Shown here piece after piece: positions 1-64,000 of a DNA stretch of 64,000 nucleotides. Both the position numbers and the translations under genes were made by a program. This DNA is from Chitinophagaceae bacterium (GTDB lineage Bacteria > Bacteroidota > Bacteroidia > Chitinophagales > Chitinophagaceae), in NCBI GenBank assembly GCA_019638595.1, contig JAHBTJ010000021.1:1-64000 (forward strand), read 5' to 3'. Numbering within the stretch: position 1 is the stretch's first letter; each line of letters opens with the position of its first letter. The notes under the pieces were generated by a model. It was not told where the DNA came from, did not search any database, and was given only the letters and a program-made list of their open reading frames with translations.

Positions 1-665
1 TTATACCTCACCGGATCAAGAGCCACCAGGTTCACCTGCTTTTTCCCGGCCAGGTGCACCAGTGGAAAATGACGCAGCAAACCATCGGCTACCAACTGAT
101 GATCAGCCGCGAATGGTTTGAGTGGTTCCTGCCTTCTTTGCGGTTCTCTGTATCCTATTACCAAAACCATCCTGTAATGGATATTTCTGAAGGGTATTAT
201 CAATTGCTGCTGTATGAATTCAGGGCGATCCGGGAAGAATTGAACGGAGCAAACATTACCTGGGCACTTGTTCAAACCCGGTGCCAGCTCATCTGCATTT
301 TGATCAGCAAGATCGCGGAAGGCGGTTCTGCAGATTTTGAGGGATATCATTCCAACCCTATTGTAACAAAATATACAGCCCTGGTTGACCTGCATTTTAA
401 GCAGGAGCATTCGGTAACATTTTATGCCGGTAAGCTGCATATCTCTGCCAACTATCTCAATATTGTTTGCAGGAAAAACCTGCATGCGGCCGCTTCCTCG
501 CTTATCTACGACCGCATTTTGCTGGAGGCAAAGCGGCTGTTGAAGGTTTCGGAAATGTCGGTAAAGGATATAGTGTATGCACTGGGGTTTTACGATCACG
601 CTAATTTTTCAAAATTCTTCAGATCGCAAACCGGCATGACGCCAACACAGTTTAAGGAATTGTAA
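1..665 (+). CDS. AraC family transcriptional regulator, 5'-truncated by window edge
   Basis: C-terminal part of an AraC-type regulator. The reading frame is open to the left edge. A GTG at position 54 could be read as a start, but the codons before it continue a typical N-terminal domain (LLFPGQVHQW, a cupin-side motif), so the real start lies outside the window. The last 100 residues carry the two helix-turn-helix motifs of the family: a first around KLHISANYLNIVCRK and a second around VKDIVYALGFYDHANFSKFF, ending in GMTPTQFKEL. The N-terminal half should bind an effector. The target is not visible here; the next gene is convergent and probably unrelated. Confidence 0.9.
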   Translation, partial: IPHRIKSHQVHLLFPGQVHQWKMTQQTIGYQLMISREWFEWFLPSLRFSVSYYQNHPVMDISEGYYQLLLYEFRAIREELNGANITWALVQTRCQLICILISKIAEGGSADFEGYHSNPIVTKYTALVDLHFKQEHSVTFYAGKLHISANYLNIVCRKNLHAAASSLIYDRILLEAKRLLKVSEMSVKDIVYALGFYDHANFSKFFRSQTGMTPTQFKEL

Positions 666-707
666 CATCGCTATACAAATTATTCCACCCTTTCTAATTC
701 AGCGCTC

Positions 708-1769
708 TTATATTCCCTGAAATACAAATGGCTTTGCAATGATAAGCTGCCCGGATGATTCGCCTGCATAGGTCTGGTTTTTGTCCAACGGCAGCTTTTT
801 TACTTTCCCGGTCTTTTCATTAAAATCCAGCTTTTTCAGATCTATCCATACTGTATTGGGCGTAAGGGCATTTTCAAAATAATACACCAGGTTTTTATGA
901 TCTGCCACGGTTCTCCATCTTGTGGTAGAAAGATTGGGAAACCCTTCTGTGGAGATCCCGTAAGGCACCGAGCATTGCCTGATCACACTAAAGGCGCTTG
1001 CCACTGCGATCCTGGTATTATCTGTTTGCGGTATGGCCTGGATATAATAGGAGGCGCGTACAAACCTGTCGGCAGCCCTGTTCGTACCAGGCAGGAAAAT
1101 ATTTCCCGGGATACCTTTCCAGTATTCATTTATGGCTAATTGCTCTTCAAATACCGGGTCGTTGGTCATTACCACATAAGACGGGTCATGATGAATGACC
1201 AGCTTTCCCCCGATATATTCCAGGATGGCATTATCGCCGCCGGCATCCGATAAGGAAAGGTGAACGGTGGTATACTTATCTGTGCCGGGAATAAAATCTG
1301 TAACCACTGCAAATTCTTCTTTTTTGAAATGCTCAACGGCCTCACTTACGGTAGCAAAGTTATCTAATGCATATTGTGCCCAGAGTGATACGGCAAGCCC
1401 TTTCTTATCTCCGTCTTTTTTAAATTCAGGATATTGCGAGCTTACCAGCCAAAGCATGTTAGCAACCAATCCTTTTTCATTCATACCATCCGACACTGCA
1501 ATATCCCAGGAGCTTGCAGCAATACTTCCGTATAGTGATTTCCATTTGATGGAGCTGCTCCCTGCATTGCCGGTATGTTCTATTCCTCTTGGAAAGAGCC
1601 ATAAATTGGCAGGGATCTCCATGGAAAAATCCATGCTCCTTGCTGTAATAACAGTATTATTAGGCCCTTTATACACCACTCTTGTGCAGGCCGCTGTTCT
1701 GTTAACTGCTGCGGGTAAAAAGATGATAAGCAATATAGCTGCGGCAATTTTTTTTATTGGTATATGCAT
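708..1769 (-). CDS. Secreted choloylglycine hydrolase / penicillin V acylase family amidase
   Basis: 353-residue Ntn hydrolase of the linear amide C-N hydrolase family (bile salt hydrolase, penicillin V acylase). A signal peptide covers residues 1-27 and is followed directly by Cys28, so cleavage before Cys28 would expose the catalytic N-terminal nucleophile. Arg44 and Asp47 (ARSMDF) sit at the spacing of the family's active-site Arg and Asp, and the later MTNDPVFEEQL block fits the conserved Asn region. Export suggests it acts in the periplasm or outside the cell. The substrate (bile acid conjugate, acyl-homoserine lactone, N-acyl amino acid) cannot be told from sequence. Its promoter side overlaps a repeat region at 1.89-2.06 kb. 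Confidence 0.85.
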   Translation of the reverse strand: MHIPIKKIAAAILLIIFLPAAVNRTAACTRVVYKGPNNTVITARSMDFSMEIPANLWLFPRGIEHTGNAGSSSIKWKSLYGSIAASSWDIAVSDGMNEKGLVANMLWLVSSQYPEFKKDGDKKGLAVSLWAQYALDNFATVSEAVEHFKKEEFAVVTDFIPGTDKYTTVHLSLSDAGGDNAILEYIGGKLVIHHDPSYVVMTNDPVFEEQLAINEYWKGIPGNIFLPGTNRAADRFVRASYYIQAIPQTDNTRIAVASAFSVIRQCSVPYGISTEGFPNLSTTRWRTVADHKNLVYYFENALTPNTVWIDLKKLDFNEKTGKVKKLPLDKNQTYAGESSGQLIIAKPFVFQGI

Positions 1770-1891
1770 AACAGGTTATTTTATGATGATTACTATAATT
1801 CCTGCATCACAAATGATGAAGCAGTGTGTTTGGTTTGGAACTATATATCCCTGTACAGAAAGCACCAGTTACAAAAACAAAACATTCTTAC

Positions 1892-2058
1892 CCGTCATTT
1901 CGATCCCGCCCGCAGGTTGTATTGATTTAAACACAATTGCGGCGGGAGAGAACTTTCTCACCGAAGGTAAATCTGCCGGGCAGCAGTACAAATGCTGAGC
2001 AATAGTACAGAAGTCCAACGGATTTCTCTCCCGACCTTCGGTTGGGATCGAAATGACG
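1892..2058. repeat. Paired intergenic hairpin repeats with GGGATCGAAATGACG ends
   Basis: A copy on the plus strand (about 1892-1954) starts with CGTCATTTCGATCCC and contains a CCCGCC/GGCGGG stem. A shorter copy in the opposite orientation (2021-2058) reads GATTTCTCTCCCG... and ends GGGATCGAAATGACG, with a 7-bp stem (2030-2036 with 2040-2046, one G-T pair) and a 3-nt loop. The 15-bp ends 1893-1907 and 2044-2058 are exact inverted repeats, so the pair looks like a small mobile or REP-like unit. A further copy lies at 27533-27593. No coding potential. Confidence 0.7.
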
Positions 2059-2130
2059 CCAACAAACTGATAATTTTGTAACCTTCGCGATAATGCAGGT
2101 TTACAAATATTCATTCTTCCGCTAAAGCAC

Positions 2131-2165
2131 CATAGGCATATCCTATGTTTTGCAGGCGTGCCTGC
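2131..2165. terminator. Two small stem-loops downstream of the amidohydrolase gene
   Basis: CATAGG/CCTATG (2131-2136 with 2142-2147) and GCAGGC/GCCTGC (2152-2157 with 2160-2165) form two perfect 6-bp stems just beyond the stop codon of the minus-strand amidohydrolase gene. No clear T-run follows on the minus strand, so termination is a guess. They could equally be intergenic hairpin repeats like those at 31.8 kb. Confidence 0.35.
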
Positions 2166-2205
2166 CCGGCTAATTTGATATACGACTCAATGAGCGCTCA
2201 ACAAC

Positions 2206-3546
2206 TTACCTGTTCTCCAGCAAATTTTTATATACCTGCCCGTTTTTTATGATCACAAGAAAATTTTTTGCAGGATCAGCTACCAGCGACAGATCCTTCA
2301 ACGGGTTGCCATCTACCAGCAACAGGTCAGCCAAAGCGCCTTCTTCTATTACACCCAGCTTTCCGGGGTACGGGCTTCTCAGGCCGGAGAGCTGCAGAAG
2401 CTGCGCATTGTCGTGGGTCACCATTTTCAGTATTTCAGCATTGGTAAACCATTTCTGCAGGCGCAGTATATACTCATTTTGCTGGTCATTTAATTCCGGC
2501 TCAAAAAGAAAGTCGGTGCCCCAGGCCAGCTTTACTTTATACCGTTTAGCCATCGGCCAAACTTTCTTCTGCCCTTCAATAACGGGTTTACGTTTTTCCC
2601 TTCGCAGCGGATCCATGTCGGGTGTATCTTCAACCAGGTTTTGCAGGCTTAACCATATCTTTTTAGCTGCCATCAACTGCAATGTTTTTTCATCGAGCAG
2701 TTGCCCATGTTCTATACATTTTACGCCGGCCTCAATTGCCCGTTGCACTGCCCGCGACGTATAGGCATGTACGGTAACATAAGTGCCCCAGTCCTCTGCT
2801 GCCTGCACGGCAGCTTTCATTTCATCAAGCGTATACTGTGTAACGTCTATCGGGTCGTACACAGATGATGTGCCGCCGCCGGCCATCAGCTTTATCTGGC
2901 TTGCTCCATAGCGCAAATTTTCCCGTACCGCTGTCAGCACCTCGTCGCGGCCATCGGCAATAAAAGTGGCGCCATATTTCTCTGCTCTCGAAGGTTCACC
3001 AAAAAAGCGCCGTGATCTTTCTTCGGGTGTCCGGAAATCTCCGTGACCGGCCGTCTGACTAATGACAGCCCCGGATGGCCATATTCTCGGGCCGGTTATT
3101 TTTCCTCCGTCAATGGCAGCCTTCAATGGAAATACGGGGCCGCCCACATCTCTCACACTGGTAAATCCACGCATAAGCGTTTTTGCCGCTGATACGCTTA
3201 CTTTTTCCAGTATTGTGTTTTCAGAGAGATCGGGAGACATCATATCCTGCATGGTCAATGCTCCAAAAGTCATATGCACATGCACATCAATCAGCCCTGG
3301 CATAAGGGTTTTGCCTTTGCCGTTAATTTTAGTTACACCCGGTGAAACGGTAACAGGAGCAGCGCTGATGGTTTGAATAATATTGCCGGAAATCAAAACA
3401 TTAACAGGAGCAGTAATGGTTTGGGATGTTCCGTTAAATATGCTCACATTTTCCAACAAGATCTGCTCCTGTTGTAACTGCCGGGCTTGTGCGGGAGATA
3501 TACATACTACCCAACACAACAATGCCAAAAATAATGAGATACGCAT
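2206..3546 (-). CDS. Secreted metal-dependent amidohydrolase (imidazolonepropionase / Xaa-Pro dipeptidase type)
   Basis: Amidohydrolase-superfamily TIM barrel of 446 residues from the chosen start. The open frame runs 29 codons further upstream, but the ATG at 3546 begins a clean signal peptide (MRISLFLALLCWVVCISPAQA), so that start is preferred. Metal ligands are visible: H89 and H91 in DVHVHM after MPGL, the TVHAYTSRAV and IEHGQ histidines, and the WGTDF aspartate late in the barrel. The C-terminal block (GKLGVIEEGALADLLLVDGNPL) is the usual small beta-sandwich. Members of this secreted subgroup hydrolyse cyclic amides or Xaa-Pro peptides; the exact substrate is unknown. Confidence 0.85.
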   Translation of the reverse strand: MRISLFLALLCWVVCISPAQARQLQQEQILLENVSIFNGTSQTITAPVNVLISGNIIQTISAAPVTVSPGVTKINGKGKTLMPGLIDVHVHMTFGALTMQDMMSPDLSENTILEKVSVSAAKTLMRGFTSVRDVGGPVFPLKAAIDGGKITGPRIWPSGAVISQTAGHGDFRTPEERSRRFFGEPSRAEKYGATFIADGRDEVLTAVRENLRYGASQIKLMAGGGTSSVYDPIDVTQYTLDEMKAAVQAAEDWGTYVTVHAYTSRAVQRAIEAGVKCIEHGQLLDEKTLQLMAAKKIWLSLQNLVEDTPDMDPLRREKRKPVIEGQKKVWPMAKRYKVKLAWGTDFLFEPELNDQQNEYILRLQKWFTNAEILKMVTHDNAQLLQLSGLRSPYPGKLGVIEEGALADLLLVDGNPLKDLSLVADPAKNFLVIIKNGQVYKNLLENR

Positions 3547-3797
3547 AATTGAAAAGTATTTTAAGACGGTATATAAAGTTAATGCCAAAACAATAACAAA
3601 CCGGAAATTCCGGGCGCATTTAAATTTTCGCATAGCTTATCATCATATGCAGGGTAAGCTTGTGCAGATTCCCCCTGCGTGCCAATGACGTGCTGCTAAA
3701 CGGTTAATGATCAATTCTACCACGAGACTGCTTCTACGAACGTAAGGTGTGAGGTGCTCACGTTTATCGTCTGACTTTTCACGATTAGCTTATAGTA

Positions 3798-4118
3798 TCA
3801 GGAAAGAAAGAGGGTATGCGCCATTTTTAGAAGCCCGCTCAGGAATGAGAAAATTACCCCGGCCATAAAATAATTCAGGGTTCTCCGGTAAAACCTGTCC
3901 GCATGCTCGCGGTCATAACCGTTATGTAGTATACGGTATAGCGATACTATTAAAAGCGATATTCCAATGAGTGTAAAAAACAGTATCAGTAAAGGGATCA
4001 GATCACTCCTGGTATCCCGCTTGACCAACTCTGTTGCAAAATTTAAAACAAACCCCAAAATGATACCTGCGGCTGTAACAAGCGGTTGCCTGAAATTAAA
4101 AAGCTGGTCTTTTTCCAT
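3798..4118 (-). CDS. Small three-helix membrane protein, function unknown
   Basis: 106 residues with hydrophobic segments at about 13-30 (VTAAGIILGFVLNFA), 43-62 (LLILFFTLIGISLLIVSLY) and 84-105. I do not recognise a named family. The N-terminus resembles small membrane proteins of unknown function found scattered in Bacteroidota. It is preceded by a 139-bp gap after the M1 peptidase gene and followed by a 250-bp gap, so it is probably transcribed alone or as a weak readthrough product. Confidence 0.6.
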   Translation of the reverse strand: MEKDQLFNFRQPLVTAAGIILGFVLNFATELVKRDTRSDLIPLLILFFTLIGISLLIVSLYRILHNGYDREHADRFYRRTLNYFMAGVIFSFLSGLLKMAHTLFLS

Positions 4119-4257
4119 TGTATGAATGCTGAAAGTTGTGGATGTCTGGCTGATGATAAAGCATTACCCAAGTTAAAAATTTATACCCGGAATGGCAAAT
4201 GCCTCAGTTGCTCCCGGTACATTCCAAATTGCTACATCATAGCCATCATTCCTGAAA

Positions 4258-6573
4258 TTACTTCCCGCCTGCCTTTTGCATAGCGTTACCGCCGGTGCTG
4301 GCGCCACGCATGGCGCGGTGGCCTTCTTTGAACAACTGGAACCGGCTGGGCAATTCTTTTACCGGCCACCTGTTGTTCGATTCATCAATGTCGGCTGTTT
4401 CCCGGTAAGGATCTATTGTAATAGCCACTGCTTCTTTATCTTTAATAAATACCTTGCTGAAATGGTATTCATTTAACCGCCAAACGGATACGGGTACACG
4501 ATCTGTTTCTTTGGTACCGTCTTTAAATGTCCATTCAACAATTACAGGCATCAGCATACCACCTTTATTGGAAAAGCTCAGCTCGTAAAAGTTTTTTCCC
4601 ACCCAGGTATCGTGGTTGATCTTGTCCGGCTCTACCATCGCGTCCTTTTGCTGCCGCTGCATTTTTTCGTCGGCCTGCCGGTTGAAATAATAAAAGTCCC
4701 GCAGGGAAGTATCCGTATCGGTATAAAACTGAATGTTTTTATCATTTTTGTTACGCTCCTGCCCTATATGCACAAAAGGCTGTTTTGCCAACGCCTGTGC
4801 ATTTTGGGGATCATCCATTTTAAACCATTTCACGCTGTCTAATGCTATATCAACAGGTTCTGTTCCAAACCACCATCCGCGCCAGAACCAGTCAAGATCC
4901 ACGCCGCTGGCATCTTCCATGGTACGGAACAGATCGGCGGGCGTTGGATGTTTGAAAGCCCAGCGACGCGCGTATTGTTTGAAGGCGTAATCAAACAACT
5001 CTCTACCCATAATTGTTTCACGTAAAATATTGAGTCCTGTTGCAGCTTTTGCATACGCGTTCCAGCCTATACTCACCAGGTTATCGCCCATTGTCATAAT
5101 AGGTTCCACATCGTTTTTAGGCTGACGGGTATAGTCTGTGATCAAATAAGCAGGACCACGTTTGGAAGGGTAATTGTTATCAAACTCCTGCTCCGTTAAA
5201 AACTGGCAGAAAGTATTCAGTCCCTCATCCATCCACCACCATTGGCGTTCATCGCTGTTCACGATCATCGGGAAAAAATTATGTCCTACTTCGTGAATGA
5301 TCACGCTGATCATGCCATACTTTACGGCCTCGCTGTACGTGCCGTCTTTTTCAGTGCGGCCGTAGTTAAAGCAGATCATGGGATATTCCATACCACTGGA
5401 AGCTTCTACAGAAATAGCTACCGGGTAAGGATAGGGGATGGTATATTTTGAATAGGTTTTAATGGTATGCGCCACTACTCTGGTAGAGTACTTACTGTAA
5501 AGGTTATACGCTTCTTTGGGATAATAGCTCATGGCCATTACTTTTTTTCCTTCTACCTGCACTGCCATCGCATCCCACACAAACTTGCGGGACGATGTCC
5601 AGGCAAAATCCCTTACATTCTCCGCCTCGTATATCCATGTTTTGGTGGCTGTTGTTTTATCTTTTTCATTAGCAACCGCTTCGTCCAGTGTAACTACTTC
5701 CAATGGATCTTTCGCTGTTTGCGCCTGCTGCCATTTTTTGTATTGAGCGGGAGTCAATACAACATTGTAATTTTTACATTCACCCGTAGAACCTACTATA
5801 TGATCGGCGGGTACCGTCATCTTCACCTTAAAATTCCCGAATGTAAGTGCAAATTCAGCGCCTCCTTTAAACTGCAGGTTCTGCCATCCCTGGAAATCGG
5901 AATACACTGCCAGCCGCGGATACCACTGGCTCATGGTAAAGATATGATTGCCATCTTCTTCAAAAAATTCATACCCTCCCCTGCCCATATGATAATACCT
6001 GTCGGGGATCTTATAGTTCCAGTCAATGCTGAAAATAAATTTCTGTCCCGGCTGTAAAGTAGCCGGCAGGTCTATGCGCATCATGGTTTGATTGATGGTG
6101 TATGAAAGGTTCTTCCCGGCGGATACCAGCCTGGTGATCTTTACCCCATAATCCTGCATTTTGCGCCAGTCTTCCAGGTCCATGATCTCATTGTGGTTCA
6201 TCAGCGGTTTCATTGCCGAGCGTACATCGCGGTTATTATCGCTGTTGGGATCGTGGATGTTTTCATCCAGTTGCAGCCATATGTACTGGAGCGCGTCGGG
6301 AGAATTATTATAATAGGTAATGGTTTCCGAGCCGGTCAGCTTCAGGTTGGCTTCATCGAGTGTGCAGGTGATATCGTAATCGGCGCGCTGCTGCCAGTAT
6401 TTCGACCCCGGGGCGCCGCTGGCTGTCCTGTACTCATTGGGAGAGGGCAGCAGGTAGCTCAACTGCTCAAAGCGGTTGCCATGGTTGGAACCGGGATTAT
6501 TGAGGTGCTGGGAGTTTACAAATAAGCAGGTTCCCAATAAAACGATACAAAAAATGATACGTGTTTGCAGCAT
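4258..6573 (-). CDS. Secreted M1 family metallopeptidase (aminopeptidase N-like)
   Basis: 771-residue zinc peptidase of family M1. A signal peptide (MLQTRIIFCIVLLGTCLFVNS) is followed by an M1-type N-terminal beta domain, the substrate-binding block GMEYPM at 394-399 (a form of the family's GAMEN motif), the zinc-binding HEVGH at 427-431, and WWWMDEGLNTF supplying the third zinc ligand (Glu). It should cleave N-terminal residues from peptides in the periplasm or at the surface. The HupE-like gene lies only 41 bp upstream on the same strand, which suggests co-transcription. The C-terminus lacks a T9SS sorting domain. Confidence 0.9.
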   Translation of the reverse strand: MLQTRIIFCIVLLGTCLFVNSQHLNNPGSNHGNRFEQLSYLLPSPNEYRTASGAPGSKYWQQRADYDITCTLDEANLKLTGSETITYYNNSPDALQYIWLQLDENIHDPNSDNNRDVRSAMKPLMNHNEIMDLEDWRKMQDYGVKITRLVSAGKNLSYTINQTMMRIDLPATLQPGQKFIFSIDWNYKIPDRYYHMGRGGYEFFEEDGNHIFTMSQWYPRLAVYSDFQGWQNLQFKGGAEFALTFGNFKVKMTVPADHIVGSTGECKNYNVVLTPAQYKKWQQAQTAKDPLEVVTLDEAVANEKDKTTATKTWIYEAENVRDFAWTSSRKFVWDAMAVQVEGKKVMAMSYYPKEAYNLYSKYSTRVVAHTIKTYSKYTIPYPYPVAISVEASSGMEYPMICFNYGRTEKDGTYSEAVKYGMISVIIHEVGHNFFPMIVNSDERQWWWMDEGLNTFCQFLTEQEFDNNYPSKRGPAYLITDYTRQPKNDVEPIMTMGDNLVSIGWNAYAKAATGLNILRETIMGRELFDYAFKQYARRWAFKHPTPADLFRTMEDASGVDLDWFWRGWWFGTEPVDIALDSVKWFKMDDPQNAQALAKQPFVHIGQERNKNDKNIQFYTDTDTSLRDFYYFNRQADEKMQRQQKDAMVEPDKINHDTWVGKNFYELSFSNKGGMLMPVIVEWTFKDGTKETDRVPVSVWRLNEYHFSKVFIKDKEAVAITIDPYRETADIDESNNRWPVKELPSRFQLFKEGHRAMRGASTGGNAMQKAGGK

Positions 6574-6614
6574 ATCCTTATTTTTTTACTTGTACAGCAG
6601 CAGCAACTGCCTGT

Positions 6615-7196
6615 CTACAGTTCCGCCAACCTTTCCAGGGCCATTATCAGCGCAACAGAAAAAATACCTCCCGAAACAAATAAGACCCATTCCCGGCGGG
6701 GCGTTTTAAAAATATTCACAAATATAAAGCCCAGCAGCATTACAGCCAGCACTATTAGTAGCTGGCCCAGCTCCAGCCCGATATTAAAAGCCAGCAACTG
6801 TGTTACGATCTGCTCATTTTTCCCCATCATGCTGCGCAGGTAGTTCGAAAATCCCATGCCATGTATCAATCCAAAGATCAATGCGCCGGCATATCTCCAT
6901 TTTATTTTTTTAAAATCGAACTTTTTTACCCAAACGTTCTGCAAAGCTGTGATCATAATGGTAACAGGGATCAGAAATTCTATCCAGTTGCTGGATAAAA
7001 GTATTTTGTTGTAAATGCTCAATGCCAGGGTTACGGAATGACCGATGGTAAAAGCCGTAACAAGCAGCAGTACCTTTTTCCAGTTGCTGAGCAAATAAGG
7101 CAAACACAAAGCCGCCACGAACAATATATGATCGTAGCCTCGTATATCGGTTATATGATATAAGCCTTCGCGCAGGAAAAATGTGAAATCGTTCAT
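6615..7196 (-). CDS. HupE/UreJ-family membrane protein
   Basis: 193-residue integral membrane protein with about six hydrophobic segments. Family signatures are GYDHILFV near residues 19-26, TAFTIGHSVTL in the middle and LIHGMGFSNYL further on; the histidines lie in or near the membrane. HupE and UreJ relatives are nickel or cobalt permeases. This short Bacteroidota form is next to an M1 peptidase gene and opposite a DUF6702 gene, not next to urease or hydrogenase genes, so metal transport is only a family-based guess. Confidence 0.8.
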   Translation of the reverse strand: MNDFTFFLREGLYHITDIRGYDHILFVAALCLPYLLSNWKKVLLLVTAFTIGHSVTLALSIYNKILLSSNWIEFLIPVTIMITALQNVWVKKFDFKKIKWRYAGALIFGLIHGMGFSNYLRSMMGKNEQIVTQLLAFNIGLELGQLLIVLAVMLLGFIFVNIFKTPRREWVLFVSGGIFSVALIMALERLAEL

Positions 7197-7625
7197 AGAA
7201 GAAATATATGGTTGAAAAAAATTTAAAATAACAGAATTATTTATGCTATTCTCAAACCCTTATTTGTATTAGATTTCCTGTTATTTACTTTTTTGGCTTG
7301 ACCCAATTGCGAAGCATTCATTGAGACTAAAATAAAATAATAAATGTCCGAAATAAAAAAGTAACAAAAAAAGTCAAGTCTGCAGAAAAATAACTAAAAT
7401 TTATTGCATTCCGCTATGCCGAAAAAGCTTACTATCATACTGAATGTCATTTTTGAGCTAATGAATAATTGTACGATTGAATGCAATTCAGCACTTTCGG
7501 CATTCAACGCTTCATTTCATAAATTTTTTAACGCTATTTTTCTGAGGACGCTTGTGCAATTTGACAGCTTATCTACCAAATTCTATAAAATAAACCAGAC
7601 TTTTGTATCCACAAAATTTGTTTGG
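7197..7625. promoter_or_regulatory. AT-rich divergent intergenic region between hupE-like and DUF6702 genes
   Basis: 429 bp with no supported gene. It must hold the promoters for the genes on both sides, but I found no full TTTG-N19-TAnnTTTG match. It contains a GTTACTTTTTT-type inverted repeat (7283-7303 region with 7349-7378), a 9-bp exact inverted repeat ATGCCGAAA/TTTCGGCAT (7416-7424 with 7495-7503), and one copy (7525-7549) of a 25-nt direct repeat whose other copy is at 8126-8150. An ATG at 7404 opens the DUF6702 frame 74 codons early, but that stretch does not look like protein. Confidence 0.5.
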
Positions 7626-8150
7626 ATGACGCGTTCTGTTTTGTTTTTGATCCTTCTCCCGTTATTGGTATCATCGTTCCTGGGCCATAACCATCATCCT
7701 TACTATGTAAGTGTAACAGAAATAGAATACAGCAGCACAAATAAAGAAATAGGGATCGCCTGTAAGATATTCGCCGACGATTTTGAGCAGGCGTTAAAAG
7801 AAATGTACCAAACAAAAATAGACCTGTACAATACCAAAGACACTTCCTTAACAGGCAAACAGATAGCGGGGTATATTCATAAACATTTACAACTTGTTGC
7901 AGATGGCAAGCCTGTACCGCTTCAATACCTGGGTTTTGAAATAGAGGGGGAAGCCGCCTGGTGCTATTTTTCAGGCAGCAGTGTGGCTTCCTTCCGGCAG
8001 TTGCAGGTTTTTAATGACCTTTTATACGAGTACAAAAAAGAGCAGGTGAACCTGATGCATGTAAAAGTGAACGGCAACCGGAAAAGCGGCAGGCTTACTT
8101 CACCCGATAACAGGCTGAGCTTTGATTTTTAATGCTATTTTTCTGAGGAC
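7525..8150. repeat. 25-nt direct repeat bracketing the DUF6702 gene
   Basis: The stretches 7525-7549 and 8126-8150 match at 24 of 25 positions and share the exact 17-mer gctatttttctgaggac. The copies start 601 bp apart. The right copy overlaps the last codons and stop of the DUF6702 gene; the left copy lies about 75 bp before its start. This could be the scar of a segmental duplication or insertion. Confidence 0.6.
7626..8132 (+). CDS. DUF6702 family secreted protein
   Basis: 168 residues from the chosen ATG, which begins a signal peptide (MTRSVLFLILLPLLVSSFLG) followed by HNHHPYYVSVTEIEYS, the typical opening of DUF6702 proteins. The frame is open for 74 more codons upstream, but those residues are low in any recognisable signal and the region is AT-rich intergenic DNA. 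The mature part is a small beta-rich domain of unknown function. Genes of this family are often found next to HupE-like and M1 peptidase genes, as here, although here the gene is divergent. Confidence in family is good; function is unknown. Confidence 0.75.
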   Translation: MTRSVLFLILLPLLVSSFLGHNHHPYYVSVTEIEYSSTNKEIGIACKIFADDFEQALKEMYQTKIDLYNTKDTSLTGKQIAGYIHKHLQLVADGKPVPLQYLGFEIEGEAAWCYFSGSSVASFRQLQVFNDLLYEYKKEQVNLMHVKVNGNRKSGRLTSPDNRLSFDF

Positions 8151-8409
8151 TATTATTAACATAAGTTACCCGGAGAGTTATCTGGCAAATGCTGATAAAA
8201 CAGCCTGATTTACAATCTTCCCAACCACCGCGCTCTTGTATCCGTATAATATGCTGTAAATACCACATGTTTAAATAGTGTTATAATCGTATGAAAACAG
8301 GTCGATATATGTGGTAAACGGAATAATAATTTTTAACTTAACCGTTAAACAGCAGTAAGCTGCCGGCGGAGAATGATAGAGGGCGGCATTAAAATACAAT
8401 CAGCAGTAC

Positions 8410-8955
8410 TTGAGTCGGAACCCTGCAGATATTGACCTCATAAACGGATGCATCAGCAACGACCGTCAGGCACAGGAACGTTTGTATAAACAGTTCTACG
8501 TGTCTATGACCTCTATTTGCATGCGGTATACACACAACGAACACGATGCGATAGAGGTATTACATAATGGATTTTTAAAAGTATTCAAGCACATCCACCA
8601 GTTCGATCACATGAAGGCCAGCTTGTATACCTGGATAAGGACTATTATGGTAAACACGGCCATTGACTTTGTGCGGCAGCATCATAAGCATGCAAGGCAG
8701 CTTGAACTGGACCAGGCTACAGAACCGTATATTGACAGTGAGGCGTTGCAAAAGCTGGATGCCGGCGAGCTGCTGCATCTTGTACGCAAACTTCCGCGGG
8801 CTACACAAACTGTATTCAACCTGTACGTAATAGAAGGATATACACATAAAGAAATCGGTGTTAAAATGGGCATCAGCGAAGGAACAAGCAAATGGCATTT
8901 AAGTGAAGCCAGAAAATTATTGCAGAAATCACTCAAAACATTATATGTAGTGTAA
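8410..8955 (+). CDS. ECF-type RNA polymerase sigma factor
   Basis: 181-residue sigma-70 family protein with region 2 (about 25-95, including YTWIRTIMVNTAIDFVRQH) and region 4 (about 120-175, LPRATQTVFNLYVIEGYTHKEIGVKMGISEGTS) and little between. The start is a TTG: upstream in frame there is a stop at 8377 and no ATG or GTG before 8410, and the first in-frame Met is inside region 2. Its stop overlaps the start of the next gene (TAATG at 8953-8957), so the two are translationally coupled. The partner protein is probably its regulator. No SusC/FecR genes are adjacent. Confidence 0.85.
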   Translation: MSRNPADIDLINGCISNDRQAQERLYKQFYVSMTSICMRYTHNEHDAIEVLHNGFLKVFKHIHQFDHMKASLYTWIRTIMVNTAIDFVRQHHKHARQLELDQATEPYIDSEALQKLDAGELLHLVRKLPRATQTVFNLYVIEGYTHKEIGVKMGISEGTSKWHLSEARKLLQKSLKTLYVV

Positions 8956-10625
8956 TGAACCAGAAACTACCATACGAGAAACTGATTGCAGAAAAAATGC
9001 AGGAGCTTCCTGTGCCGGATGTCAATGCATCATGGCAACAAATGAAGCGCCGGCTGGATGAAGAGATGCCTTTTGAAGGCGGCTCCCAAAAACGCCCCGG
9101 CGGAAGCTGGTGGTGGAAAGGCGGACTGATTGTATTGGTGTCAGCAGGTATTGGAGCGCTTATTTTTTCCTATGCCCGCGGTGGCGCGGAAGAAAACATT
9201 GTAAAAGTAAGCTCACAGGAACAAACCATTATTATTGCAGAACAAAAAGAAACAATTACTCCTATAGATCAAAACTTTACACCTTCAACCAACCATAAAA
9301 ACAACCAGCCGAAAACCAACATAGCCGGTACAGATGCTCTCAGTTCCAACGGTTTAGCCGGCGCACCGGCAGCCAGTGACCCCGCTTCCATCAGCAAAAA
9401 AGAACCGGGAAAAAGCAATACAGGCAGGTTCAAAAAACCGGAAAGAAATGCTGCGGAGACAGATGAACAGCCGCTATCCCTGTTTACAGGCGCAACACCA
9501 TCAAACCATATCAAAAAGGTCCCCGGCAATACTTCAGTCGCCAAAGAAGAAAGCAACAGTATTAATAAAAACGCAGGTAACAATGCAGCATCAGAAATAA
9601 GTGAAGAACCTTTTGAACAGGTTGTAAATACTGCGTCCCCAAATAATGATCCCAATAGCTATACTGCCCCCGCTAACAGCAATGCTACTACTCAACAGCC
9701 ATATAACGACCCGGCTCCTGCATTAACCGGGACAACAGCTAATAACGAAAGTTATGTGATGGCATCCGTACCCAATGAAAATATTTTATACAGCAGCCAT
9801 CTGCTATCAACCGTTGCCGGCAGTCTTTCTGTACCTGCCGGCGTATGGCAGCTTCCGGATGTTACCGCGCAAAAAAAAGCCATCCTGAGGGAAATGCGCA
9901 AACAGGAAAGAAAGCAGGAAAGGGAACTGGCTAAGTCGTACCGTACCAGCAAATCGTTCTGGGGCGAACAACCCGACCGCTGGTTTGCTGCGGGAGTTGC
10001 TCCTTATCAAAATTTTTCTATAGGCAGCCAGCAAACGTATAACTACAATTCGGCCGGAAGCAAAAACATCGCCACCGATTATATACCTGCACCTTACTTT
10101 CAGTTACACATCACCAATAAGGTATATGTTTTGAGTGAGTTCCAGTTTAATGCGCCACAGTCAACACCATCGCTATTGCTGTCGCAAAAGCAGTTGACCG
10201 TACCCATGAATACTGTTGGCTACACAGAAAGCACCTACCTCCGCAAGCTGTATTATTTTAATATGCCGCTAAGCTTTTATTACAGTCCCGTTAAGAATTT
10301 TTACGTGGGCAGCGGTATGCAGTTTTCTTCATTTAACAGCGGACTGGCTTATACCGAACAACGTTCAGCGGATAACAATCTTATCCGCTCCGAAAATATT
10401 AAGATCAAAGACGATTCATTGTCGTCTAAAATTACCTCTTCCGAATGGCGTTACCTGTTCGATGCCAACTACTATGTAAACCGTTTCATGTTTGGTTTCC
10501 GCTATAACCAGGCATTAAACGACTTTGTAAGGATAAACAATTCACTTACCCCGATGCAGGCACGCAACCAGTCGTTCCAGCTTTACCTGAGGTACAATAT
10601 CATTGTAAGCGACAAAAGAAAATAA
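8955..10625 (+). CDS. Inner-membrane-anchored protein with beta-barrel-like C-terminus, likely partner of the sigma factor
   Basis: 556 residues in four parts. Residues 1-50 are a charged N-terminus with VPDVNASWQQMKRRLDEEMP, like short cytoplasmic tails of putative anti-sigma proteins. One membrane helix lies at about 56-72. Residues 90-290 are Asn/Ser/Pro/Thr-rich and look disordered. A basic coil near 308-325 leads to a 230-residue beta-rich region with alternating aromatic strands ending LYLRYNIIV, like small outer-membrane barrels. Coupled translation with the sigma gene suggests an anti-sigma role. Having an inner-membrane helix and a barrel-like domain in one chain is unusual; the barrel assignment is by pattern only. 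Confidence 0.65.
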   Translation: MNQKLPYEKLIAEKMQELPVPDVNASWQQMKRRLDEEMPFEGGSQKRPGGSWWWKGGLIVLVSAGIGALIFSYARGGAEENIVKVSSQEQTIIIAEQKETITPIDQNFTPSTNHKNNQPKTNIAGTDALSSNGLAGAPAASDPASISKKEPGKSNTGRFKKPERNAAETDEQPLSLFTGATPSNHIKKVPGNTSVAKEESNSINKNAGNNAASEISEEPFEQVVNTASPNNDPNSYTAPANSNATTQQPYNDPAPALTGTTANNESYVMASVPNENILYSSHLLSTVAGSLSVPAGVWQLPDVTAQKKAILREMRKQERKQERELAKSYRTSKSFWGEQPDRWFAAGVAPYQNFSIGSQQTYNYNSAGSKNIATDYIPAPYFQLHITNKVYVLSEFQFNAPQSTPSLLLSQKQLTVPMNTVGYTESTYLRKLYYFNMPLSFYYSPVKNFYVGSGMQFSSFNSGLAYTEQRSADNNLIRSENIKIKDDSLSSKITSSEWRYLFDANYYVNRFMFGFRYNQALNDFVRINNSLTPMQARNQSFQLYLRYNIIVSDKRK

Positions 10626-10825
10626 ACATTCTACAACAGCATAAGCATATTCCATGCAGCAGTGCGATGCCTTAAATAAAAATATGCCATACCAATAAAC
10701 ATCCAACACAGAACAACTGCATTTTAAGGTGGGTGGGTTCAATATATTTATTTATATTGTAGCATTAAAGTAACGATAAGGTATAAGCGATACCCTTACC
10801 ATTTGAATACCCAATCCCACTTGTT

Positions 10826-11707
10826 ATGAATCCTGGACTCATTTCAACTGTTCTGCTGCCGCTGGCACTTGCCATTATCATGTTTGGTCTTGGTTTATCA
10901 CTCCAAATTGTCGATTTCAAAAGAATATTCCGAAATCCTAAAGCTGTATTAACAGGTTCGTTTACCCAATTGATTTTACTACCCGCGTTGGGTTTTGTCA
11001 TTGCTGCTTTATTGCTATCAGGCAGTCCCGAATTGGCCATTGGATTGATCATTCTCGCCATGTGCCCCGGTGGTCCCACCGCCAACCTTATAACACATCT
11101 GGCCAACGGCGATACCGCATTGTGCATATCACTGACCGCCATTTCCAGCATTGTAAAAATTTTTACCATCCCGCTCATGGTAAATTATGCCATACAGCAA
11201 TACATGGGTTCCTCACCCGGTCTCCACCTGGATGTTGTGAGTTCTATATTGAAAATTGTTACCATTACCATCATTCCGGCAGCGCTGGGCATGCTGGTAA
11301 AAGCCAGGTTTCCGGCATTTGCAAGCGGTGCACAAAAGCCGGTTAAAATGCTGTCGGCAATATTTTTAGTGCTGGTGATCGTTGCGGCCATCATTCAGGA
11401 AAAAGATAAGATCGTTGAATCGTTTACCATTGCAGGGCCTGCGGCTTTATTATTAAATATTTCCGGGATGACCCTTGGTTACTTTATACCTAAAATTTTA
11501 AGTCTTCCTGTTTCGCAACGAATTACCATTAGTATTGAAACAAGTATCCAAAATGGCACTTTAGCTATTGCCATAGCCAGTAGTCCGCTCATGCTAAACA
11601 ATTCCACCATGGCCATTCCTGCGGTTGTGTACAGCATCATCATGTTTATTACCGCCGGAATTTTTGTAAGCTTCGTTAGCAGGAAAAGCAAAGCGGGTAG
11701 TAATTGA
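10826..11707 (+). CDS. Bile acid:sodium symporter (BASS) family transporter
   Basis: 293-residue membrane protein with eight to ten hydrophobic segments. The family signature is CPGGPTANLITHLANGDTAL near residues 79-98, followed by TAISSIVKIFTIP; the N-terminal half has FGLGLSLQIVDF. BASS proteins are sodium-coupled importers of organic anions such as bile acids or pantoate. No neighbour points to a substrate. The bile-salt-hydrolase-like gene is 9 kb away on the other strand, so I draw no functional link. The gene appears to stand alone with 200 bp upstream and 590 bp downstream. Confidence 0.88.
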   Translation: MNPGLISTVLLPLALAIIMFGLGLSLQIVDFKRIFRNPKAVLTGSFTQLILLPALGFVIAALLLSGSPELAIGLIILAMCPGGPTANLITHLANGDTALCISLTAISSIVKIFTIPLMVNYAIQQYMGSSPGLHLDVVSSILKIVTITIIPAALGMLVKARFPAFASGAQKPVKMLSAIFLVLVIVAAIIQEKDKIVESFTIAGPAALLLNISGMTLGYFIPKILSLPVSQRITISIETSIQNGTLAIAIASSPLMLNNSTMAIPAVVYSIIMFITAGIFVSFVSRKSKAGSN

Positions 11708-12296
11708 ATACGCGGTGACTGACCAAAAGGAGTAAGCAACTTCAACAACGCGTCCCTGTTCAGGAGATCTTTCGACTCCGCCAGGTTGCAATGACATATT
11801 ATTCAGCCTGTGTTTATCAACTGGTTATGAACTTCAATTTGTTGTTGCACAAACTCAGTTTTCCTTTCAACTATAAACCCTCTGCTTTTTTCTGTTACTT
11901 TTTTGCGGAAAAAAGTAACCAAAAAGCCCCGCCTGAATGACCAGTCGGGCAGGCGCCGGGAAATTATTACCGCAATTTCCCGGAACGCCGTGATTAAGCT
12001 TTTGTACTACTGTAAACTCAGCAACAGAGCCCTGATGCGTTCGCTGATAACTTAGCCGACTTAGGATACTTACAAATCAGAAAGCTGCGACAAACAAATG
12101 CAACATGTCACGGCTCTATGATTGATCTCACTAATTGTAACCTGGCAATGACATATCAGCTACCACCTTACCGTCACTTTGATGAATCCGCCGAAGGAGG
12201 ATGAAGAGAAATCTCCCTGAGCTTCACTCCGCCATGTTGCGCTCAAAATAACGGCGCTCTTTTGGCGAGTCTCATAAAAAATATTCCTTCACTTGT
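11708..12296. other. 589-bp convergent intergenic region with degenerate repeats
   Basis: No supported gene. It holds a perfect 11-bp inverted repeat GTTACTTTTTT-GCGG-AAAAAAGTAAC at 11894-11919, which may terminate transcription from either side, a half-copy of a dispersed repeat (GAGATCTTTCGACTCCGC to CAATGACA, about 11763-11795) and a degraded relative near 12205-12253. It separates the plus-strand transporter gene from the 3' end of PUL-A. Confidence 0.6.
11894..11919. terminator. Perfect GTTACTTTTTT inverted repeat
   Basis: Arms 11894-11904 and 11909-11919 are exact reverse complements around a GCGG loop. It sits between two convergent genes. The A/T runs lie inside the stem and not after it, so it is not a textbook intrinsic terminator; the motif recurs elsewhere in the window (7.3 kb, 33.7 kb) as a dispersed repeat. 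Confidence 0.5.
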
Positions 12297-13628
12297 TTAC
12301 CTCACAGGTTTTGTTGTACCATATCCGCTTCCTCCCCTGAACCATTTCCCGGCTTCGCCGGTAAGCCACAGGTAATAATCCGTATCAAGCCCGGCTTCAA
12401 TACCCACAAAACGTTTATCGCCATGCAAGGGAAGTTCTCCTTCTTTTGCACATTTGAATATAGCCGTACCTTCATCTATCTCGTCAAACATTGCCACATA
12501 CAAAGATCTTGCACCGGAAATCTTTGCACCGGCTACCTGTTTCCATAAAAAATCCCCTTTCAACCTGGGTATCGAATTATACTGAGTTTCATCGTCCTTA
12601 AGGTTACCCCAGCTAAAACCAGGGAAGACCAAAGGAACATAATCAATTTTATTGGTTGCACACCATTGTATGTCGCCCGCAAGCTCGGCGCCTGCAACAG
12701 TATTGTAGTTATCATTGCCGTAACGGCCAACAGCCCAGGGCATGATAATATCCGCTTTTTTGATCAGGTTATGCAATTGAAGATTGTTCTCGGTATCATT
12801 TTTTAAGCTACGCCAGTAATAAGGAACACCCAGCATTACCGATACTTTTTTGCGGGGGCCCTTCAGCTTATCTACCAACTGGTCTACATTGGCTATGGTA
12901 TACTTTCTGTTATCATTAAACCCAACGCCCCATAATACGACCAATGGCTTTTTATTATGCCTCAGGTATGTAGGATGTTTCACATTATCGAACAAGGAAA
13001 AAGTGGTTTGCAATTCATTCCAGTCCTGCTCTATATAGGCTACATCTTCGGGCGAACAGCCACTCAGATCGTACATGACGCAAACTGCTCGATCATATTT
13101 TTTTGCAGCTTTTAGCGCATTTTCAAGCACTTTGTTAAAATGCCTTTTGCCTGCCGCATTAGAGGGTTTGATTTCTACTACAAACCGCTGCATAAAAACG
13201 CCGTCTATTCCATACTCTTTCATCCATTTAAAATGCAGGTCTACACTTTCTTCATCATAAGGACTGTACAGCGGCGCGTTACTTCCATCTGCAAAACTAA
13301 AGGGCGAAGGATACGTTTTGGTATACTCCGCCATATCAGGCCAAAAATCAACTGATGAGCATCCGGGTGTAAAGCCTCCGCAACTGCCATTTTGATAATG
13401 ATACCATCCTCTGTCCGATCCATCGCCCTGGGCAGCAAACCATCCCTGGTAACCCGCCATCACAAGGTTAGTGTAAGATGTGTACAGGCAACCGGTTTCA
13501 TCATACACTATTTCTTCATTATTATTACCGCCACCCGGGGGATTTTGCGTGGAGGGCGTATTCTTTTTTGAGCATTGCAGCAGCAGCAAAGAAACGCCCA
13601 CCAGGCATGCCAGTCTTACATACTTCAT
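12297..13628 (-). CDS. GH71/GH99-like glycoside hydrolase lipoprotein (PUL-A)
   Basis: 443 residues. The lipobox ends at Cys19 (SLLLLQC), followed by a Ser/Pro/Gly-rich linker and a TIM-barrel domain. It opens with AGYQGWF and continues with DLHFKWMKEYGIDGVFMQRF and a late FDEIDEGT block in which E383 and E386 have the E-x-x-E spacing of the acid pair in GH99 endo-alpha-mannanases (WxEWHEGT-type). Members of the related GH71 clan cleave alpha-1,3-glucans, so the linkage is not certain; the GH92 gene in the same cluster favours alpha-mannosides. Surface lipoprotein placement fits an endo-acting enzyme that starts polymer breakdown. It is separated from the DUF3823 gene by a 140-bp inverted-repeat element. 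Confidence 0.75.
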   Translation of the reverse strand: MKYVRLACLVGVSLLLLQCSKKNTPSTQNPPGGGNNNEEIVYDETGCLYTSYTNLVMAGYQGWFAAQGDGSDRGWYHYQNGSCGGFTPGCSSVDFWPDMAEYTKTYPSPFSFADGSNAPLYSPYDEESVDLHFKWMKEYGIDGVFMQRFVVEIKPSNAAGKRHFNKVLENALKAAKKYDRAVCVMYDLSGCSPEDVAYIEQDWNELQTTFSLFDNVKHPTYLRHNKKPLVVLWGVGFNDNRKYTIANVDQLVDKLKGPRKKVSVMLGVPYYWRSLKNDTENNLQLHNLIKKADIIMPWAVGRYGNDNYNTVAGAELAGDIQWCATNKIDYVPLVFPGFSWGNLKDDETQYNSIPRLKGDFLWKQVAGAKISGARSLYVAMFDEIDEGTAIFKCAKEGELPLHGDKRFVGIEAGLDTDYYLWLTGEAGKWFRGGSGYGTTKPVR

Positions 13629-13670
13629 AACATATTTTTGATTGTATCAAAGAGTACGGGAAAAGGATAC

Positions 13671-13812
13671 GAGGCTGTCTCAAAAGATCGTCATTGCGAT
13701 CCGCCGTGGCGGAGAAGCAATCTGTTACACATAAATTCATATCATTCAATGAGATTGCTTCGGTCGTTCCTCCCTCGCAAAGACGTTCAACGGTCTTTTT
13801 GGTCAGCCCCTC
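13671..13812. mobile_element. MITE-like inverted-repeat element inside PUL-A
   Basis: About 142 bp with matching ends. CGTCATTGCGA (13689-13699) pairs with TCGCAAAGACG (13775-13785, one mismatch) and GAAGCAATCT (13714-13723) is an exact reverse complement of AGATTGCTTC (13752-13761). Outer ends GAGGCTG and CAGCCCCTC also pair imperfectly. The left arm holds a perfect TCCGCC-GT-GGCGGA hairpin (13700-13713). It has no coding potential and lies between two genes of one apparent operon, so it is probably an insertion of a non-autonomous repeat. Confidence 0.65.
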
Positions 13813-13814
13813 TT

Positions 13815-14495
13815 TTAAATGGTTATTTTAACCGGCGCGATATAATTTAATTTGGCTTCGCCGATATCTATCAAAGCCCCTACCCGGAAATAATAATCAT
13901 TACCCGGTTTCAGCAATGAACTTTGCGAAGGAAGGTCTATCTCCAGCGTATATATATGTGCAGGATCAGGAACCGCATTGATCTGCTGCTCGGCTGCCAC
14001 CATCCTCATAGGCTCGCCTACACGTGAATCAGCATGTGCATACAAACCTATCTTTCTTACATTGTTGATAACTGTTTGCTCCAGCGAAAATGTGGCGGTT
14101 ACCTTATCACCAGACCGGGTGATGCTGCCATTTTTGATCCGTATATAAGGAGTAACCGTAAAATCGAGCGTAGTTTTTCCATTGATGCTTACTTCCTGCG
14201 GAGCTACCTCAACAAAATTACCCCGCTTTGGCTGTACCGTATAGGTATTGGAAAACAACAGGCTATTCTCATATGTTCCATCTGTTTTTACAATAAGATA
14301 CTGTGGCTCTACAGGATCGTATCCATGCTCAAGGAGTTCAATCTGTGTACCGCGAATAATATCCTGTTGTACCAGTTCACCGGTTTGTGCGTCTATAAAC
14401 CTGCCTGATAACCCGGCAGTGGGTCCGTCATAATTGTCTTTTTTGCAGGATGCCATTAACAGGGTAATGCAAAAAAGCAAATAAATTCTTTTCAT
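13815..14495 (-). CDS. DUF3823 domain lipoprotein (PUL-A)
   Basis: 226 residues with a lipobox ending at Cys17 (LLMASC). The mature protein has a carboxypeptidase-regulatory-like beta domain (GLSGRFIDAQTGELVQQD...GTQIELLEHGY) and a second beta domain, the arrangement of DUF3823 proteins. These are encoded directly after SusD genes and occupy the place of SusE/SusF surface glycan-binding proteins, so carbohydrate binding is likely but inferred from position. The stop codon lies two bases from the inverted-repeat element downstream. The gap to the SusD gene is 68 bp. Confidence 0.85.
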   Translation of the reverse strand: MKRIYLLFCITLLMASCKKDNYDGPTAGLSGRFIDAQTGELVQQDIIRGTQIELLEHGYDPVEPQYLIVKTDGTYENSLLFSNTYTVQPKRGNFVEVAPQEVSINGKTTLDFTVTPYIRIKNGSITRSGDKVTATFSLEQTVINNVRKIGLYAHADSRVGEPMRMVAAEQQINAVPDPAHIYTLEIDLPSQSSLLKPGNDYYFRVGALIDIGEAKLNYIAPVKITI

Positions 14496-14563
14496 TCGTA
14501 TAACTTGTTATGGTTATTAATATATCGCTGAATGTGCTGTAACATTCGGCGTACGTTTTTCTT

Positions 14564-16471
14564 TTAATACTGCGGGTTTTGTACCAGGTCGTTTGAACCG
14601 ATACCTGGTATATAGCGGTAATATGCACGAGGCTCAAATGTCCTGGTGTTGGTATTAGGCACATTAACCCGTACAAAAATGTATTTCTCTTCCGGCAAAG
14701 CACGCAGATCCCGCAGTGGTAAAATGGCGTGCATATAGCGATTGTTAAACTCCGTATGAAATTCTCTTCTGCGGATAAGATCCCAAAAGCGTTTATTTTC
14801 AAACGCCAGTTCCACTCTTCTTTCTCTTTGCACATTTTCCGGTGTAAGCGCAATATCTGTGATATGCCCGGCTCTTTTACGGATATCGTTGAGCGCCTGT
14901 GCCGCCAGCGATGCATCGCCGCTACCGCTTTCAACTACGGCTTCAGCATAATTCAGCAATACCTCAGCGTAACGCAGCTCAATAAAGTCGGTAGTGCCCT
15001 GGTTCCAGCCGGGTGCCACAGGTTTATTTTCGTCGAGGAATTTTTTAAAAGAGAAGCCGGTACGTGTATTGTTGCCGCCATACGTATCAAACCCTGAATA
15101 CTGGCCGGGAGTGGCTGCGCCATAGGTATAATAGGTAGTACCACTAATAGTGACCTGGTCGTTGGTGCGGATAACGGCACTTCCGTCGGGCTTTACAAAG
15201 CCTGCCTGGATGATGATCTCCGTATTCTTCCACATGGTTTGTGGTAACACCGCTGTGCCCCACAGGCGTGCATCTTTATTCAGGAAGATATCGTGCGGTG
15301 TATTGTAACGGATATAATCTTTAGATACGTTATAACCATTATAATCATTTACATTTCCATCTGTAGTGGTTGCCACCGGCGCGCTGGAACCGGGGTTATC
15401 ATACGACTCATATGTATCTACGAGATCGAGCGAAGGATTCATTCTTCCGGGATGCGGCCAGCCGTTGGCAAGCTGGGCGGGCTGGTACCATATATCATAG
15501 TTTTGCCCGTTGCCATTGCCTGGTATGGCGTAACCTTTTATGAGCATAACTTCCGGGCTTGCTTCATTAGGATTTTGAAACAACTGCTGGTAGTTTTCTG
15601 CCGCATCGTCCCGGTCGGCAGGATTGGCGCGAAACAGCCCGTACCTACCGGATTGTATAATAGCTTCTGCCGCGGCAATACACTGGTTATAATATCCGTT
15701 TGCTAACGATGCATCCAGACCAACCAGCTTTGCTGTAACAGCATCTCCGGATAAAGGAGCGCGGTTACCGAACTTTGCCAGCGAGGCCGCATGCAGGGCT
15801 GCTCGTGATTTTAATGCCAGCGCAATCCATTTGTTGGCACGGCGGGTATCTGTACTGCTTTCCGTTAAATTGTTTCCTGCCTGGTCCAGCAGCTCCATCA
15901 CGTAATCCCATGTTTCCTGCTCGGTGCTTCTTGGTACTTTTATACTTTCAACGGTTCCATCGTACTGCTGCGATTGTTTCATCAACGGTACTCCCCCGTA
16001 TCTTTTAGCAAGCGCAAAATAGGCGTATCCTTTAATAAAAGCGCTTTCCCCAACCAGGGCAGCACGGTCTGTCTCGCTAACATCAAGCGTGGGAATAACA
16101 TCAATCAGCATATTCACATCCCGGATCAGCTTAAAGCCATTATCCCACCATTGAAAATCATCATTGCCTAAAAAATCGCCGAACTCACTATGCACCGCTT
16201 CATCGGTAGCCATAGCAGGTGCAAAGCCACCGTTGTTTACATCTCCTGTTCCGGGACTGCTGTTCCAACGGAACCCCTGCCGGAAAAATGTAAAATCTTC
16301 TATAGGCAACTGGTAATACAGGTTGGCCATGTAAACTTTAACACCCTCGGGATTACCAAAAATTACATTAGCCGTAAGCCTGTCGGTAGGTTCTATATCA
16401 AGCACCTTGCTGCAGCCCGCACTAAATATCAGGGTTGCCAGTAACAGTATTTTTATTGCAGATCGTATCAT
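14564..16471 (-). CDS. SusD/RagB family outer-membrane lipoprotein (PUL-A)
   Basis: 635 residues, lipobox ending at Cys20 (LIFSAGC), then VLDIEPTDRLT typical of SusD N-termini. It has the TPR-like helical body with the conserved FIKGYAYFALAKRYGGVPLM block and the C-terminal RRVELAFENKRFWDLIRRREF block. SusD proteins are the lid on the SusC barrel and bind glycan at the cell surface. The gene follows the SusC gene with an 10-bp gap, so both are in one operon. The length is somewhat above average because of insertions in the ligand-binding face. Confidence 0.95.
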   Translation of the reverse strand: MIRSAIKILLLATLIFSAGCSKVLDIEPTDRLTANVIFGNPEGVKVYMANLYYQLPIEDFTFFRQGFRWNSSPGTGDVNNGGFAPAMATDEAVHSEFGDFLGNDDFQWWDNGFKLIRDVNMLIDVIPTLDVSETDRAALVGESAFIKGYAYFALAKRYGGVPLMKQSQQYDGTVESIKVPRSTEQETWDYVMELLDQAGNNLTESSTDTRRANKWIALALKSRAALHAASLAKFGNRAPLSGDAVTAKLVGLDASLANGYYNQCIAAAEAIIQSGRYGLFRANPADRDDAAENYQQLFQNPNEASPEVMLIKGYAIPGNGNGQNYDIWYQPAQLANGWPHPGRMNPSLDLVDTYESYDNPGSSAPVATTTDGNVNDYNGYNVSKDYIRYNTPHDIFLNKDARLWGTAVLPQTMWKNTEIIIQAGFVKPDGSAVIRTNDQVTISGTTYYTYGAATPGQYSGFDTYGGNNTRTGFSFKKFLDENKPVAPGWNQGTTDFIELRYAEVLLNYAEAVVESGSGDASLAAQALNDIRKRAGHITDIALTPENVQRERRVELAFENKRFWDLIRRREFHTEFNNRYMHAILPLRDLRALPEEKYIFVRVNVPNTNTRTFEPRAYYRYIPGIGSNDLVQNPQY

Positions 16472-16481
16472 AAATTATTGT

Positions 16482-19400
16482 TTAGAAGGTTACGTTCAAA
16501 CCAAAATTGTAGTTTTTGGTAAGCGGGTAATTGAACCCTGCATTAAATAATCCTTCCAGTCTTTCCGGATCGAAAGGTTTTACAAACTCGTCGGCAAACG
16601 TTAAGAGGTTAAAGCCGTTTGCATACACGCGTATTTTTTGAATACCCGCGGCTTTGTACAAACGCGGACTGATCGTATACCCCAGCTCAATGCTCTTCAG
16701 ACGGAGGTAAGAAGCATCTTTTCTCCAGATGGAGCTTTCTTTATACATGCTGCCCACGTCGGCAATAAACCTGCTGGCAGGCCATTTACCGGGTATCCAT
16801 TCGCTTTTGCTGTCGTAAGGATCAGAAAGATGCCACCTGTCGTAAAAATAGGCAGGCGTATTGCCCCTGAAAGCCATCACCTCTGCATATACTTCATTAA
16901 ACCTTACGGTATACATGGCTGCCCCCTGGAAAAGAACATTTAAGTCAAATCCTTCGTATGCTGCATTTAATGTAAAGCCATAGTTGATCCTTGGATTTTT
17001 GCGTCCGCCGGCATTCAGGTCTGAATTATTGCCAACAGCGCCTGTAAAAATGGGCAACATATCATTGCCATCTACTACGCCATCGTTATTGATGTCCGCA
17101 TATTTAAAATCGCCGGGCAGCTCACGTATATTGGCCTGGTCGCCATTCTGCAGCGGGTAGTTGGCAATTTCTTCGAAGCTCTGGAATTGACCCACATACG
17201 TATAGCCCCATACAATATCATTAAAGCGATAATCACTGCCGTTCTTCCACCTGTTATAACTATTGGTATAGGGTCCTCTCTCCTGGTAGCGGTTCATGGT
17301 ACGGGCATAATTAAAGTTGCCGCTTATGCCGTAAGAAAATTTACCAATACGGTTGTTATGATTAAGGGTGAACTCAATGCCCTGCGTGCGATCGCTGTTC
17401 AGGTTTTCATCAGGCAGGGTTGTGCCGAATGTGTTGGGAAGCGACAGGTTTCTTTTTGCGGGCCATCCTGTCCTGTCTCTGCGGTACACATCAATTTCAA
17501 CATTCAGCTTGTTCCATAAACCTATTTCCAACCCAATGTCTGAATGTGTAGCGGTAACCCATGTAAGAGCGGGGTTTACCAAGCCCGGAGCCTGCGCACC
17601 GGTAGTAAGCGTTCCGTTCGAGAATTCGTAAGAACCACCTCCGCTTAAAGGAAATCCCACGATCCATTGGAATGGCCCGCCGGCTTCCTGCCCCACTTCT
17701 CCAAATGAACCTTTCAATTTGAGGTTAGAGATAAAAGAAAGATTATTCCTGATAAAATTCTCTTCAGATATTCTCCAGCCTGCGCTTACAATAGGGAAAA
17801 AGCCCCAACGCGCCTGGGGAGGATAGGCGTAAGTGCCCATATAACGAAAAGCCAGTTCCACCAGGTATTTTTTATCGAAATCGTAGTTAAACCTTCCCAG
17901 CAACGATTGATATGCCCGCTGGTATTCATTACCACCTGTGGAAATACCCAGCACGTTAAGGCTGGCTCTGTCTATCTGGTCAATAGTATAAAAGCCATCA
18001 TAGCTTCTGCGCAGGTTAGCATTCCTGCCCCATTCTTTTTTCTGTTCAAAAGCTACAAGAGCAGATACATTATGCTTACCGGCAAAACTATTGCCATAGT
18101 TAATCTGCGTTTGGTAAGTGAGCTGGTTGTAATTGTCAAATCCCTGGCTGATGCCTGAAGAAGTACCGGCTCTCTGTAAGCTTGGTATATAATCCCCATT
18201 GGCAAAGCTGTATAAAGTATAGGGTTTGGATACGTCTTTACCCTGGTAGTTATTGATATCATAGGATGCCACGCCTCTTAACGACAAACCTTCTACATAA
18301 GGAATATTGAGCGTTAGCGCAAAAGAAGAAACGAGGTTACGGTTCACTGTTTCACTATAACCCGTAATATCCTTATCCGAAAGGATCAGCGGGTTTTGGT
18401 TACTGGGTGTTACCACTGTGGGGTAGCGGGGATCATCGTTGATATAAGGCTTTTCAGTAGGCAGGGTTACACGTGTGCCTTTAAAAATATTGAAAAAGTT
18501 TTCTCCGGGCGTATAACGGTTGTCGTAACGTCCGCCGATCAATACTTCCACCTTCAGGTTTTTTACGAGCTCGGTAGTAAGGTTCAGGCGCATAGTGTAC
18601 CGTTTATACCCCATATCGTTGCTGCGTAAAAAGCTTTTTTCATCTATATAACCAAGGCTCATGTAATACTGGGTTTTTTCATTGCCACCCGAAGCCGAAA
18701 GGTTATGCTGTTGCTGATTAGCTGTATTCTTCATGGTAACATCGTACCAGTCGGTACTTTCATAACCCGGCGCGCCATCAATATATTTTTGTATTTCCTC
18801 CTGGCTTAAAAAAGGAGTGCCGGTAGAAAACAGTTGCGCTTCATTACGCATTTGTATCCATTCGGCGGCAGAAGCCATGCGTGGTACATCGGTAGGCTTC
18901 ATAATACCGTATACGCCATTATAATTAAAGCTGGCTTTCCCTTTGCTTCCTTTTTTGGTGGTAACTATAATTACACCATTGGCGGAGTTAAATCCGTAAA
19001 TAGCAGCGGAAGCATCTTTCAGCACTGATATGCTTTCTATGTCTTCCGGGTTCATACGCTGAAAATCACCGGCATTATCCCTGATGATACCATCAATTAC
19101 ATACAAAGGACTGCCGAACCCCCTGATGTTGATCATATTGTCGAACGTACCGGGCTCACCGCCTAACTGGCGTATTTGTAACCCTGCTACTTTACCCTGC
19201 AGCTTTTGGGCAAGGCCTACATTGGTAGAAGTTTGAATTTCCTTATTGGTGATATTACTAACGGCTCCGGTCAGGGTTTCTTTCCTTTTGGTACCGTATC
19301 CTACCACTACCACTTCGCCCAGGTCGCTGTTGGCGGGCAGCATTGTGATCGTAATAACATCCCTGCCCCTGATACTTTCCACCACATCGGCCATGCCCAC

Positions 19401-19703
19401 ATAGCTGAACCGCAGCTCCCGTACGTTGGCGGCAACAGTAATGCTGAAATCTCCGTCCTGGTCGGTAATGCTATTCACCGCATTGCCGGCAGAAATGGTA
19501 ACGCCGGAAAGTGGTTGCCCATCCTGCCCATTCAGCACTTTTCCTTTTATTACCTTTTGCTGGGCAAGAAGACACAGCGGCATTACAGCCCAAAACAGCG
19601 CAAGAAAAAACACCTTCTGCACCAGGGCAATGCTGTGCGTTTGTATACTGATTCCTTTTTTGAAGAATCGCTTTTTAAAAAAATCGATCATATTTACTTT
19701 CAT
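16482..19703 (-). CDS. SusC/RagA family TonB-dependent transporter without STN domain (PUL-A)
   Basis: 1073 residues. Signal peptide, then directly a carboxypeptidase-regulatory-like domain (VIKGKVLNGQDGQPLSGVTI), the TonB box-like GEVVVVGYG, the plug (TLTGAVSNITNKEI, SISVLKDASAAIYG, ANGVIIVTT) and a 22-strand barrel ending in LNVTF. It imports the oligosaccharide captured by its SusD partner. There is no STN domain and no ECF/FecR pair nearby, so this unit is not under FecR-type control. A 140-bp gap separates it from the beta-helix gene upstream and may contain its own promoter, though none was recognised. Confidence 0.95.
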   Translation of the reverse strand: MKVNMIDFFKKRFFKKGISIQTHSIALVQKVFFLALFWAVMPLCLLAQQKVIKGKVLNGQDGQPLSGVTISAGNAVNSITDQDGDFSITVAANVRELRFSYVGMADVVESIRGRDVITITMLPANSDLGEVVVVGYGTKRKETLTGAVSNITNKEIQTSTNVGLAQKLQGKVAGLQIRQLGGEPGTFDNMINIRGFGSPLYVIDGIIRDNAGDFQRMNPEDIESISVLKDASAAIYGFNSANGVIIVTTKKGSKGKASFNYNGVYGIMKPTDVPRMASAAEWIQMRNEAQLFSTGTPFLSQEEIQKYIDGAPGYESTDWYDVTMKNTANQQQHNLSASGGNEKTQYYMSLGYIDEKSFLRSNDMGYKRYTMRLNLTTELVKNLKVEVLIGGRYDNRYTPGENFFNIFKGTRVTLPTEKPYINDDPRYPTVVTPSNQNPLILSDKDITGYSETVNRNLVSSFALTLNIPYVEGLSLRGVASYDINNYQGKDVSKPYTLYSFANGDYIPSLQRAGTSSGISQGFDNYNQLTYQTQINYGNSFAGKHNVSALVAFEQKKEWGRNANLRRSYDGFYTIDQIDRASLNVLGISTGGNEYQRAYQSLLGRFNYDFDKKYLVELAFRYMGTYAYPPQARWGFFPIVSAGWRISEENFIRNNLSFISNLKLKGSFGEVGQEAGGPFQWIVGFPLSGGGSYEFSNGTLTTGAQAPGLVNPALTWVTATHSDIGLEIGLWNKLNVEIDVYRRDRTGWPAKRNLSLPNTFGTTLPDENLNSDRTQGIEFTLNHNNRIGKFSYGISGNFNYARTMNRYQERGPYTNSYNRWKNGSDYRFNDIVWGYTYVGQFQSFEEIANYPLQNGDQANIRELPGDFKYADINNDGVVDGNDMLPIFTGAVGNNSDLNAGGRKNPRINYGFTLNAAYEGFDLNVLFQGAAMYTVRFNEVYAEVMAFRGNTPAYFYDRWHLSDPYDSKSEWIPGKWPASRFIADVGSMYKESSIWRKDASYLRLKSIELGYTISPRLYKAAGIQKIRVYANGFNLLTFADEFVKPFDPERLEGLFNAGFNYPLTKNYNFGLNVTF

Positions 19704-19843
19704 ATAACAGTTGTTGTGATGAATGAATGATTGTTTTGTACAGATCGTTTGCCGGAATATGGATTACATATTGGCGGCGACAGTGTGTGATACAGCATTT
19801 TCGTTAGTTATGGTTTAAATGAATAAATAAGCAATCCTGGTTT

Positions 19844-21076
19844 TTATTTACCTATTACTGTATTATACAGGTTCTCATCTTTATCAATACAGGCAACTGC
19901 CTGTATTACCGCGGCAGGGTTTTTAACTGTGATGGGTTGTTCTGCGGTATAATTGCGCATGCGGCAACCTACCATCGAGATCGTAAGCTTATCCGAACCA
20001 CGCACTTCCATATAATCGTACGATTGCTTTATATTGGTAAGCGCACCATTATCGCCGCTAAAAGCTTCTACATTGGTGAGTGCAGTATGCCCCTGCCCTT
20101 CTATAATAATGGGATGGATATCTTCCAGCACCGTACCTGCATTGGCGATAATAGAACCCTGTGCAATCTGCCAGTTCCTGTTTTTGGTATTATTACCGGC
20201 TTTATGCAAGCCAACTACTACGCAATCGAGATTAAAATTGGTAAGCTGCCCATAACTTTCGTTGCCCAGGTAAATGCCGCCCCATGTGGCGAAGGTGAAC
20301 AGGTCTATCAACTGCGCGTTATCCGTATGGTTGATCGCAAACGCGAATGTTTTATTCTGCACTACAGCATCAATTACCGCTTTTGAAAAACCGAGGCGCA
20401 TCTGCCGCATAATGGATGGATTGACATGGCAATGCAGGATGCGGGGTATATCGTAGCAATAGTCAATCCGTATAAATTCGCCGCTCAGCGGGTAGCCGTA
20501 ACAATGCTCAATAAGTATCAGCTCACAGGCATATTTGCGATCAGCATTAAAGTCCATTGCTGTATACTCGCCGTAAAATGTAAGATTCGACAGCGTAACA
20601 CCTTCCGTTTTGGTGGTTTTGCTCACCTGAATAGTGGGTGGGTACTTTATAATCCTGGCAGGATCTTTTAACTCCTGCTCTGCATACCAGAATTGTATCC
20701 CTCTTATTTGTGTAGCCGATTCCACGATAAACAAAGGATGTTTATCATCCATTACTTTAAACACACTTCCTACGGGAGCTTTTTTACTGCTGTGACTAGT
20801 AGCCCGCGGTACAGGACCATGTACTCCCAGGATAGATACATTCTTTTTAAGAATCAAACCGCTCGCCAGCGCATAAGGCTCATCAGACGGTTCCACAAAC
20901 AGGGCTGCCCCTGTTGCCGAAGCCCAATCAATGGCTTTTTGCAAATTTGCCGTATTGGTTTGCGGATCGTTTTGTGGTAATACTTTAAAGTCTTTAATGC
21001 TTTTACCCTGTTGAGCAAAAACTAAAAAACTGTTGCAGGCAAATAGCAGAACCAGGATTAATTTCATAAATGGCAT
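19844..21076 (-). CDS. Secreted right-handed beta-helix protein (pectate-lyase-like fold)
   Basis: 410 residues with a signal peptide (KLILVLLFACNSFLVFAQ). An alternative ATG three codons in (21067) gives a shorter signal peptide and is equally plausible. The opening KDFKVLPQNDPQTNTANLQKAIDWA is the typical start of pectate-lyase-superfamily and GH28/GH55-type beta-helix proteins, in which an N-terminal helix caps the coil. The rest is a series of short beta turns rich in Asn and Ile. I see no clear catalytic acid pair of GH28 or GH55. It may act as a lyase, glycosidase or binding protein. It is encoded 33 bp after the GH92 gene and is probably co-transcribed with it. Confidence 0.7.
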   Translation of the reverse strand: MPFMKLILVLLFACNSFLVFAQQGKSIKDFKVLPQNDPQTNTANLQKAIDWASATGAALFVEPSDEPYALASGLILKKNVSILGVHGPVPRATSHSSKKAPVGSVFKVMDDKHPLFIVESATQIRGIQFWYAEQELKDPARIIKYPPTIQVSKTTKTEGVTLSNLTFYGEYTAMDFNADRKYACELILIEHCYGYPLSGEFIRIDYCYDIPRILHCHVNPSIMRQMRLGFSKAVIDAVVQNKTFAFAINHTDNAQLIDLFTFATWGGIYLGNESYGQLTNFNLDCVVVGLHKAGNNTKNRNWQIAQGSIIANAGTVLEDIHPIIIEGQGHTALTNVEAFSGDNGALTNIKQSYDYMEVRGSDKLTISMVGCRMRNYTAEQPITVKNPAAVIQAVACIDKDENLYNTVIGK

Positions 21077-21109
21077 ATTCGTTAAGTGTATATTGGTTTT
21101 TCGATCAAA

Positions 21110-23341
21110 TTATTTTTCAACTCCCCATTGCTTATTAGGCCTGGAACCCATTTCAAGCACGAGGTTACCGCCATTCATTAGTTGCTCGTGGGTAAAAAAT
21201 GGGGTAGTCAGCTCTTTACCATTCATGGTTGCCCGTTGAATATATTTATTTACCACGGAGCAGTTACGAGCTGTAAGCGTAAATTGATTTCCATTGGTTA
21301 GCTTAATAGTTACTTTACTAAACAGTGGACTTCCGATAGTATATACAGGTATACCCGGCGTAACGGGATAAAAGCCCATGGAAGAAAATACAACGAACGC
21401 ACTCATACCTCCACCGTCTTCATCACCCGGAATGCCGAAAATATTATCCTTGAACCAGGTGTCTAACAAAAAGCGTATGCGCTTCTGTGTTTTCCACGGA
21501 GCACCGGCATAATTATATAAATAGGGAATATGAAAACTGGGTTCATTACCCATCGAAAACTGGCCTACCAAACCGGTAGCATCAGGAAACTTACTCCAGA
21601 ACTCCGGTTTCGATCTGTCAAGCCCTTCCCTGAACAACTGGTCGAGCCGTTGTTCAAATTGCAGCTTACCTCCCATCAAACCTATCAATGCCGGAATATC
21701 CTGCTGCACCTGCCACAGGTAAGTATAACCGTTATTCTCATCGTAATAATCTCTGCCGCCTGGCCCGCCATCAAACTTCGGATCAATATTTATCCAGTTG
21801 CCTTTATCATCTTTGGGTAAAAACATTTGCTTATCTGCATTCCAGAGATTTTTATAATTAGCGGCACGTATAGCAAACAACCGGGCATCTTCATTCCTGC
21901 CAATATCTTTTGCCAATTCACTTAATGCCCAGTCATCGTAACTGCCGCCTAAAGTAATAGCCACCGCCTGCCTTTTTTCAAAATGATGTACCCGTGGTTC
22001 TGTTTCCTTTTCACCAATATGCAGAGCGGGAAAATATCCTGTTGTATGATAGAAGTCGTCGAGTTTTGTTTTTTCGCCATTGCGCCAGGGCAGCATGGTG
22101 GCACCGGTAGCGTTCTTCTTCATTCCCTCGTATGCTTTATGAACATCAAAGTTTTTCAAACCTTTGCGGTAGGCGTCCAGGAAAACAATAGAGGAGTGAA
22201 AACCATTCATGCAGGCATGATCGCCAAACAACACAGGAAAGGTTGGCATCCAGCCGCTCTGTTCATACATGCTCACGTACGATTGCAACATATCTTCTTC
22301 CTGCGCAGGATTTAATATCATGCGCAGGGGATGATGCGCCAAATAGGTATCCCACACCCAGTCATCCGTATAAAAAGGACGGCTTGTTTTATGAATCTTT
22401 TTATCAAAGCCACTGTAATAGGCGCCGTCCTCCGTAATGTCTACCATTCTTTCATAACACCTGTAGAGTGCAGTATAGAAACTTCTTTTCCAGGCATCGG
22501 TTCCTCCCTCTACCTGTATTTGCGACATGGTATTGTTCCATATCTTTTTGCCGGCTTCTGCTATGGTTTCAAAAGATTTGTTTGCCAGCTCGGCCTGGAA
22601 ATTCTTTTTGGCCTGTTCGGCACTGATATAGCTGATGGCATATTGTAATTCCACCTGCCGGGTGCCCTTAGGGAAGCTTACCCAGGCCCTGGCCCCCTCC
22701 GCATTTATTTCCTTTTTTTCAATTACCTGCCCGTTCTCAACAACACCTTGCTTTCCCGGTATGCTCAAAACTCCATACACGTATACTTTTATATCGCCAT
22801 TGTATATTTCCGTTCCGGTTATTTCGCTGGCTGAAATAAACTTCCATTGCGCTGATCCGCCATTATATACTCCAAGCAATAAAGAAGGCTGTTCGGATGC
22901 GGGAAATTTGAACCGGAAACAACCGGCTTTTTTACCCGGTGTAAACTCCACCTTTATTTCATCATCTACCAGGTAAGTAGCATAATACCAGGGTTGATTT
23001 ACTTCCAGCTCGTGATCCCAGGTCATGCCAGTTTGCCAGTTATCCGCCTCTATTTTCTTTATCCAGGGTTTGATGGAAAATACCTGGCCCAGGCGATGAG
23101 ATACTATATTAAGAGGAAAGGAACTGATCTGGTCGTCGAAATGATCGCGGCGCTGGGGTGCAAAACGAATTACCTGGTTGGGTAAATGCACCAGCGGGCG
23201 GGTTGGTTCCAGCAACTGTCCAACATTTCCAATTCGCGGATCTATATAAAACGTATTTGACTTTTGCGTTTGCTGGGCAGGTAGCACAAAAGGCAAACAG
23301 GCAATAGCAATAATAGCTGCCAGGTTAATTATTCTGTTCAT
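21110..23341 (-). CDS. GH92 family alpha-mannosidase (PUL-A)
   Basis: 743 residues with a signal peptide (INLAAIIAIACLPFVLPAQ). It has the GH92 layout of an N-terminal beta-sandwich and a C-terminal (alpha/alpha)6 barrel. Family blocks include TDDWVWDTYLAHHPL, GNEPSFHIPYLYNYAG, and GDEDGGGMSAF with D640 and D642, matching the catalytic base pair of characterised members, then YPVTPGIPVYTIGSPLF. GH92 enzymes are calcium-dependent exo-acting alpha-mannosidases (alpha-1,2, -1,3, -1,4 or -1,6). It is the first gene of the apparent PUL-A transcription unit and has a 351-bp regulatory region upstream. Confidence 0.93.
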   Translation of the reverse strand: MNRIINLAAIIAIACLPFVLPAQQTQKSNTFYIDPRIGNVGQLLEPTRPLVHLPNQVIRFAPQRRDHFDDQISSFPLNIVSHRLGQVFSIKPWIKKIEADNWQTGMTWDHELEVNQPWYYATYLVDDEIKVEFTPGKKAGCFRFKFPASEQPSLLLGVYNGGSAQWKFISASEITGTEIYNGDIKVYVYGVLSIPGKQGVVENGQVIEKKEINAEGARAWVSFPKGTRQVELQYAISYISAEQAKKNFQAELANKSFETIAEAGKKIWNNTMSQIQVEGGTDAWKRSFYTALYRCYERMVDITEDGAYYSGFDKKIHKTSRPFYTDDWVWDTYLAHHPLRMILNPAQEEDMLQSYVSMYEQSGWMPTFPVLFGDHACMNGFHSSIVFLDAYRKGLKNFDVHKAYEGMKKNATGATMLPWRNGEKTKLDDFYHTTGYFPALHIGEKETEPRVHHFEKRQAVAITLGGSYDDWALSELAKDIGRNEDARLFAIRAANYKNLWNADKQMFLPKDDKGNWINIDPKFDGGPGGRDYYDENNGYTYLWQVQQDIPALIGLMGGKLQFEQRLDQLFREGLDRSKPEFWSKFPDATGLVGQFSMGNEPSFHIPYLYNYAGAPWKTQKRIRFLLDTWFKDNIFGIPGDEDGGGMSAFVVFSSMGFYPVTPGIPVYTIGSPLFSKVTIKLTNGNQFTLTARNCSVVNKYIQRATMNGKELTTPFFTHEQLMNGGNLVLEMGSRPNKQWGVEK

Positions 23342-23692
23342 TTCTACCTATGTTTTATTTTTTAAAAGTGACATAAGTATGGCTAAAATGAAGCGGAGAA
23401 ATGGCTAATGTCGTAAAATATGAAAAGAGAAGGGGCTTTTTCATAAAGCAGTCTTTCGTTAAAATAATACACGAAATAAACCGCAGGGCATTAACAGGGG
23501 GGTTAATAAACCCACTAATTGGAAAATTAATTTTAATTTTTGGGGATTATTGTGCTCAAAAACACAAACTCAGCCGGAACGAGGAAAAGGAATTACAGGT
23601 GCGCAGGGTACAGGTTTCAGGATGTGTGTATCTTAATAATTATTATGAATTGCTATTTTAGTACCTTACCGGCCCTCATTAAGCCTGAACTT
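23342..23692. promoter_or_regulatory. Regulatory region upstream of PUL-A
   Basis: 351 bp without a supported gene, between the GH92 start and the stop of the SARP-like regulator gene. Read on the minus strand, two exact copies of TTAGCCAT (plus-strand 23379-23386 and 23401-23408) lie 22 bp apart, two helical turns, ending about 38 bp before the GH92 ATG. A dyad ATTAAC-N6-GTTAAT is at 23490-23507 and a 12-bp palindrome AAAATTAATTTT at 23523-23534. No full Bacteroidota -33/-7 promoter was found. Confidence 0.45.
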
Positions 23693-26224
23693 CTATCCAT
23701 TTCCTGTTAGCTGGGCAAAAGTTTTTTCAAAATCCTGGCCATAGGTTTCATGGTATTCTTTGGCGAACCTGGTATAGGCATCTTTTGCCAAACCGTGTCT
23801 TCCCAAAAAAATCAGGCTGCGGCATTTATAAGCCAGGGCCTCCTCGTTCAACTGGTCCGACAGGAATATTGCATTCGATATTTTTATAATAAACTCCGCA
23901 TCCGTTTCTATACCGGCTGTGGCGAGGTATTGCAGCAGCGTATCTACAATCAATTCCGAAACTTCAGACTTTATGTCATCCAGCCAGTTATAATGTAACT
24001 GGCCTAAAAAGCTCCCCCGCTGCAAGAGGTGAACCAGTTCTGCAATATTTGTTCTGCTTACAGGCTGTTGCACTACTAATTCCATAAACCGCTGATAGTC
24101 GATAGCAACAACATTATCCTGTATTTCCAGCCTCAGCTTCCCTGAATCCCGTTCAATATGGCAATCGCCGATCTTTTCAAGGATCGGTTTTAGCTTTACA
24201 CTGTTCACCGAATAATTGTTGCGGGCGTCTTTGGTTGATTTATCACTCCATATTGTTTCAAATAATTTTTCTGACGTAATGCCTTTTCCATCTTTATAAG
24301 TATGTATAAGCACCAAAAGAAAGATTTCTTTCAGCAGTGGCGAAAACAGGTGAGTTATATCATGCCCATCTTTATCAAAAACCTCAAACTGCCCGAACAA
24401 AAAAACGGAAGAGAATTCTTTATATGGCGGATGGGCAGGATGTTCTGCCGGCGCTTCCTGCATAGCTACCGGGGCAACAGGCATAGTGCCGGTTAAAGAG
24501 GTGGTATTGTTTTTTTTCCGTTGCCGGTATACCCATACCAGTCCTGCCAACACAACAATACCTGCACTAATATATAGCCACGCTTTACCACCGGGCGTCG
24601 CAGCAGAAGCAACCACCGTTTCAACCGGGTTGGGAGGAAAATCAAGCGTATATGCTTTTACAACCGTTGTATTATTCTTTTGCATATGGAGTGTAACGGC
24701 AATCAGCTTTTTCGATAACGAGTCATAGTATAAATCGGCAAAAGATTCTATATCGTAAAATAAGTAAGGGATAGAATCCGCCATCAACTCGTATTGATCG
24801 CTGTGCAGTTTTCCCCGAATCAATTGCAAGCTCGAATTGAACCGGTCGTTTGGATAAGTAAGCGCATAATAATGATCAGTACCCTGTTCTATTATTAAAC
24901 TATTGGTAAAGCAGAATTGCTTTGCCGGGTTTTTTAAATGAGTGAGCAGCTTAAATGTTTTATTGCGTACACTATAGGCAATAATATCATAAGTATGCCT
25001 TGGATTAATAGTCTGATCTCCGGTATTGCTACCATAACCGCCTATAATATAGGCAGTATCTCCGGTTTGGTTCATTCCCAAAGCCGCGAGGTACCTGGGC
25101 ATAAAGAAATCTCCGGCAGGTTTTACCGTATCCCATAACCCGGTTGAAAAATGATACCGCTGTATCATATTCTTGTACTGTAGTTGTCCATAACCGGCAA
25201 CAATGTACAGGCATGTATCTACGGGTGAGATAAATTTGTTAGCCTGCCAGAACTCAGTGAGGGTAACACGTGAAAATTTTTTACTCCAATCGCCTCCGGC
25301 AGTATCGTATTCTCTTACTATCTTTTCATCAATATCAAAATTATACAGCCTGTTATTTAAAGGATTTACAATTGCCTGGTTGCCCGCGGGCATTCGGGTA
25401 GCATTGTTATTGACAGCCCTGCTCTTTACCGAAAAATTTTTTAGAGAATATGTATAGATACTATCTGTGCCGGCTATGTATAGTTTTTCATCCTTGCTGC
25501 TGAACGCAAAGCTGGGTGTGCTGCCTGTGGTAACAGATAATACTTCTTCCCATTGCTGATGGCGGGGTTTTATCCACGACGGGTTTTTGACAGGTATCTT
25601 TTCTCCTGATATAAGATTCGCAGTAACATCGCCATTGCTTTCTGCAAGCGGGTAAGCATATTTTTGCTTATCATTTTCAACTATAACAATATCTTTTATC
25701 CGCATAGGGGGTATATCCCTGGTTTGAAAACCAACCCGGTCATTCAACCCAAAATAAATACGGCAGCATAATTCATTTTTAAAAGCATCGTCCTTTCTGC
25801 ATATCTCTTTTCCATTCAGCAGGAAAGCTATACTATTGTCTTTTTTATTTACACGGATCTTCATATTATTCCACTTTCCATACAGGCTTGCAGAATCAAT
25901 AGTAAAAGGAAAAGAAAAGGTTTCGCCAATAACAAAATTGAATTGCAACAATTTCTGGTTGTACACCACATCTATATTCTGGTTGTCGGCGCTGATCATC
26001 CGCAGCACAAAGCCAAAATAAGTTTCCTGGTTTGGGCGAAAGCTGATATCAAAAGAAAGCTCAGTAGTATTAGTAAAGCAAATGGGGTCGCCGGGGGTAA
26101 GATTCAATGAGGTTCTCTTTTCAGGCACTACTTCATGACTTGCAAACTGCAGCCCATGTGACTGGCTGTAAGCAGTACTAAAAAAAAGGAAAGCACATAA
26201 TAATAAAACAATATATCTGCCCAT
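23693..26224 (-). CDS. Membrane-spanning one-component regulator: LamG/kelch-like sensor outside, SARP/BTAD-like DNA-binding domain inside
   Basis: 843 residues. A signal peptide (1-20) leads to a jelly-roll domain at about 25-190 (LSFDISFRPNQETYFGF, INGKEIC-like LamG features), a beta-propeller at about 225-530 with kelch-like repeats (MPRYLAALGMNQTGDTAYIIGGYG), one membrane helix near 548-570 followed by RQRKK, a linker, a winged-helix domain at about 608-680 (FLFGQFEVFDKDGHDIT, KEIFLLVLIHTY, KLFETIWSDKS) and a BTAD-like helical domain to the end. The winged helix plus BTAD order is that of SARP regulators. The protein should sense a ligand in the periplasm and bind DNA from the membrane. 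It lies just upstream of PUL-A, which has no other regulator. Confidence 0.75.
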   Translation of the reverse strand: MGRYIVLLLCAFLFFSTAYSQSHGLQFASHEVVPEKRTSLNLTPGDPICFTNTTELSFDISFRPNQETYFGFVLRMISADNQNIDVVYNQKLLQFNFVIGETFSFPFTIDSASLYGKWNNMKIRVNKKDNSIAFLLNGKEICRKDDAFKNELCCRIYFGLNDRVGFQTRDIPPMRIKDIVIVENDKQKYAYPLAESNGDVTANLISGEKIPVKNPSWIKPRHQQWEEVLSVTTGSTPSFAFSSKDEKLYIAGTDSIYTYSLKNFSVKSRAVNNNATRMPAGNQAIVNPLNNRLYNFDIDEKIVREYDTAGGDWSKKFSRVTLTEFWQANKFISPVDTCLYIVAGYGQLQYKNMIQRYHFSTGLWDTVKPAGDFFMPRYLAALGMNQTGDTAYIIGGYGSNTGDQTINPRHTYDIIAYSVRNKTFKLLTHLKNPAKQFCFTNSLIIEQGTDHYYALTYPNDRFNSSLQLIRGKLHSDQYELMADSIPYLFYDIESFADLYYDSLSKKLIAVTLHMQKNNTTVVKAYTLDFPPNPVETVVASAATPGGKAWLYISAGIVVLAGLVWVYRQRKKNNTTSLTGTMPVAPVAMQEAPAEHPAHPPYKEFSSVFLFGQFEVFDKDGHDITHLFSPLLKEIFLLVLIHTYKDGKGITSEKLFETIWSDKSTKDARNNYSVNSVKLKPILEKIGDCHIERDSGKLRLEIQDNVVAIDYQRFMELVVQQPVSRTNIAELVHLLQRGSFLGQLHYNWLDDIKSEVSELIVDTLLQYLATAGIETDAEFIIKISNAIFLSDQLNEEALAYKCRSLIFLGRHGLAKDAYTRFAKEYHETYGQDFEKTFAQLTGNG

Positions 26225-26345
26225 TGAAAATCAAAACTAAATATGGCCCAAATTACTCATTTCTATCCTATTAAACATTATACCCGGGAAGTGGTGTATA
26301 TTCAACTAAATTTAATGTTCCCACTCTTGCATAAAATAAAACGCA

Positions 26346-27473
26346 ATGAATGATTTCCTGTTCAGCCGGCGCCGGTTCCTGAAAAACAGCTCGAAAACAG
26401 CCGCAGGTCTGGCCCTGACAGCGTCCCTACCTAAAAGCTCAATTGCTTTATTAGGGCACAAACCCAAAATCAAATTTTCTGTTATCGGCATCAATCATTC
26501 ACATATATATGGAATGGTTGACGCGGTTATACGCGGCGGCGGGGAGCTGGCTTCCTTTTATGCCAAAGAACCTGAGCTTGCAGCAGCTTTTTCAAAAAGA
26601 TATCCGCAGGCAAAACTGGGACGCGAGCAAAAAGAAATACTCGAAGACAGGTCTACACAACTTATCCTTAGTTCCGGCATACCTGTTGAAAGAGCGCCGG
26701 TAGGGATTGAAGCGATGCAACACGGAAAAGATTTTCTTGTTGATAAGCCCGGCATTACCACGCCGGAGCAACTGGCTATCGTTCGCCGGGTGCAAAAAGA
26801 AACCGGGCGTATGTATACCATATTCATCGAACGGCTTGAAAGCAAAACAATCCTGAAAGCAGGAGCGCTGATAAAAGCCGGCGCCATCGGCAAAGTAATT
26901 CAAACAATGGGTACCGGACCGCATCGCATCAACCCATCTTCGCGCCCGGAATGGTTTTTTGACAAGAAATATTTCGGTGGCATTATTACAGATCTCGGAT
27001 CGCATCAGTTTGACCAGTTTTTGTATTTTACCGGCTCTGCCAAAGCAGTAATTGTTTCCTCGCAGGTGGGTAATATACATCATCCGCAATATCCCGCGTT
27101 CGAAGATTTTGGTGACGTAATGTTAAGAGGCGACCAGGGTACAGGCTATTTCCGGGTAGATTGGTTTACGCCGGACGGATTAAAATCCTGGGGAGATGGC
27201 AGGATGACCATACTCGGCACAGATGGCTATATAGAGCTGCGCAAAACAATTGATATAGGCGGTCGTGAAGGCGGCAATCATTTGTTTTTGGTGAACCAGG
27301 AAGAAACCCGCTACATTAACTGTAATAATGAACCATTACCATTCAGCGAATCGTTTGTAAGCGATGTGATCAACCGCACGGAAACCGCCATCAAACAGGA
27401 AGAATGTTTCCTGGCGGCGGAACTGGCATTGAAAGCACAGGCGAAGGCGCAGGAGTTGAGATTGGGGAAATAA
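26346..27473 (+). CDS. Tat-exported Gfo/Idh/MocA family oxidoreductase
   Basis: 375 residues. A twin-arginine signal SRRRFLK at about 7-13 precedes a hydrophobic stretch, so export with bound cofactor is likely. The Rossmann domain (IKFSVIGINHSHIYGM) has a non-standard glycine motif. DKPGITTPEQL corresponds to the family's EKP motif and ITDLGSHQFDQFLYF to the catalytic D-x-G-x-H-x-x-D block. The family uses NAD(P) to oxidise or reduce sugars and inositols; secreted members often act in sugar catabolism or as hydrolases with bound NAD. It is divergent from the SARP-like regulator with 121 bp between. Confidence 0.85.
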   Translation: MNDFLFSRRRFLKNSSKTAAGLALTASLPKSSIALLGHKPKIKFSVIGINHSHIYGMVDAVIRGGGELASFYAKEPELAAAFSKRYPQAKLGREQKEILEDRSTQLILSSGIPVERAPVGIEAMQHGKDFLVDKPGITTPEQLAIVRRVQKETGRMYTIFIERLESKTILKAGALIKAGAIGKVIQTMGTGPHRINPSSRPEWFFDKKYFGGIITDLGSHQFDQFLYFTGSAKAVIVSSQVGNIHHPQYPAFEDFGDVMLRGDQGTGYFRVDWFTPDGLKSWGDGRMTILGTDGYIELRKTIDIGGREGGNHLFLVNQEETRYINCNNEPLPFSESFVSDVINRTETAIKQEECFLAAELALKAQAKAQELRLGK

Positions 27474-27532
27474 AAATTCTTTAATGATGTAGCTGTTTGC
27501 CGGCAGGGTAGGTTTTCTTAGCCCTGCCCAAC

Positions 27533-27593
27533 AGATTTCTCTCCCGTCGCAATATGCATTTAATATATAACCTACGGCGGGATCGAAATGACG
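27533..27593 (-). repeat. Dispersed hairpin repeat, third copy
   Basis: Starts AGATTTCTCTCCCG and ends CGGGATCGAAATGACGG. The arms CCCGTCG (27543-27549) and CGGCGGG (27575-27581) pair over seven positions with one G-T. It matches the copy at 1892-1954 along its full length in opposite orientation, with a variable AT-rich centre. It separates the 3' ends of two convergent genes. Confidence 0.65.
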
Positions 27594-27594
27594 G

Positions 27595-27948
27595 CTACGG
27601 ATCGGCAGAAACAAAGGCTATTCCCAGCCCTATTATTTCGCTCTGCGATAATGAAGGAAGCCTTCCGGTAGCAAGTAGCTTCTTCATTGCCAGGTTACCC
27701 GTTTTTATCGCATCTTCCTTCGACTGAAAAGCCTGGTTGCCCGGTATGGAAGGAATGGTTTCCTGGTGAATATAAATTTTTTTGTCTACTGTAATATCAT
27801 ATCCCCAGCCGTTGTTTGCTTTAAAAGGTATTACCGCTACCGGTAGCTTTTCCTGTCCTGCGTAATATTTCCATATATATCTACTGCCCGCTGTACCAAC
27901 AGCGAGCAGTAAGATAATAACGAAGAATTTTCTTTTACTGATCTTCAT
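27595..27948 (-). CDS. DUF4907 domain protein
   Basis: 117 residues from the ATG at 27948; the longer open frame overlaps the upstream gene far too much and lacks a signal. The chosen start gives a membrane anchor or signal (KFFVIILLLAVGTAGSRY) followed by the DUF4907 core: NNGWGYDITVDKKIYIHQ, IPSIPGNQAF, SKEDAIKTGNLAMKKL. Function is unknown. The start overlaps the stop of the kelch lipoprotein gene by 14 bp, so the two are almost surely co-translated. Confidence 0.8.
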   Translation of the reverse strand: MKISKRKFFVIILLLAVGTAGSRYIWKYYAGQEKLPVAVIPFKANNGWGYDITVDKKIYIHQETIPSIPGNQAFQSKEDAIKTGNLAMKKLLATGRLPSLSQSEIIGLGIAFVSADP

Positions 27949-28981
27949 ATTCGTTGTATGCCTGGTCGGGGAAAAATTCCCGGATGTCTTCCAGCGCCTG
28001 CGTGCTGGTGCTGCTTGTAGTGCCCAGCAATACAAAACCCCTGTTGTTGAGTGAAAAAGCGCAGGCACCCGTTCTTCCTACTCCCTCAAAAGCAGTTTTG
28101 CTTTTCCAGGTATCCGTAGCAAAATCATATTCCCAGGTATCCTTATATACACTACCGCTTTGCCCGGTTGATATATATGCTTTGTTATTCATAACAAAAG
28201 CCACCGCCTTGCTTCTTACAATATTGTAATCATCGTCATAGCTGTCATCGCTCACGTTGCTGATTTTTCTAAGCTGTGTCCAGGCCTGCCCTTCCGGTTT
28301 CGTGGGATCGAACACATTAAAATCGTTGATAGATGAGGTTGAATTATTAGATTGTCCGGTAACTATGTAGGCTTTATTATCGTATACAAAAGCCACCGCC
28401 CCGCTTCTTTTTTCACCGCTCATGCTCACCCTTTGCGTCCAGGCGCCATTTGCTCCTGTTGTTGGGTCAAACTCCCATATATCCTTTAAATAATTACCAT
28501 CGTAGCCGGTAGTAATATACCCTTTGCCCGCAATGCTAAAACCAACCGCGCTGTAACGGGCAGATCCGCCAAAATCTGCCTTCTGCGTCCAGGTATCCGC
28601 TTCCGTATCATATTCCCAAAAATCGTTAAGCTTGTTATACCCGTCCGATCCTGTTCCAATATATCCTTTAGCGCCTATTGCAAAGCCTGTAGCTGCATGG
28701 CGCGCAGTGCCGGGAAATTCGGCTTTCTGCTGCCAGAAATTATACTCGGCATCGTATTGCCACAAATCTTTAAGTCTTTTAGTACCATCGTATCCTGTTA
28801 CCACATATCCTCTGTTACCAATTGAAAAAGATACCGCTTCGCTTCTTCCGTATCCTTCAAAAGAAGAACGGAGTATCCAGTTCCCTTCTGTTGTGTCTTC
28901 GGTATCTGAACTTTTTGTGCAGGAAGTAATGGTCAAGGCACTCATACCCGTTAGCCAGATCAATAACGTTTTCGCTTTCAT
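27935..28981 (-). CDS. Kelch-repeat beta-propeller lipoprotein
   Basis: 348 residues with a lipobox ending at Cys21 (ALTITSC). Six repeats of about 50 residues follow, each with a GY-V/I-TG-DG/SG turn and a W-x-x-K strand, for example GYVVTGYDGTKRLKDLWQYD, which makes a six-bladed kelch propeller. Such surface propellers bind protein or carbohydrate; no catalytic copper ligands of galactose oxidase are visible. It forms a two-gene unit with the DUF4907 gene. A 226-bp gap upstream separates it from the fructose-bisphosphatase gene. Confidence 0.85.
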   Translation of the reverse strand: MKAKTLLIWLTGMSALTITSCTKSSDTEDTTEGNWILRSSFEGYGRSEAVSFSIGNRGYVVTGYDGTKRLKDLWQYDAEYNFWQQKAEFPGTARHAATGFAIGAKGYIGTGSDGYNKLNDFWEYDTEADTWTQKADFGGSARYSAVGFSIAGKGYITTGYDGNYLKDIWEFDPTTGANGAWTQRVSMSGEKRSGAVAFVYDNKAYIVTGQSNNSTSSINDFNVFDPTKPEGQAWTQLRKISNVSDDSYDDDYNIVRSKAVAFVMNNKAYISTGQSGSVYKDTWEYDFATDTWKSKTAFEGVGRTGACAFSLNNRGFVLLGTTSSTSTQALEDIREFFPDQAYNEYEDQ

Positions 28982-29207
28982 TCAGTGTAATTTTTGTTTT
29001 GATGGTTGAAGAAATCCTGCTGAAGACTATGCAGTTACCTGCAAACGCTCATCACGCCGGCTTCACACTTAAAAATTTGCAGCTAAACTATCTGAAAGCA
29101 AAACGGTAAAATCGTTAAAATGGAAATGCATCTCTAATTTGTAGATGAACGAACAGAATTCACATACCAATATGGAACGTACTGTAAGGAAACGGGACAA
29201 TTTACTT

Positions 29208-30215
29208 CTATTCAAGGAATTGTTTCAGCTCATACATCATATCGCTGGAACCAATGAACAGGGGGCTGCGCTGGTGAATGTGTTTTGGCTGAATGTCGAG
29301 AATACGTTGTTTGCCATTGGTGGCTTTTCCCCCGGCTACTTCGGTAATGAACGACATGGGATTACATTCATAACACAAGCGCAGTTTACCTTCGGGCTTG
29401 CCGGTTACCACGGGATAAAAAAAGATACCTCCCTTTAATAAATTACGGTGTATATCCGCCACCATACAGCCATAGTAGCGGTTAGACAAAGGACCGAATT
29501 TATTACCGGTGGTGGATATACAGAAATCAACATATTTCTTCAGCTTTTCGTCCACCTGGTTGTAATACCTGTTATCGAAAGAGTAGAAGCTTCCGCGTTC
29601 AGGCATCCGCAAATCGGGATGACTCAGGTAAAATTCACCGATAGCGGTATCGAGTGTAAACCCATTTACGCCGCGCCGGGTTGCATATACCAATATGGTA
29701 GATGAGCCGTATATAACATAACCGGCAGCTACCTGCCGCATGCCGGGCTGCAGGAAATCTTCGCGTGTTGCCGGTTGCCCCAACGGAGACAACCTGCGGT
29801 ATACGCTGAAAATACTTCCTATCGAAATATTGATATCAATATTGCCCGATCCGTCAATAGGATCCATCAGCAATACATATTTTGACTGGTTGCTTTTAAC
29901 ATCGTCAAATATCACCATGTCCTCATTTTCTTCAGACACTATGCCCGCGCAATTAATGCCTGAACGCAATACATTTATAAAAACATTGTTGGCATATTCA
30001 TCCAGCTTCTGCACTTCCTCGCCCTGCACATTCACATTGCCGGATGTTCCAAGTATCCCGGCAATACCCGCCCTGTTCACTTCAATGTTTACCTGTTTCG
30101 CAGCAAGCCCTATACCGCGCAGCAAACCGGATAATTCACCGGTGGCATGAGGAAAAAGCCGTAACTGCTGGATCGTAAATTCGTCCAATGTAACAAGATC
30201 GTGATACCGCGACAT
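29208..30215 (-). CDS. fbp: Class I fructose-1,6-bisphosphatase
   Basis: 335 residues. The metal and phosphate binding signature MDPIDGSGNIDINISIG begins at about residue 117, with Asp118 and Asp121 as ligands; SEENED earlier supplies glutamates. The usual DPLDGSSN has Gly in place of the second Ser. It hydrolyses fructose 1,6-bisphosphate to fructose 6-phosphate in gluconeogenesis, in the cytoplasm. It is a housekeeping gene set among accessory loci. No operon partner is evident. Confidence 0.95.
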   Translation of the reverse strand: MSRYHDLVTLDEFTIQQLRLFPHATGELSGLLRGIGLAAKQVNIEVNRAGIAGILGTSGNVNVQGEEVQKLDEYANNVFINVLRSGINCAGIVSEENEDMVIFDDVKSNQSKYVLLMDPIDGSGNIDINISIGSIFSVYRRLSPLGQPATREDFLQPGMRQVAAGYVIYGSSTILVYATRRGVNGFTLDTAIGEFYLSHPDLRMPERGSFYSFDNRYYNQVDEKLKKYVDFCISTTGNKFGPLSNRYYGCMVADIHRNLLKGGIFFYPVVTGKPEGKLRLCYECNPMSFITEVAGGKATNGKQRILDIQPKHIHQRSPLFIGSSDMMYELKQFLE

Positions 30216-30346
30216 AGTAATGTATTCTACTTTATATTGTAATAATAACCGCCGATCCTTACCGGGCAGGCAGGCTAAAATACCAACTCTTATCGTAAAT
30301 ACTGTCCTGTATCAGCCCGTACAGTATCACGCATGGCGCACCGGCG

Positions 30347-31609
30347 TTATTTCCTGAAAAACCGGTCGGCAAACCGAATGTACTGCTGCCAGTCGTACAA
30401 CCGCATAGCATGTTCTCCCTGGCGCATATGATAGCCTATGTTCCCTTCTCCAACCGGTGTATTTATACCCGGCGGGGTAACGGATGTAAGCCCTTTTACA
30501 CCATACAGGTTATATACAGGAGTAGCATAATACCCCGACAGGTATTCTCCTGCGGGATCGGCCCATTGATCTTCCGAAGCGCTGGCAATGTATACGGGGC
30601 GCGGCGCTATCAATGCGATCAGCTCATGAAAGTCAACCGGCAGTTCCTCTTCCCTGTTGTTGTATTTTTTAAAATTGCCGCTGAACCAATGAGGGAAGGC
30701 CTTATTCATTACCTCAATGGTTTCCCCGTATTTCCTGCGCGTGACGGCCGCCCCGCCTTCGCCGGAGTTGTTGGAAATTACGATGGCAAACCTTTTGTCC
30801 TGCGCGCCTGCCCAAAGTGCGGTTTTGCCTAACCGTGAGTGCCCTATTACAGCCACTTTTTTAGCATCCACCGTCTTTTCTGTTTCAAGATAATCCAAAG
30901 CGCGGCTCAGCCCCCATGCCCAAACACCAATAGCGCCCCACTGATCATCGGCAGGTGCTGTTTGCCCTGTATCATAAAACAAAGGAGCGATCCCGGCGTT
31001 CACACTGGCAGCACTGTCCGGTTGTAAGTCGCCATAATATATGGTTGCCAGCCCGTAGCCTGCAGCCAGTATCTTTTCTACCTCCCAATCGTAGCTTTGT
31101 ACACCGCGGGAAGCTTCCGTTGCATAATGATCTATGTAAGCCGGCGCATTCGCATACCTGAACCATCGCCGGGAAATAAGAATGCCCGTATCGGCATGTA
31201 TGGACTGGTTACCGCCAAAATTCAACCCTAAAAACACAGGCACAGGCTTACCTGCATTATTAGGCAGGTATAACAAAATGTCCATGTAGTATTTTTCATC
31301 TGCCGAAAAATATGCCCGTACCTGTTTGCGGGTAGCCGTTCCGTTGAGTGCCGAGGCATTAACGGAAGTGATTGCAAATTTTAAAGGGATCTTTTTACCG
31401 GGTGTTTTGCCCTGCACATTGTCTTCAAACAATTTCAGTATTTCGGGCCTGCGTATTTTTTCCCACTCTTTAACAGAAGCTGTTTTTTTACCGGATTGAC
31501 TTACCAAAACATCAGGGAGTGTATAAGAAGTATCAGCGGGCTTGTTTTGCGACCGGGCAGATAATGCACTGCATACTATTATTAATAATACCGCAATGGA
31601 CTTATTCAT
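30347..31609 (-). CDS. CE15-like glucuronoyl esterase / alpha-beta hydrolase
   Basis: 420 residues from the ATG at 31609, which begins a signal peptide (MNKSIAVLLIIVCSALSARS); an ATG seven codons upstream is less good. The alpha/beta hydrolase domain has the nucleophile block GHSRLGKTA with Ser258, matching the G-x-S-R-x-G of CE15 4-O-methyl-glucuronoyl methylesterases, and a catalytic His400 in QGEHAM. PVFLGLNFGGN resembles the oxyanion region. CE15 enzymes split esters between lignin alcohols and glucuronoxylan. It is not next to a SusCD pair, and is preceded by the non-coding hairpin block. Confidence 0.85.
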   Translation of the reverse strand: MNKSIAVLLIIVCSALSARSQNKPADTSYTLPDVLVSQSGKKTASVKEWEKIRRPEILKLFEDNVQGKTPGKKIPLKFAITSVNASALNGTATRKQVRAYFSADEKYYMDILLYLPNNAGKPVPVFLGLNFGGNQSIHADTGILISRRWFRYANAPAYIDHYATEASRGVQSYDWEVEKILAAGYGLATIYYGDLQPDSAASVNAGIAPLFYDTGQTAPADDQWGAIGVWAWGLSRALDYLETEKTVDAKKVAVIGHSRLGKTALWAGAQDKRFAIVISNNSGEGGAAVTRRKYGETIEVMNKAFPHWFSGNFKKYNNREEELPVDFHELIALIAPRPVYIASASEDQWADPAGEYLSGYYATPVYNLYGVKGLTSVTPPGINTPVGEGNIGYHMRQGEHAMRLYDWQQYIRFADRFFRK

Positions 31610-31745
31610 TAAAGCAATTTTAGCTAACATATTTTGTGTCAGATTCGGAAGTTCATTAATACGAGATTCCGAAAATAAACAATATCAGCCATCCATTTCT
31701 CTAAAGCAGATGGTTCATTTGTCCCATCGGGCAACTTAAGCCGTG

Positions 31746-31896
31746 GGCCATAAGTGTTCGAAACGCTATTTTGAAGGCTGCCATATCCACAATTTTATAG
31801 CGTCATAGACGCGAAAGTTTGGTGGCAATTATAAAATAACGCATTGACAAAGCTCCGTAGGAGCGGCATTTTCGCAGGTTTCGAACGTTTATGGCC
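31746..31896. repeat. 151-bp inverted repeat with 19-bp ends
   Basis: The left end GGCCATAAGTGTTCGAAAC (31746-31764) and right end GTTTCGAACGTTTATGGCC (31878-31896) are reverse complements at 17 of 19 positions. The element contains two of the 5+3+5 hairpins (31800-31812 and 31852-31864). It resembles a small non-autonomous mobile element. Confidence 0.6.
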
Positions 31897-32370
31897 GTGG
31901 GCCTGAACCGTGCCCACAACAGGCAGGTTTGAATATCCATTTTCGGGTTAGCAAAGGGGCGATAGTCCTTCCATCAGGATGGAATATTTTTCTGTATTTC
32001 ACAGATCACTTTACATTAAGGGTAGCCCTGACGGGGCAAAATAAAACGTCCGGCATTTCTTCTACAAGCAGGTAGCCGCTATGCGGCATGTTTCAGGTGT
32101 GTCCCAAGCGAATGAAATACTTTTCTGTGCCATCGGCACAACCCGTTTGTAGACAAAGAGGCTATTTTTCAATGATGCGCCATAGGCGCTACCCCTGATT
32201 GTATAAAGAAGACCACACCCGGAGCATCCATTTAGGGTCTTTAAATCAGCAATCCTGGCTCTAAACCCTGCTTAACATGTAACATGTATATTCCTTAACT
32301 AAATGATATTACCTTTTCGCGGCATTTTACGGCTCCTGTTCCTTAAGTTGACGCCTATATCCCGAGGGAT
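31800..32370. repeat. Array of short hairpins with unlike stems, about 50 bp apart
   Basis: Stem-loops at 31800-31812 (GCGTC-ATA-GACGC), 31852-31864 (GCTCC-GTA-GGAGC), 31893-31903 (GGCC-GTG-GGCC), 31969-31984 (TTCCATC-AG-GATGGAA), 32025-32037 (GCCCT-GAC-GGGGC, one T-G), 32075-32087 (GCCGC-TAT-GCGGC), 32127-32139 (GTGCC-ATC-GGCAC), 32177-32189 (GCGCC-ATA-GGCGC) and 32359-32370 (ATCCC-GA-GGGAT). The stems differ in sequence but remain paired. Between 32.02 and 32.19 kb the spacing is 50-52 bp. Flanks recur, such as GGTAG before and CTACAA near the stems. Confidence 0.75.
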
Positions 32371-32519
32371 GAATGAGCATACATCAGTTTAGATGCGTTT
32401 GCCCTGGCACCAATCACCTCTCTCCCGGTGCTGATCAAAGAAGCAAATCCGTCAAAAGGATCACAGGATGGGCGTTGAGACCGCTTCTCCGCCAGGCAAA
32501 AACATACCCGGTAAAATTA

Positions 32520-33653
32520 TCACCGGATCAGCAGCGCACTTACCACCTGCGCATACCAGCGGGCAAGATAGTCGTTGGGATGATTGACATTATTACCGGT
32601 CATATCCTGGTAGGCTTTATGACGCAGCAGCTCTTCATGAACAGCGGTCATATCAGCTATTGCAATGCCGGCGCCTTCCAGGTTAAGGAGGGGCTGCTGA
32701 TACGCTTTCTGTATCTGGCTTTGAATGGCATCAGGATTAGCAAGCATGGTAGTAATAAGAATAAATTCACACGCAGGGGCAGACGCTTTCACAGCCTGCA
32801 TCATACCTTTTATCTGTTCAGCAAATAAAGCCGGTTCCACCTTAAATGTACCATCATTCATACCGAACCCGATCACCACCAGGTCGGGATTTTCAGGCCC
32901 CAGGAGTGCCGCAGCATTTTCCTGCCCCCAATTGGCCAGCATTCCTCCCTTCGACCTGTTCTTAAACTGAACAGAGCTGCCATAGTGATCACTTAAATTA
33001 CGTACGATCATCTCGGGCCAGGTAGGCAAAAAAGGCGGTTGATGAAGCGTAATGCTTGAGTTAGCGCCCGCCTCAATGCTATTTCCATAAAATACAATAT
33101 TCAGCGGCTCTCCTGCTTTTAATTTAGCCAGCGTTCGCGGTAACTGCTTTTCGGCATATACAGGAACTTTTCCCTGCCAGGCTTCTTTCTTTTTCTTTAT
33201 ATAGGTAACAGCCAACTGGCGCGACTGGAGTAAGCCGCCTTCACTAAAGAGTATATAGTTACCCGGTTTGCTGCTTTCCATAGAAACCCCGGCTTTTTTT
33301 TCTTTAAAGAACAATTCATCACCCGTAAAATAAGGAATGGCAGAGGCAGCGGTAAGCACGATCTTCCCGTTCCTGTATTTCCAGTCCCTTCCTTTTATAT
33401 ATTCTTTTTGTAAGTGAGCATCCCGCACAGACAGGATTTTCTTTGCTTTGAACAACAACCCGGCTTCGGCATTCTTACTGCCGGTTTTTATGGGCTGAAG
33501 CGCTTCACTATAAATCGTATCCGCCTTCCAGAAGGGTTGCAAAAAATGATGCATGTTCACATACGTTTCCCAGGAAGGATGATCATTTTGAGCTAATGAC
33601 AATTGCGGACTTATCCATATCATTAGTCCAACGGCAGCTATTATTCTATACAT
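32520..33653 (-). CDS. SGNH/GDSL-family hydrolase (PUL-B)
   Basis: 377 residues from the ATG at 33653, which begins a signal peptide (MYRIIAAVGLMIWISPQLSLAQ). An N-terminal domain of about 170 residues, probably beta-sandwich, precedes the SGNH domain. Block I is YGNSIEAG with Ser192 as likely nucleophile and Asn in place of the usual Asp of GDS. GFGMND is block III. Block V is NVNHPND with His358, but the usual D-x-x-H aspartate is Asn355. Such two-domain enzymes (CE2/CE20-like arrangement) remove acetyl groups from glycans. It is the last gene of PUL-B. Confidence 0.8.
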   Translation of the reverse strand: MYRIIAAVGLMIWISPQLSLAQNDHPSWETYVNMHHFLQPFWKADTIYSEALQPIKTGSKNAEAGLLFKAKKILSVRDAHLQKEYIKGRDWKYRNGKIVLTAASAIPYFTGDELFFKEKKAGVSMESSKPGNYILFSEGGLLQSRQLAVTYIKKKKEAWQGKVPVYAEKQLPRTLAKLKAGEPLNIVFYGNSIEAGANSSITLHQPPFLPTWPEMIVRNLSDHYGSSVQFKNRSKGGMLANWGQENAAALLGPENPDLVVIGFGMNDGTFKVEPALFAEQIKGMMQAVKASAPACEFILITTMLANPDAIQSQIQKAYQQPLLNLEGAGIAIADMTAVHEELLRHKAYQDMTGNNVNHPNDYLARWYAQVVSALLIR

Positions 33654-33702
33654 GGTATGAATGAAATTATAAAACAAATTACAAGCCTTCTGCTTTTTTC
33701 CG

Positions 33703-34677
33703 TTACTTTTTTGCAGGCAAATACTTCAGATCGAAACCTTTGAATTCAAATCCCGCATCAAAAGTTCCCGGTACCTCCCAGCCAAGGTTCATACCGCCTA
33801 TACGGATATCATCTATGTAAGCGCCTTTTAAATATCCCCGCTCTTTCGCAATATCAAACGCCTTTACCATTAATGGCTTCAGGTTTTTCTCAATCTTTAT
33901 CCAGTTGCCATCGTGAAAGCTGCCCTGCATATAATCGGTAGTACCAATACTGTATATGAACATCCCCGTAGCATCGTCTTTCCCTATGTCCTTCGCTGCA
34001 TATACCTGCTGCTGGCGGTTACGGTAGTCGTAAAAGGGTACGCCAAACCATACCAGCTCGCCATAGCTGGGCGATTGCGGATTGAGATTTTGAAGGGTGA
34101 TGAATAACTGGAACTGCGCGGTATGCAGTCCCGCATCAAAGCTTCCGGAAGGCATTTTAGAAACACAATCCACCAGGCGTCCTTCAAAATTCAGTATCAG
34201 TTCGTCTATATATTTAAGAAAGGGCTTTGTTACAAACTCCTGCTCAATCAATAAATGCGGCCAGTCTTCCCCGCTTTTACGGGGGTGGTCATATTCTGCC
34301 GAGGCCTTCACATCCATACGTACTTTCGTTGTATTACCCTCATGAACAAATGAGATCAGCTTACCCTTGTTCTCATACCACTTAACCCCGTCTTTTTCTA
34401 CCATATCGCTTTGATGCAATAAATATTTACTGGCCCATTCAGCCAGTTGCCAGGTAGGTTTATCGCTCTTTTTACCAAAAGGATATAACACTTCGCCTGC
34501 TGAAGGCGTCCCGCTCACATCACCTTTTAAATAAAGGCCGGCTTCAAAATTATTATCTCCCAATAACGCAACCGGCGTCACTACAGGGTCACCTGTACCG
34601 GAAGTAGTTGAATTTATTTTTTTACAGCAGGCTGCCAGCATTATACAACTGGCAAGTATAGAAACAAAGGATTTCAT
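33703..34677 (-). CDS. Uncharacterised surface lipoprotein (PUL-B)
   Basis: 324 residues, lipobox ending at Cys17 (IMLAACC). I do not recognise a family. The mature part from about residue 42 (DNNFEAGLYLKGD) is beta-rich with many aromatic residues (EWASKYLLHQSD, FGVPFYDYRNRQQ, MQGSFHDGNWIKIE) and looks like a concanavalin-type jelly roll; YIDDIRIGGMNLGWEVPGTFDAGFEF near the end is a typical final-strand pattern. It may bind or cleave the PUL-B glycan. Its last codons (PAKK and stop) lie inside a GTTACTTTTTT-type dispersed repeat half, so the C-terminus may have been altered by that repeat. A strong hairpin stands 20 bp before its ATG. Confidence 0.65.
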   Translation of the reverse strand: MKSFVSILASCIMLAACCKKINSTTSGTGDPVVTPVALLGDNNFEAGLYLKGDVSGTPSAGEVLYPFGKKSDKPTWQLAEWASKYLLHQSDMVEKDGVKWYENKGKLISFVHEGNTTKVRMDVKASAEYDHPRKSGEDWPHLLIEQEFVTKPFLKYIDELILNFEGRLVDCVSKMPSGSFDAGLHTAQFQLFITLQNLNPQSPSYGELVWFGVPFYDYRNRQQQVYAAKDIGKDDATGMFIYSIGTTDYMQGSFHDGNWIKIEKNLKPLMVKAFDIAKERGYLKGAYIDDIRIGGMNLGWEVPGTFDAGFEFKGFDLKYLPAKK

Positions 34678-34696
34678 ACCGATATTTTAAAATAGT

Positions 34697-34727
34697 AACA
34701 ACGCCTGCAGGTGAAGCAGGCGTTGTT
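34697..34727 (-). terminator. 12-bp stem hairpin between two PUL-B lipoprotein genes
   Basis: AACAACGCCTGC (34697-34708) and GCAGGCGTTGTT (34716-34727) are exact reverse complements around a 7-nt loop. On the minus strand it follows the TIG lipoprotein gene by 17 bp and precedes the next ATG by 20 bp. Only a weak T-rich run (ACTATTTTAAAA) follows, so it may attenuate or protect mRNA rather than fully stop transcription. Confidence 0.6.
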
Positions 34728-34743
34728 GATGTTTATAAAAAAG

Positions 34744-35712
34744 TTACTGTAGTTCAAGCGAAAAATTATCAAAATAAATATTGGTGGGATTGGCAAGCCC
34801 AAAATAATACAAGCCCGGTACGCCGCCCATATAAGGGGTGGGATCTGTAAAGCTGCGATCCATAATGATACCATTACTATCAGGGTCTGTAATTTTAATA
34901 GAAAATTTCCCCGCAGCAGAAGATATAATTTCCACGTGGTACTTTTTATCATCATTAAGCCCTTCAAAATTTTCAATCATCATAATGGCAGCCCAGTCTC
35001 CCAATCCGCTAACTCCCGTTTTCAGCAACTGCACCATCTTACCCGAAGTTCTTAACAGGTAAAATCTTTTATTATCTTCCTGCGCATTGAATATTATGCC
35101 ACCAAATGAGCCGCCTCCGGAAACCGTTATATCTGCACCAAGTTTAAAGTAATTATCATTCCCGGCTTTCATATCCACTTCCGGCGCACGATATAACATG
35201 TAACTCTCCAGTCCGCCAACATGTGTAGCCAACCGGTTGCCCTCCAAAGCAAATTTTCCCGTCACAATTTCCCAGTCTTCGCCAATGGGATTGGGCACAA
35301 CGGACTGATCAACCAAATCTATATCCGCGCGATCAAAATCGTCCCGGAACTTTTTTATCTTGACCAGGTTGAGACTTTTCTTGTTGGAGATCTTTCCGTT
35401 GCTTCTCACTGTTACGCCGGCAGATTTTACAGTCAGGTCAGGAACAATTACGGTAATGGCTGTATCACTCACCAACTCCGCGGTAACCACAGTCTGATTA
35501 AATTTGATAATATTTTTTTCGGGGTCTGTAGAAAAATTCAATCCTTTAATTATCAGCAGATCCCCGGGGGCAGCATTTTCAGGAATAAATGCCAGTATTC
35601 TTGGAATCGGAGCATTGTTAACCGGCAGGCTATTATCCTCTTTATTACAGGCGCCCACACCTGCAATCACAACCGACAGCAATGCAATGATTATATAATT
35701 TTTGATAGACAT
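34744..35712 (-). CDS. TIG-domain and jelly-roll surface glycan-binding lipoprotein (PUL-B)
   Basis: 322 residues from the ATG at 35712 (an ATG five codons earlier is also possible). The lipobox ends at Cys22 (AGVGAC). Residues about 35-115 form an IPT/TIG immunoglobulin-like domain (PRILAFIPENAAPGDLLIIKGLNF). The remainder is a LamG-like jelly roll (FRDDFDRADIDL, GGIIFNAQEDNKRFYLLR, LYYFGLANPTNIYFDNFSLEL). Its place right after SusD is that of a SusE/F-type surface glycan-binding protein. TIG plus carbohydrate-binding domains is a known plan for such proteins. Specificity cannot be told. Confidence 0.8.
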   Translation of the reverse strand: MSIKNYIIIALLSVVIAGVGACNKEDNSLPVNNAPIPRILAFIPENAAPGDLLIIKGLNFSTDPEKNIIKFNQTVVTAELVSDTAITVIVPDLTVKSAGVTVRSNGKISNKKSLNLVKIKKFRDDFDRADIDLVDQSVVPNPIGEDWEIVTGKFALEGNRLATHVGGLESYMLYRAPEVDMKAGNDNYFKLGADITVSGGGSFGGIIFNAQEDNKRFYLLRTSGKMVQLLKTGVSGLGDWAAIMMIENFEGLNDDKKYHVEIISSAAGKFSIKITDPDSNGIIMDRSFTDPTPYMGGVPGLYYFGLANPTNIYFDNFSLELQ

Positions 35713-35762
35713 ACATTTTTGTTTCAAAAAATGAACAATAAATAATAACCGCTATACGGTAT

Positions 35763-37520
35763 TTACCAGCCCGGATTTTGCTGCCATAGCGGCATCAGGG
35801 TCAGCTCACTTAACGGGATGGGGATGATCAAATAATTATCCGTTGCCGTTTTTCTCCTGCCGGCAACAATTCTTTTACCGGTAAACTGTCCCTCGCCGGT
35901 TTTTGTCCATTCCATACCGGTAGTCAGTTTATCGGTTTGTCCGATAATTTTCCAGCGTCTCACATCCCATATCCTGTGCTCTTCAAAAGAAAGTTCCACC
36001 CTGCGCTCCCTGCGGATGCGTTCTCTCATCTGCTCTTTGCTTAACCCCAGAGGCAACGGCGGCATATTTACGCGGGCCCGCACCGTATTGATTGCATCGT
36101 AAACATCTGTTATAGGCCCGTATGCTTCATTAGCCGCTTCGGCATAGTTGAGATAGATCTCTCCCAACCGGTATTTCTTGAACAAGGCAGTGCCTGTAAA
36201 CGGGTCAAGTTGCTTTGGATTTCGAAATTTACGCAGGTAGTACCCGTTATGCGTTCTTTGCATGAGGTTTGAAATACCATCTGCGCCACCCACGTAAGAC
36301 TGAATATAGTATGGGCTGCCGTTAATTTCACCATAATAGGCGTTATTATACCAAACCGTTGCGTAAAAGCGGGGGTCACGGTTTACATAAGGATGAGCTT
36401 CATCATAACCGGAAGCTGCGTTGATAATGGGCTGGAGATGATCTTCGTCCTGGTAACCGAGTATAGGTATTTCGCCATTGTCCATATCATAGGTATCTAC
36501 CAGTTCCTGTGAGGGACTGCACCCGGCTTTATCGCCGCCTAATGTAGGAATGGCATGCATCCTGAACATTAGCTGGCTAAAACTATGTGTGTTGAAATCT
36601 TTGATCTCGTATATCGTCTCCTTATCGCCCGGGATATCTGCCATATCTGATCTGCCGTAAAAATAGGCTTCATATTGAGGGTATAACTGGTAGCCGGCTC
36701 CTGTAAGGGCTTCCAGCGATTGTTTCGAATAGTCGGCAGCCAATGTCCATCGGTTGGCATCTCCTTCAGGATTCCATAAAGGGCTCGCGCTGAACAGCAG
36801 GGCCTGGGAACGTACCGAATGTGCTACCGCCTTGGTGAAACGTCCTCTCTCCGGCTCCGTTACAATTCGCCAGGGAAAGGCAGCTTCGGCTATCGCTTCA
36901 TCACAATCCTGTTTTATAAAATCAACACATTCCTTAAACGATTGACGGGGAAGCTCTTCAAATTTAAACTCCTCGGTAAAAGGTTTGTCTACCACGGGCA
37001 TTCCGCCATACATCTTGATCAGCTCCAGGTAAAAAAAGGCACGCAGCGTTTTAACTTCAGCGATCAACCGAAGTTTGGTGCCGGGATTGGCATACACTGT
37101 TTTGTCAATATTTGCCAGGAAAACGTTGGCCAAACGAATGGCTTTCCACGAATTACGATAATAGTAACCATTGGAAGCCGGATCGTCTCTTCCCACTGTT
37201 CCGGGTATATCCATCGGGTTCCAGTTGGGGCGCAGCTCGCCGGCATACCAGCGGGACGGGGCCCGACCCATATCCTGCGGATAGTCGTTATCGTGCGCCT
37301 CATCCGAATACCCGGCCAACATGGTCCAATAATCGTAAGCCGTACCATAATGCTGCATATTGGAATAAATGGAATTTACATATTCCGATGCCATCATTTC
37401 ATCTTTAAAAACCTGGTCTATGGTGATACGTCCATCAGGCATAAGATCCAGCGGATCTTTTTTGCAGGCGCCGATCAGCAATACCGCCATCAGCAATATA
37501 TAAAGCGTTATATTTTTCAT
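35763..37520 (-). CDS. SusD/RagB family lipoprotein (PUL-B)
   Basis: 585 residues, lipobox ending at Cys19 (LLIGAC), then LDLMPDGRITIDQVFKDE. The helical core shows VKTLRAFFYLELIKMYGGMPVV and the C-terminal RRVELSFEEHRIWDVRRWKI, both standard SusD blocks. The opening is very like the two SusD proteins of PUL-C, which suggests these units are related by duplication. It binds glycan over the SusC pore. Gap to SusC is 22 bp. Confidence 0.95.
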   Translation of the reverse strand: MKNITLYILLMAVLLIGACKKDPLDLMPDGRITIDQVFKDEMMASEYVNSIYSNMQHYGTAYDYWTMLAGYSDEAHDNDYPQDMGRAPSRWYAGELRPNWNPMDIPGTVGRDDPASNGYYYRNSWKAIRLANVFLANIDKTVYANPGTKLRLIAEVKTLRAFFYLELIKMYGGMPVVDKPFTEEFKFEELPRQSFKECVDFIKQDCDEAIAEAAFPWRIVTEPERGRFTKAVAHSVRSQALLFSASPLWNPEGDANRWTLAADYSKQSLEALTGAGYQLYPQYEAYFYGRSDMADIPGDKETIYEIKDFNTHSFSQLMFRMHAIPTLGGDKAGCSPSQELVDTYDMDNGEIPILGYQDEDHLQPIINAASGYDEAHPYVNRDPRFYATVWYNNAYYGEINGSPYYIQSYVGGADGISNLMQRTHNGYYLRKFRNPKQLDPFTGTALFKKYRLGEIYLNYAEAANEAYGPITDVYDAINTVRARVNMPPLPLGLSKEQMRERIRRERRVELSFEEHRIWDVRRWKIIGQTDKLTTGMEWTKTGEGQFTGKRIVAGRRKTATDNYLIIPIPLSELTLMPLWQQNPGW

Positions 37521-37542
37521 CTTGTGTTTGTAAGAAGATTAA

Positions 37543-40500
37543 TCAAAATGTTATGTTCACACCGGTGTTAAACACCTGGTAAACCGGGTAACTAAGCGAG
37601 TTATTTATTTCGGGGTCGAAATCTTTTGTACGCATCTTATCCCAGGTGATCAGGTTAAAACCGTTGGCATAAAAACGTACTTCTTTGCTACCTATCTTAC
37701 GTGCCCATTTTGCCGGTAAACGATACCCTATTTCAGCATTTTTTAAACGTACAAAACTGCGGTCTTCTATAAAGAACTCGTTGAAGTCGTTCTCGCTTGA
37801 GCTGCCACCTGTTGTTAACCGGGGATACAGTATCTTTTCCCCTTTTGCTGCCCGTTCCTCGGTCCAGGCATATAAATGCCGTTGCCTGAAATCGGAAGTG
37901 CTCATCGTACCATAACCCGACAGGGGCTGGGATACATTGAAGTTCCCCTGGAATAAAAAGGAAACATCAAAATTTTTATATGTTATGCTGAAAGCAGCAC
38001 CCAGTGTGTATTCGGGAATGGCAGAATACCCTATAGGTACCATATCCCGCTCGTCAATTACCTTATCGCCGTTGGTATCCACATATTTAAAATCTCCGGG
38101 TCTTACCGTATATCCCACATAGTTTAAACCCTCTGCGGCAATTTCGTCGTAACCTGAATAATATCCGTCGCGCAGCTTATAGCCAAATACCTGTCCCAGG
38201 CGGAAACCGGTTTGGCGATACCTGTACGCATAGTCTTCGGAGTATTGCAGCTCATCGGAAAACAATACTTTATTGCCGGCAAAATTGAAGTTGAGCTTCG
38301 AAAGCACCGACCAGTCCCTGTTAATCGCTTTACGATAGTTCAGCTCTATTTCGTATCCTTTGTTTTCTACTATGCCCATGTTTACAGGCGCCATACGGCC
38401 AGGCTCAATACCGTATACCATAGGGATGGTTTGGCGGCTGATCAAAATATTATCCCTTCTTTCTTTAAACAGGTCAATGGTCAGGTTAAGGTCGTTCTGG
38501 AGAAAACCAAGCTCTATACCGATATTCGCTTTTTTAGCAATCTCCCATTGAATATAGGGGTTACCTATATAATTTTCGGCTATATAACCACCACGCCCTA
38601 GTGATGAGCTAAAGCCGCCACCGCCAATGCGTTGTATGTCATCTAAATATAAAAAGCGCCTGCTACCGAGACGATCGCTTCCTACTTTTCCGTAAGAAGC
38701 CCTGATCTTAAGCAATGAAATAATATCGCTGTTTTTTAAAAAGTCTTCGTTAGATAGCACCCAGCCACCGGATATAGTAGGGAAGAACCCATATCGCCTG
38801 CCTTTGGCAAATTGCTCGGACCCGTTATAGCCTGCATTAAATTCCAGCAAATACTTACTATCATAAGCGTAAGCCGCTCTTACCGATATACCCATAAGAT
38901 TATAAGGCAACCTGTCGTTGGGCAATACTCTTGTTTCCTGCTGTGCCAGCAGTAACCCGGTAAAAGCATGTTTTTGTTTGAATACCCTGTTATAGTCAAC
39001 AGAAAACTGGAAATTGAAGAAAGACTGGAAATTAGATCCGCTGCCAATACTTAACGGGGTATTGTCCCTGTCCAGGAATAAACGGGTATATTGTACGCTA
39101 TCCATTCCTTCCACGTTCGGTGTGTTAGGATCAATGATCTGTATCCAGCGCTGGTAGTCCTTTCCCGCGGTCAGCGAATAGATGGTACGGGTATCGAATG
39201 AAGCCATAAATTTGGCGGAAAGTCCTTTTGTGAGAAAGCTGAAATCCTGCTTTAACCCCCAGGATGCCGTAATATTATTCCTCGTTTCCTGGCGGTAGCC
39301 GCTCCTGTTGATCATTGCCCAGGGCGACTCGTTGTAATTTCCGGCGCCAATCAATACTTCACCGGAAGGAGTAAGCGGGCCGGGCAATACTACCGGGAAA
39401 AAAGCGTAAGTTCTGCGGAATATCTCATCCGTATTGGCATTGGGCGAGTTTACCCTTTCAAAATAACCCGCCGCGTTTAAAAAGGTACTCAGTGTACCCG
39501 CCTTGTTTAATTTGGCATCAATATTAGAACGGAAATTATATCTTCTTAAAAAACTGGAGGGGTCATATTCCGTAACACCCGGATCAACCTTCCATTGACC
39601 ACCCTGGTCTAGGAAACCTACGTTCACAAAATACTGCACATATTCGCTGCCGCCCGACAGATTAAGATTATAGCGCTTCTGCGCCACATAATCATTGATC
39701 AGCATTTTTTGCCAGTTATTATTGGGATATGCTTCGGGATATTCGCGGTACATAAACCGGTCCAACGCATATTCCGAATAAGGCGGCTGATTTACGGGGT
39801 CGTCAGGATCAACACCAGGATTATCATTAGACCATGCCTCATTTTTGAGTCGCGCCCAGTCGTAAGAATTAAGCATGGATGGAGTGCGTGTGAATCCCTG
39901 CAGTCCATATTCATATGTTAACCCGATAGATGGCTTGCCGCTGGCCCCTCTTTTTGTGGTAACCAATATTACCCCGTTAGCGCCACGCACTCCAAACAGG
40001 GCGGTAGACGAAGCATCTTTTAAGATAGTTACATTTTCTACTTCATTAGGATCAATATAGGTCATTTCGCGCTCAACACCATCCACCAGTATAATAGGTG
40101 ATGTTCCATTCAAAGTACCTATCCCTCTTAAAAATAAGGCTGTAGCGTCCCGTCCGGGTTCACCGCTTCTTTGCAATGCAGTTAAACCGGGTAAGCGTCC
40201 TGCAAGCGTAACCGCAAGATTAGCCGCGGGGCTTTGCTTGATCTCCCTGGTTGAAATAGAGGCGATAGCGCCGGTTACCGATATTTTCTTCTGCTTACCA
40301 TAAGCCACCACTACCACATCTCCCAAAGAGCCTGCCGAGGGTGTTAATACCAGGTTGATATTTCGCTGGTTGCCTACAGCCATCTCCTGGCTATCGTATC
40401 CTACATACGAAAATACCAGCACCGCATTGCCATCGGGAACCTGGATGGAGAATACGCCATTGCCATCGGTTGTGGTTCCGCTATTGCTCCCCTTCACCAC

Positions 40501-40965
40501 CACACTTACATTACTCAGCACTTCACCATCAGGGTTCATTACAATACCAGTGATGGTAATATCAGCCGACGGCGGAGCTTCCTGCTCCTGCGGGGGATCT
40601 GCTTTATTATTTACCCTTTTTACTACAATTGTTTTATTAAATATCCTGTATGCTAATGGCAGGTTTTTGAAGCCTTCGTTCAGCGTATGTTCTACACTTG
40701 CATTCACCACCGCAATACTTCTGATCCTGATATCCTTCAACTGAAGATCATCATACAAAAAGCTATACCCGGCCTGCTGTTTAATAAGTTGTAAAAAATG
40801 GGAAACTGTGAGATTTTTTTCATTGATCGTTAATTGCTGGCTGTAAGTTTTGGCACTTACCTGTAAAGCAGCAGCGATCAATAAAGCAACAGTTAGTTTC
40901 ATGGCTAAGACAATACAGGGATTGACCGGAAATACCCGCCCCATCCCTTTAGGTTTAAAATTCAT
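37543..40965 (-). CDS. SusC/RagA TonB-dependent transporter with STN signalling domain (PUL-B)
   Basis: 1140 residues. After the signal peptide (LTVALLIAAALQVSAKTYS) comes an STN domain at about 48-118 (LTVSHFLQLIKQQAGYSFLY ... TIVVKRV), then a carboxypeptidase-regulatory-like domain (ITGIVMNPDGEVLSNVSVVV), TonB-box-like DVVVVAYGKQKK, plug and barrel ending GVNITF. The STN domain contacts the FecR anti-sigma factor in the periplasm, which links transport to transcription. The ECF sigma and FecR genes are directly upstream. The 184-bp gap before it contains a hairpin at 41033-41060. Confidence 0.95.
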   Translation of the reverse strand: MNFKPKGMGRVFPVNPCIVLAMKLTVALLIAAALQVSAKTYSQQLTINEKNLTVSHFLQLIKQQAGYSFLYDDLQLKDIRIRSIAVVNASVEHTLNEGFKNLPLAYRIFNKTIVVKRVNNKADPPQEQEAPPSADITITGIVMNPDGEVLSNVSVVVKGSNSGTTTDGNGVFSIQVPDGNAVLVFSYVGYDSQEMAVGNQRNINLVLTPSAGSLGDVVVVAYGKQKKISVTGAIASISTREIKQSPAANLAVTLAGRLPGLTALQRSGEPGRDATALFLRGIGTLNGTSPIILVDGVEREMTYIDPNEVENVTILKDASSTALFGVRGANGVILVTTKRGASGKPSIGLTYEYGLQGFTRTPSMLNSYDWARLKNEAWSNDNPGVDPDDPVNQPPYSEYALDRFMYREYPEAYPNNNWQKMLINDYVAQKRYNLNLSGGSEYVQYFVNVGFLDQGGQWKVDPGVTEYDPSSFLRRYNFRSNIDAKLNKAGTLSTFLNAAGYFERVNSPNANTDEIFRRTYAFFPVVLPGPLTPSGEVLIGAGNYNESPWAMINRSGYRQETRNNITASWGLKQDFSFLTKGLSAKFMASFDTRTIYSLTAGKDYQRWIQIIDPNTPNVEGMDSVQYTRLFLDRDNTPLSIGSGSNFQSFFNFQFSVDYNRVFKQKHAFTGLLLAQQETRVLPNDRLPYNLMGISVRAAYAYDSKYLLEFNAGYNGSEQFAKGRRYGFFPTISGGWVLSNEDFLKNSDIISLLKIRASYGKVGSDRLGSRRFLYLDDIQRIGGGGFSSSLGRGGYIAENYIGNPYIQWEIAKKANIGIELGFLQNDLNLTIDLFKERRDNILISRQTIPMVYGIEPGRMAPVNMGIVENKGYEIELNYRKAINRDWSVLSKLNFNFAGNKVLFSDELQYSEDYAYRYRQTGFRLGQVFGYKLRDGYYSGYDEIAAEGLNYVGYTVRPGDFKYVDTNGDKVIDERDMVPIGYSAIPEYTLGAAFSITYKNFDVSFLFQGNFNVSQPLSGYGTMSTSDFRQRHLYAWTEERAAKGEKILYPRLTTGGSSSENDFNEFFIEDRSFVRLKNAEIGYRLPAKWARKIGSKEVRFYANGFNLITWDKMRTKDFDPEINNSLSYPVYQVFNTGVNITF

Positions 40966-41032
40966 ACTTTTACTGTGTTAGTTGTAAACGTTAGGGGTTT
41001 CTAAACATCATGTATACAAATCCCTGCGCATA

Positions 41033-41064
41033 ACGGGTAGTGGCTCTAATCACTGCCCGTTTTT
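41033..41064 (+). terminator. Hairpin with T-run on the plus strand, between fecR and susC of PUL-B
   Basis: ACGGGTAGTG (41033-41042) and CACTGCCCGT (41051-41060) pair over ten positions with one G-T around an 8-nt loop, followed on the plus strand by TTTTTATG. It would stop plus-strand (antisense) transcripts, or act as a 5'-leader structure of the minus-strand SusC mRNA. A counterpart lies at the same place in PUL-C. Confidence 0.55.
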
Positions 41065-41149
41065 ATGGGATATGCAGAATAAATACCAAGGTCAAATCAT
41101 AATGGCTGTTTTGGTTATAAATTGGTTTATTGAAAATCAGTATTACACT

Positions 41150-42307
41150 TCATTCCTTTATTGTTAATACTTCACCCTGCAATACGAATTTCACTTCTGA
41201 AAACCGCAGCATTTCCAACAACTCAGACAGCCTGACATTGCGGGGCAACTCACCATTAAATCGCTTTTCGGGAATACGTCCCTCGTATTGAACAGTAATA
41301 TCGTACCAGCGTTCCACCTGTTTCATCACAGTTTGAATATCCATGTATTTAAAATTGAACCACCCGTTTTTCCATGCCAGTTCGGCTTCCATATCCACAT
41401 CCTTCACTAACCGGGTAATATTTCCAACCACCCGGGCCTGTTGCCCTGGTAACAAAGTCAGCTTATTCCCGCCGTGAGTCAATTGAACAGATCCTTCAGC
41501 AAGCGTGGTTTTCATTACTGCTTCATTTTCGTAAGCCATCACGTTAAAATGGGTACCCAATACCTCGATATTGGTTTTTCCTGCCGTTACCGTAAAGGGA
41601 CGCCGGGAATCAGGCGCTACTTCCAGGTATACTTCGCCTGTAATTGTTATATCGCGCTTCTTATCGCTGAAAACAGTAGGGAAATAAACAGAAGAAGCAG
41701 CATTCAGCCAAACCTGTGTACCATCCGGCAATGTCATATGATACTGTCTTCCTTTGGGAGTAGTCATGGTATTATACACTGTTTCTCCTGCAACCCGCTC
41801 CTTTACTTCTTTATAGGCAAGCCGGCCGTTTTTAAGAACAGCCTGCACCCCATTCTGAGTGGCGATCACACCATTATCCAGGCTGTCGAGCAGCAAACGG
41901 GTACCATCTGCAAGCGTAAGAATAGCGCCGTCCCTGCCGGGGCCAATGTCTACAACTGTTGCAATTGCGGAAGCAGGTGCATTACTTTTTTTATTGATCG
42001 TCCGGAAGAACAGCACGGACGCCAGGATCAATACAACCGAGGCGGCGCTCCAGCCCAAACGGCGGAAATACATCCTGAAAACTGTAGCCCGGTTTTTATG
42101 TTGCTGCAAAAGTCCGAAAATACGTTCGCGGAGCGCCTCATCCTCTTCCGCCTTAAAAGGCATATCCAGCGCTTCTTTAACAACCTTCTCCAGGTCGGCC
42201 CGGTATTCCTCCTTTTCGATCATATCAAATAATTGCTCCTGCTCCTCTGCCAGTATAGCATTGGTGAGGTACTTATCCATCAACTCCTGGAATTTGTTTG
42301 CCGACAT
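41150..42307 (-). CDS. FecR family anti-sigma factor (PUL-B)
   Basis: 385 residues from the ATG at 42307; the frame extends 14 codons upstream, but MSANKFQELMDKYL is the standard N-terminus. Cytoplasmic anti-sigma part at 1-80, membrane helix near 88-108 (WSAASVVLILASVLFF), FecR domain at about 165-285 (PKGRQYHMTLPDGTQVWLNAAS, GEVYLEV) and a C-terminal STN-like DUF4974 domain (FKYMDIQTVMKQVERWYDI). It holds the ECF sigma factor until signalled by the STN domain of the SusC partner. Gap to the sigma gene is 76 bp. Confidence 0.93.
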   Translation of the reverse strand: MSANKFQELMDKYLTNAILAEEQEQLFDMIEKEEYRADLEKVVKEALDMPFKAEEDEALRERIFGLLQQHKNRATVFRMYFRRLGWSAASVVLILASVLFFRTINKKSNAPASAIATVVDIGPGRDGAILTLADGTRLLLDSLDNGVIATQNGVQAVLKNGRLAYKEVKERVAGETVYNTMTTPKGRQYHMTLPDGTQVWLNAASSVYFPTVFSDKKRDITITGEVYLEVAPDSRRPFTVTAGKTNIEVLGTHFNVMAYENEAVMKTTLAEGSVQLTHGGNKLTLLPGQQARVVGNITRLVKDVDMEAELAWKNGWFNFKYMDIQTVMKQVERWYDITVQYEGRIPEKRFNGELPRNVRLSELLEMLRFSEVKFVLQGEVLTIKE

Positions 42308-42383
42308 ATTAAAAATGCTTGCTTGTTGAACAGTAAAGACAGCGATCAATGAAAACAGGTGCAGCGGAGCTCAAAAAAAATTA

Positions 42384-42980
42384 TTACACCAGGGCCGCAA
42401 GCAGCCAAATGACCACTAAAGTACGGTCGGTGTGGCGATATACATATTCCCTGATGCTGTTGAGAGCGCGTATGATATGGCTTTTTACGGTAGCCGGAGC
42501 GATATGCAGCTGTTCCGCAATTTCTGCATAAGTCAGTCCCTGCTCACGGCTCAGCCGGAAAACAAGCCCCTGCTGGGGAGGAAGCCTGTTGACAGCATCC
42601 TGTATGATCTCCGAAACCTGCTTGTATTCCAGCAGCCCGGAGGGAGTAAGATAATCCTGGGGGATCGCGTCTTTTATCTGCTGAATGCCCTTTCTTGAGG
42701 AAACGATCCGTTCGAGGATATTTATAATGGTATTACGGGCCATAATAAAAAGCCAGGCATCCAGATTTTCCACTTCGGGAAGCTTATTTCTCTTTTCCCA
42801 AAGCTTGATGAATACCTGCTGTACCGCATCCTGCGCCTGATCAGGCGTCTTTAAAAAGCTCAGCGCTACCTGGTATATCTTGTTCCAATAGCGATCAAAC
42901 ACCAATTTATATGCTTCCTCATCTCCCTCGGCTACACGTGTAAGCAGCTCTTTTTCCGTATATGGTTGAAAAGACGACAA
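42384..42980 (-). CDS. ECF sigma factor controlling PUL-B
   Basis: 198 residues with region 2 (DRYWNKIYQVALSFLKTPDQAQDAVQQVFIKLWEKR, then LDAWLFIMARNTIINIL) and region 4 (LPPQQGLVFRLSREQGLTYAEIAEQLHIAPATVKSHI). It belongs to the Bacteroidota FecI-like group. The start is TTG at 42980, supported by an AAAGGAG Shine-Dalgarno sequence seven bases upstream, which is rare for this phylum. It ends with a hydrophobic tail (TLVVIWLLAALV). It should direct RNA polymerase to the PUL-B promoter when freed from FecR. Confidence 0.93.
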   Translation of the reverse strand: MSSFQPYTEKELLTRVAEGDEEAYKLVFDRYWNKIYQVALSFLKTPDQAQDAVQQVFIKLWEKRNKLPEVENLDAWLFIMARNTIINILERIVSSRKGIQQIKDAIPQDYLTPSGLLEYKQVSEIIQDAVNRLPPQQGLVFRLSREQGLTYAEIAEQLHIAPATVKSHIIRALNSIREYVYRHTDRTLVVIWLLAALV

Positions 42981-42987
42981 TGAATAA

Positions 42988-42994
42988 CTCCTTT
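42988..42994 (-). promoter_or_regulatory. Shine-Dalgarno sequence AAAGGAG for the TTG-started sigma gene
   Basis: On the minus strand AAAGGAG stands seven bases before TTG at 42980. Most genes in the window lack such a motif, so it settles the start, since no ATG is available near the conserved N-terminus. Confidence 0.6.
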
Positions 42995-43078
42995 GTATAT
43001 TTTGACCGCAATACTATAAAAAATTCCACAAGAAGTCCTTAGCAAAGAAATCATCAGCATCATTCAACCCTGTTTTTA

Positions 43079-44812
43079 CTACCTGGCAGTGTACTGGTAA
43101 TTGAACCTTCCTCCCGGAGCGGCATCACCATTAATATACCAATCAAGGGCATCTGCGCTCTGCATATTATCACTCCATTTAAATTCAAACACAACAGGTG
43201 TTGAAAGGTTGGACAATAACCGGAGGGGAACCGTTATCATCATTTTATTTTTGTCAACTGTATATTTCACCTGCTTTGTATTTACAGCCTGCCAGCGTCC
43301 TCCGTTGTATTGTTGCAATATATTTCCCTGCACAACCCGGTAATCATACCCGTTCCAGCCTGTTTTTGCATCTTTGTCCGCGTCTATCCATAATGTCATC
43401 CAGTTCTCGCTTACCGGTGCGGTAATACTTTGGACTGTTTGCGCATAAAAATAAAGGTTCCCTGCATCATGCGCCGCCTTCAGGATATGGAGATCATTCC
43501 TTCCTGTGGTATTGGTATAGGTTACTGCCGGCTTTGTTTGCGCTCCCGGGTGATTGCGGTGTTCCGCATCGCCCGTATAGTCGGTATACGTTACCGTTAG
43601 CTGATCCCAATCCTTCATTTTTTTAATAGTAGCCTTTTGCGCCGTCGGATTTTTTTCAATGCCTTTATAGCGCCTTACATTATTTACCAATTGCATGTAA
43701 TAGTGATCTTTTAACCCGGCGCTTAAAGAAGGTTCTATATCCCTGCTGTATTCAGGATTTGCCTGGTCGCAGAACCAGGAGTGTTCCGGGTTGTTATCAT
43801 GACTTTTCCAGCGGCCGGCTATCCATTCGTTCCACCCGGTTATAAAAATGAAGGGCACTTCTTCTTTCAAAGCATCATCCCACTGCTCCTGGAAATTATA
43901 ACCATGCGCCATATCTGTTGCAGGATTGCCGTGGCTATTGTTCCGGTAGCTTCTTCCCCAGTTGTCCATATTACCATAAAATGCGGAGCCGCCCATGCCC
44001 GCCGTGGGATTAGGATGCTGCGCCACAGATACATTCAGTATTTCTCTTTCACCGCGATGGTTGATATGCACTTCCGGCTTGCGTTTAAAGCTGATCCAGG
44101 GCCAGCCGTCTGCCACCTGCGGCACGGTGGGCCATTGCGACTCACGAATGGTAAAAAACGGCTCATAGCTTTTCCCGGCGGCTTCTTTAGATACGCCTAC
44201 TATCAACGGCTTCCCATCCAGGTAAAACCAGCAATCGGGATAACGGTAAGGCGCACCCTCTTTGTAATAAAAGTCATATACCTCCTGCATGGTTTCACCG
44301 GATTGCGTGTTGGTATAGTATACGATTTTGGGAGGATGCTTTCCCTGTTTTCTAACTGCTTCCATCGCTTTCATCAAAGCATCAGATTGCGTGGGATATG
44401 TCAGGCGGTTAGTCGCGTCTATAACCAGAAAATCAACACCCGCGTCTGTCAGCAACTGGATATTACGCAAATGAACCCAGTAATCATCACCCCGGTAGTA
44501 CCCGTAAACAGGCTTACCCCAGAAATAATAATCGCCGATCCTGCCGCCCCATTTAGGATGATCCTGCTTTTCAAAAACTTCCGGGCTGTTGCGGGATATT
44601 TCATCCAGATCCCAGTAACCGGGAGCAGTACGGGAACCTTTATCGCCCTGCCATAAAAAATAGAACATACCTACAGAACGGTTGGATTTCGGATCTCCTG
44701 CTTCCGTATTCTGCACCAAAGTCCTGCCTAATTCATCTGTACCTGCCAATGGTTGCGCATGCAGGTAACAGCAAAGCATAAACGAAATAGAAGATAAAAG
44801 AATTTGTTTCAT
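43079..44812 (-). CDS. TIM-barrel glycosidase-like protein with CBM9-like domain, paralogue 1 (PUL-C)
   Basis: 577 residues with a signal peptide ending near LHAQ. The catalytic-like domain (about 25-400) shows VGMFYFLW, YFWGKPVYGYYRGDD, LTDAGVDFLVIDATN, WFYLDGKPLIVG and GYNFQEQWDDAL...FIFITGWNEWIAG with E329. This pattern recalls GH71/GH99-type retaining or inverting barrels. The C-terminal 170 residues (GRNDLHILKAAHDAGNLYFYAQT, MTLWIDADKDAKTGWNGYDYRV) look like a CBM9-type domain. Two paralogues precede it in the operon. Catalytic activity is inferred only. Its upstream gap consists wholly of 7-bp repeats. Confidence 0.75.
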   Translation of the reverse strand: MKQILLSSISFMLCCYLHAQPLAGTDELGRTLVQNTEAGDPKSNRSVGMFYFLWQGDKGSRTAPGYWDLDEISRNSPEVFEKQDHPKWGGRIGDYYFWGKPVYGYYRGDDYWVHLRNIQLLTDAGVDFLVIDATNRLTYPTQSDALMKAMEAVRKQGKHPPKIVYYTNTQSGETMQEVYDFYYKEGAPYRYPDCWFYLDGKPLIVGVSKEAAGKSYEPFFTIRESQWPTVPQVADGWPWISFKRKPEVHINHRGEREILNVSVAQHPNPTAGMGGSAFYGNMDNWGRSYRNNSHGNPATDMAHGYNFQEQWDDALKEEVPFIFITGWNEWIAGRWKSHDNNPEHSWFCDQANPEYSRDIEPSLSAGLKDHYYMQLVNNVRRYKGIEKNPTAQKATIKKMKDWDQLTVTYTDYTGDAEHRNHPGAQTKPAVTYTNTTGRNDLHILKAAHDAGNLYFYAQTVQSITAPVSENWMTLWIDADKDAKTGWNGYDYRVVQGNILQQYNGGRWQAVNTKQVKYTVDKNKMMITVPLRLLSNLSTPVVFEFKWSDNMQSADALDWYINGDAAPGGRFNYQYTAR

Positions 44813-45044
44813 GTTGGATTTGAAATTTGAGATTTGAGATTTGATTGCTGTTGCAGGTTCCAGGTTACAAAGTTTCAGGAGTTAACTATAAACTACAAAC
44901 CATAAACTATAAATTATGACACTGATAGCTCATGGCTGATAGCTGACTGCTGATCGCTGATAGCCTATAGCCATTCATAATTTGTTTGTTCAATTGCAAA
45001 CCAGAAACTACAAACCCGCAACTTGCAACTTGTAACCTTCTGCA
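44813..45044. repeat. Intergenic tract of degenerate 7-bp repeats
   Basis: From 44814 to about 45043 the whole gap reads as about 33 heptads in a single phase. Sub-blocks include TGAGATT-type (44821-44841), AACTATA-type (44891-44918), TAGCTGA/CTGCTGA-type (44926-44970) and GCAACTT/TGCAACT-type (45003-45038). No insertion or deletion breaks the 7-bp register. No coding potential. It forms the complete 5' leader of paralogue 1. Confidence 0.75.
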
Positions 45045-46823
45045 TCACTTCCCGCTGTAATGAAAATTAAACCTTCCTGCCGGCGCCACATCACCATACA
45101 GCCAAAAGTCCATGATGTCATTAGGTTGCTGCATATTATCACTCCACTTAAATTCAAAATCAGGTTCGCCGGTAATCCCTAATAAAGCCTTGGGAACTTT
45201 AATCTCCAGTTTGTTTCCCTGTACCGCATAGTCTACTTCACCCGCTTTTTGCCAGTTCCACGCGGCGTCCGTTTTTTCGAGAATGGCTTTTTTACCAGGA
45301 TTAATGCGATTGATCACGAAGTCATAGCCTTCCCATCCTGTATTCTTATCCTTATCAATGTTAATGAACAATCGCATCCAACCCGGGTCAGTATGCGAAG
45401 TAAGCGGCGCAGCGGTTTCCACATAAAAATATACATGGTCGTTATCTCTTGCCACTTTACTTAACACAATATCGTTTCTGCCCGTGGCATTGGTGTAAAC
45501 CAGGCTGCCCCAACCGGGATGGTTCCGGTGAATGGTATTGCCTTTGTACGAACGAAATGAAGGAGCTACTGTATTCCACTCTGTAAACTTACCGTCAACT
45601 AAAATGGTTTGGGCATTAGAAGCGGCTTCGGGTTTGGGCATTCCTTTAAAGCGACGAATGTTACTCACCATCTGGTAATAATAATTGTCGCCATGTCCAC
45701 CCTTCATAGGCTCTACATCACGGCTGCCTTCCTGGTTAAACTGGTCGGGGAATGCATTCGTTTGCTCCTGCCAAACTTCGTATCTTCCGGCAATCCACTC
45801 ATTCCAGCCGGTAATAAAAATAAGCTCGGGGTTGATCTTTAACGCATGCTCCCATTGCTCCTGGAAGTTATACCCGTAATTTACAGCTCCGGGTTCTGTT
45901 ATATGTCCCTTCTCATGTGTATAGCTTCTGCCAAAGGAGCCGGTTGCATTCAATGCAGTAAGTCCGCGTTCCTTTGTCCAGTTTTGCGCTACCCCAACAG
46001 TTGCCTGTTCAAAACCCCCATCTTCCTTTTTAACAAATCCGTGTTGAGGTGTAATTTCCAGCCACCCCCAATGATCAGGTTTTTCAGGGCCTTTGTTATA
46101 CACCGGCTGCCCGGGGCGAAATGTAAAAAATTCACTTATCTCTTTTGACAGTTTTGGATCCGCAGGTTTATCTTTCAAATCTTGTGCAAACTCCGGCATT
46201 GCCATAATAAAAGGCTTTCCTTTCCACATAAACCACAGGTCTTTATACTTGCCGGGCTTATACAGATCCCTGTATATTTCCCGGATGATTTCCTTGCCGC
46301 CTTCGGTTAGCCAAAAGGGCAGCATAAAAGCAATTTGTGGTGTACGCACTCCATCTTTACGCGCCTGTGTAAATACTTCACACAATTTCATATACGATTC
46401 CTTCCAGGTGATATTTCCGTTGGTACAATCAAAGATCAATACATCCACGCCGGCATCGGAAAGCATTTCGGCATGTTTGCGCAATACCCACTCATCCGTA
46501 TCAAGATAGTATCCAAACAAAGGCTCTCCCCAAAACCAGGGGCTGTTTCTTTTCGGCCAGATGGGATTATTATAATCATGTACCGCTTTAGGATTCCTGG
46601 CCAAGTACTCTGTTACATTAAAAGGCGGGTTTTTTGAGCCGGGCTGTGTATGCCACGTCCAATAGAACAGCCCTATGAACTTATCTTTTTTTATATCGCC
46701 CACTTCTTCATAAGCAGGCAGTCTTCTGCCAACCGCGTCTGTAGCTACGGCATTTGTTCCGGGAGACTGTGCAGATACATGGTAACTGATTACCACAAGA
46801 AAAAATAATGAATAAAATTTCAT
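45045..46823 (-). CDS. TIM-barrel glycosidase-like protein with CBM9-like domain, paralogue 2 (PUL-C)
   Basis: 592 residues, signal peptide MKFYSLFFLVVISYHVSA. Same plan as its neighbours: ATDAVGRRLPAYEEVGDIKKD, FIGLFYWTWHT, FWGEPLFGYYLDTDEW, LSDAGVDVLIFDCTN, LWFMWKGKPFIMAMP, GYNFQEQWEHALKINPELIFITGWNEWIAGRY with E342, then YQMVSNIRRFKG. The CBM9-like C-terminus includes HVYFYVETAAPLTSH and RLFINIDKDKNTGWEGYDF. It is closer to paralogue 3 than to paralogue 1 in the opening region. It follows paralogue 3 by 36 bp and is in one operon with it. Confidence 0.75.
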   Translation of the reverse strand: MKFYSLFFLVVISYHVSAQSPGTNAVATDAVGRRLPAYEEVGDIKKDKFIGLFYWTWHTQPGSKNPPFNVTEYLARNPKAVHDYNNPIWPKRNSPWFWGEPLFGYYLDTDEWVLRKHAEMLSDAGVDVLIFDCTNGNITWKESYMKLCEVFTQARKDGVRTPQIAFMLPFWLTEGGKEIIREIYRDLYKPGKYKDLWFMWKGKPFIMAMPEFAQDLKDKPADPKLSKEISEFFTFRPGQPVYNKGPEKPDHWGWLEITPQHGFVKKEDGGFEQATVGVAQNWTKERGLTALNATGSFGRSYTHEKGHITEPGAVNYGYNFQEQWEHALKINPELIFITGWNEWIAGRYEVWQEQTNAFPDQFNQEGSRDVEPMKGGHGDNYYYQMVSNIRRFKGMPKPEAASNAQTILVDGKFTEWNTVAPSFRSYKGNTIHRNHPGWGSLVYTNATGRNDIVLSKVARDNDHVYFYVETAAPLTSHTDPGWMRLFINIDKDKNTGWEGYDFVINRINPGKKAILEKTDAAWNWQKAGEVDYAVQGNKLEIKVPKALLGITGEPDFEFKWSDNMQQPNDIMDFWLYGDVAPAGRFNFHYSGK

Positions 46824-46859
46824 ACCGTGAATTTTCTGAATGATGTGATGTAAGTAATT

Positions 46860-48869
46860 TTATTTATTCCATTTGAACCGGTAATTAAACCGCCTGTTCG
46901 GTGCGCTATCTCCATTCATGCAAAGCGAAATGGGATCTTTTAAATCAGCAGGATTATCAGCCCAGTGAAAATCAAAATTGATGGTATTGCCTTCCGCCTT
47001 CAGCAATTTTCTGGGCACCGCCAGTTCCAGTACAGCGCCTTCATAACGGTAGCTGATATCCGAAACTGTTTCCCAATCCTTTCCATTATAATGTTTAAGT
47101 GTTGTAATACGATCGGACTTCACTTCTTTATTGATAAGAAAATCATAGCCATACCAGCCCGTGTTTGAATCCTGGTCTGCATCAATCAGTAACAGCATCC
47201 AGTTATTACCGGAGTGCGATGTAAGATGCTGCGATGTTTCCACGTAAAAATACACCTGCTTCTTATCTACAGCTACCTTGCCGGTAATAATATCATTTCT
47301 TCCTGAGTTGTTGCTGTAGCGGATGCCGGCATACCCAACTGCATCGCGATGTGTAATATCGCCTTTGGTATCCCTGTATTCAGGCAACACATGCTGCCAT
47401 TCATTCGCATTGCCGTCCAGTTTCACAGTAGTATATCCTTTTGCCGCCGGGATTTCCCTTGCACCTTTATACCTGCGGATATTCTGCGCCATCTGCATAT
47501 AGTAATTGTCTGTATACCCGTCTTTCATGGGTTGTATAGCGCGGTTAAATTCAGCGTTGTACTGGTCTACAAAAAAATAGGGATTATCGCGGCGCATGAA
47601 CTTTGTAGTCTTACCGCCATCGGGCTGGTATTTTCCCGCCGTCCATTCATTCCAGTCGTTAATGTATAAAAACTGCGGATCAGATTTCAATGCTTCTTCC
47701 CATCTTTCCTGGAAGTAAATACCATAGCCCTCGGGATGTTCAACCGTTTTCTTTAACCAGGGAACATAGGCAGGCTTAGGCAGGTCATATTCATTCAATT
47801 CAGGCTCGCCATGCGCACGCGACCACGATTTACCGGTAAGGCTCGAAGGATGCTGACCGGGAGTAACCGCCGCTTCTTCCTTCTTTCCTTTATGTGTAGA
47901 TACAAGACTGTCGGGGTGCATGGCTCTTACCTTTTCATTGCCCAGGTCGTAGCCGAAGCTCCAGTTATCTTCAGTGCCTACAAATCGTTTGCCCGCCCAT
48001 TTATAGTATCCCCACCACATGTTTCGAAGCGTAAAGAAGCCTTTTACTTCTTTTGTATAATCTTTATACAGCTTTTCCGTATAGTCGGGGTCGCCGTAGC
48101 GCGGATGATTTTTATTGGTGGCTGCGGTTGAATCATAATGCGGGTTGGGGTTGTCTACCCCGTTCCCATTGGCATCAACCGAGGGATCGGCATTGTACAG
48201 CAACAAGGGTTTGCCGTCCCAGTAAAACCACAGGTCTTCGTACTGTTTTGCTTTATAGATCCTGTCGTACAGATCCTGCACTACCGTAATTACCGGTCCG
48301 TTGAACGCCCAAAAGCAAAACTGCGGCACTTTATTTCCTTCGGCTTTCATTTTTTGCATGGTAGTGAACAATACATCCCACTGCTCCCAGTAACGCACTG
48401 CATTGGTAACATCCATTACCAGCACATCCACCCCTGCATCTGCCAGCATGCTCATATCCTTGCGGATAACATATTCATCTTTACTCAGGAAATATCCCAT
48501 CTCAGGTTCACCCCAATGATAAGAGCCTTCTTTCCATAGCGAATGCCTGGCATCTAAACGTGCTGCAGGATCTTCCGCCAATATTTTTGTTACGTCCGCA
48601 GTATAAGGGCTTTTAAGCGTTGCCAGGTTATCTGTATGCCAGGTAATGTAAAAAATACCCACCACCCGGCGCTGGTCTTTTTTAATATCGCCCACCGCTT
48701 TAGCACCGGGCATGGTCCTGCCCAGGGCATCAGTAGCCACCCAGGTATCAGGGTAGATATCGCGGTAGTATTGTTGCTGAGCCTGGGCCTGTATATAACA
48801 GCAAGCCATAAGCGAAATGAGCATTAATACAATGCGAGCACTCCTACTTTTTTTAATTGCAATAGCCAT
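46860..48869 (-). CDS. TIM-barrel glycosidase-like protein with CBM9-like domain, paralogue 3 (PUL-C)
   Basis: 669 residues; signal peptide ending AQAQ. It is the longest of the three because of insertions of about 60 residues in the barrel (region around DPSVDANGNGVDNPNPHYD and the RAHGEPELNEYDLPKPAYVPWL stretch). Shared blocks: VVGIFYITWHTD, HWGEPEMGYFLSKDEY, LADAGVDVLVMDVTN, LWFYWDGKPLLLYN, IYFQERWEEALKSDPQFLYI followed by DWNEWTAGKY with E408. The C-terminal CBM9-like part has QVYFYVETSQHLTSH and LLIDADQDSNTGWYGYDF. Conservation of the barrel motifs across three divergent copies implies function is kept in each. It begins 9 bp after the propeller gene. Confidence 0.75.
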   Translation of the reverse strand: MAIAIKKSRSARIVLMLISLMACCYIQAQAQQQYYRDIYPDTWVATDALGRTMPGAKAVGDIKKDQRRVVGIFYITWHTDNLATLKSPYTADVTKILAEDPAARLDARHSLWKEGSYHWGEPEMGYFLSKDEYVIRKDMSMLADAGVDVLVMDVTNAVRYWEQWDVLFTTMQKMKAEGNKVPQFCFWAFNGPVITVVQDLYDRIYKAKQYEDLWFYWDGKPLLLYNADPSVDANGNGVDNPNPHYDSTAATNKNHPRYGDPDYTEKLYKDYTKEVKGFFTLRNMWWGYYKWAGKRFVGTEDNWSFGYDLGNEKVRAMHPDSLVSTHKGKKEEAAVTPGQHPSSLTGKSWSRAHGEPELNEYDLPKPAYVPWLKKTVEHPEGYGIYFQERWEEALKSDPQFLYINDWNEWTAGKYQPDGGKTTKFMRRDNPYFFVDQYNAEFNRAIQPMKDGYTDNYYMQMAQNIRRYKGAREIPAAKGYTTVKLDGNANEWQHVLPEYRDTKGDITHRDAVGYAGIRYSNNSGRNDIITGKVAVDKKQVYFYVETSQHLTSHSGNNWMLLLIDADQDSNTGWYGYDFLINKEVKSDRITTLKHYNGKDWETVSDISYRYEGAVLELAVPRKLLKAEGNTINFDFHWADNPADLKDPISLCMNGDSAPNRRFNYRFKWNK

Positions 48870-48877
48870 CTTATACT

Positions 48878-50320
48878 TTATTTAAAAGTTACCGGATGCC
48901 ACATGGTATTCCAGTTAGCCCAATTGGGGCCATATGCATACGAAAGATATTGTTGCTTTTCAGGATTGATATGCCCTCTTTCATCTCCACTCCACCCGCA
49001 GTTATGCAAATAGGGTTTAAGCCCGTTCCTTATTTCGCTTATTTTATTAAACGATAGCCCGTCGGAAGATTCCCATAACACGATATAGCTATCAGCCGTA
49101 AGTCGTGAAGCGGTATGTATGGCATAATATTTTTTAAGATCATCCCTGTATTTTATATCGCAATGGTCTGATCCTCCAATAGCGGTTTTATTCACTGCTG
49201 TGCCGTGAAGCGTTAAATGCGCCGGCCAATCAGCATCAGCAGCGGAAGCCGTAGCCACTCTTGTTTCCGTGGTTGCCGGGCCGTTCCATGAGTAGTAAAA
49301 GAAGAGGGTATCATTATTCACTACCATACAGGGTTCACCGGCTCCCCATGCATCCGCATCTCCGCTAAATGTTATTACCGGTTGGGGATTGCCTCCCCAT
49401 GCCGTACCGTTCCATTTTTCCCACGGACCATTGGGCGAAGTTGATCTTGCTACATACGCATGATTGAAAACCCCTCTTTCATCTTCCGTAGAAGTATAAC
49501 CGGTATAATAGTAGCCATTGTATTTTACCACACCCGGATCACAAACAGAGAACTGGTCACGGCTTCCTTCCGTGGGTTTTAATACCATCTCTTCCGCCGA
49601 CCATTTTTTACCGCCATCCGTTGATCGCATATAAGATGCCTGGTCCCAGTACTGCACCCCCGACGACGGATTAAGCAATAAAAAAGCCTGGTAACTTCCT
49701 GTCACTACTTCACCATTTTTAAAGCTAACGGCGTTGTTCATTGCACCTTCTTTTTTCCAAACGCCCGCCGTGCCCGATGGATCGGAAAGCACCCACACAT
49801 ATGTACCTGCAGAAAATTTTTCATCACTTGCAATCAGCAGGTTCTGGTTATCCTGGTAATTGCTATATACCATTGTTGCCAATGGTGCTGAAGCTACCGT
49901 TGAAGTGTAGTTGCTTTTCCACCGGTAAAGATTTAATGTAAGGCTGCTGTTGGTTGAAACCCAGTTGGGGCAAGCTACAGCTATAGCATAAAAAGGCTCA
50001 CCAGCAGTAAATTTTTGAGCTGCTGAAACAGCATCATTTAATGCTACCGCAGTCTGAGCTCCGGCCTCATCGTAAAACAACACCCTATCGCCAAGGGTTC
50101 CCCCCGGAGCTGCAAACCACGCATCAATACTGCCATCATCATTCTCTATGATAGACGGGCCATAACGATATACGCCACCTGTATATATATCCCAACCGGC
50201 TTGCACCATGAAAATATTTGTATAGACCGAGTCTGTCGCATTACCACTTTCGGATGTTACTACTTTTTTATTGCATCCGGATACAGCAAATACCAGATAT
50301 ATTACTACAAATTTTTTCAT
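48878..50320 (-). CDS. Beta-propeller lipoprotein, GH43/GH32-like fold (PUL-C)
   Basis: 480 residues, lipobox ending at Cys16 (FAVSGC). After about 230 residues of beta-rich N-terminal sequence (WDIYTGGVYRYGPSIIENDDGSIDAWFAAPGG, with a second-blade DRVLFY) come blocks typical of five-bladed propeller glycosidases: MRSTDGGKKWS, CDPGVVKYNGYYYTGYTST, WGAGEPCMVVNNDTLFFYYSWNG and SDHCDIKYRDDLKKYYAIHT. The first and later acidic residues could form a GH43-type triad but I cannot assign them. It is probably a glycosidase or binding protein at the cell surface. A terminator-like hairpin stands just before its start. Confidence 0.7.
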   Translation of the reverse strand: MKKFVVIYLVFAVSGCNKKVVTSESGNATDSVYTNIFMVQAGWDIYTGGVYRYGPSIIENDDGSIDAWFAAPGGTLGDRVLFYDEAGAQTAVALNDAVSAAQKFTAGEPFYAIAVACPNWVSTNSSLTLNLYRWKSNYTSTVASAPLATMVYSNYQDNQNLLIASDEKFSAGTYVWVLSDPSGTAGVWKKEGAMNNAVSFKNGEVVTGSYQAFLLLNPSSGVQYWDQASYMRSTDGGKKWSAEEMVLKPTEGSRDQFSVCDPGVVKYNGYYYTGYTSTEDERGVFNHAYVARSTSPNGPWEKWNGTAWGGNPQPVITFSGDADAWGAGEPCMVVNNDTLFFYYSWNGPATTETRVATASAADADWPAHLTLHGTAVNKTAIGGSDHCDIKYRDDLKKYYAIHTASRLTADSYIVLWESSDGLSFNKISEIRNGLKPYLHNCGWSGDERGHINPEKQQYLSYAYGPNWANWNTMWHPVTFK

Positions 50321-50330
50321 ACGAATGGCA

Positions 50331-50362
50331 ATAAAAACCGCTCCCGATTTTTCAGGAGCGGT
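50331..50362 (-). terminator. Intrinsic terminator-like hairpin 10 bp upstream of the propeller gene
   Basis: On the minus strand ACCGCTCC (50362-50355), a 10-nt loop and GGAGCGGT (50344-50337) are followed by TTTTTATTG. Stem plus T-run is a textbook Rho-independent terminator for the SusC2/SusD2 transcript. It ends about ten bases before the ATG of the next gene, so it could also attenuate expression of the four downstream genes. Confidence 0.75.
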
Positions 50363-50429
50363 ATTCTTACACTATCAAAACAACCTGGAAAATCTTAATG
50401 ATCGTAAAGCAACAGCCCTGTATGCTTCG

Positions 50430-52205
50430 TTAATCCAGCCAGCCCGGGTTCTGCCAATCCTGGCCAGATAAGCCAATGATCTTAATTACTTCCGCCTGGT
50501 TGATGGGGTACATCAGCCATTTATCGGAAGAACAATCACGGTTGGTGAACTTAAACCTGGTATAGGTAAGGTTACCGCCCGATTCGGTGATACGCATGCC
50601 AGTAACAAACTTATCTGTTTCGCCCAGTATCTTCCACCTGCGTACATCAAAAAAACGGTGTTCTTCAAAGGCGAATTCTATCCTGCGTTCGTTGCGGTAT
50701 TTCTTTTCAAAATCTTCTGCAGACATACCGGTGGGGAAATCCGGCATTCCGGCCCTGGCGCGTACTGCATTCACCGCTTCTCTTGCTGTAAGCGATACCC
50801 CGTTTACCGTAACCGGCACATCGGGGCCTACTGCATGGTATGCTGCCTCGGCAAAATTGAGATACAATTCCGCTATACGGAACAGCCTTATAAAACCATC
50901 GGCCTGGTTGTTTAAATTAGACCTGAAATTGTTATACTTGCGCATATAATACCCCGTGCGTGTATTTCTCCTGTTGGTTTGTGATATGCCTTCCTCTCCC
51001 CCTACATAAGTTTGTATACGGTAGCCTCCCGGCTGATCAAGATAACGTAATGCGCCATTATAGTAGACAGATGCATAAAACCTGGGATCCCTGCCGGCGT
51101 AAGGATCGTTGAGATCGTAACCCGATGCGGGATTAATGACCGGCACCAGCCTGTTGGCATCACTATACCCCGTAACAGGCGCCTCGCCGTTGGCCATTTC
51201 ATAACTATCCACCAGGTCCTGCGTAGGGCAGGAGCCTGCTTTTATCCCGGCATCTATAGACGGTAACCCGGCATTGCTCCATACACTCAGCCTGCCGCTC
51301 GCATTCAATATCGTTTCTTTATCAACTGCCCGCTGGTCGTTAGGATTGGTAAGAAAATACAACGCGTATGCATTTTGTGCGGTACCCGCAGGTGGCGCTA
51401 CATCAAACAGCTTATAATCATGCGCCAGGCATTGCTGCAAAGCGGTTGCTGTTATTTGAGCAGCATCGTTCCAGGTGTACGTACCATCGCTCCACAAAGC
51501 GCTGGCAGCGTAAGTAACCGCCTGCGATTTAATGGCATGCGCAACAGCCCGGTTCATAATGCCAAACTGGTTATCGTACACATTCCACGAAAAAGTAGTA
51601 GGCGTATTTTGATCGGGCGCTGTTAATGCAGCATCGCAATCTGCCAGGATGAAAGTCACTACTTCCGAAAAACCCGCCCTGCGGTCCGACGAAAAATCAT
51701 GGTCAATTTCCAGGGGTTTATCAAATATGGGCACTCCGCCATAGCGTTTGATCAATTGCAGGTAATATAGAGCACGTAAGGTACGCGCCTGCGCTATCCA
51801 GCCCGCTTTTTCTTCGTCCGCCGCCAGCACGGTAGCCGTCTTCATGTTTTCAATAAACATATTGCATTTATTGATGCCCTGGAAAAGCATTCCCCAGGGA
51901 CTGCCATCCGCAGAAACGAGCGCGTAGTTGCGGGAGGTTGTGGTACCGGTATACCAGGATGTATAGCGGGGAAAATTCGCATTGTTATCGTCCGCATCCT
52001 GCGCTTCATCGGTATAGGAAGCGCGTTCCAGATAAGCGGCAGGAAGATACCCGTAACAGGAATTGAGATACCCTCTTGTTTGGTTATAATCAGCAAAAAC
52101 CTGGTCTAATGGAATTCTTCCGTCAGAAGGAAGATCCAGCTTTTTATTACATGCAAAAAATAAAACCGTGCATGCAAAAAACAAAATATGCTTTATATGT
52201 TTCAT
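50430..52205 (-). CDS. SusD/RagB family lipoprotein, second pair (PUL-C)
   Basis: 591 residues from the ATG at 52205, which begins a lipoprotein signal ending at Cys19 (VLFFAC); the open frame reaches 33 codons further up without a signal. LDLPSDGRIPLDQVFADYN, ARTLRALYYLQLIKRYGGVPIF and RRIEFAFEEHRFFDVRRWKIL are the family blocks. Partner of the STN-less SusC upstream. The 128-bp gap between them is larger than in the other pairs in the window. A terminator-like hairpin lies 70 bp beyond its stop. Confidence 0.93.
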   Translation of the reverse strand: MKHIKHILFFACTVLFFACNKKLDLPSDGRIPLDQVFADYNQTRGYLNSCYGYLPAAYLERASYTDEAQDADDNNANFPRYTSWYTGTTTSRNYALVSADGSPWGMLFQGINKCNMFIENMKTATVLAADEEKAGWIAQARTLRALYYLQLIKRYGGVPIFDKPLEIDHDFSSDRRAGFSEVVTFILADCDAALTAPDQNTPTTFSWNVYDNQFGIMNRAVAHAIKSQAVTYAASALWSDGTYTWNDAAQITATALQQCLAHDYKLFDVAPPAGTAQNAYALYFLTNPNDQRAVDKETILNASGRLSVWSNAGLPSIDAGIKAGSCPTQDLVDSYEMANGEAPVTGYSDANRLVPVINPASGYDLNDPYAGRDPRFYASVYYNGALRYLDQPGGYRIQTYVGGEEGISQTNRRNTRTGYYMRKYNNFRSNLNNQADGFIRLFRIAELYLNFAEAAYHAVGPDVPVTVNGVSLTAREAVNAVRARAGMPDFPTGMSAEDFEKKYRNERRIEFAFEEHRFFDVRRWKILGETDKFVTGMRITESGGNLTYTRFKFTNRDCSSDKWLMYPINQAEVIKIIGLSGQDWQNPGWLD

Positions 52206-52332
52206 TCGTGCATTTTTTAGTGCAGCTACGCCGCGATTATTTTTGTTGAATGGAACGCTCTTTGATGCGATGCCATTTATGAAAAAGGTATAGGAGCGTT
52301 TCATTGCAAGTATTGTAAGGTTATAGATTCGA

Positions 52333-55300
52333 TCAAAAGGTTACGCTCAATCCAACATTGTATACTTTGTATACAGGAATGGAGAGATAGGTACCTTCCG
52401 GTCCAAAATCCGGTGATTTCATTTTATCCCATGTAATAAGGTTTTGCCCGCTGAGCACCAGTCTTATATTGCTGGCGGAGATCAGCTTTGAAACCGATAC
52501 GGGAAAATTGTACGCCAGCTCCACATTTTTCAGGCGGAGATAGCGCCTGTTATAATTAAAGAAATCGCTCGGTTGGTGGTTTACGCTCTCCCTGGCACTC
52601 AGAGCAGGGTAGGTAATAGCTTCACCGGACTGGTAACGTTCCGGCGTCCACGCGTTTTTGTGCAGCGAGTTGTATACACCATGGAAATAATTTTCCCAAA
52701 CACCTATGCCTCCAAGAACAGTACTGTAATCGCCTATGCCCTGGAAAAGAATATTGAGCTCAAATGATTTGTAATTAACCCCGGCAGTTATACCATAGGT
52801 AGTACGGGGAATAGCTCCTTTCCCTATAGGCGCCATATCTCTTTCATCCAGCAAGCCATCGCCGTTCAGATCCCTGTAAATCAAATCGCCCAGCCTGGGT
52901 GTTCCAAATGCGTAATCAAGCGTGTTATTATCCAGCTCCTGCTGGGTGTTAAAAAACCCGTTGCCATTGCTGTAATCCACGAGGTAACCAAACTGCTGCC
53001 CGTAAGAATAACCTTCCTGCCTTTTAGGGTATATATAATCGTTAGTACGCGTAGCTTCATTCACTTTAATAAGCGTATTTTTCGAATAGCTCACCATCCC
53101 GCCCACTGATATCTTAAAATCCTTATTGATCCATTTTGAATAGTTCAGCGTCGCTTCATATCCTTTATTTTCGAACTGCCCCTGGTTTACCGCAGGATAA
53201 TAGTCCAAAGGAATGCCCTGGTATTCGGGTATGGTTGAGATAGCGGACACCACCATATTGTCTACCTTTTCCTTAAATACATCTACCGATAGCGACAGGG
53301 CGTTGAACAATCCAAGATCTAAACCGAGGTTGCCTTTGGTTGAAACCTCAGCACGAATATTGGGGTTACCTCTTTCTCTTTCATCAATATAATACTGCAG
53401 GTAGCCTAACGGACCGCCACCGCTGAGCCTTACATTATCGAGGTATGCAAAACGCAACAACCCGCTTTGATCATTAGCTGACTTTCCGTAAGAAGCTCTC
53501 AACTTCAGATTGCTCAGCCATTTGGAATCCTTTAAAAAAGATTCATTGGAGATCAGCCAGGCAACAGCGGCCGCAGGCGTGCTGGTATAGCGAACATTGC
53601 GTGCATATTGCTCAGAACCGGAGTAACCCAAATCGAGTTTGAGGAAGTATTTATTGTTATACCCATAAGAAACTTCGGCGCCGGTATGTACCCTGTTATA
53701 AGGTAACATCCAGTTACCGCTTACATCTGCCTTGGTAAGATCCTGGTAATACATATAGCCCAACGCGCCCAGCTTGTGGTTGCCAAAGCTACGATCATAG
53801 TTCAAAGCAATATTATAAGTAAGGTGATAATAGTATTGATGCCCTTTGCTGTATGCCAGTGGTGAATTGGTCCAACTGCCCGATTTTGAAAATTCAAGCT
53901 CATCTTTGTTGTCGGTCCTTATCCAGTGTTCATAATTCTGCAAGGTTCTTAAGCTGCCTACCGAGTTGGTTTGATAAGCAAAAATACCGGAGAGATTAAG
54001 TCCTTTGGTTATAAAGCCCATATCGAGATCTACCCCAAACTGCGAAACAATATTAGTAACGGTATGATTGATATAGCCCGAACGGTTAAGCAGTCCGTAA
54101 GTGGGGGCAGTGATATCCTGCGTTGCCACTACCTGGTAGCTTGAATCGCTCAACGCGCCATGATCGTCGTACTTTTCGGGTGTTAAAGGCCCGTAAAAAG
54201 CCGATGGCATAAAAAATATACTGCTGTAAGTATCTGCAATTCCGGCGCCGCCGGGAGTACGCTCTCTTTTGATATTACCTGTAAGCCGTACAAAAGCCCG
54301 GAGGTATTTATTGATGTTCATATCCACATTAGCCCGGTAGTTGAACCACAGGTATTTGCCGTTGGTTTCGTAGCGGGGCTGATCGGTATTGAACTGTCCG
54401 CCCTGGTGCATGAAGTTAAGGTTGGAATAAAACCGTACCCAGTCGTTACCTCCCTGCAGATCCACATTTACACGCTGCATACCGGCTGTATTGTTCCAGT
54501 ATTTTTTATACCAGTTATTGTTCGGGTACAAAGGATTATTTCCTGCTGCGAAAGCAGCGATATCCTGTTCTGTATAAGGGGCGCTGTAAGGGTCTTTATC
54601 GGGATCAGGATTGGCAGCCCAATCATTATAGGTAGCCTGGTTCCTGAGCTTTACATATTCCGACGAATTGATAAATCCGGGTTGCGTAGTATTCTGCTGT
54701 ACAGCCTGGTCAACACGGGCTTTAATTTGAAGTCCGCCTTTTTCACCACGCCTGGTTTTAACTACCAGCACACCGTTCGCACCTAAAATGCCATACAGCG
54801 CCTGTGTAGATGCATCCTTTAACAAGCTGATGGATTCAATTTCGTTGGGATTGATATACTCCAGCGACTGGTTGCTGTTATAGGCAGTAGGAATACCATC
54901 AATAACCACGAGTGGTCCGTTCTGGCGCGCCATGGAAAAACCGCGTACAAATAAGGCGGTATTGGCTCTTGAAAGTTCCGAAAAGGTCTCTATGGTAGTA
55001 AGACCCGGCAAACGCCCCGGTAATGTTTGGGTTAAATTAGCTACCGGCGATCTCAGCAGTTCCTCACCCGTTACTGTGGATACAGCTCCCGATACTTCAC
55101 TTCGTAACTGGCTTGTATAACCGAGCTCTACTACTTCGTCATTATAATGCGCATCCCATACCAGTGCAATATCAATTGTTTCTTTACCGCCTACAGTTGC
55201 TTTTTGTGTTTTGTAATTTTTCCCTGAAAAGCTTACAAAGCTGCTTTGATCATTTATAATGAGCGAGTAATCTCCATTGTTATCGGTAAATGTTCCGTTT

Positions 55301-55470
55301 TTGCCTTTTTCGGAAGTAACGATAATTCCTTTCAGGGGAGCGCCCAGGTTGTTGGTTACCCTGCCGGATATAAGCAATTCTACATCCTGCGCATTTACTG
55401 ATGCTGCAAACAGAACCATTATAATGGCCGGTTGCAGGAACAGCTTTTTGATGTATGTTATAAGTGTCAT
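52333..55470 (-). CDS. SusC/RagA TonB-dependent transporter without STN domain, second pair (PUL-C)
   Basis: 1045 residues. Signal peptide (QPAIIMVLFAASVNAQ), carboxypeptidase-regulatory-like domain (ISGRVTNNLGAPLKGIIVTS), a DEVVELGYT TonB-box-like segment in which the usual VVVVGYG is changed, plug (SGAVSTVTGEELL, SISLLKDASTQALYG, ANGVLVVKT) and barrel ending VGLSVTF. Lacking STN, it cannot signal to FecR and is probably transcribed as part of the operon started by the upstream STN-containing transporter. It may import a different fragment of the same glycan. Confidence 0.93.
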   Translation of the reverse strand: MTLITYIKKLFLQPAIIMVLFAASVNAQDVELLISGRVTNNLGAPLKGIIVTSEKGKNGTFTDNNGDYSLIINDQSSFVSFSGKNYKTQKATVGGKETIDIALVWDAHYNDEVVELGYTSQLRSEVSGAVSTVTGEELLRSPVANLTQTLPGRLPGLTTIETFSELSRANTALFVRGFSMARQNGPLVVIDGIPTAYNSNQSLEYINPNEIESISLLKDASTQALYGILGANGVLVVKTRRGEKGGLQIKARVDQAVQQNTTQPGFINSSEYVKLRNQATYNDWAANPDPDKDPYSAPYTEQDIAAFAAGNNPLYPNNNWYKKYWNNTAGMQRVNVDLQGGNDWVRFYSNLNFMHQGGQFNTDQPRYETNGKYLWFNYRANVDMNINKYLRAFVRLTGNIKRERTPGGAGIADTYSSIFFMPSAFYGPLTPEKYDDHGALSDSSYQVVATQDITAPTYGLLNRSGYINHTVTNIVSQFGVDLDMGFITKGLNLSGIFAYQTNSVGSLRTLQNYEHWIRTDNKDELEFSKSGSWTNSPLAYSKGHQYYYHLTYNIALNYDRSFGNHKLGALGYMYYQDLTKADVSGNWMLPYNRVHTGAEVSYGYNNKYFLKLDLGYSGSEQYARNVRYTSTPAAAVAWLISNESFLKDSKWLSNLKLRASYGKSANDQSGLLRFAYLDNVRLSGGGPLGYLQYYIDERERGNPNIRAEVSTKGNLGLDLGLFNALSLSVDVFKEKVDNMVVSAISTIPEYQGIPLDYYPAVNQGQFENKGYEATLNYSKWINKDFKISVGGMVSYSKNTLIKVNEATRTNDYIYPKRQEGYSYGQQFGYLVDYSNGNGFFNTQQELDNNTLDYAFGTPRLGDLIYRDLNGDGLLDERDMAPIGKGAIPRTTYGITAGVNYKSFELNILFQGIGDYSTVLGGIGVWENYFHGVYNSLHKNAWTPERYQSGEAITYPALSARESVNHQPSDFFNYNRRYLRLKNVELAYNFPVSVSKLISASNIRLVLSGQNLITWDKMKSPDFGPEGTYLSIPVYKVYNVGLSVTF

Positions 55471-55506
55471 TCGTAAATATTTTGTTGTTATGCTGAAATG
55501 TTATGA

Positions 55507-57456
55507 TTACCAACCGGGGTTCTGCCAGCTTGTTCCTGTAATGGATAACATGCGGTTGGCCTCGGCAAGGGGTATAGGTACCCACAGGAATTTATTGGTA
55601 TAACATTTCCTTTCTGTTTCCCTTACCGTTCTTCTGCCATAGGTATAAGTACCGTTGGCGTTCCTTGTAATTTCCATAGCCGTTACCCAGCGGTCGGTAG
55701 CATCCAGATCGTCTCCGGGTTGCGCCCATCTGCGTACATCAAAATAGCGGTTCTCTTCCATGGCCAATTCCACGCGACGCTCATTGCGAATGCGCAATCG
55801 CAGCTCATCCTGCGATAGTCCCGCAGGCAGATCGGGCATGCCTGCCCTCCTGCGTATTTCGTTCGTTGCCTCCCTTGCTTCGTCGGGGTGTCCCGCTTCC
55901 AGTGCCGCCTCCGCGAAATTCAGGATCACTTCTCCCAAACGGAACAGTTTCCAGTTGGCTCCTCCTACAGGATTATCTCCCCCCGCATTGGGGTGTAAAA
56001 ATTTACGTTCGAAATACCCTGTACGCGTAGCCCTTCTTACAGCCCTGTCTATACCGGTTTGCGGCTCGCCCACATAGGTGGCTATAATACGGGTTCTGTT
56101 GCCCATTGGTGCAGGATAGTTTTCAATTGATTCAGGCGCTTCGGCAAAATTCCAGAAGGCCCTGCGTTTTGAGCCGTTGTAATAAATAGAAGCGTAAAAC
56201 CGGGGGTCCCTGTTGGCATAAGGATCCTGCGGATTGTATAGCGTATTGCCGGCATTATAGTTGGGCTGCAAATGCTTTTCATCCAGGTAAGGATTATTCA
56301 AATCCAGGATGGGCTGCCCGTCAATTGTTTCGTAAGCATCCACAAGCTCCTGCGACGGGCAGGTACCCGACTTATAGCCGTCCTGTGCGCCTATACCATC
56401 TATATTCCATATATTGCCCTGCCCATCACGACTTTGAAAGATAGTTTCTTTATCGGCAGGCGCATTGGAATAAGCCATGCTTTGGGTGAAGTATTCGTTG
56501 TATAAAGCAGACTTTTCGTTTTTGTCGGGTCCTATAAATGCCACATCCGACATATAGGTTTGCGGGAAGTTCACTTTGTTATACAATTCATATCCCTGCG
56601 ACCTGAGGCTTTGTAAGGAAGCTTTGTTTACATCGTATGCTTCCTGCCACAAATTTTGTCCGCCGTTGTTTAAAGGGCTGGCGGCAAACAGGATCATTTT
56701 CGATTTAATGGCTTCTGCCATCGCCTTATTTACCCTGCCCGCTTCCCCATCGGAGTTTATACGCCAGGGCAGCTCGTTGGTAGCTATGGCTACATCACAA
56801 TCTTCCATAATAAATTTCACCACCTCGTAATAGCCGGCTTTGGTAACAGAAGAAAAGTCCTGCTGAAAATCATACGCTTCCCGTTCAATAGGCAATACGG
56901 CGCCAAACCATTTCAGCAATTCGGAATAATAATAGGCCCGCAGCAGGTGCGCTTCGGCCTTCATTCTTTTCCGCCTGCCTTCGTCCGTTACGGTAGCAGC
57001 GTCAATACGGGTAATAAAAATGGTACAGTTCCGTATAGCTGCCCAGTACGCTGCCCAATAGTTACCATTGTTGGCATCGGCGCTGATATTGGTAATGGGG
57101 TGGTTACCCGCCGAAGCATCCCCATTATACATCCTGCCCGCCATGATCCACGATTCGGCTTCCGCATCGGTATCCCAGGCTTCATCACTCCAAACCACGG
57201 GGCCTCGGCTCCAGAAAAAATAACGGGTGCCTTTTACCGGCATAGGACTATAACAACTGTTCAAAAAAGCCTCTACCCGGGTATTATCTTCAAATACTTC
57301 ATCTAATTGCAATTTACCATCCGGCGCCATATCGAGCTGCTTGTTGCATGAAAAAACGGCAACCATCAGCAGCAACAGGCATACTGCTTTTACACATAGC
57401 CTGCTACCGCTTTTAAAAAAAGACTGACAGACATGTATGTTTATATACTGTTTCAT
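55507..57456 (-). CDS. SusD/RagB family lipoprotein, first pair (PUL-C)
   Basis: 649 residues. The lipobox ends at Cys37 (MVAVFSC) after an unusually long basic N-terminus; no alternative in-frame start lies closer. LDMAPDGKLQLDEVFEDN, KAEAHLLRAYYYSELLKWFGAVLPI and RRVELAMEENRYFDVRRWA mark the family. It is larger than its relatives through insertions in the ligand-facing half. It follows its SusC by 21 bp and precedes the second SusC by 36 bp, so all four transport genes form one run. Confidence 0.94.
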   Translation of the reverse strand: MKQYINIHVCQSFFKSGSRLCVKAVCLLLLMVAVFSCNKQLDMAPDGKLQLDEVFEDNTRVEAFLNSCYSPMPVKGTRYFFWSRGPVVWSDEAWDTDAEAESWIMAGRMYNGDASAGNHPITNISADANNGNYWAAYWAAIRNCTIFITRIDAATVTDEGRRKRMKAEAHLLRAYYYSELLKWFGAVLPIEREAYDFQQDFSSVTKAGYYEVVKFIMEDCDVAIATNELPWRINSDGEAGRVNKAMAEAIKSKMILFAASPLNNGGQNLWQEAYDVNKASLQSLRSQGYELYNKVNFPQTYMSDVAFIGPDKNEKSALYNEYFTQSMAYSNAPADKETIFQSRDGQGNIWNIDGIGAQDGYKSGTCPSQELVDAYETIDGQPILDLNNPYLDEKHLQPNYNAGNTLYNPQDPYANRDPRFYASIYYNGSKRRAFWNFAEAPESIENYPAPMGNRTRIIATYVGEPQTGIDRAVRRATRTGYFERKFLHPNAGGDNPVGGANWKLFRLGEVILNFAEAALEAGHPDEAREATNEIRRRAGMPDLPAGLSQDELRLRIRNERRVELAMEENRYFDVRRWAQPGDDLDATDRWVTAMEITRNANGTYTYGRRTVRETERKCYTNKFLWVPIPLAEANRMLSITGTSWQNPGW

Positions 57457-57477
57457 ATTATTCGCTATCTGAAATTT

Positions 57478-60400
57478 TTAAAAAGTAATGCTTACACCAA
57501 AATTGGCCTGCTTTGTAACAGGATACCCGATCGGATCATTGTTTTCAGGATCAAGATGATCCATCCGGAGCTTTTCCCACAAGGCTACGTTTTGACCGCT
57601 TACATAAAACCTTACCCCTTGTAAACCCAGTGTTGACAATATGGATCCGGGGAGATTATACGCCAGTTCAAGATTGCGCAATCTTACGTAGGAACGATTC
57701 ATAATAAAGAAATCGTTGGCCCTGTGATTGGTAGTAGTGCGTGTACTTAAGGCAGGATATGTAATTTCCTCGCCGGCAGCATAGCGCTCAGCCGTCCAGG
57801 CTGTTTTATGATACCCGAAATAAGTTCCCCTGATTATATTTTCGTATACACCCTGAGCGCCGTAATTAGACGAATACCGGCCTACTCCCTGCACAAAAAC
57901 CGACAGCTCGAAGCCTTTGTACTGAAAACCAACCGTAAAGCCATAGTTGATACCGGGAATGGAGGTGTAACCTATCGGCGCTTCGTCTTTATCATCAATC
58001 ACCCCGTCGCCGTTCAGATCCACATATTTCAGATCTCCCACGCGGGGCGATCCAAAGCTATAAGTGGTTTTCGTAAGGTAACCATCCAGCTCTTCCTGCG
58101 AATTAAAGTACCCGTTGCCGTTAGAATAATCTACGTTCAGTCCCCATGCCTGGTTCATGGAATAGCCGGTGCTCCTGTAACGGTGCGCATAAGTTTCATC
58201 GCGTTGCGCTTCATCCAGGAATGCTACTTTGTTTTTATTAAACCCGATATTTCCTGAAGCGGTAATGCTGAAATTCTGGGAGAGCGTTTTTTGATAGCGC
58301 GCTTCCACTTCAAAACCCCTGTTATTTACAATTCCCATATTTGCTTTAGGAATATTGCCTAAAGGAACTCCCTGGAATTCGGGAACGGTACCCCTGGAGA
58401 TCAGGATGTCTGTTCGGTGTTCGGTAAAATAATCGAAAGACAGGCTGAGATCGTTGAACAAGCCTATATCAATACCCAGGTTTTTCTTTTCAGCAACTTC
58501 CCAGGAAATGCTCCTGTTGCCCAGCAACCCCTGGTTAATGCCCTGCCCCTGTGCAAGGCTGCCCAGCGGACCGCCGCCTACCGTAATATTATCCTGGTAC
58601 AGGAACCTTGCGCTGCCGATCCTGTCATTGCCCACCTTACCATAAGAAGCTCTTATCTTAAGATTATTGATAGTGGCAGCCAGCGGTTGCATAAACTTTT
58701 CATTGCTGATCACCCAGCCTATTGAAGCAGCCGGGAAAAATCCAAACCTCCTGCTGGGGGCAAATTGTTCAGACCCGTTATAGCCGATATTTATTTCAGC
58801 AAGATACCTGTTATCAAATGCATATGTAGCTCTTCCCGCCAGGCCTATTACATTAAATGGAATTTCGCCGGCTGTTGATTCCCAGTAATCTCTCTGAAAC
58901 AATACCATGCCGCCTACATCATGCAAGCCAAACCCGCGCTGGTAGTTCAATGAGCCCTGCAGGTTGATATTGTACCTCGAATCCGCGCCTTTCCTTAAAG
59001 AGATTGGGCTTTCCGATGGTCTTTTAATAGCATAGCTTAATGTATTGGTAGCAGGATTGATCTCCGCCAGGTACAACCGCTCTGATTTATCGCCCTGCAT
59101 AGCGGTAGTGGCCCTGGCATCGTACGATGCGAGTCCTTTAATGCTTAAACCCTGGGTAATGATCTTACCGAGGTCCCATTCCAGCCCGAGCGATGTATTT
59201 AAATTAGAGCGTACTTCTTTCCGGTAGCCAAAGCGGTTCATAATTTCAAAAGCCGAGCGGTCCATATAACCCGGATCAACGATCTGCCCGGCAGGAACTC
59301 CAAAGCCGGGTAATGTGGTAGGGCCCGGAGTAATAGGCAAAATGGTTTGCGCCTGGTAAATAAGGTCGCGCATCATCCAGTTGGTATCATCGCCATACAG
59401 CCATGCGGCAGGCATGTTCACCTGTTCTATATAGCTGCCTATATTTAATAAGGCTTTCAACGATGATGAAATTTTATAATCGAGGTTAGCCCTGAAGTTG
59501 TACCTGTCCATCCACGAAGAAGGATCATACCCTAATACAGACTTAGGCTCCGTTTTAAGGTTGCCGCCCTGGTGCAGGTATACTCCGTTCACAAAATAGC
59601 TCAGCCTGTCGGTACCCCCGGAAGCGCCAAGGTTTACGCGCGTTTGCGGCACATACTTGGCAATATATTCCCTGTAATAATCATGGTTGGGATACATGTA
59701 GTTACGCAGCTTCACCTGCTCTTCATAATCCGGGGCATTGGGGTCGAGCCCTTCCAGGGGATTGGTATACCTGGCTATCACCTCCTGCGAAAAAGGCGGA
59801 TCGGTGATCCCGTCGTTTTTCGCAGCTTCATTTCTCAGGCGCATATAGTCAAGCGATTCAAGACGCTCCGGCTCCCTGGTAAAAGAGGAAAAGCTTTGAT
59901 CAACACTTGCCGTTAACTGTGTTTTTCCTTTTGAACCACGTTTGGTAGTGATCAGGATCACTCCATTAGCGCCTCTTACGCCAAATACCGCGGTAGCAGA
60001 GGCGTCTTTTAAAATACTTACAGATGCTACCTCATTAGGATCAATCGTACGGATATTATCACGCGGTACTCCATCAATTAAAATAAGGGGAGCCCTTCCA
60101 TTGGTGGTAGCCGCACCGCGCAGGTACATGGTAGCATCGTCCCTGCCCGGCTGCCCGCCGCCGGATTGTATAGAAGTTAAACCAGGCAAGCGGCCTGCCA
60201 GCGCGTTGGCTAAGCTGGCCGATGAGCTTTGTTTAAGCTCGGCAGTTCCTACGGTGGATACCGCTCCCGTAACCGTTAATTTCTTCTGTTTGCCGTATGC
60301 CACAACCACCACGTCTTCCATTGATCCTGCAATGGGAGTCAATGCAATATCAAGGGTCTTGTTTTTACCAACGGTAACTTCCTGCGTTTCCATGCCTACA

Positions 60401-60978
60401 TAAGAAATAACCAGCACCGATCTTTCATCGGGCACCGATATGCTGAATGAGCCATCGGCGGCCGTGGAAACACCTTTGCCTGTGCCCTTTACCACTATAC
60501 TTACGTTTTCGAGAGGGTTCCCGCTCTGGTCAAGTATCTTTCCTGTTACTACAATATCCTGCGGCTGTTGCGCCACAGGTTTGGGCGTTTCCGGCTCCGG
60601 TGCAATCACTTTTTTAACAACGATGGTTTTGCCAACCAGCTCATATGTAAGTGACTGATTTTTAAAACATGCGTTCAATGCATCGGTTACCGGTACATTT
60701 TTCAGGTTCAGGCTTACTTTGTTCGCCAGATCCAGCCATTCTTCCCGGTATACGAGATGATAGCCGGCCTGCTTTTTGATTTTTTTTAAAACACTTTCAA
60801 GTGAAGCATTTTGTGCAGAAAGGTTGATATTTTGTCCGTACCCGCGCGCGCCTGCCTGCAGGCAGCCCACGATCATAAAAAAAACGATTAGCCTCATAAT
60901 CAGCCAGGTTTTGGAAGATAAAAACCTACGCCCCGGCAAGCAACCGGGTAACGCTTTGCAATAAGCGATCAATTGCAT
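57478..60978 (-). CDS. SusC/RagA TonB-dependent transporter with STN signalling domain (PUL-C)
   Basis: 1166 residues. A long N-terminus with a signal segment (LIMRLIVFFMIVGCLQAGARG) precedes the STN domain at about 55-120 (LESVLKKIKKQAGYHLVYRE ... VGKTIVVKKV), a Pro/Glu linker, the carboxypeptidase-regulatory-like domain (VTGKILDQSGNPLENVSIVV), DVVVVAYGKQKK, plug and barrel ending FGVSITF. Close likeness to the PUL-B transporter in the plug suggests duplication. STN couples glycan uptake to the FecR/sigma pair upstream. A 139-bp leader contains a hairpin (61057-61084). Confidence 0.95.
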   Translation of the reverse strand: MQLIAYCKALPGCLPGRRFLSSKTWLIMRLIVFFMIVGCLQAGARGYGQNINLSAQNASLESVLKKIKKQAGYHLVYREEWLDLANKVSLNLKNVPVTDALNACFKNQSLTYELVGKTIVVKKVIAPEPETPKPVAQQPQDIVVTGKILDQSGNPLENVSIVVKGTGKGVSTAADGSFSISVPDERSVLVISYVGMETQEVTVGKNKTLDIALTPIAGSMEDVVVVAYGKQKKLTVTGAVSTVGTAELKQSSSASLANALAGRLPGLTSIQSGGGQPGRDDATMYLRGAATTNGRAPLILIDGVPRDNIRTIDPNEVASVSILKDASATAVFGVRGANGVILITTKRGSKGKTQLTASVDQSFSSFTREPERLESLDYMRLRNEAAKNDGITDPPFSQEVIARYTNPLEGLDPNAPDYEEQVKLRNYMYPNHDYYREYIAKYVPQTRVNLGASGGTDRLSYFVNGVYLHQGGNLKTEPKSVLGYDPSSWMDRYNFRANLDYKISSSLKALLNIGSYIEQVNMPAAWLYGDDTNWMMRDLIYQAQTILPITPGPTTLPGFGVPAGQIVDPGYMDRSAFEIMNRFGYRKEVRSNLNTSLGLEWDLGKIITQGLSIKGLASYDARATTAMQGDKSERLYLAEINPATNTLSYAIKRPSESPISLRKGADSRYNINLQGSLNYQRGFGLHDVGGMVLFQRDYWESTAGEIPFNVIGLAGRATYAFDNRYLAEINIGYNGSEQFAPSRRFGFFPAASIGWVISNEKFMQPLAATINNLKIRASYGKVGNDRIGSARFLYQDNITVGGGPLGSLAQGQGINQGLLGNRSISWEVAEKKNLGIDIGLFNDLSLSFDYFTEHRTDILISRGTVPEFQGVPLGNIPKANMGIVNNRGFEVEARYQKTLSQNFSITASGNIGFNKNKVAFLDEAQRDETYAHRYRSTGYSMNQAWGLNVDYSNGNGYFNSQEELDGYLTKTTYSFGSPRVGDLKYVDLNGDGVIDDKDEAPIGYTSIPGINYGFTVGFQYKGFELSVFVQGVGRYSSNYGAQGVYENIIRGTYFGYHKTAWTAERYAAGEEITYPALSTRTTTNHRANDFFIMNRSYVRLRNLELAYNLPGSILSTLGLQGVRFYVSGQNVALWEKLRMDHLDPENNDPIGYPVTKQANFGVSITF

Positions 60979-61056
60979 AGTTTTGTTCAGTTTGGGTTTA
61001 ATAAATGAAAATGATCCTGTCAGGAATTATTGCCATTACATTAACCTGAATATATG

Positions 61057-61090
61057 CCGGATCTCCGCCCCCACGGATTTCCGGTTTTTT
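61057..61090 (+). terminator. Hairpin with T-run on the plus strand, between fecR and susC of PUL-C
   Basis: CCGG (61057-61060) pairs with CCGG (61081-61084), and TCCG (61064-61067) with CGGA (61074-61077), with a 3/3 internal bulge; TTTTTTC follows on the plus strand. It is weaker than the one in PUL-B but occupies the same place, 27-60 bp beyond the FecR stop. Confidence 0.45.
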
Positions 61091-61117
61091 CATGTAATGT
61101 ACTGGTAAAAAATTTTA

Positions 61118-62332
61118 TTATTGTCCTACAATTATTTGCTTTCCTGTTATATTAAAATCCACTCCGCTCAGCTTCATGATCTTCAGCACCTCCGAGAGCT
61201 TCATGTTCCTGGGAATATCCCCGCTTATTTTTCCTTCGGGCACCTTGTTACTATAAACGATATCCACATCATACCACCTGCCCAACTGCCGCAATACTAC
61301 CGGTATGTCGGCGCTGTTCATTAAAAACAAGCCGTTCTTCCAGGCTACCGCTTCCTCCACATCCGCATCCTGTATAACCCTGGCAGCACCTGCTTTATTT
61401 ACCCGCGACTGCTGACCGGGTAGCAGCACCACAGACGACCCGCTGCCCGGTGGTAATACCTTTACCTTTCCCTCAAGCAGCGTGGTATTAACAGATTCTT
61501 CTTCATCGTACGCGTTAATATTAAAATGTGTGCCCAGCACTTCCACACTGCTTTTTAACAACCCATCCTCTCCATTTACTTTTACAATGAAGGGTACTTT
61601 TATATCCCCGTTTTTTTGAGCCGCCACTTCAAAATAAGCCTCGCCTTTTATCTCTACCTCCCTCTTGTTTTTTGCAAAAGCTACCGGGTACCTTAAGGAA
61701 GATGCGGCATTCAGCCAAACTTTGCTGCCATCCGGTAAAACCAGGTTATACTGGCCTCCCCGCGGAGTGGACAAGGTATTATATGCTATGCTTGAAGACT
61801 CTTTCAGCGCGCTGCCGTCATACACCAGTTGCGAGCCATTTTTACTTATTTCAACATCCCCCTGTTTTGCAAGCACTCCATTTTGTGAATCATCCAGAGA
61901 AACGGTTCTGCCATCTTCCAGGGTAAGTATTGCTTTATTGGTTCCCGGCATTGCATCGTTCTCTGCTTTTGGCGCTACTGTTATATCAGCATGATCTGTG
62001 ACCGGCTTTTCTTTGAAAAAAAAATACCAGCTACAGGCAGCAACAACAACGATTGCCGCTGCGGCAAAAGGAAAATACATTCTCTTATACCAGGGAAGGG
62101 GTATTACTAATCTTTCTTCAAAAGAGCCAGGGGTGATATTTTGAAGCGATTTGCCAAGATCAGCCTGCAGGAGATCTATCCATGCAGATCTGTCCTTTTC
62201 ATCCATTTTACTCCACTCATTGCCAGGCAACTCGTTTTCCGCCAGCCATTCCTCTACCATTTGTTGCTCGGCCGGGCTTGCGTTTCCTGATAAATACCGG
62301 TCTAATAGATTTTTAATTGTGCTGTTGTCCAT
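61118..62332 (-). CDS. FecR family anti-sigma factor (PUL-C)
   Basis: 404 residues from the ATG at 62332. The open frame begins at 62368, but MDNSTIKNLLDRYLSGNASPAEQ is the standard start and a promoter-like sequence overlaps the extra codons. Layout: cytoplasmic part 1-85, membrane helix (YFPFAAAAIVVVAACSWYFFF), FecR domain (GGQYNLVLPDGSKVWLNAAS, GEAYFEV) and STN-like DUF4974 C-terminus (LRQLGRWYDVDIVYSNKVPEGKI). It should hold the ECF sigma factor encoded upstream. Gap to the sigma gene is 169 bp, unusually large. Confidence 0.93.
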   Translation of the reverse strand: MDNSTIKNLLDRYLSGNASPAEQQMVEEWLAENELPGNEWSKMDEKDRSAWIDLLQADLGKSLQNITPGSFEERLVIPLPWYKRMYFPFAAAAIVVVAACSWYFFFKEKPVTDHADITVAPKAENDAMPGTNKAILTLEDGRTVSLDDSQNGVLAKQGDVEISKNGSQLVYDGSALKESSSIAYNTLSTPRGGQYNLVLPDGSKVWLNAASSLRYPVAFAKNKREVEIKGEAYFEVAAQKNGDIKVPFIVKVNGEDGLLKSSVEVLGTHFNINAYDEEESVNTTLLEGKVKVLPPGSGSSVVLLPGQQSRVNKAGAARVIQDADVEEAVAWKNGLFLMNSADIPVVLRQLGRWYDVDIVYSNKVPEGKISGDIPRNMKLSEVLKIMKLSGVDFNITGKQIIVGQ

Positions 62333-62365
62333 GAATATGCTGATTTGTTGTCGCCCAAGCCCGGC

Positions 62366-62396
62366 CAAACATAATCAATGGAATAGTCGTTTGAAA
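62366..62396 (-). promoter_or_regulatory. Candidate Bacteroidota promoter for the PUL-C fecR gene
   Basis: On the minus strand TTTC, then 19 bp, then TATGTTTG. The -7 box matches TAnnTTTG exactly and the -33 box differs from TTTG at one base. It sits about 34 bp before the chosen FecR start, which leaves a short leader. It would allow FecR to be made without sigma. Confidence 0.5.
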
Positions 62397-62501
62397 GACG
62401 GGGTGGTACTATTGGTTTGCAATTTTTTTTAATAGAAATACATAAGATTAAAACACAGAGGGCAGTCCGATAGCTATATTACCGGCGGCTCACCTATCCG
62501 C

Positions 62502-63080
62502 TCAGATAAAAAACCACAGTAACAGAACGGATAATTTATTCCAGGAAACGCGAAGATGATTGAGCGCGGTTGATAATTGATTTTTCACTGTTTGCTCCGA
62601 CAGTCCCAGCTCACACGCTATTTCTTTAACGGCAAGATGGCGATAGCGGCTTAGCCGGTAAATTTGCTTTGTCCGCGAAGGAAGATCTTCTACCGCAAGC
62701 TCCAACGCCTGGTGCATGTTCTTTGAAACCAGCACCGACTCCTCGTCCACGATCATCTTATCGCTTAACCGTTGCAGCATGCCGGCATATTCCCGGCGTG
62801 TTACCGATTTACGTATATGATCAATAACCCTGTAACGGACAGCCGAAAAAAGAAACGATCTTAAAGAAACAGTAATATTAATTTTCTCCCTTTCGCTCCA
62901 AATATGTGTAAATACGTCATGAATAATATCGCGGGCTTCTTCTAACGATGATACCCTGGAGGCTGCAAACCCGATCAATGAGGAAGCATATTTTTCATAT
63001 ATAACAGTAAAAGCCTCCAGGTTTCCGGCCTTTAATCGTTGCAGCAGTTCAGGTTCATTATGGATAGTATGGGCAAGCAT
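62502..63080 (-). CDS. ECF sigma factor controlling PUL-C
   Basis: 192 residues, ATG start. Region 2 (YEKYASSLIGFAASRVSSLEEARDIIHDVFTHIWSER, SLRSFLFSAVRYRVIDHI) and region 4 (LPSRTKQIYRLSRYRHLAVKEIACELGLSEQTVKNQL) are clear. It is a FecI-like factor and presumably drives transcription of the SusC/SusD operon downstream when FecR releases it. The C-terminus ends in a hydrophobic stretch (LSVLLLWFFI) like that of the PUL-B sigma factor. Confidence 0.93.
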   Translation of the reverse strand: MLAHTIHNEPELLQRLKAGNLEAFTVIYEKYASSLIGFAASRVSSLEEARDIIHDVFTHIWSEREKINITVSLRSFLFSAVRYRVIDHIRKSVTRREYAGMLQRLSDKMIVDEESVLVSKNMHQALELAVEDLPSRTKQIYRLSRYRHLAVKEIACELGLSEQTVKNQLSTALNHLRVSWNKLSVLLLWFFI

Positions 63081-63164
63081 TTAGCTGGCAATCATTGTTT
63101 GAAAGTTGAAAGTTAGCTACTTATGTAAATCAAACCATCCTGCACCTACGGGCTGATGGTAAGA

Positions 63165-63217
63165 AAACCTATAAGGTTTGCCGGGTAGCATTGCAGCGCT
63201 GCAAACCTTATAGGTTT
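63165..63217. repeat. Nested inverted repeat AAACCTATAAGGTTTGC
   Basis: The 17-bp arms 63165-63181 and 63201-63217 are exact reverse complements, 19 bp apart. Each arm also folds alone as a 6-bp stem with a 3-nt loop (AAACCT-ATA-AGGTTT). It lies between the gene at the window's right edge and the PUL-C sigma gene and may end transcription of the former. Confidence 0.65.
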
Positions 63218-63241
63218 ATCCGCCACTCAACAGCAAACATC

Positions 63242-64000
63242 TTATTCAGGGATCTTCAAAGGCAGATTGATCCATGCCAGCCCAATGCTCCGGAACATGT
63301 GATCCTTGCTTTTACCTTCCGCCGCATCGTACAACAAAGCAAGCTTATTGCCTTTTTTTATTACAGCAGGCATGCCTATAGCTCCTTTGGCCCATACGGA
63401 ATTTGCACTGTCTAACGCGATCGCCTTGTTATTGCTGTCCCATTGACTGATATCCTTCGACCAGTACACCCATATGGCATCCGTATATTCACCACCTTTT
63501 TCATCTACACCTATGTGGTTGGTAAAAAGAAACCAGGTTTGGGTAGCTTCTTCGAAATATACAGAAGAGTTTTCTACCTGCTCTTCCAGCGAAAAAGCAG
63601 GAGCTTCATTTATTTTCCAGGAAGCATTCAGATCTTTGGTTCTCGCCAAACCCAGCGTTCGTTTGGTGATGTTGTTATCGTTGGTTGCCCCGCTGAAAAA
63701 CATGATGTATTCACCCTTATGCTTTACAATAAACCCGGGGCTGGAAGTAACGGTATAATAGCTGTTCTCTTTGGGCGGTAATGGCGTTACATCGTATTGC
63801 TTTATCCACGGGCCGGTTATGGATTTGGATCTTGCTTTCATGGTAAGATAAGGGAAAGCGGGTATCCGGTAAGGGGGTGGGGTTGTATTGGGTGTGCCGA
63901 TGTAAAACATATGCCAGGTATTCCCTTCTTTTATCACCCATGGCGAAGATGCGCTTTTAGAATCGTTCCTGGCAGAATCTCCCAGCGATAAAATGGCGCC
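63242..64000 (-). CDS. Beta-propeller glycosidase-like protein (GH43/GH32 clan), 5'-truncated by window edge
   Basis: The frame is open to the right edge (ILSLGDSARNDSKSASSPWV before an internal GTG at 63937), so at least 252 residues are present and the start is outside. SPWVIKEGNTWHMFYIGT, SKSITGPWIKQYD, SSPGFIVKHKGEYIMFFSG, GLARTKDLNASW and ENSSVYFEEATQTWFLFTNH are typical blades of five-bladed propeller glycosidases of the GH43/GH32/GH68 type. It may act with PUL-C or belong to the next locus. It is separated from the PUL-C sigma gene by 161 bp with an inverted repeat. Confidence 0.75.
   Translation of the reverse strand, partial: GAILSLGDSARNDSKSASSPWVIKEGNTWHMFYIGTPNTTPPPYRIPAFPYLTMKARSKSITGPWIKQYDVTPLPPKENSYYTVTSSPGFIVKHKGEYIMFFSGATNDNNITKRTLGLARTKDLNASWKINEAPAFSLEEQVENSSVYFEEATQTWFLFTNHIGVDEKGGEYTDAIWVYWSKDISQWDSNNKAIALDSANSVWAKGAIGMPAVIKKGNKLALLYDAAEGKSKDHMFRSIGLAWINLPLKIPE

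Follow-up and report, generated by a model that had tools for sequence, protein, structure and literature searches.

The 843-residue protein encoded beside a PUL in the window (the whole 64,000-nucleotide stretch of Chitinophagaceae DNA analysed here) is probably a one-component inner-membrane SARP that responds to an alpha-mannosidic glycan by switching on its own PUL through helically phased repeats. Regulation of PULs has mostly been described through HTCS, SusR and ECF/FecR systems. Of the main frames that we scanned from 10.8 to 30 kb, only that of this protein was recognised as a regulatory gene, in agreement with the first-pass annotation, which had described the adjoining PUL as having neither ECF/FecR nor a hybrid two-component system nor a SusR-like gene. 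The window holds 3 other SusCD pairs; 2 of them adjoin an ECF/FecR pair, and the remaining one is arranged in tandem with one of those 2. The ECF sigma/FecR pairs are located at 41150–42980 and 61118–63080, and a lone ECF gene at 8410–8955. Beyond the regulator, on the side away from the PUL, the second gene (27935–28981) encodes a separate kelch protein with NANM-like matches.

To describe the anatomy of the regulator we combined its open frame, a family alignment, a structural model of the whole chain and hydropathy (Table 1). The frame runs uninterrupted through 843 codons of the minus strand (23693–26224), and from the N-terminus onwards the model shows a hydrophobic helix, then a beta sandwich and a propeller, a membrane helix spanning residues 548–569, and finally a linker of low confidence that leads into a compact C-terminal part. 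Hydropathy analysis agreed with the model in giving 2 hydrophobic stretches. In 49 of 55 homologue rows a membrane stretch above the hydropathy threshold was found at the expected place, and in 52 of the 55 the chain was more positively charged behind the membrane helix than before it. An N-terminal hydrophobic stretch was seen in 26 of the 55 rows, a count that may be depressed by the trimming of the rows to the start of the profile match. Model, hydropathy and charge bias thus predict a single membrane helix and a periplasmic sensor, traits of ToxR/CadC-type regulators, and point to insertion of the protein in the membrane. Kelch repeats were the only domains above the cut-off in a Pfam scan of the chain, and the propeller is of the kelch type; when the complete chain was searched against PDB sequences, the matches listed (60 of 63) all lay in the propeller. 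Comparison of the jelly roll with PDB profiles gave no significant match (best E 0.074), and the Laminin_G_3 model matched 9 of 36 homologous jelly-roll domains, the window's own not among them. The layout first read from the letters, namely a signal peptide, a jelly roll, a beta-propeller, one membrane helix and a C-terminal winged helix with a BTAD-like domain, was confirmed.

Table 1. Features of the regulator, its candidate operator and the neighbouring PUL (positions in the window).
Feature	Position	Strand	Basis or remark
Membrane-tethered SARP/BTAD-type regulator, 843 aa	23693..26224	-	open frame, family alignment, model, hydropathy
Signal/anchor, residues 1-21			
Laminin-G-like jelly roll, putative sensor, residues about 22-215	25580..26161	-	model
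Kelch-type beta propeller, putative sensor, residues about 221-532	24629..25564	-	
Single membrane helix, residues 548-569	24518..24583	-	model, hydropathy, positive-inside bias
Linker, residues 570-603			
Cytoplasmic SARP-type DNA-binding and BTAD-like domain, residues 604-843	23696..24415	-	
wHTH within C-terminal part, residues about 604-701			
BTAD-like domain within C-terminal part, residues 702-843			
Candidate operator, four TTAATG-type direct repeats, period 12 bp	23483..23530	-	141 bp ahead of GH92 start codon
GH92 enzyme (alpha-mannosidase family), first gene behind array	21110..23341	-	Pfam GH92 E 4.9e-156
410-aa protein, no recognised family, same gene row	19844..21076	-	Pfam; cluster members in 2/59 loci, window's included
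SusC-like TonB-dependent receptor	16482..19703	-	Pfam Plug, CarboxypepD_reg
SusD-like protein	14564..16471	-	Pfam SusD_RagB E 1.6e-34
DUF3823 protein of PUL	13815..14495	-	Pfam
443-aa protein, no recognised family, end of row	12297..13628	-	

The C-terminal domain consists of an OmpR-type wHTH followed by a BTAD helical domain, the arrangement of SARP/BTAD activators, and fold and profile-profile comparison matched it to AfsR of Streptomyces and EmbR of Mycobacterium over the whole 240 residues. Failure to find such matches had been named beforehand as grounds for dropping the SARP assignment, and both kinds of match were found. Because sequence profiles of the domain searched against the PDB gave nothing significant (best E 0.56 and 0.65), the assignment rests on the fold and profile-profile comparison. 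In Pfam, the domain of the window scored in no family, the BTAD model included, and this model matched 10 of 55 family members (best E 7.9e-4), a figure that marks a limit of detection and not a defining trait. A scan of 58 related genomes with the same model was set aside: it returned 22 places, and of the 9 that were read 1 was a clear SARP (L113) and the rest looked like TPR proteins. The BTAD domain is itself TPR-like, and TPR folds were frequent further down the ranking, beneath AfsR and EmbR, as would be expected if a SARP-like fold had here taken on a role outside transcription, for example as a TPR-like membrane adaptor. We consider such a role highly improbable, since the wHTH is the best conserved domain of the family (mean majority fraction 0.64) and aligns without gaps, via the SARP set and in our reading of the alignment, to the recognition helix of AfsR, and since phased repeats occur at the linked promoters (see below).

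The SARP module is otherwise known mainly from regulators of antibiotic genes. In AfsR it is accompanied by NOD and TPR domains and in EmbR by an FHA domain, as described in PMC10936776, whereas in the protein of the window it stands at the C-terminus, preceded by sensor domains and a membrane helix. Transmembrane regulators of the ToxR/CadC/TcpP type have an N-terminal wHTH and are not known to carry a BTAD domain. VtrA, too, has its wHTH at the N-terminus according to its abstract, whereas the wHTH of our regulator (residues 606–701) lies behind helix 548–569. HTCS resemble the regulator in having the periplasmic sensor first and the DNA-binding domain last, and in controlling PULs, but none of their domains (histidine kinase, receiver, AraC) was detected in it by Pfam. 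SusR of Bacteroides is likewise a PUL regulator with periplasmic sugar binding and a C-terminal DNA-binding part; its DNA-binding domain is described as not significantly similar to that of any other known regulator (PMC3878776), and we set it beside our protein by description. The first-pass annotation had regarded a DNA-binding domain in last position as unusual, which does not hold for Bacteroidota: a putative helix-turn-helix near the carboxy terminus is reported for SusR and a C-terminal AraC domain for HTCS (PMC3878776), and the window's own genome has a sensor-type frame of 978 residues with Y_Y_Y and a LuxR-type GerE domain last (contig C1, 62989–63795; the same frame by coordinates). 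C-terminal DNA-binding domains on membrane regulators are thus already known in the phylum, and what is new, as far as the literature was searched, is the combination of a SARP output, a membrane anchor, a jelly-roll/kelch sensor, linkage to PULs and a predicted operator. The regulator belongs to the same general class as the transmembrane transcription regulators of a 2023 survey, which describes them as widespread and detected DNA-binding domains by Pfam profiles (PMC10269533). A Pfam-based survey would probably miss our protein, because its C-terminal domain scores in no Pfam family.

We then analyzed how the regulator is distributed. A search of the taxonomic family gave 61 matches in 42 of 394 genomes, counting the window's own genome and a weak partial match (G296), and a phylum-wide search gave matches in 27 of 395 genomes, counting the own genome and weak matches. 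The gene is present in single copy in the window's genome and was found in none of 11 genomes of the same genus. Thirteen homologues were aligned to the regulator at 22–56% identity, 10 over nearly the whole length and 3 cut by contig ends, and homologues of the family are mostly of whole length. Matches in other families and classes sit in frames of 843–883 residues, and the one that was read (L189) has the same build. A cultured relative, Segetibacter aerophilus (L008), shares the layout of the window. The weak phylum-wide matches that were read are other SARPs, such as receiver-SARP and TPR-SARP proteins. The Bacteroidota family to which the regulator belongs is scattered and apparently undescribed so far; among the matches listed in the open-access literature, no title or abstract revealed a membrane SARP of this phylum. 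Variants of the build were also seen. At L186 a soluble SARP-type protein of 271 residues (1390–2205) lies directly behind a membrane copy of 881 residues, and at L103 a homologue of 423 residues (9457–10728) has a signal, a membrane helix and the SARP domain practically without jelly roll or propeller and is still divergent from a SusC gene. The translation of a tandem neighbour copy at L189 (3–1595) shows a jelly roll, a membrane helix and the SARP domain without kelch propeller, and that of L197 (1462–2739), from a Bacteroidota genome, a receiver-like domain fused to a SARP domain. Homologues with broken frames occur at L009 (9968–12553), L102 (8477–11103) and L185 (2–2232).

To analyze linkage to PULs we counted genes around 59 homologue loci, dropping a locus when it had too few genes on a side, and compared them with control genes of at least 250 residues. 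SusC lay within 1 gene of the homologue in 21/56 loci vs 22/286 control genes, within 2 genes in 36/55 vs 31/233, and within 3 genes in 42/53 vs 36/188. These gene-order counts replaced a control based on distance, in which a fixed mock gene could overlap a SusC; with 8 of the 59 loci left out for short flanks, the distance counts were 20/51 vs 9/40 at up to 700 bases (p 0.11) and 43/51 vs 15/40 at up to 5 kb (p 6.6e-6). SusC and SusD together were present within 7.5 kb in 34/51 loci vs 12/40 controls. A lack of conserved association with SusC/SusD genes had been named as a result that would speak against the first-pass annotation, and SusC was found well above control by gene order. Together with the fold and profile matches, this linkage supports the proposal made there of a separate mode of PUL control.

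Enzymes were counted against 40 control stretches on the same contigs, 100 kb away. GH92 was present in 31/59 homologue loci, a GH99-like enzyme in 22/59 (one representative fell below the Pfam GH99 cut-off, E 4.1e-5), a WbsX/GH99-type enzyme in 11/59 (one representative passed both cut-offs), GH43 in 11/59 and DUF3823 in 21/59, each vs 0/40 controls; these figures and those for SusC and SusD are to be read with the shared descent of the homologues and with the SusC, SusD, GH92 and other profiles having been built wholly or partly from homologue loci, which favours detection there. Six further SusC/SusD seeds of the window had been chosen by size and order, and a subsequent Pfam check agreed in 6/6. 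GH92, GH99-like or WbsX enzymes together occurred in 43/59 loci. When the 55 homologue rows were reduced to 41 clusters at 70% identity, SusC was present in the fetched stretch of 37 clusters and one of these 3 enzymes in that of 30. All 3 were absent from the fetched stretches of the most distant clade. GH92 enzymes are alpha-mannosidases, so that in many loci the signal is likely to be an alpha-mannosidic glycan. The same holds for the window, in which GH92 directly adjoins the regulator, though this signal would not be universal to the family.

Repeats were discovered in the intergenic regulator-target stretches of 9 loci (5 of one genus, 3 of another and the window). In 36 target regions, pairs of TTAATG with at most 1 mismatch occurred at a spacing of 11 in 8 regions and of 12 in 15, vs 0–3 regions at each of the other spacings from 7 to 20 and a mean in shuffled regions of 0.2 at spacings 11 and 12 (0.2–0.8 over all spacings). 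An array was defined as 2 units with at most 1 mismatch, or 3 units with at most 3 mismatches, at spacing 11 or 12. By this criterion 9/9 discovery regions and 14/27 held-out target regions carried an array, vs 0/19 upstream regions of control SusC genes and 4/267 other upstream regions (4/286 in total; Fisher p 7e-14); other pairs of spacings were passed by 1–4 of the 27 held-out regions. Among regulator clusters without discovery members, an array was present in 11/21 at 70% identity and in 7/10 at 50%. Over all upstream regions of the homologue loci 42/314 passed, and arrays lay ahead of GH92 (13/22), SusC (13/37), GH3 (2/6), GH99-like (2/9) and unclassified genes (4/186) and ahead of the regulator itself (8/47, divergent pairs sharing a region), with 0/7 for GH2, GH43 and DUF3823. 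Where the fetched stretch contained a GH92 gene but no regulator, 0/28 of these genes had an array; one of them, L229, has a regulator copy at a distance of about 7 kb, and another, L211, has 126 upstream bases only. A strict three-unit pattern, composed with the window site in view, gave 1 match in the 7.06 Mb of the own genome, as did its reversed control, and in 18 of the 42 regulator genomes it gave 5 sites, 4 of them at regulator-linked promoters, vs 3 sites when the pattern was reversed. A fixed TAnnTTTG element was also sought behind the arrays, but no common offset emerged. After the fact, we observed TTAAAA-type units in the distant clade (L095, L107), also 12 bp apart.

From these distributions we infer that the array is the probable operator of the membrane SARP and that the protein would bind DNA at these repeats. 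The array of the window contains an inverted repeat, GGGTT-TATT-AACCC (23500–23513), so another reader of the site is possible. A different regulator might then own the repeats, with the membrane SARP working at other sites or having its cytoplasmic half released by proteolysis, and the 13/27 held-out target regions without an array by the fixed criterion would suit this explanation as well. We judge it unlikely, because no second regulator was recognised among the frames scanned, because arrays are found at regulator-linked promoters vs none at the control SusC and regulator-less GH92 genes, and because direct repeats of 11 bp are the type of site described for the SARP AfsR (PMC10936776), the candidate sites here being direct repeats of 11–12 bp.

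For the AfsR SARP domain, PMC10936776 describes a monomer in solution that forms a side-by-side dimer on DNA, where its site is a pair of 11-bp direct repeats that overlap the -35 element; it touches sigma region 4 and the beta flap. With the membrane SARP as the reader of the array, a glycan would be bound by the extracytoplasmic jelly roll and kelch propeller; for the window, an alpha-mannosidic oligosaccharide is the most likely ligand. Binding would draw protomers together or rotate them by way of the one membrane helix. On the cytoplasmic side, the wHTH-BTAD domains might then line up on the helically phased TTAATG direct repeats before the GH92-SusC-SusD row, and the array-bound domains would bring in RNA polymerase in the manner of the AfsR SARP domain. 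A membrane-held SARP that gains partners on glycan binding fits the anatomy and requires no extra parts. The sequence is compatible with either direction of control, and the protein could also be a repressor that leaves the array upon glycan binding; this is less likely still than a foreign reader of the repeats, because the BTAD-type domain, which is part of the AfsR contact with sigma region 4 (PMC10936776), is kept here. Activation rather than repression is accordingly what we infer.

Extending this reading to the family, we lean, by a narrow margin of confidence, towards a further class of PUL control in Bacteroidota, in which tethered SARPs with jelly-roll/kelch glycan readers would act without leaving the membrane on 2–5 phased TTAATG repeats, chiefly at alpha-mannan loci. 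Pfam-based surveys have probably overlooked this family. With its single component and readable operator, a membrane SARP of this kind would be a simple addition to the classes of regulator and explain PULs without known regulators. The range of SARPs, described as soluble regulators of antibiotic genes, would thereby widen to glycan sensing at the membrane. It would also offer a system of few parts in which to study signalling to DNA across a single membrane pass. If this reading is true, the array would make the target genes of many members of the family legible from sequence.
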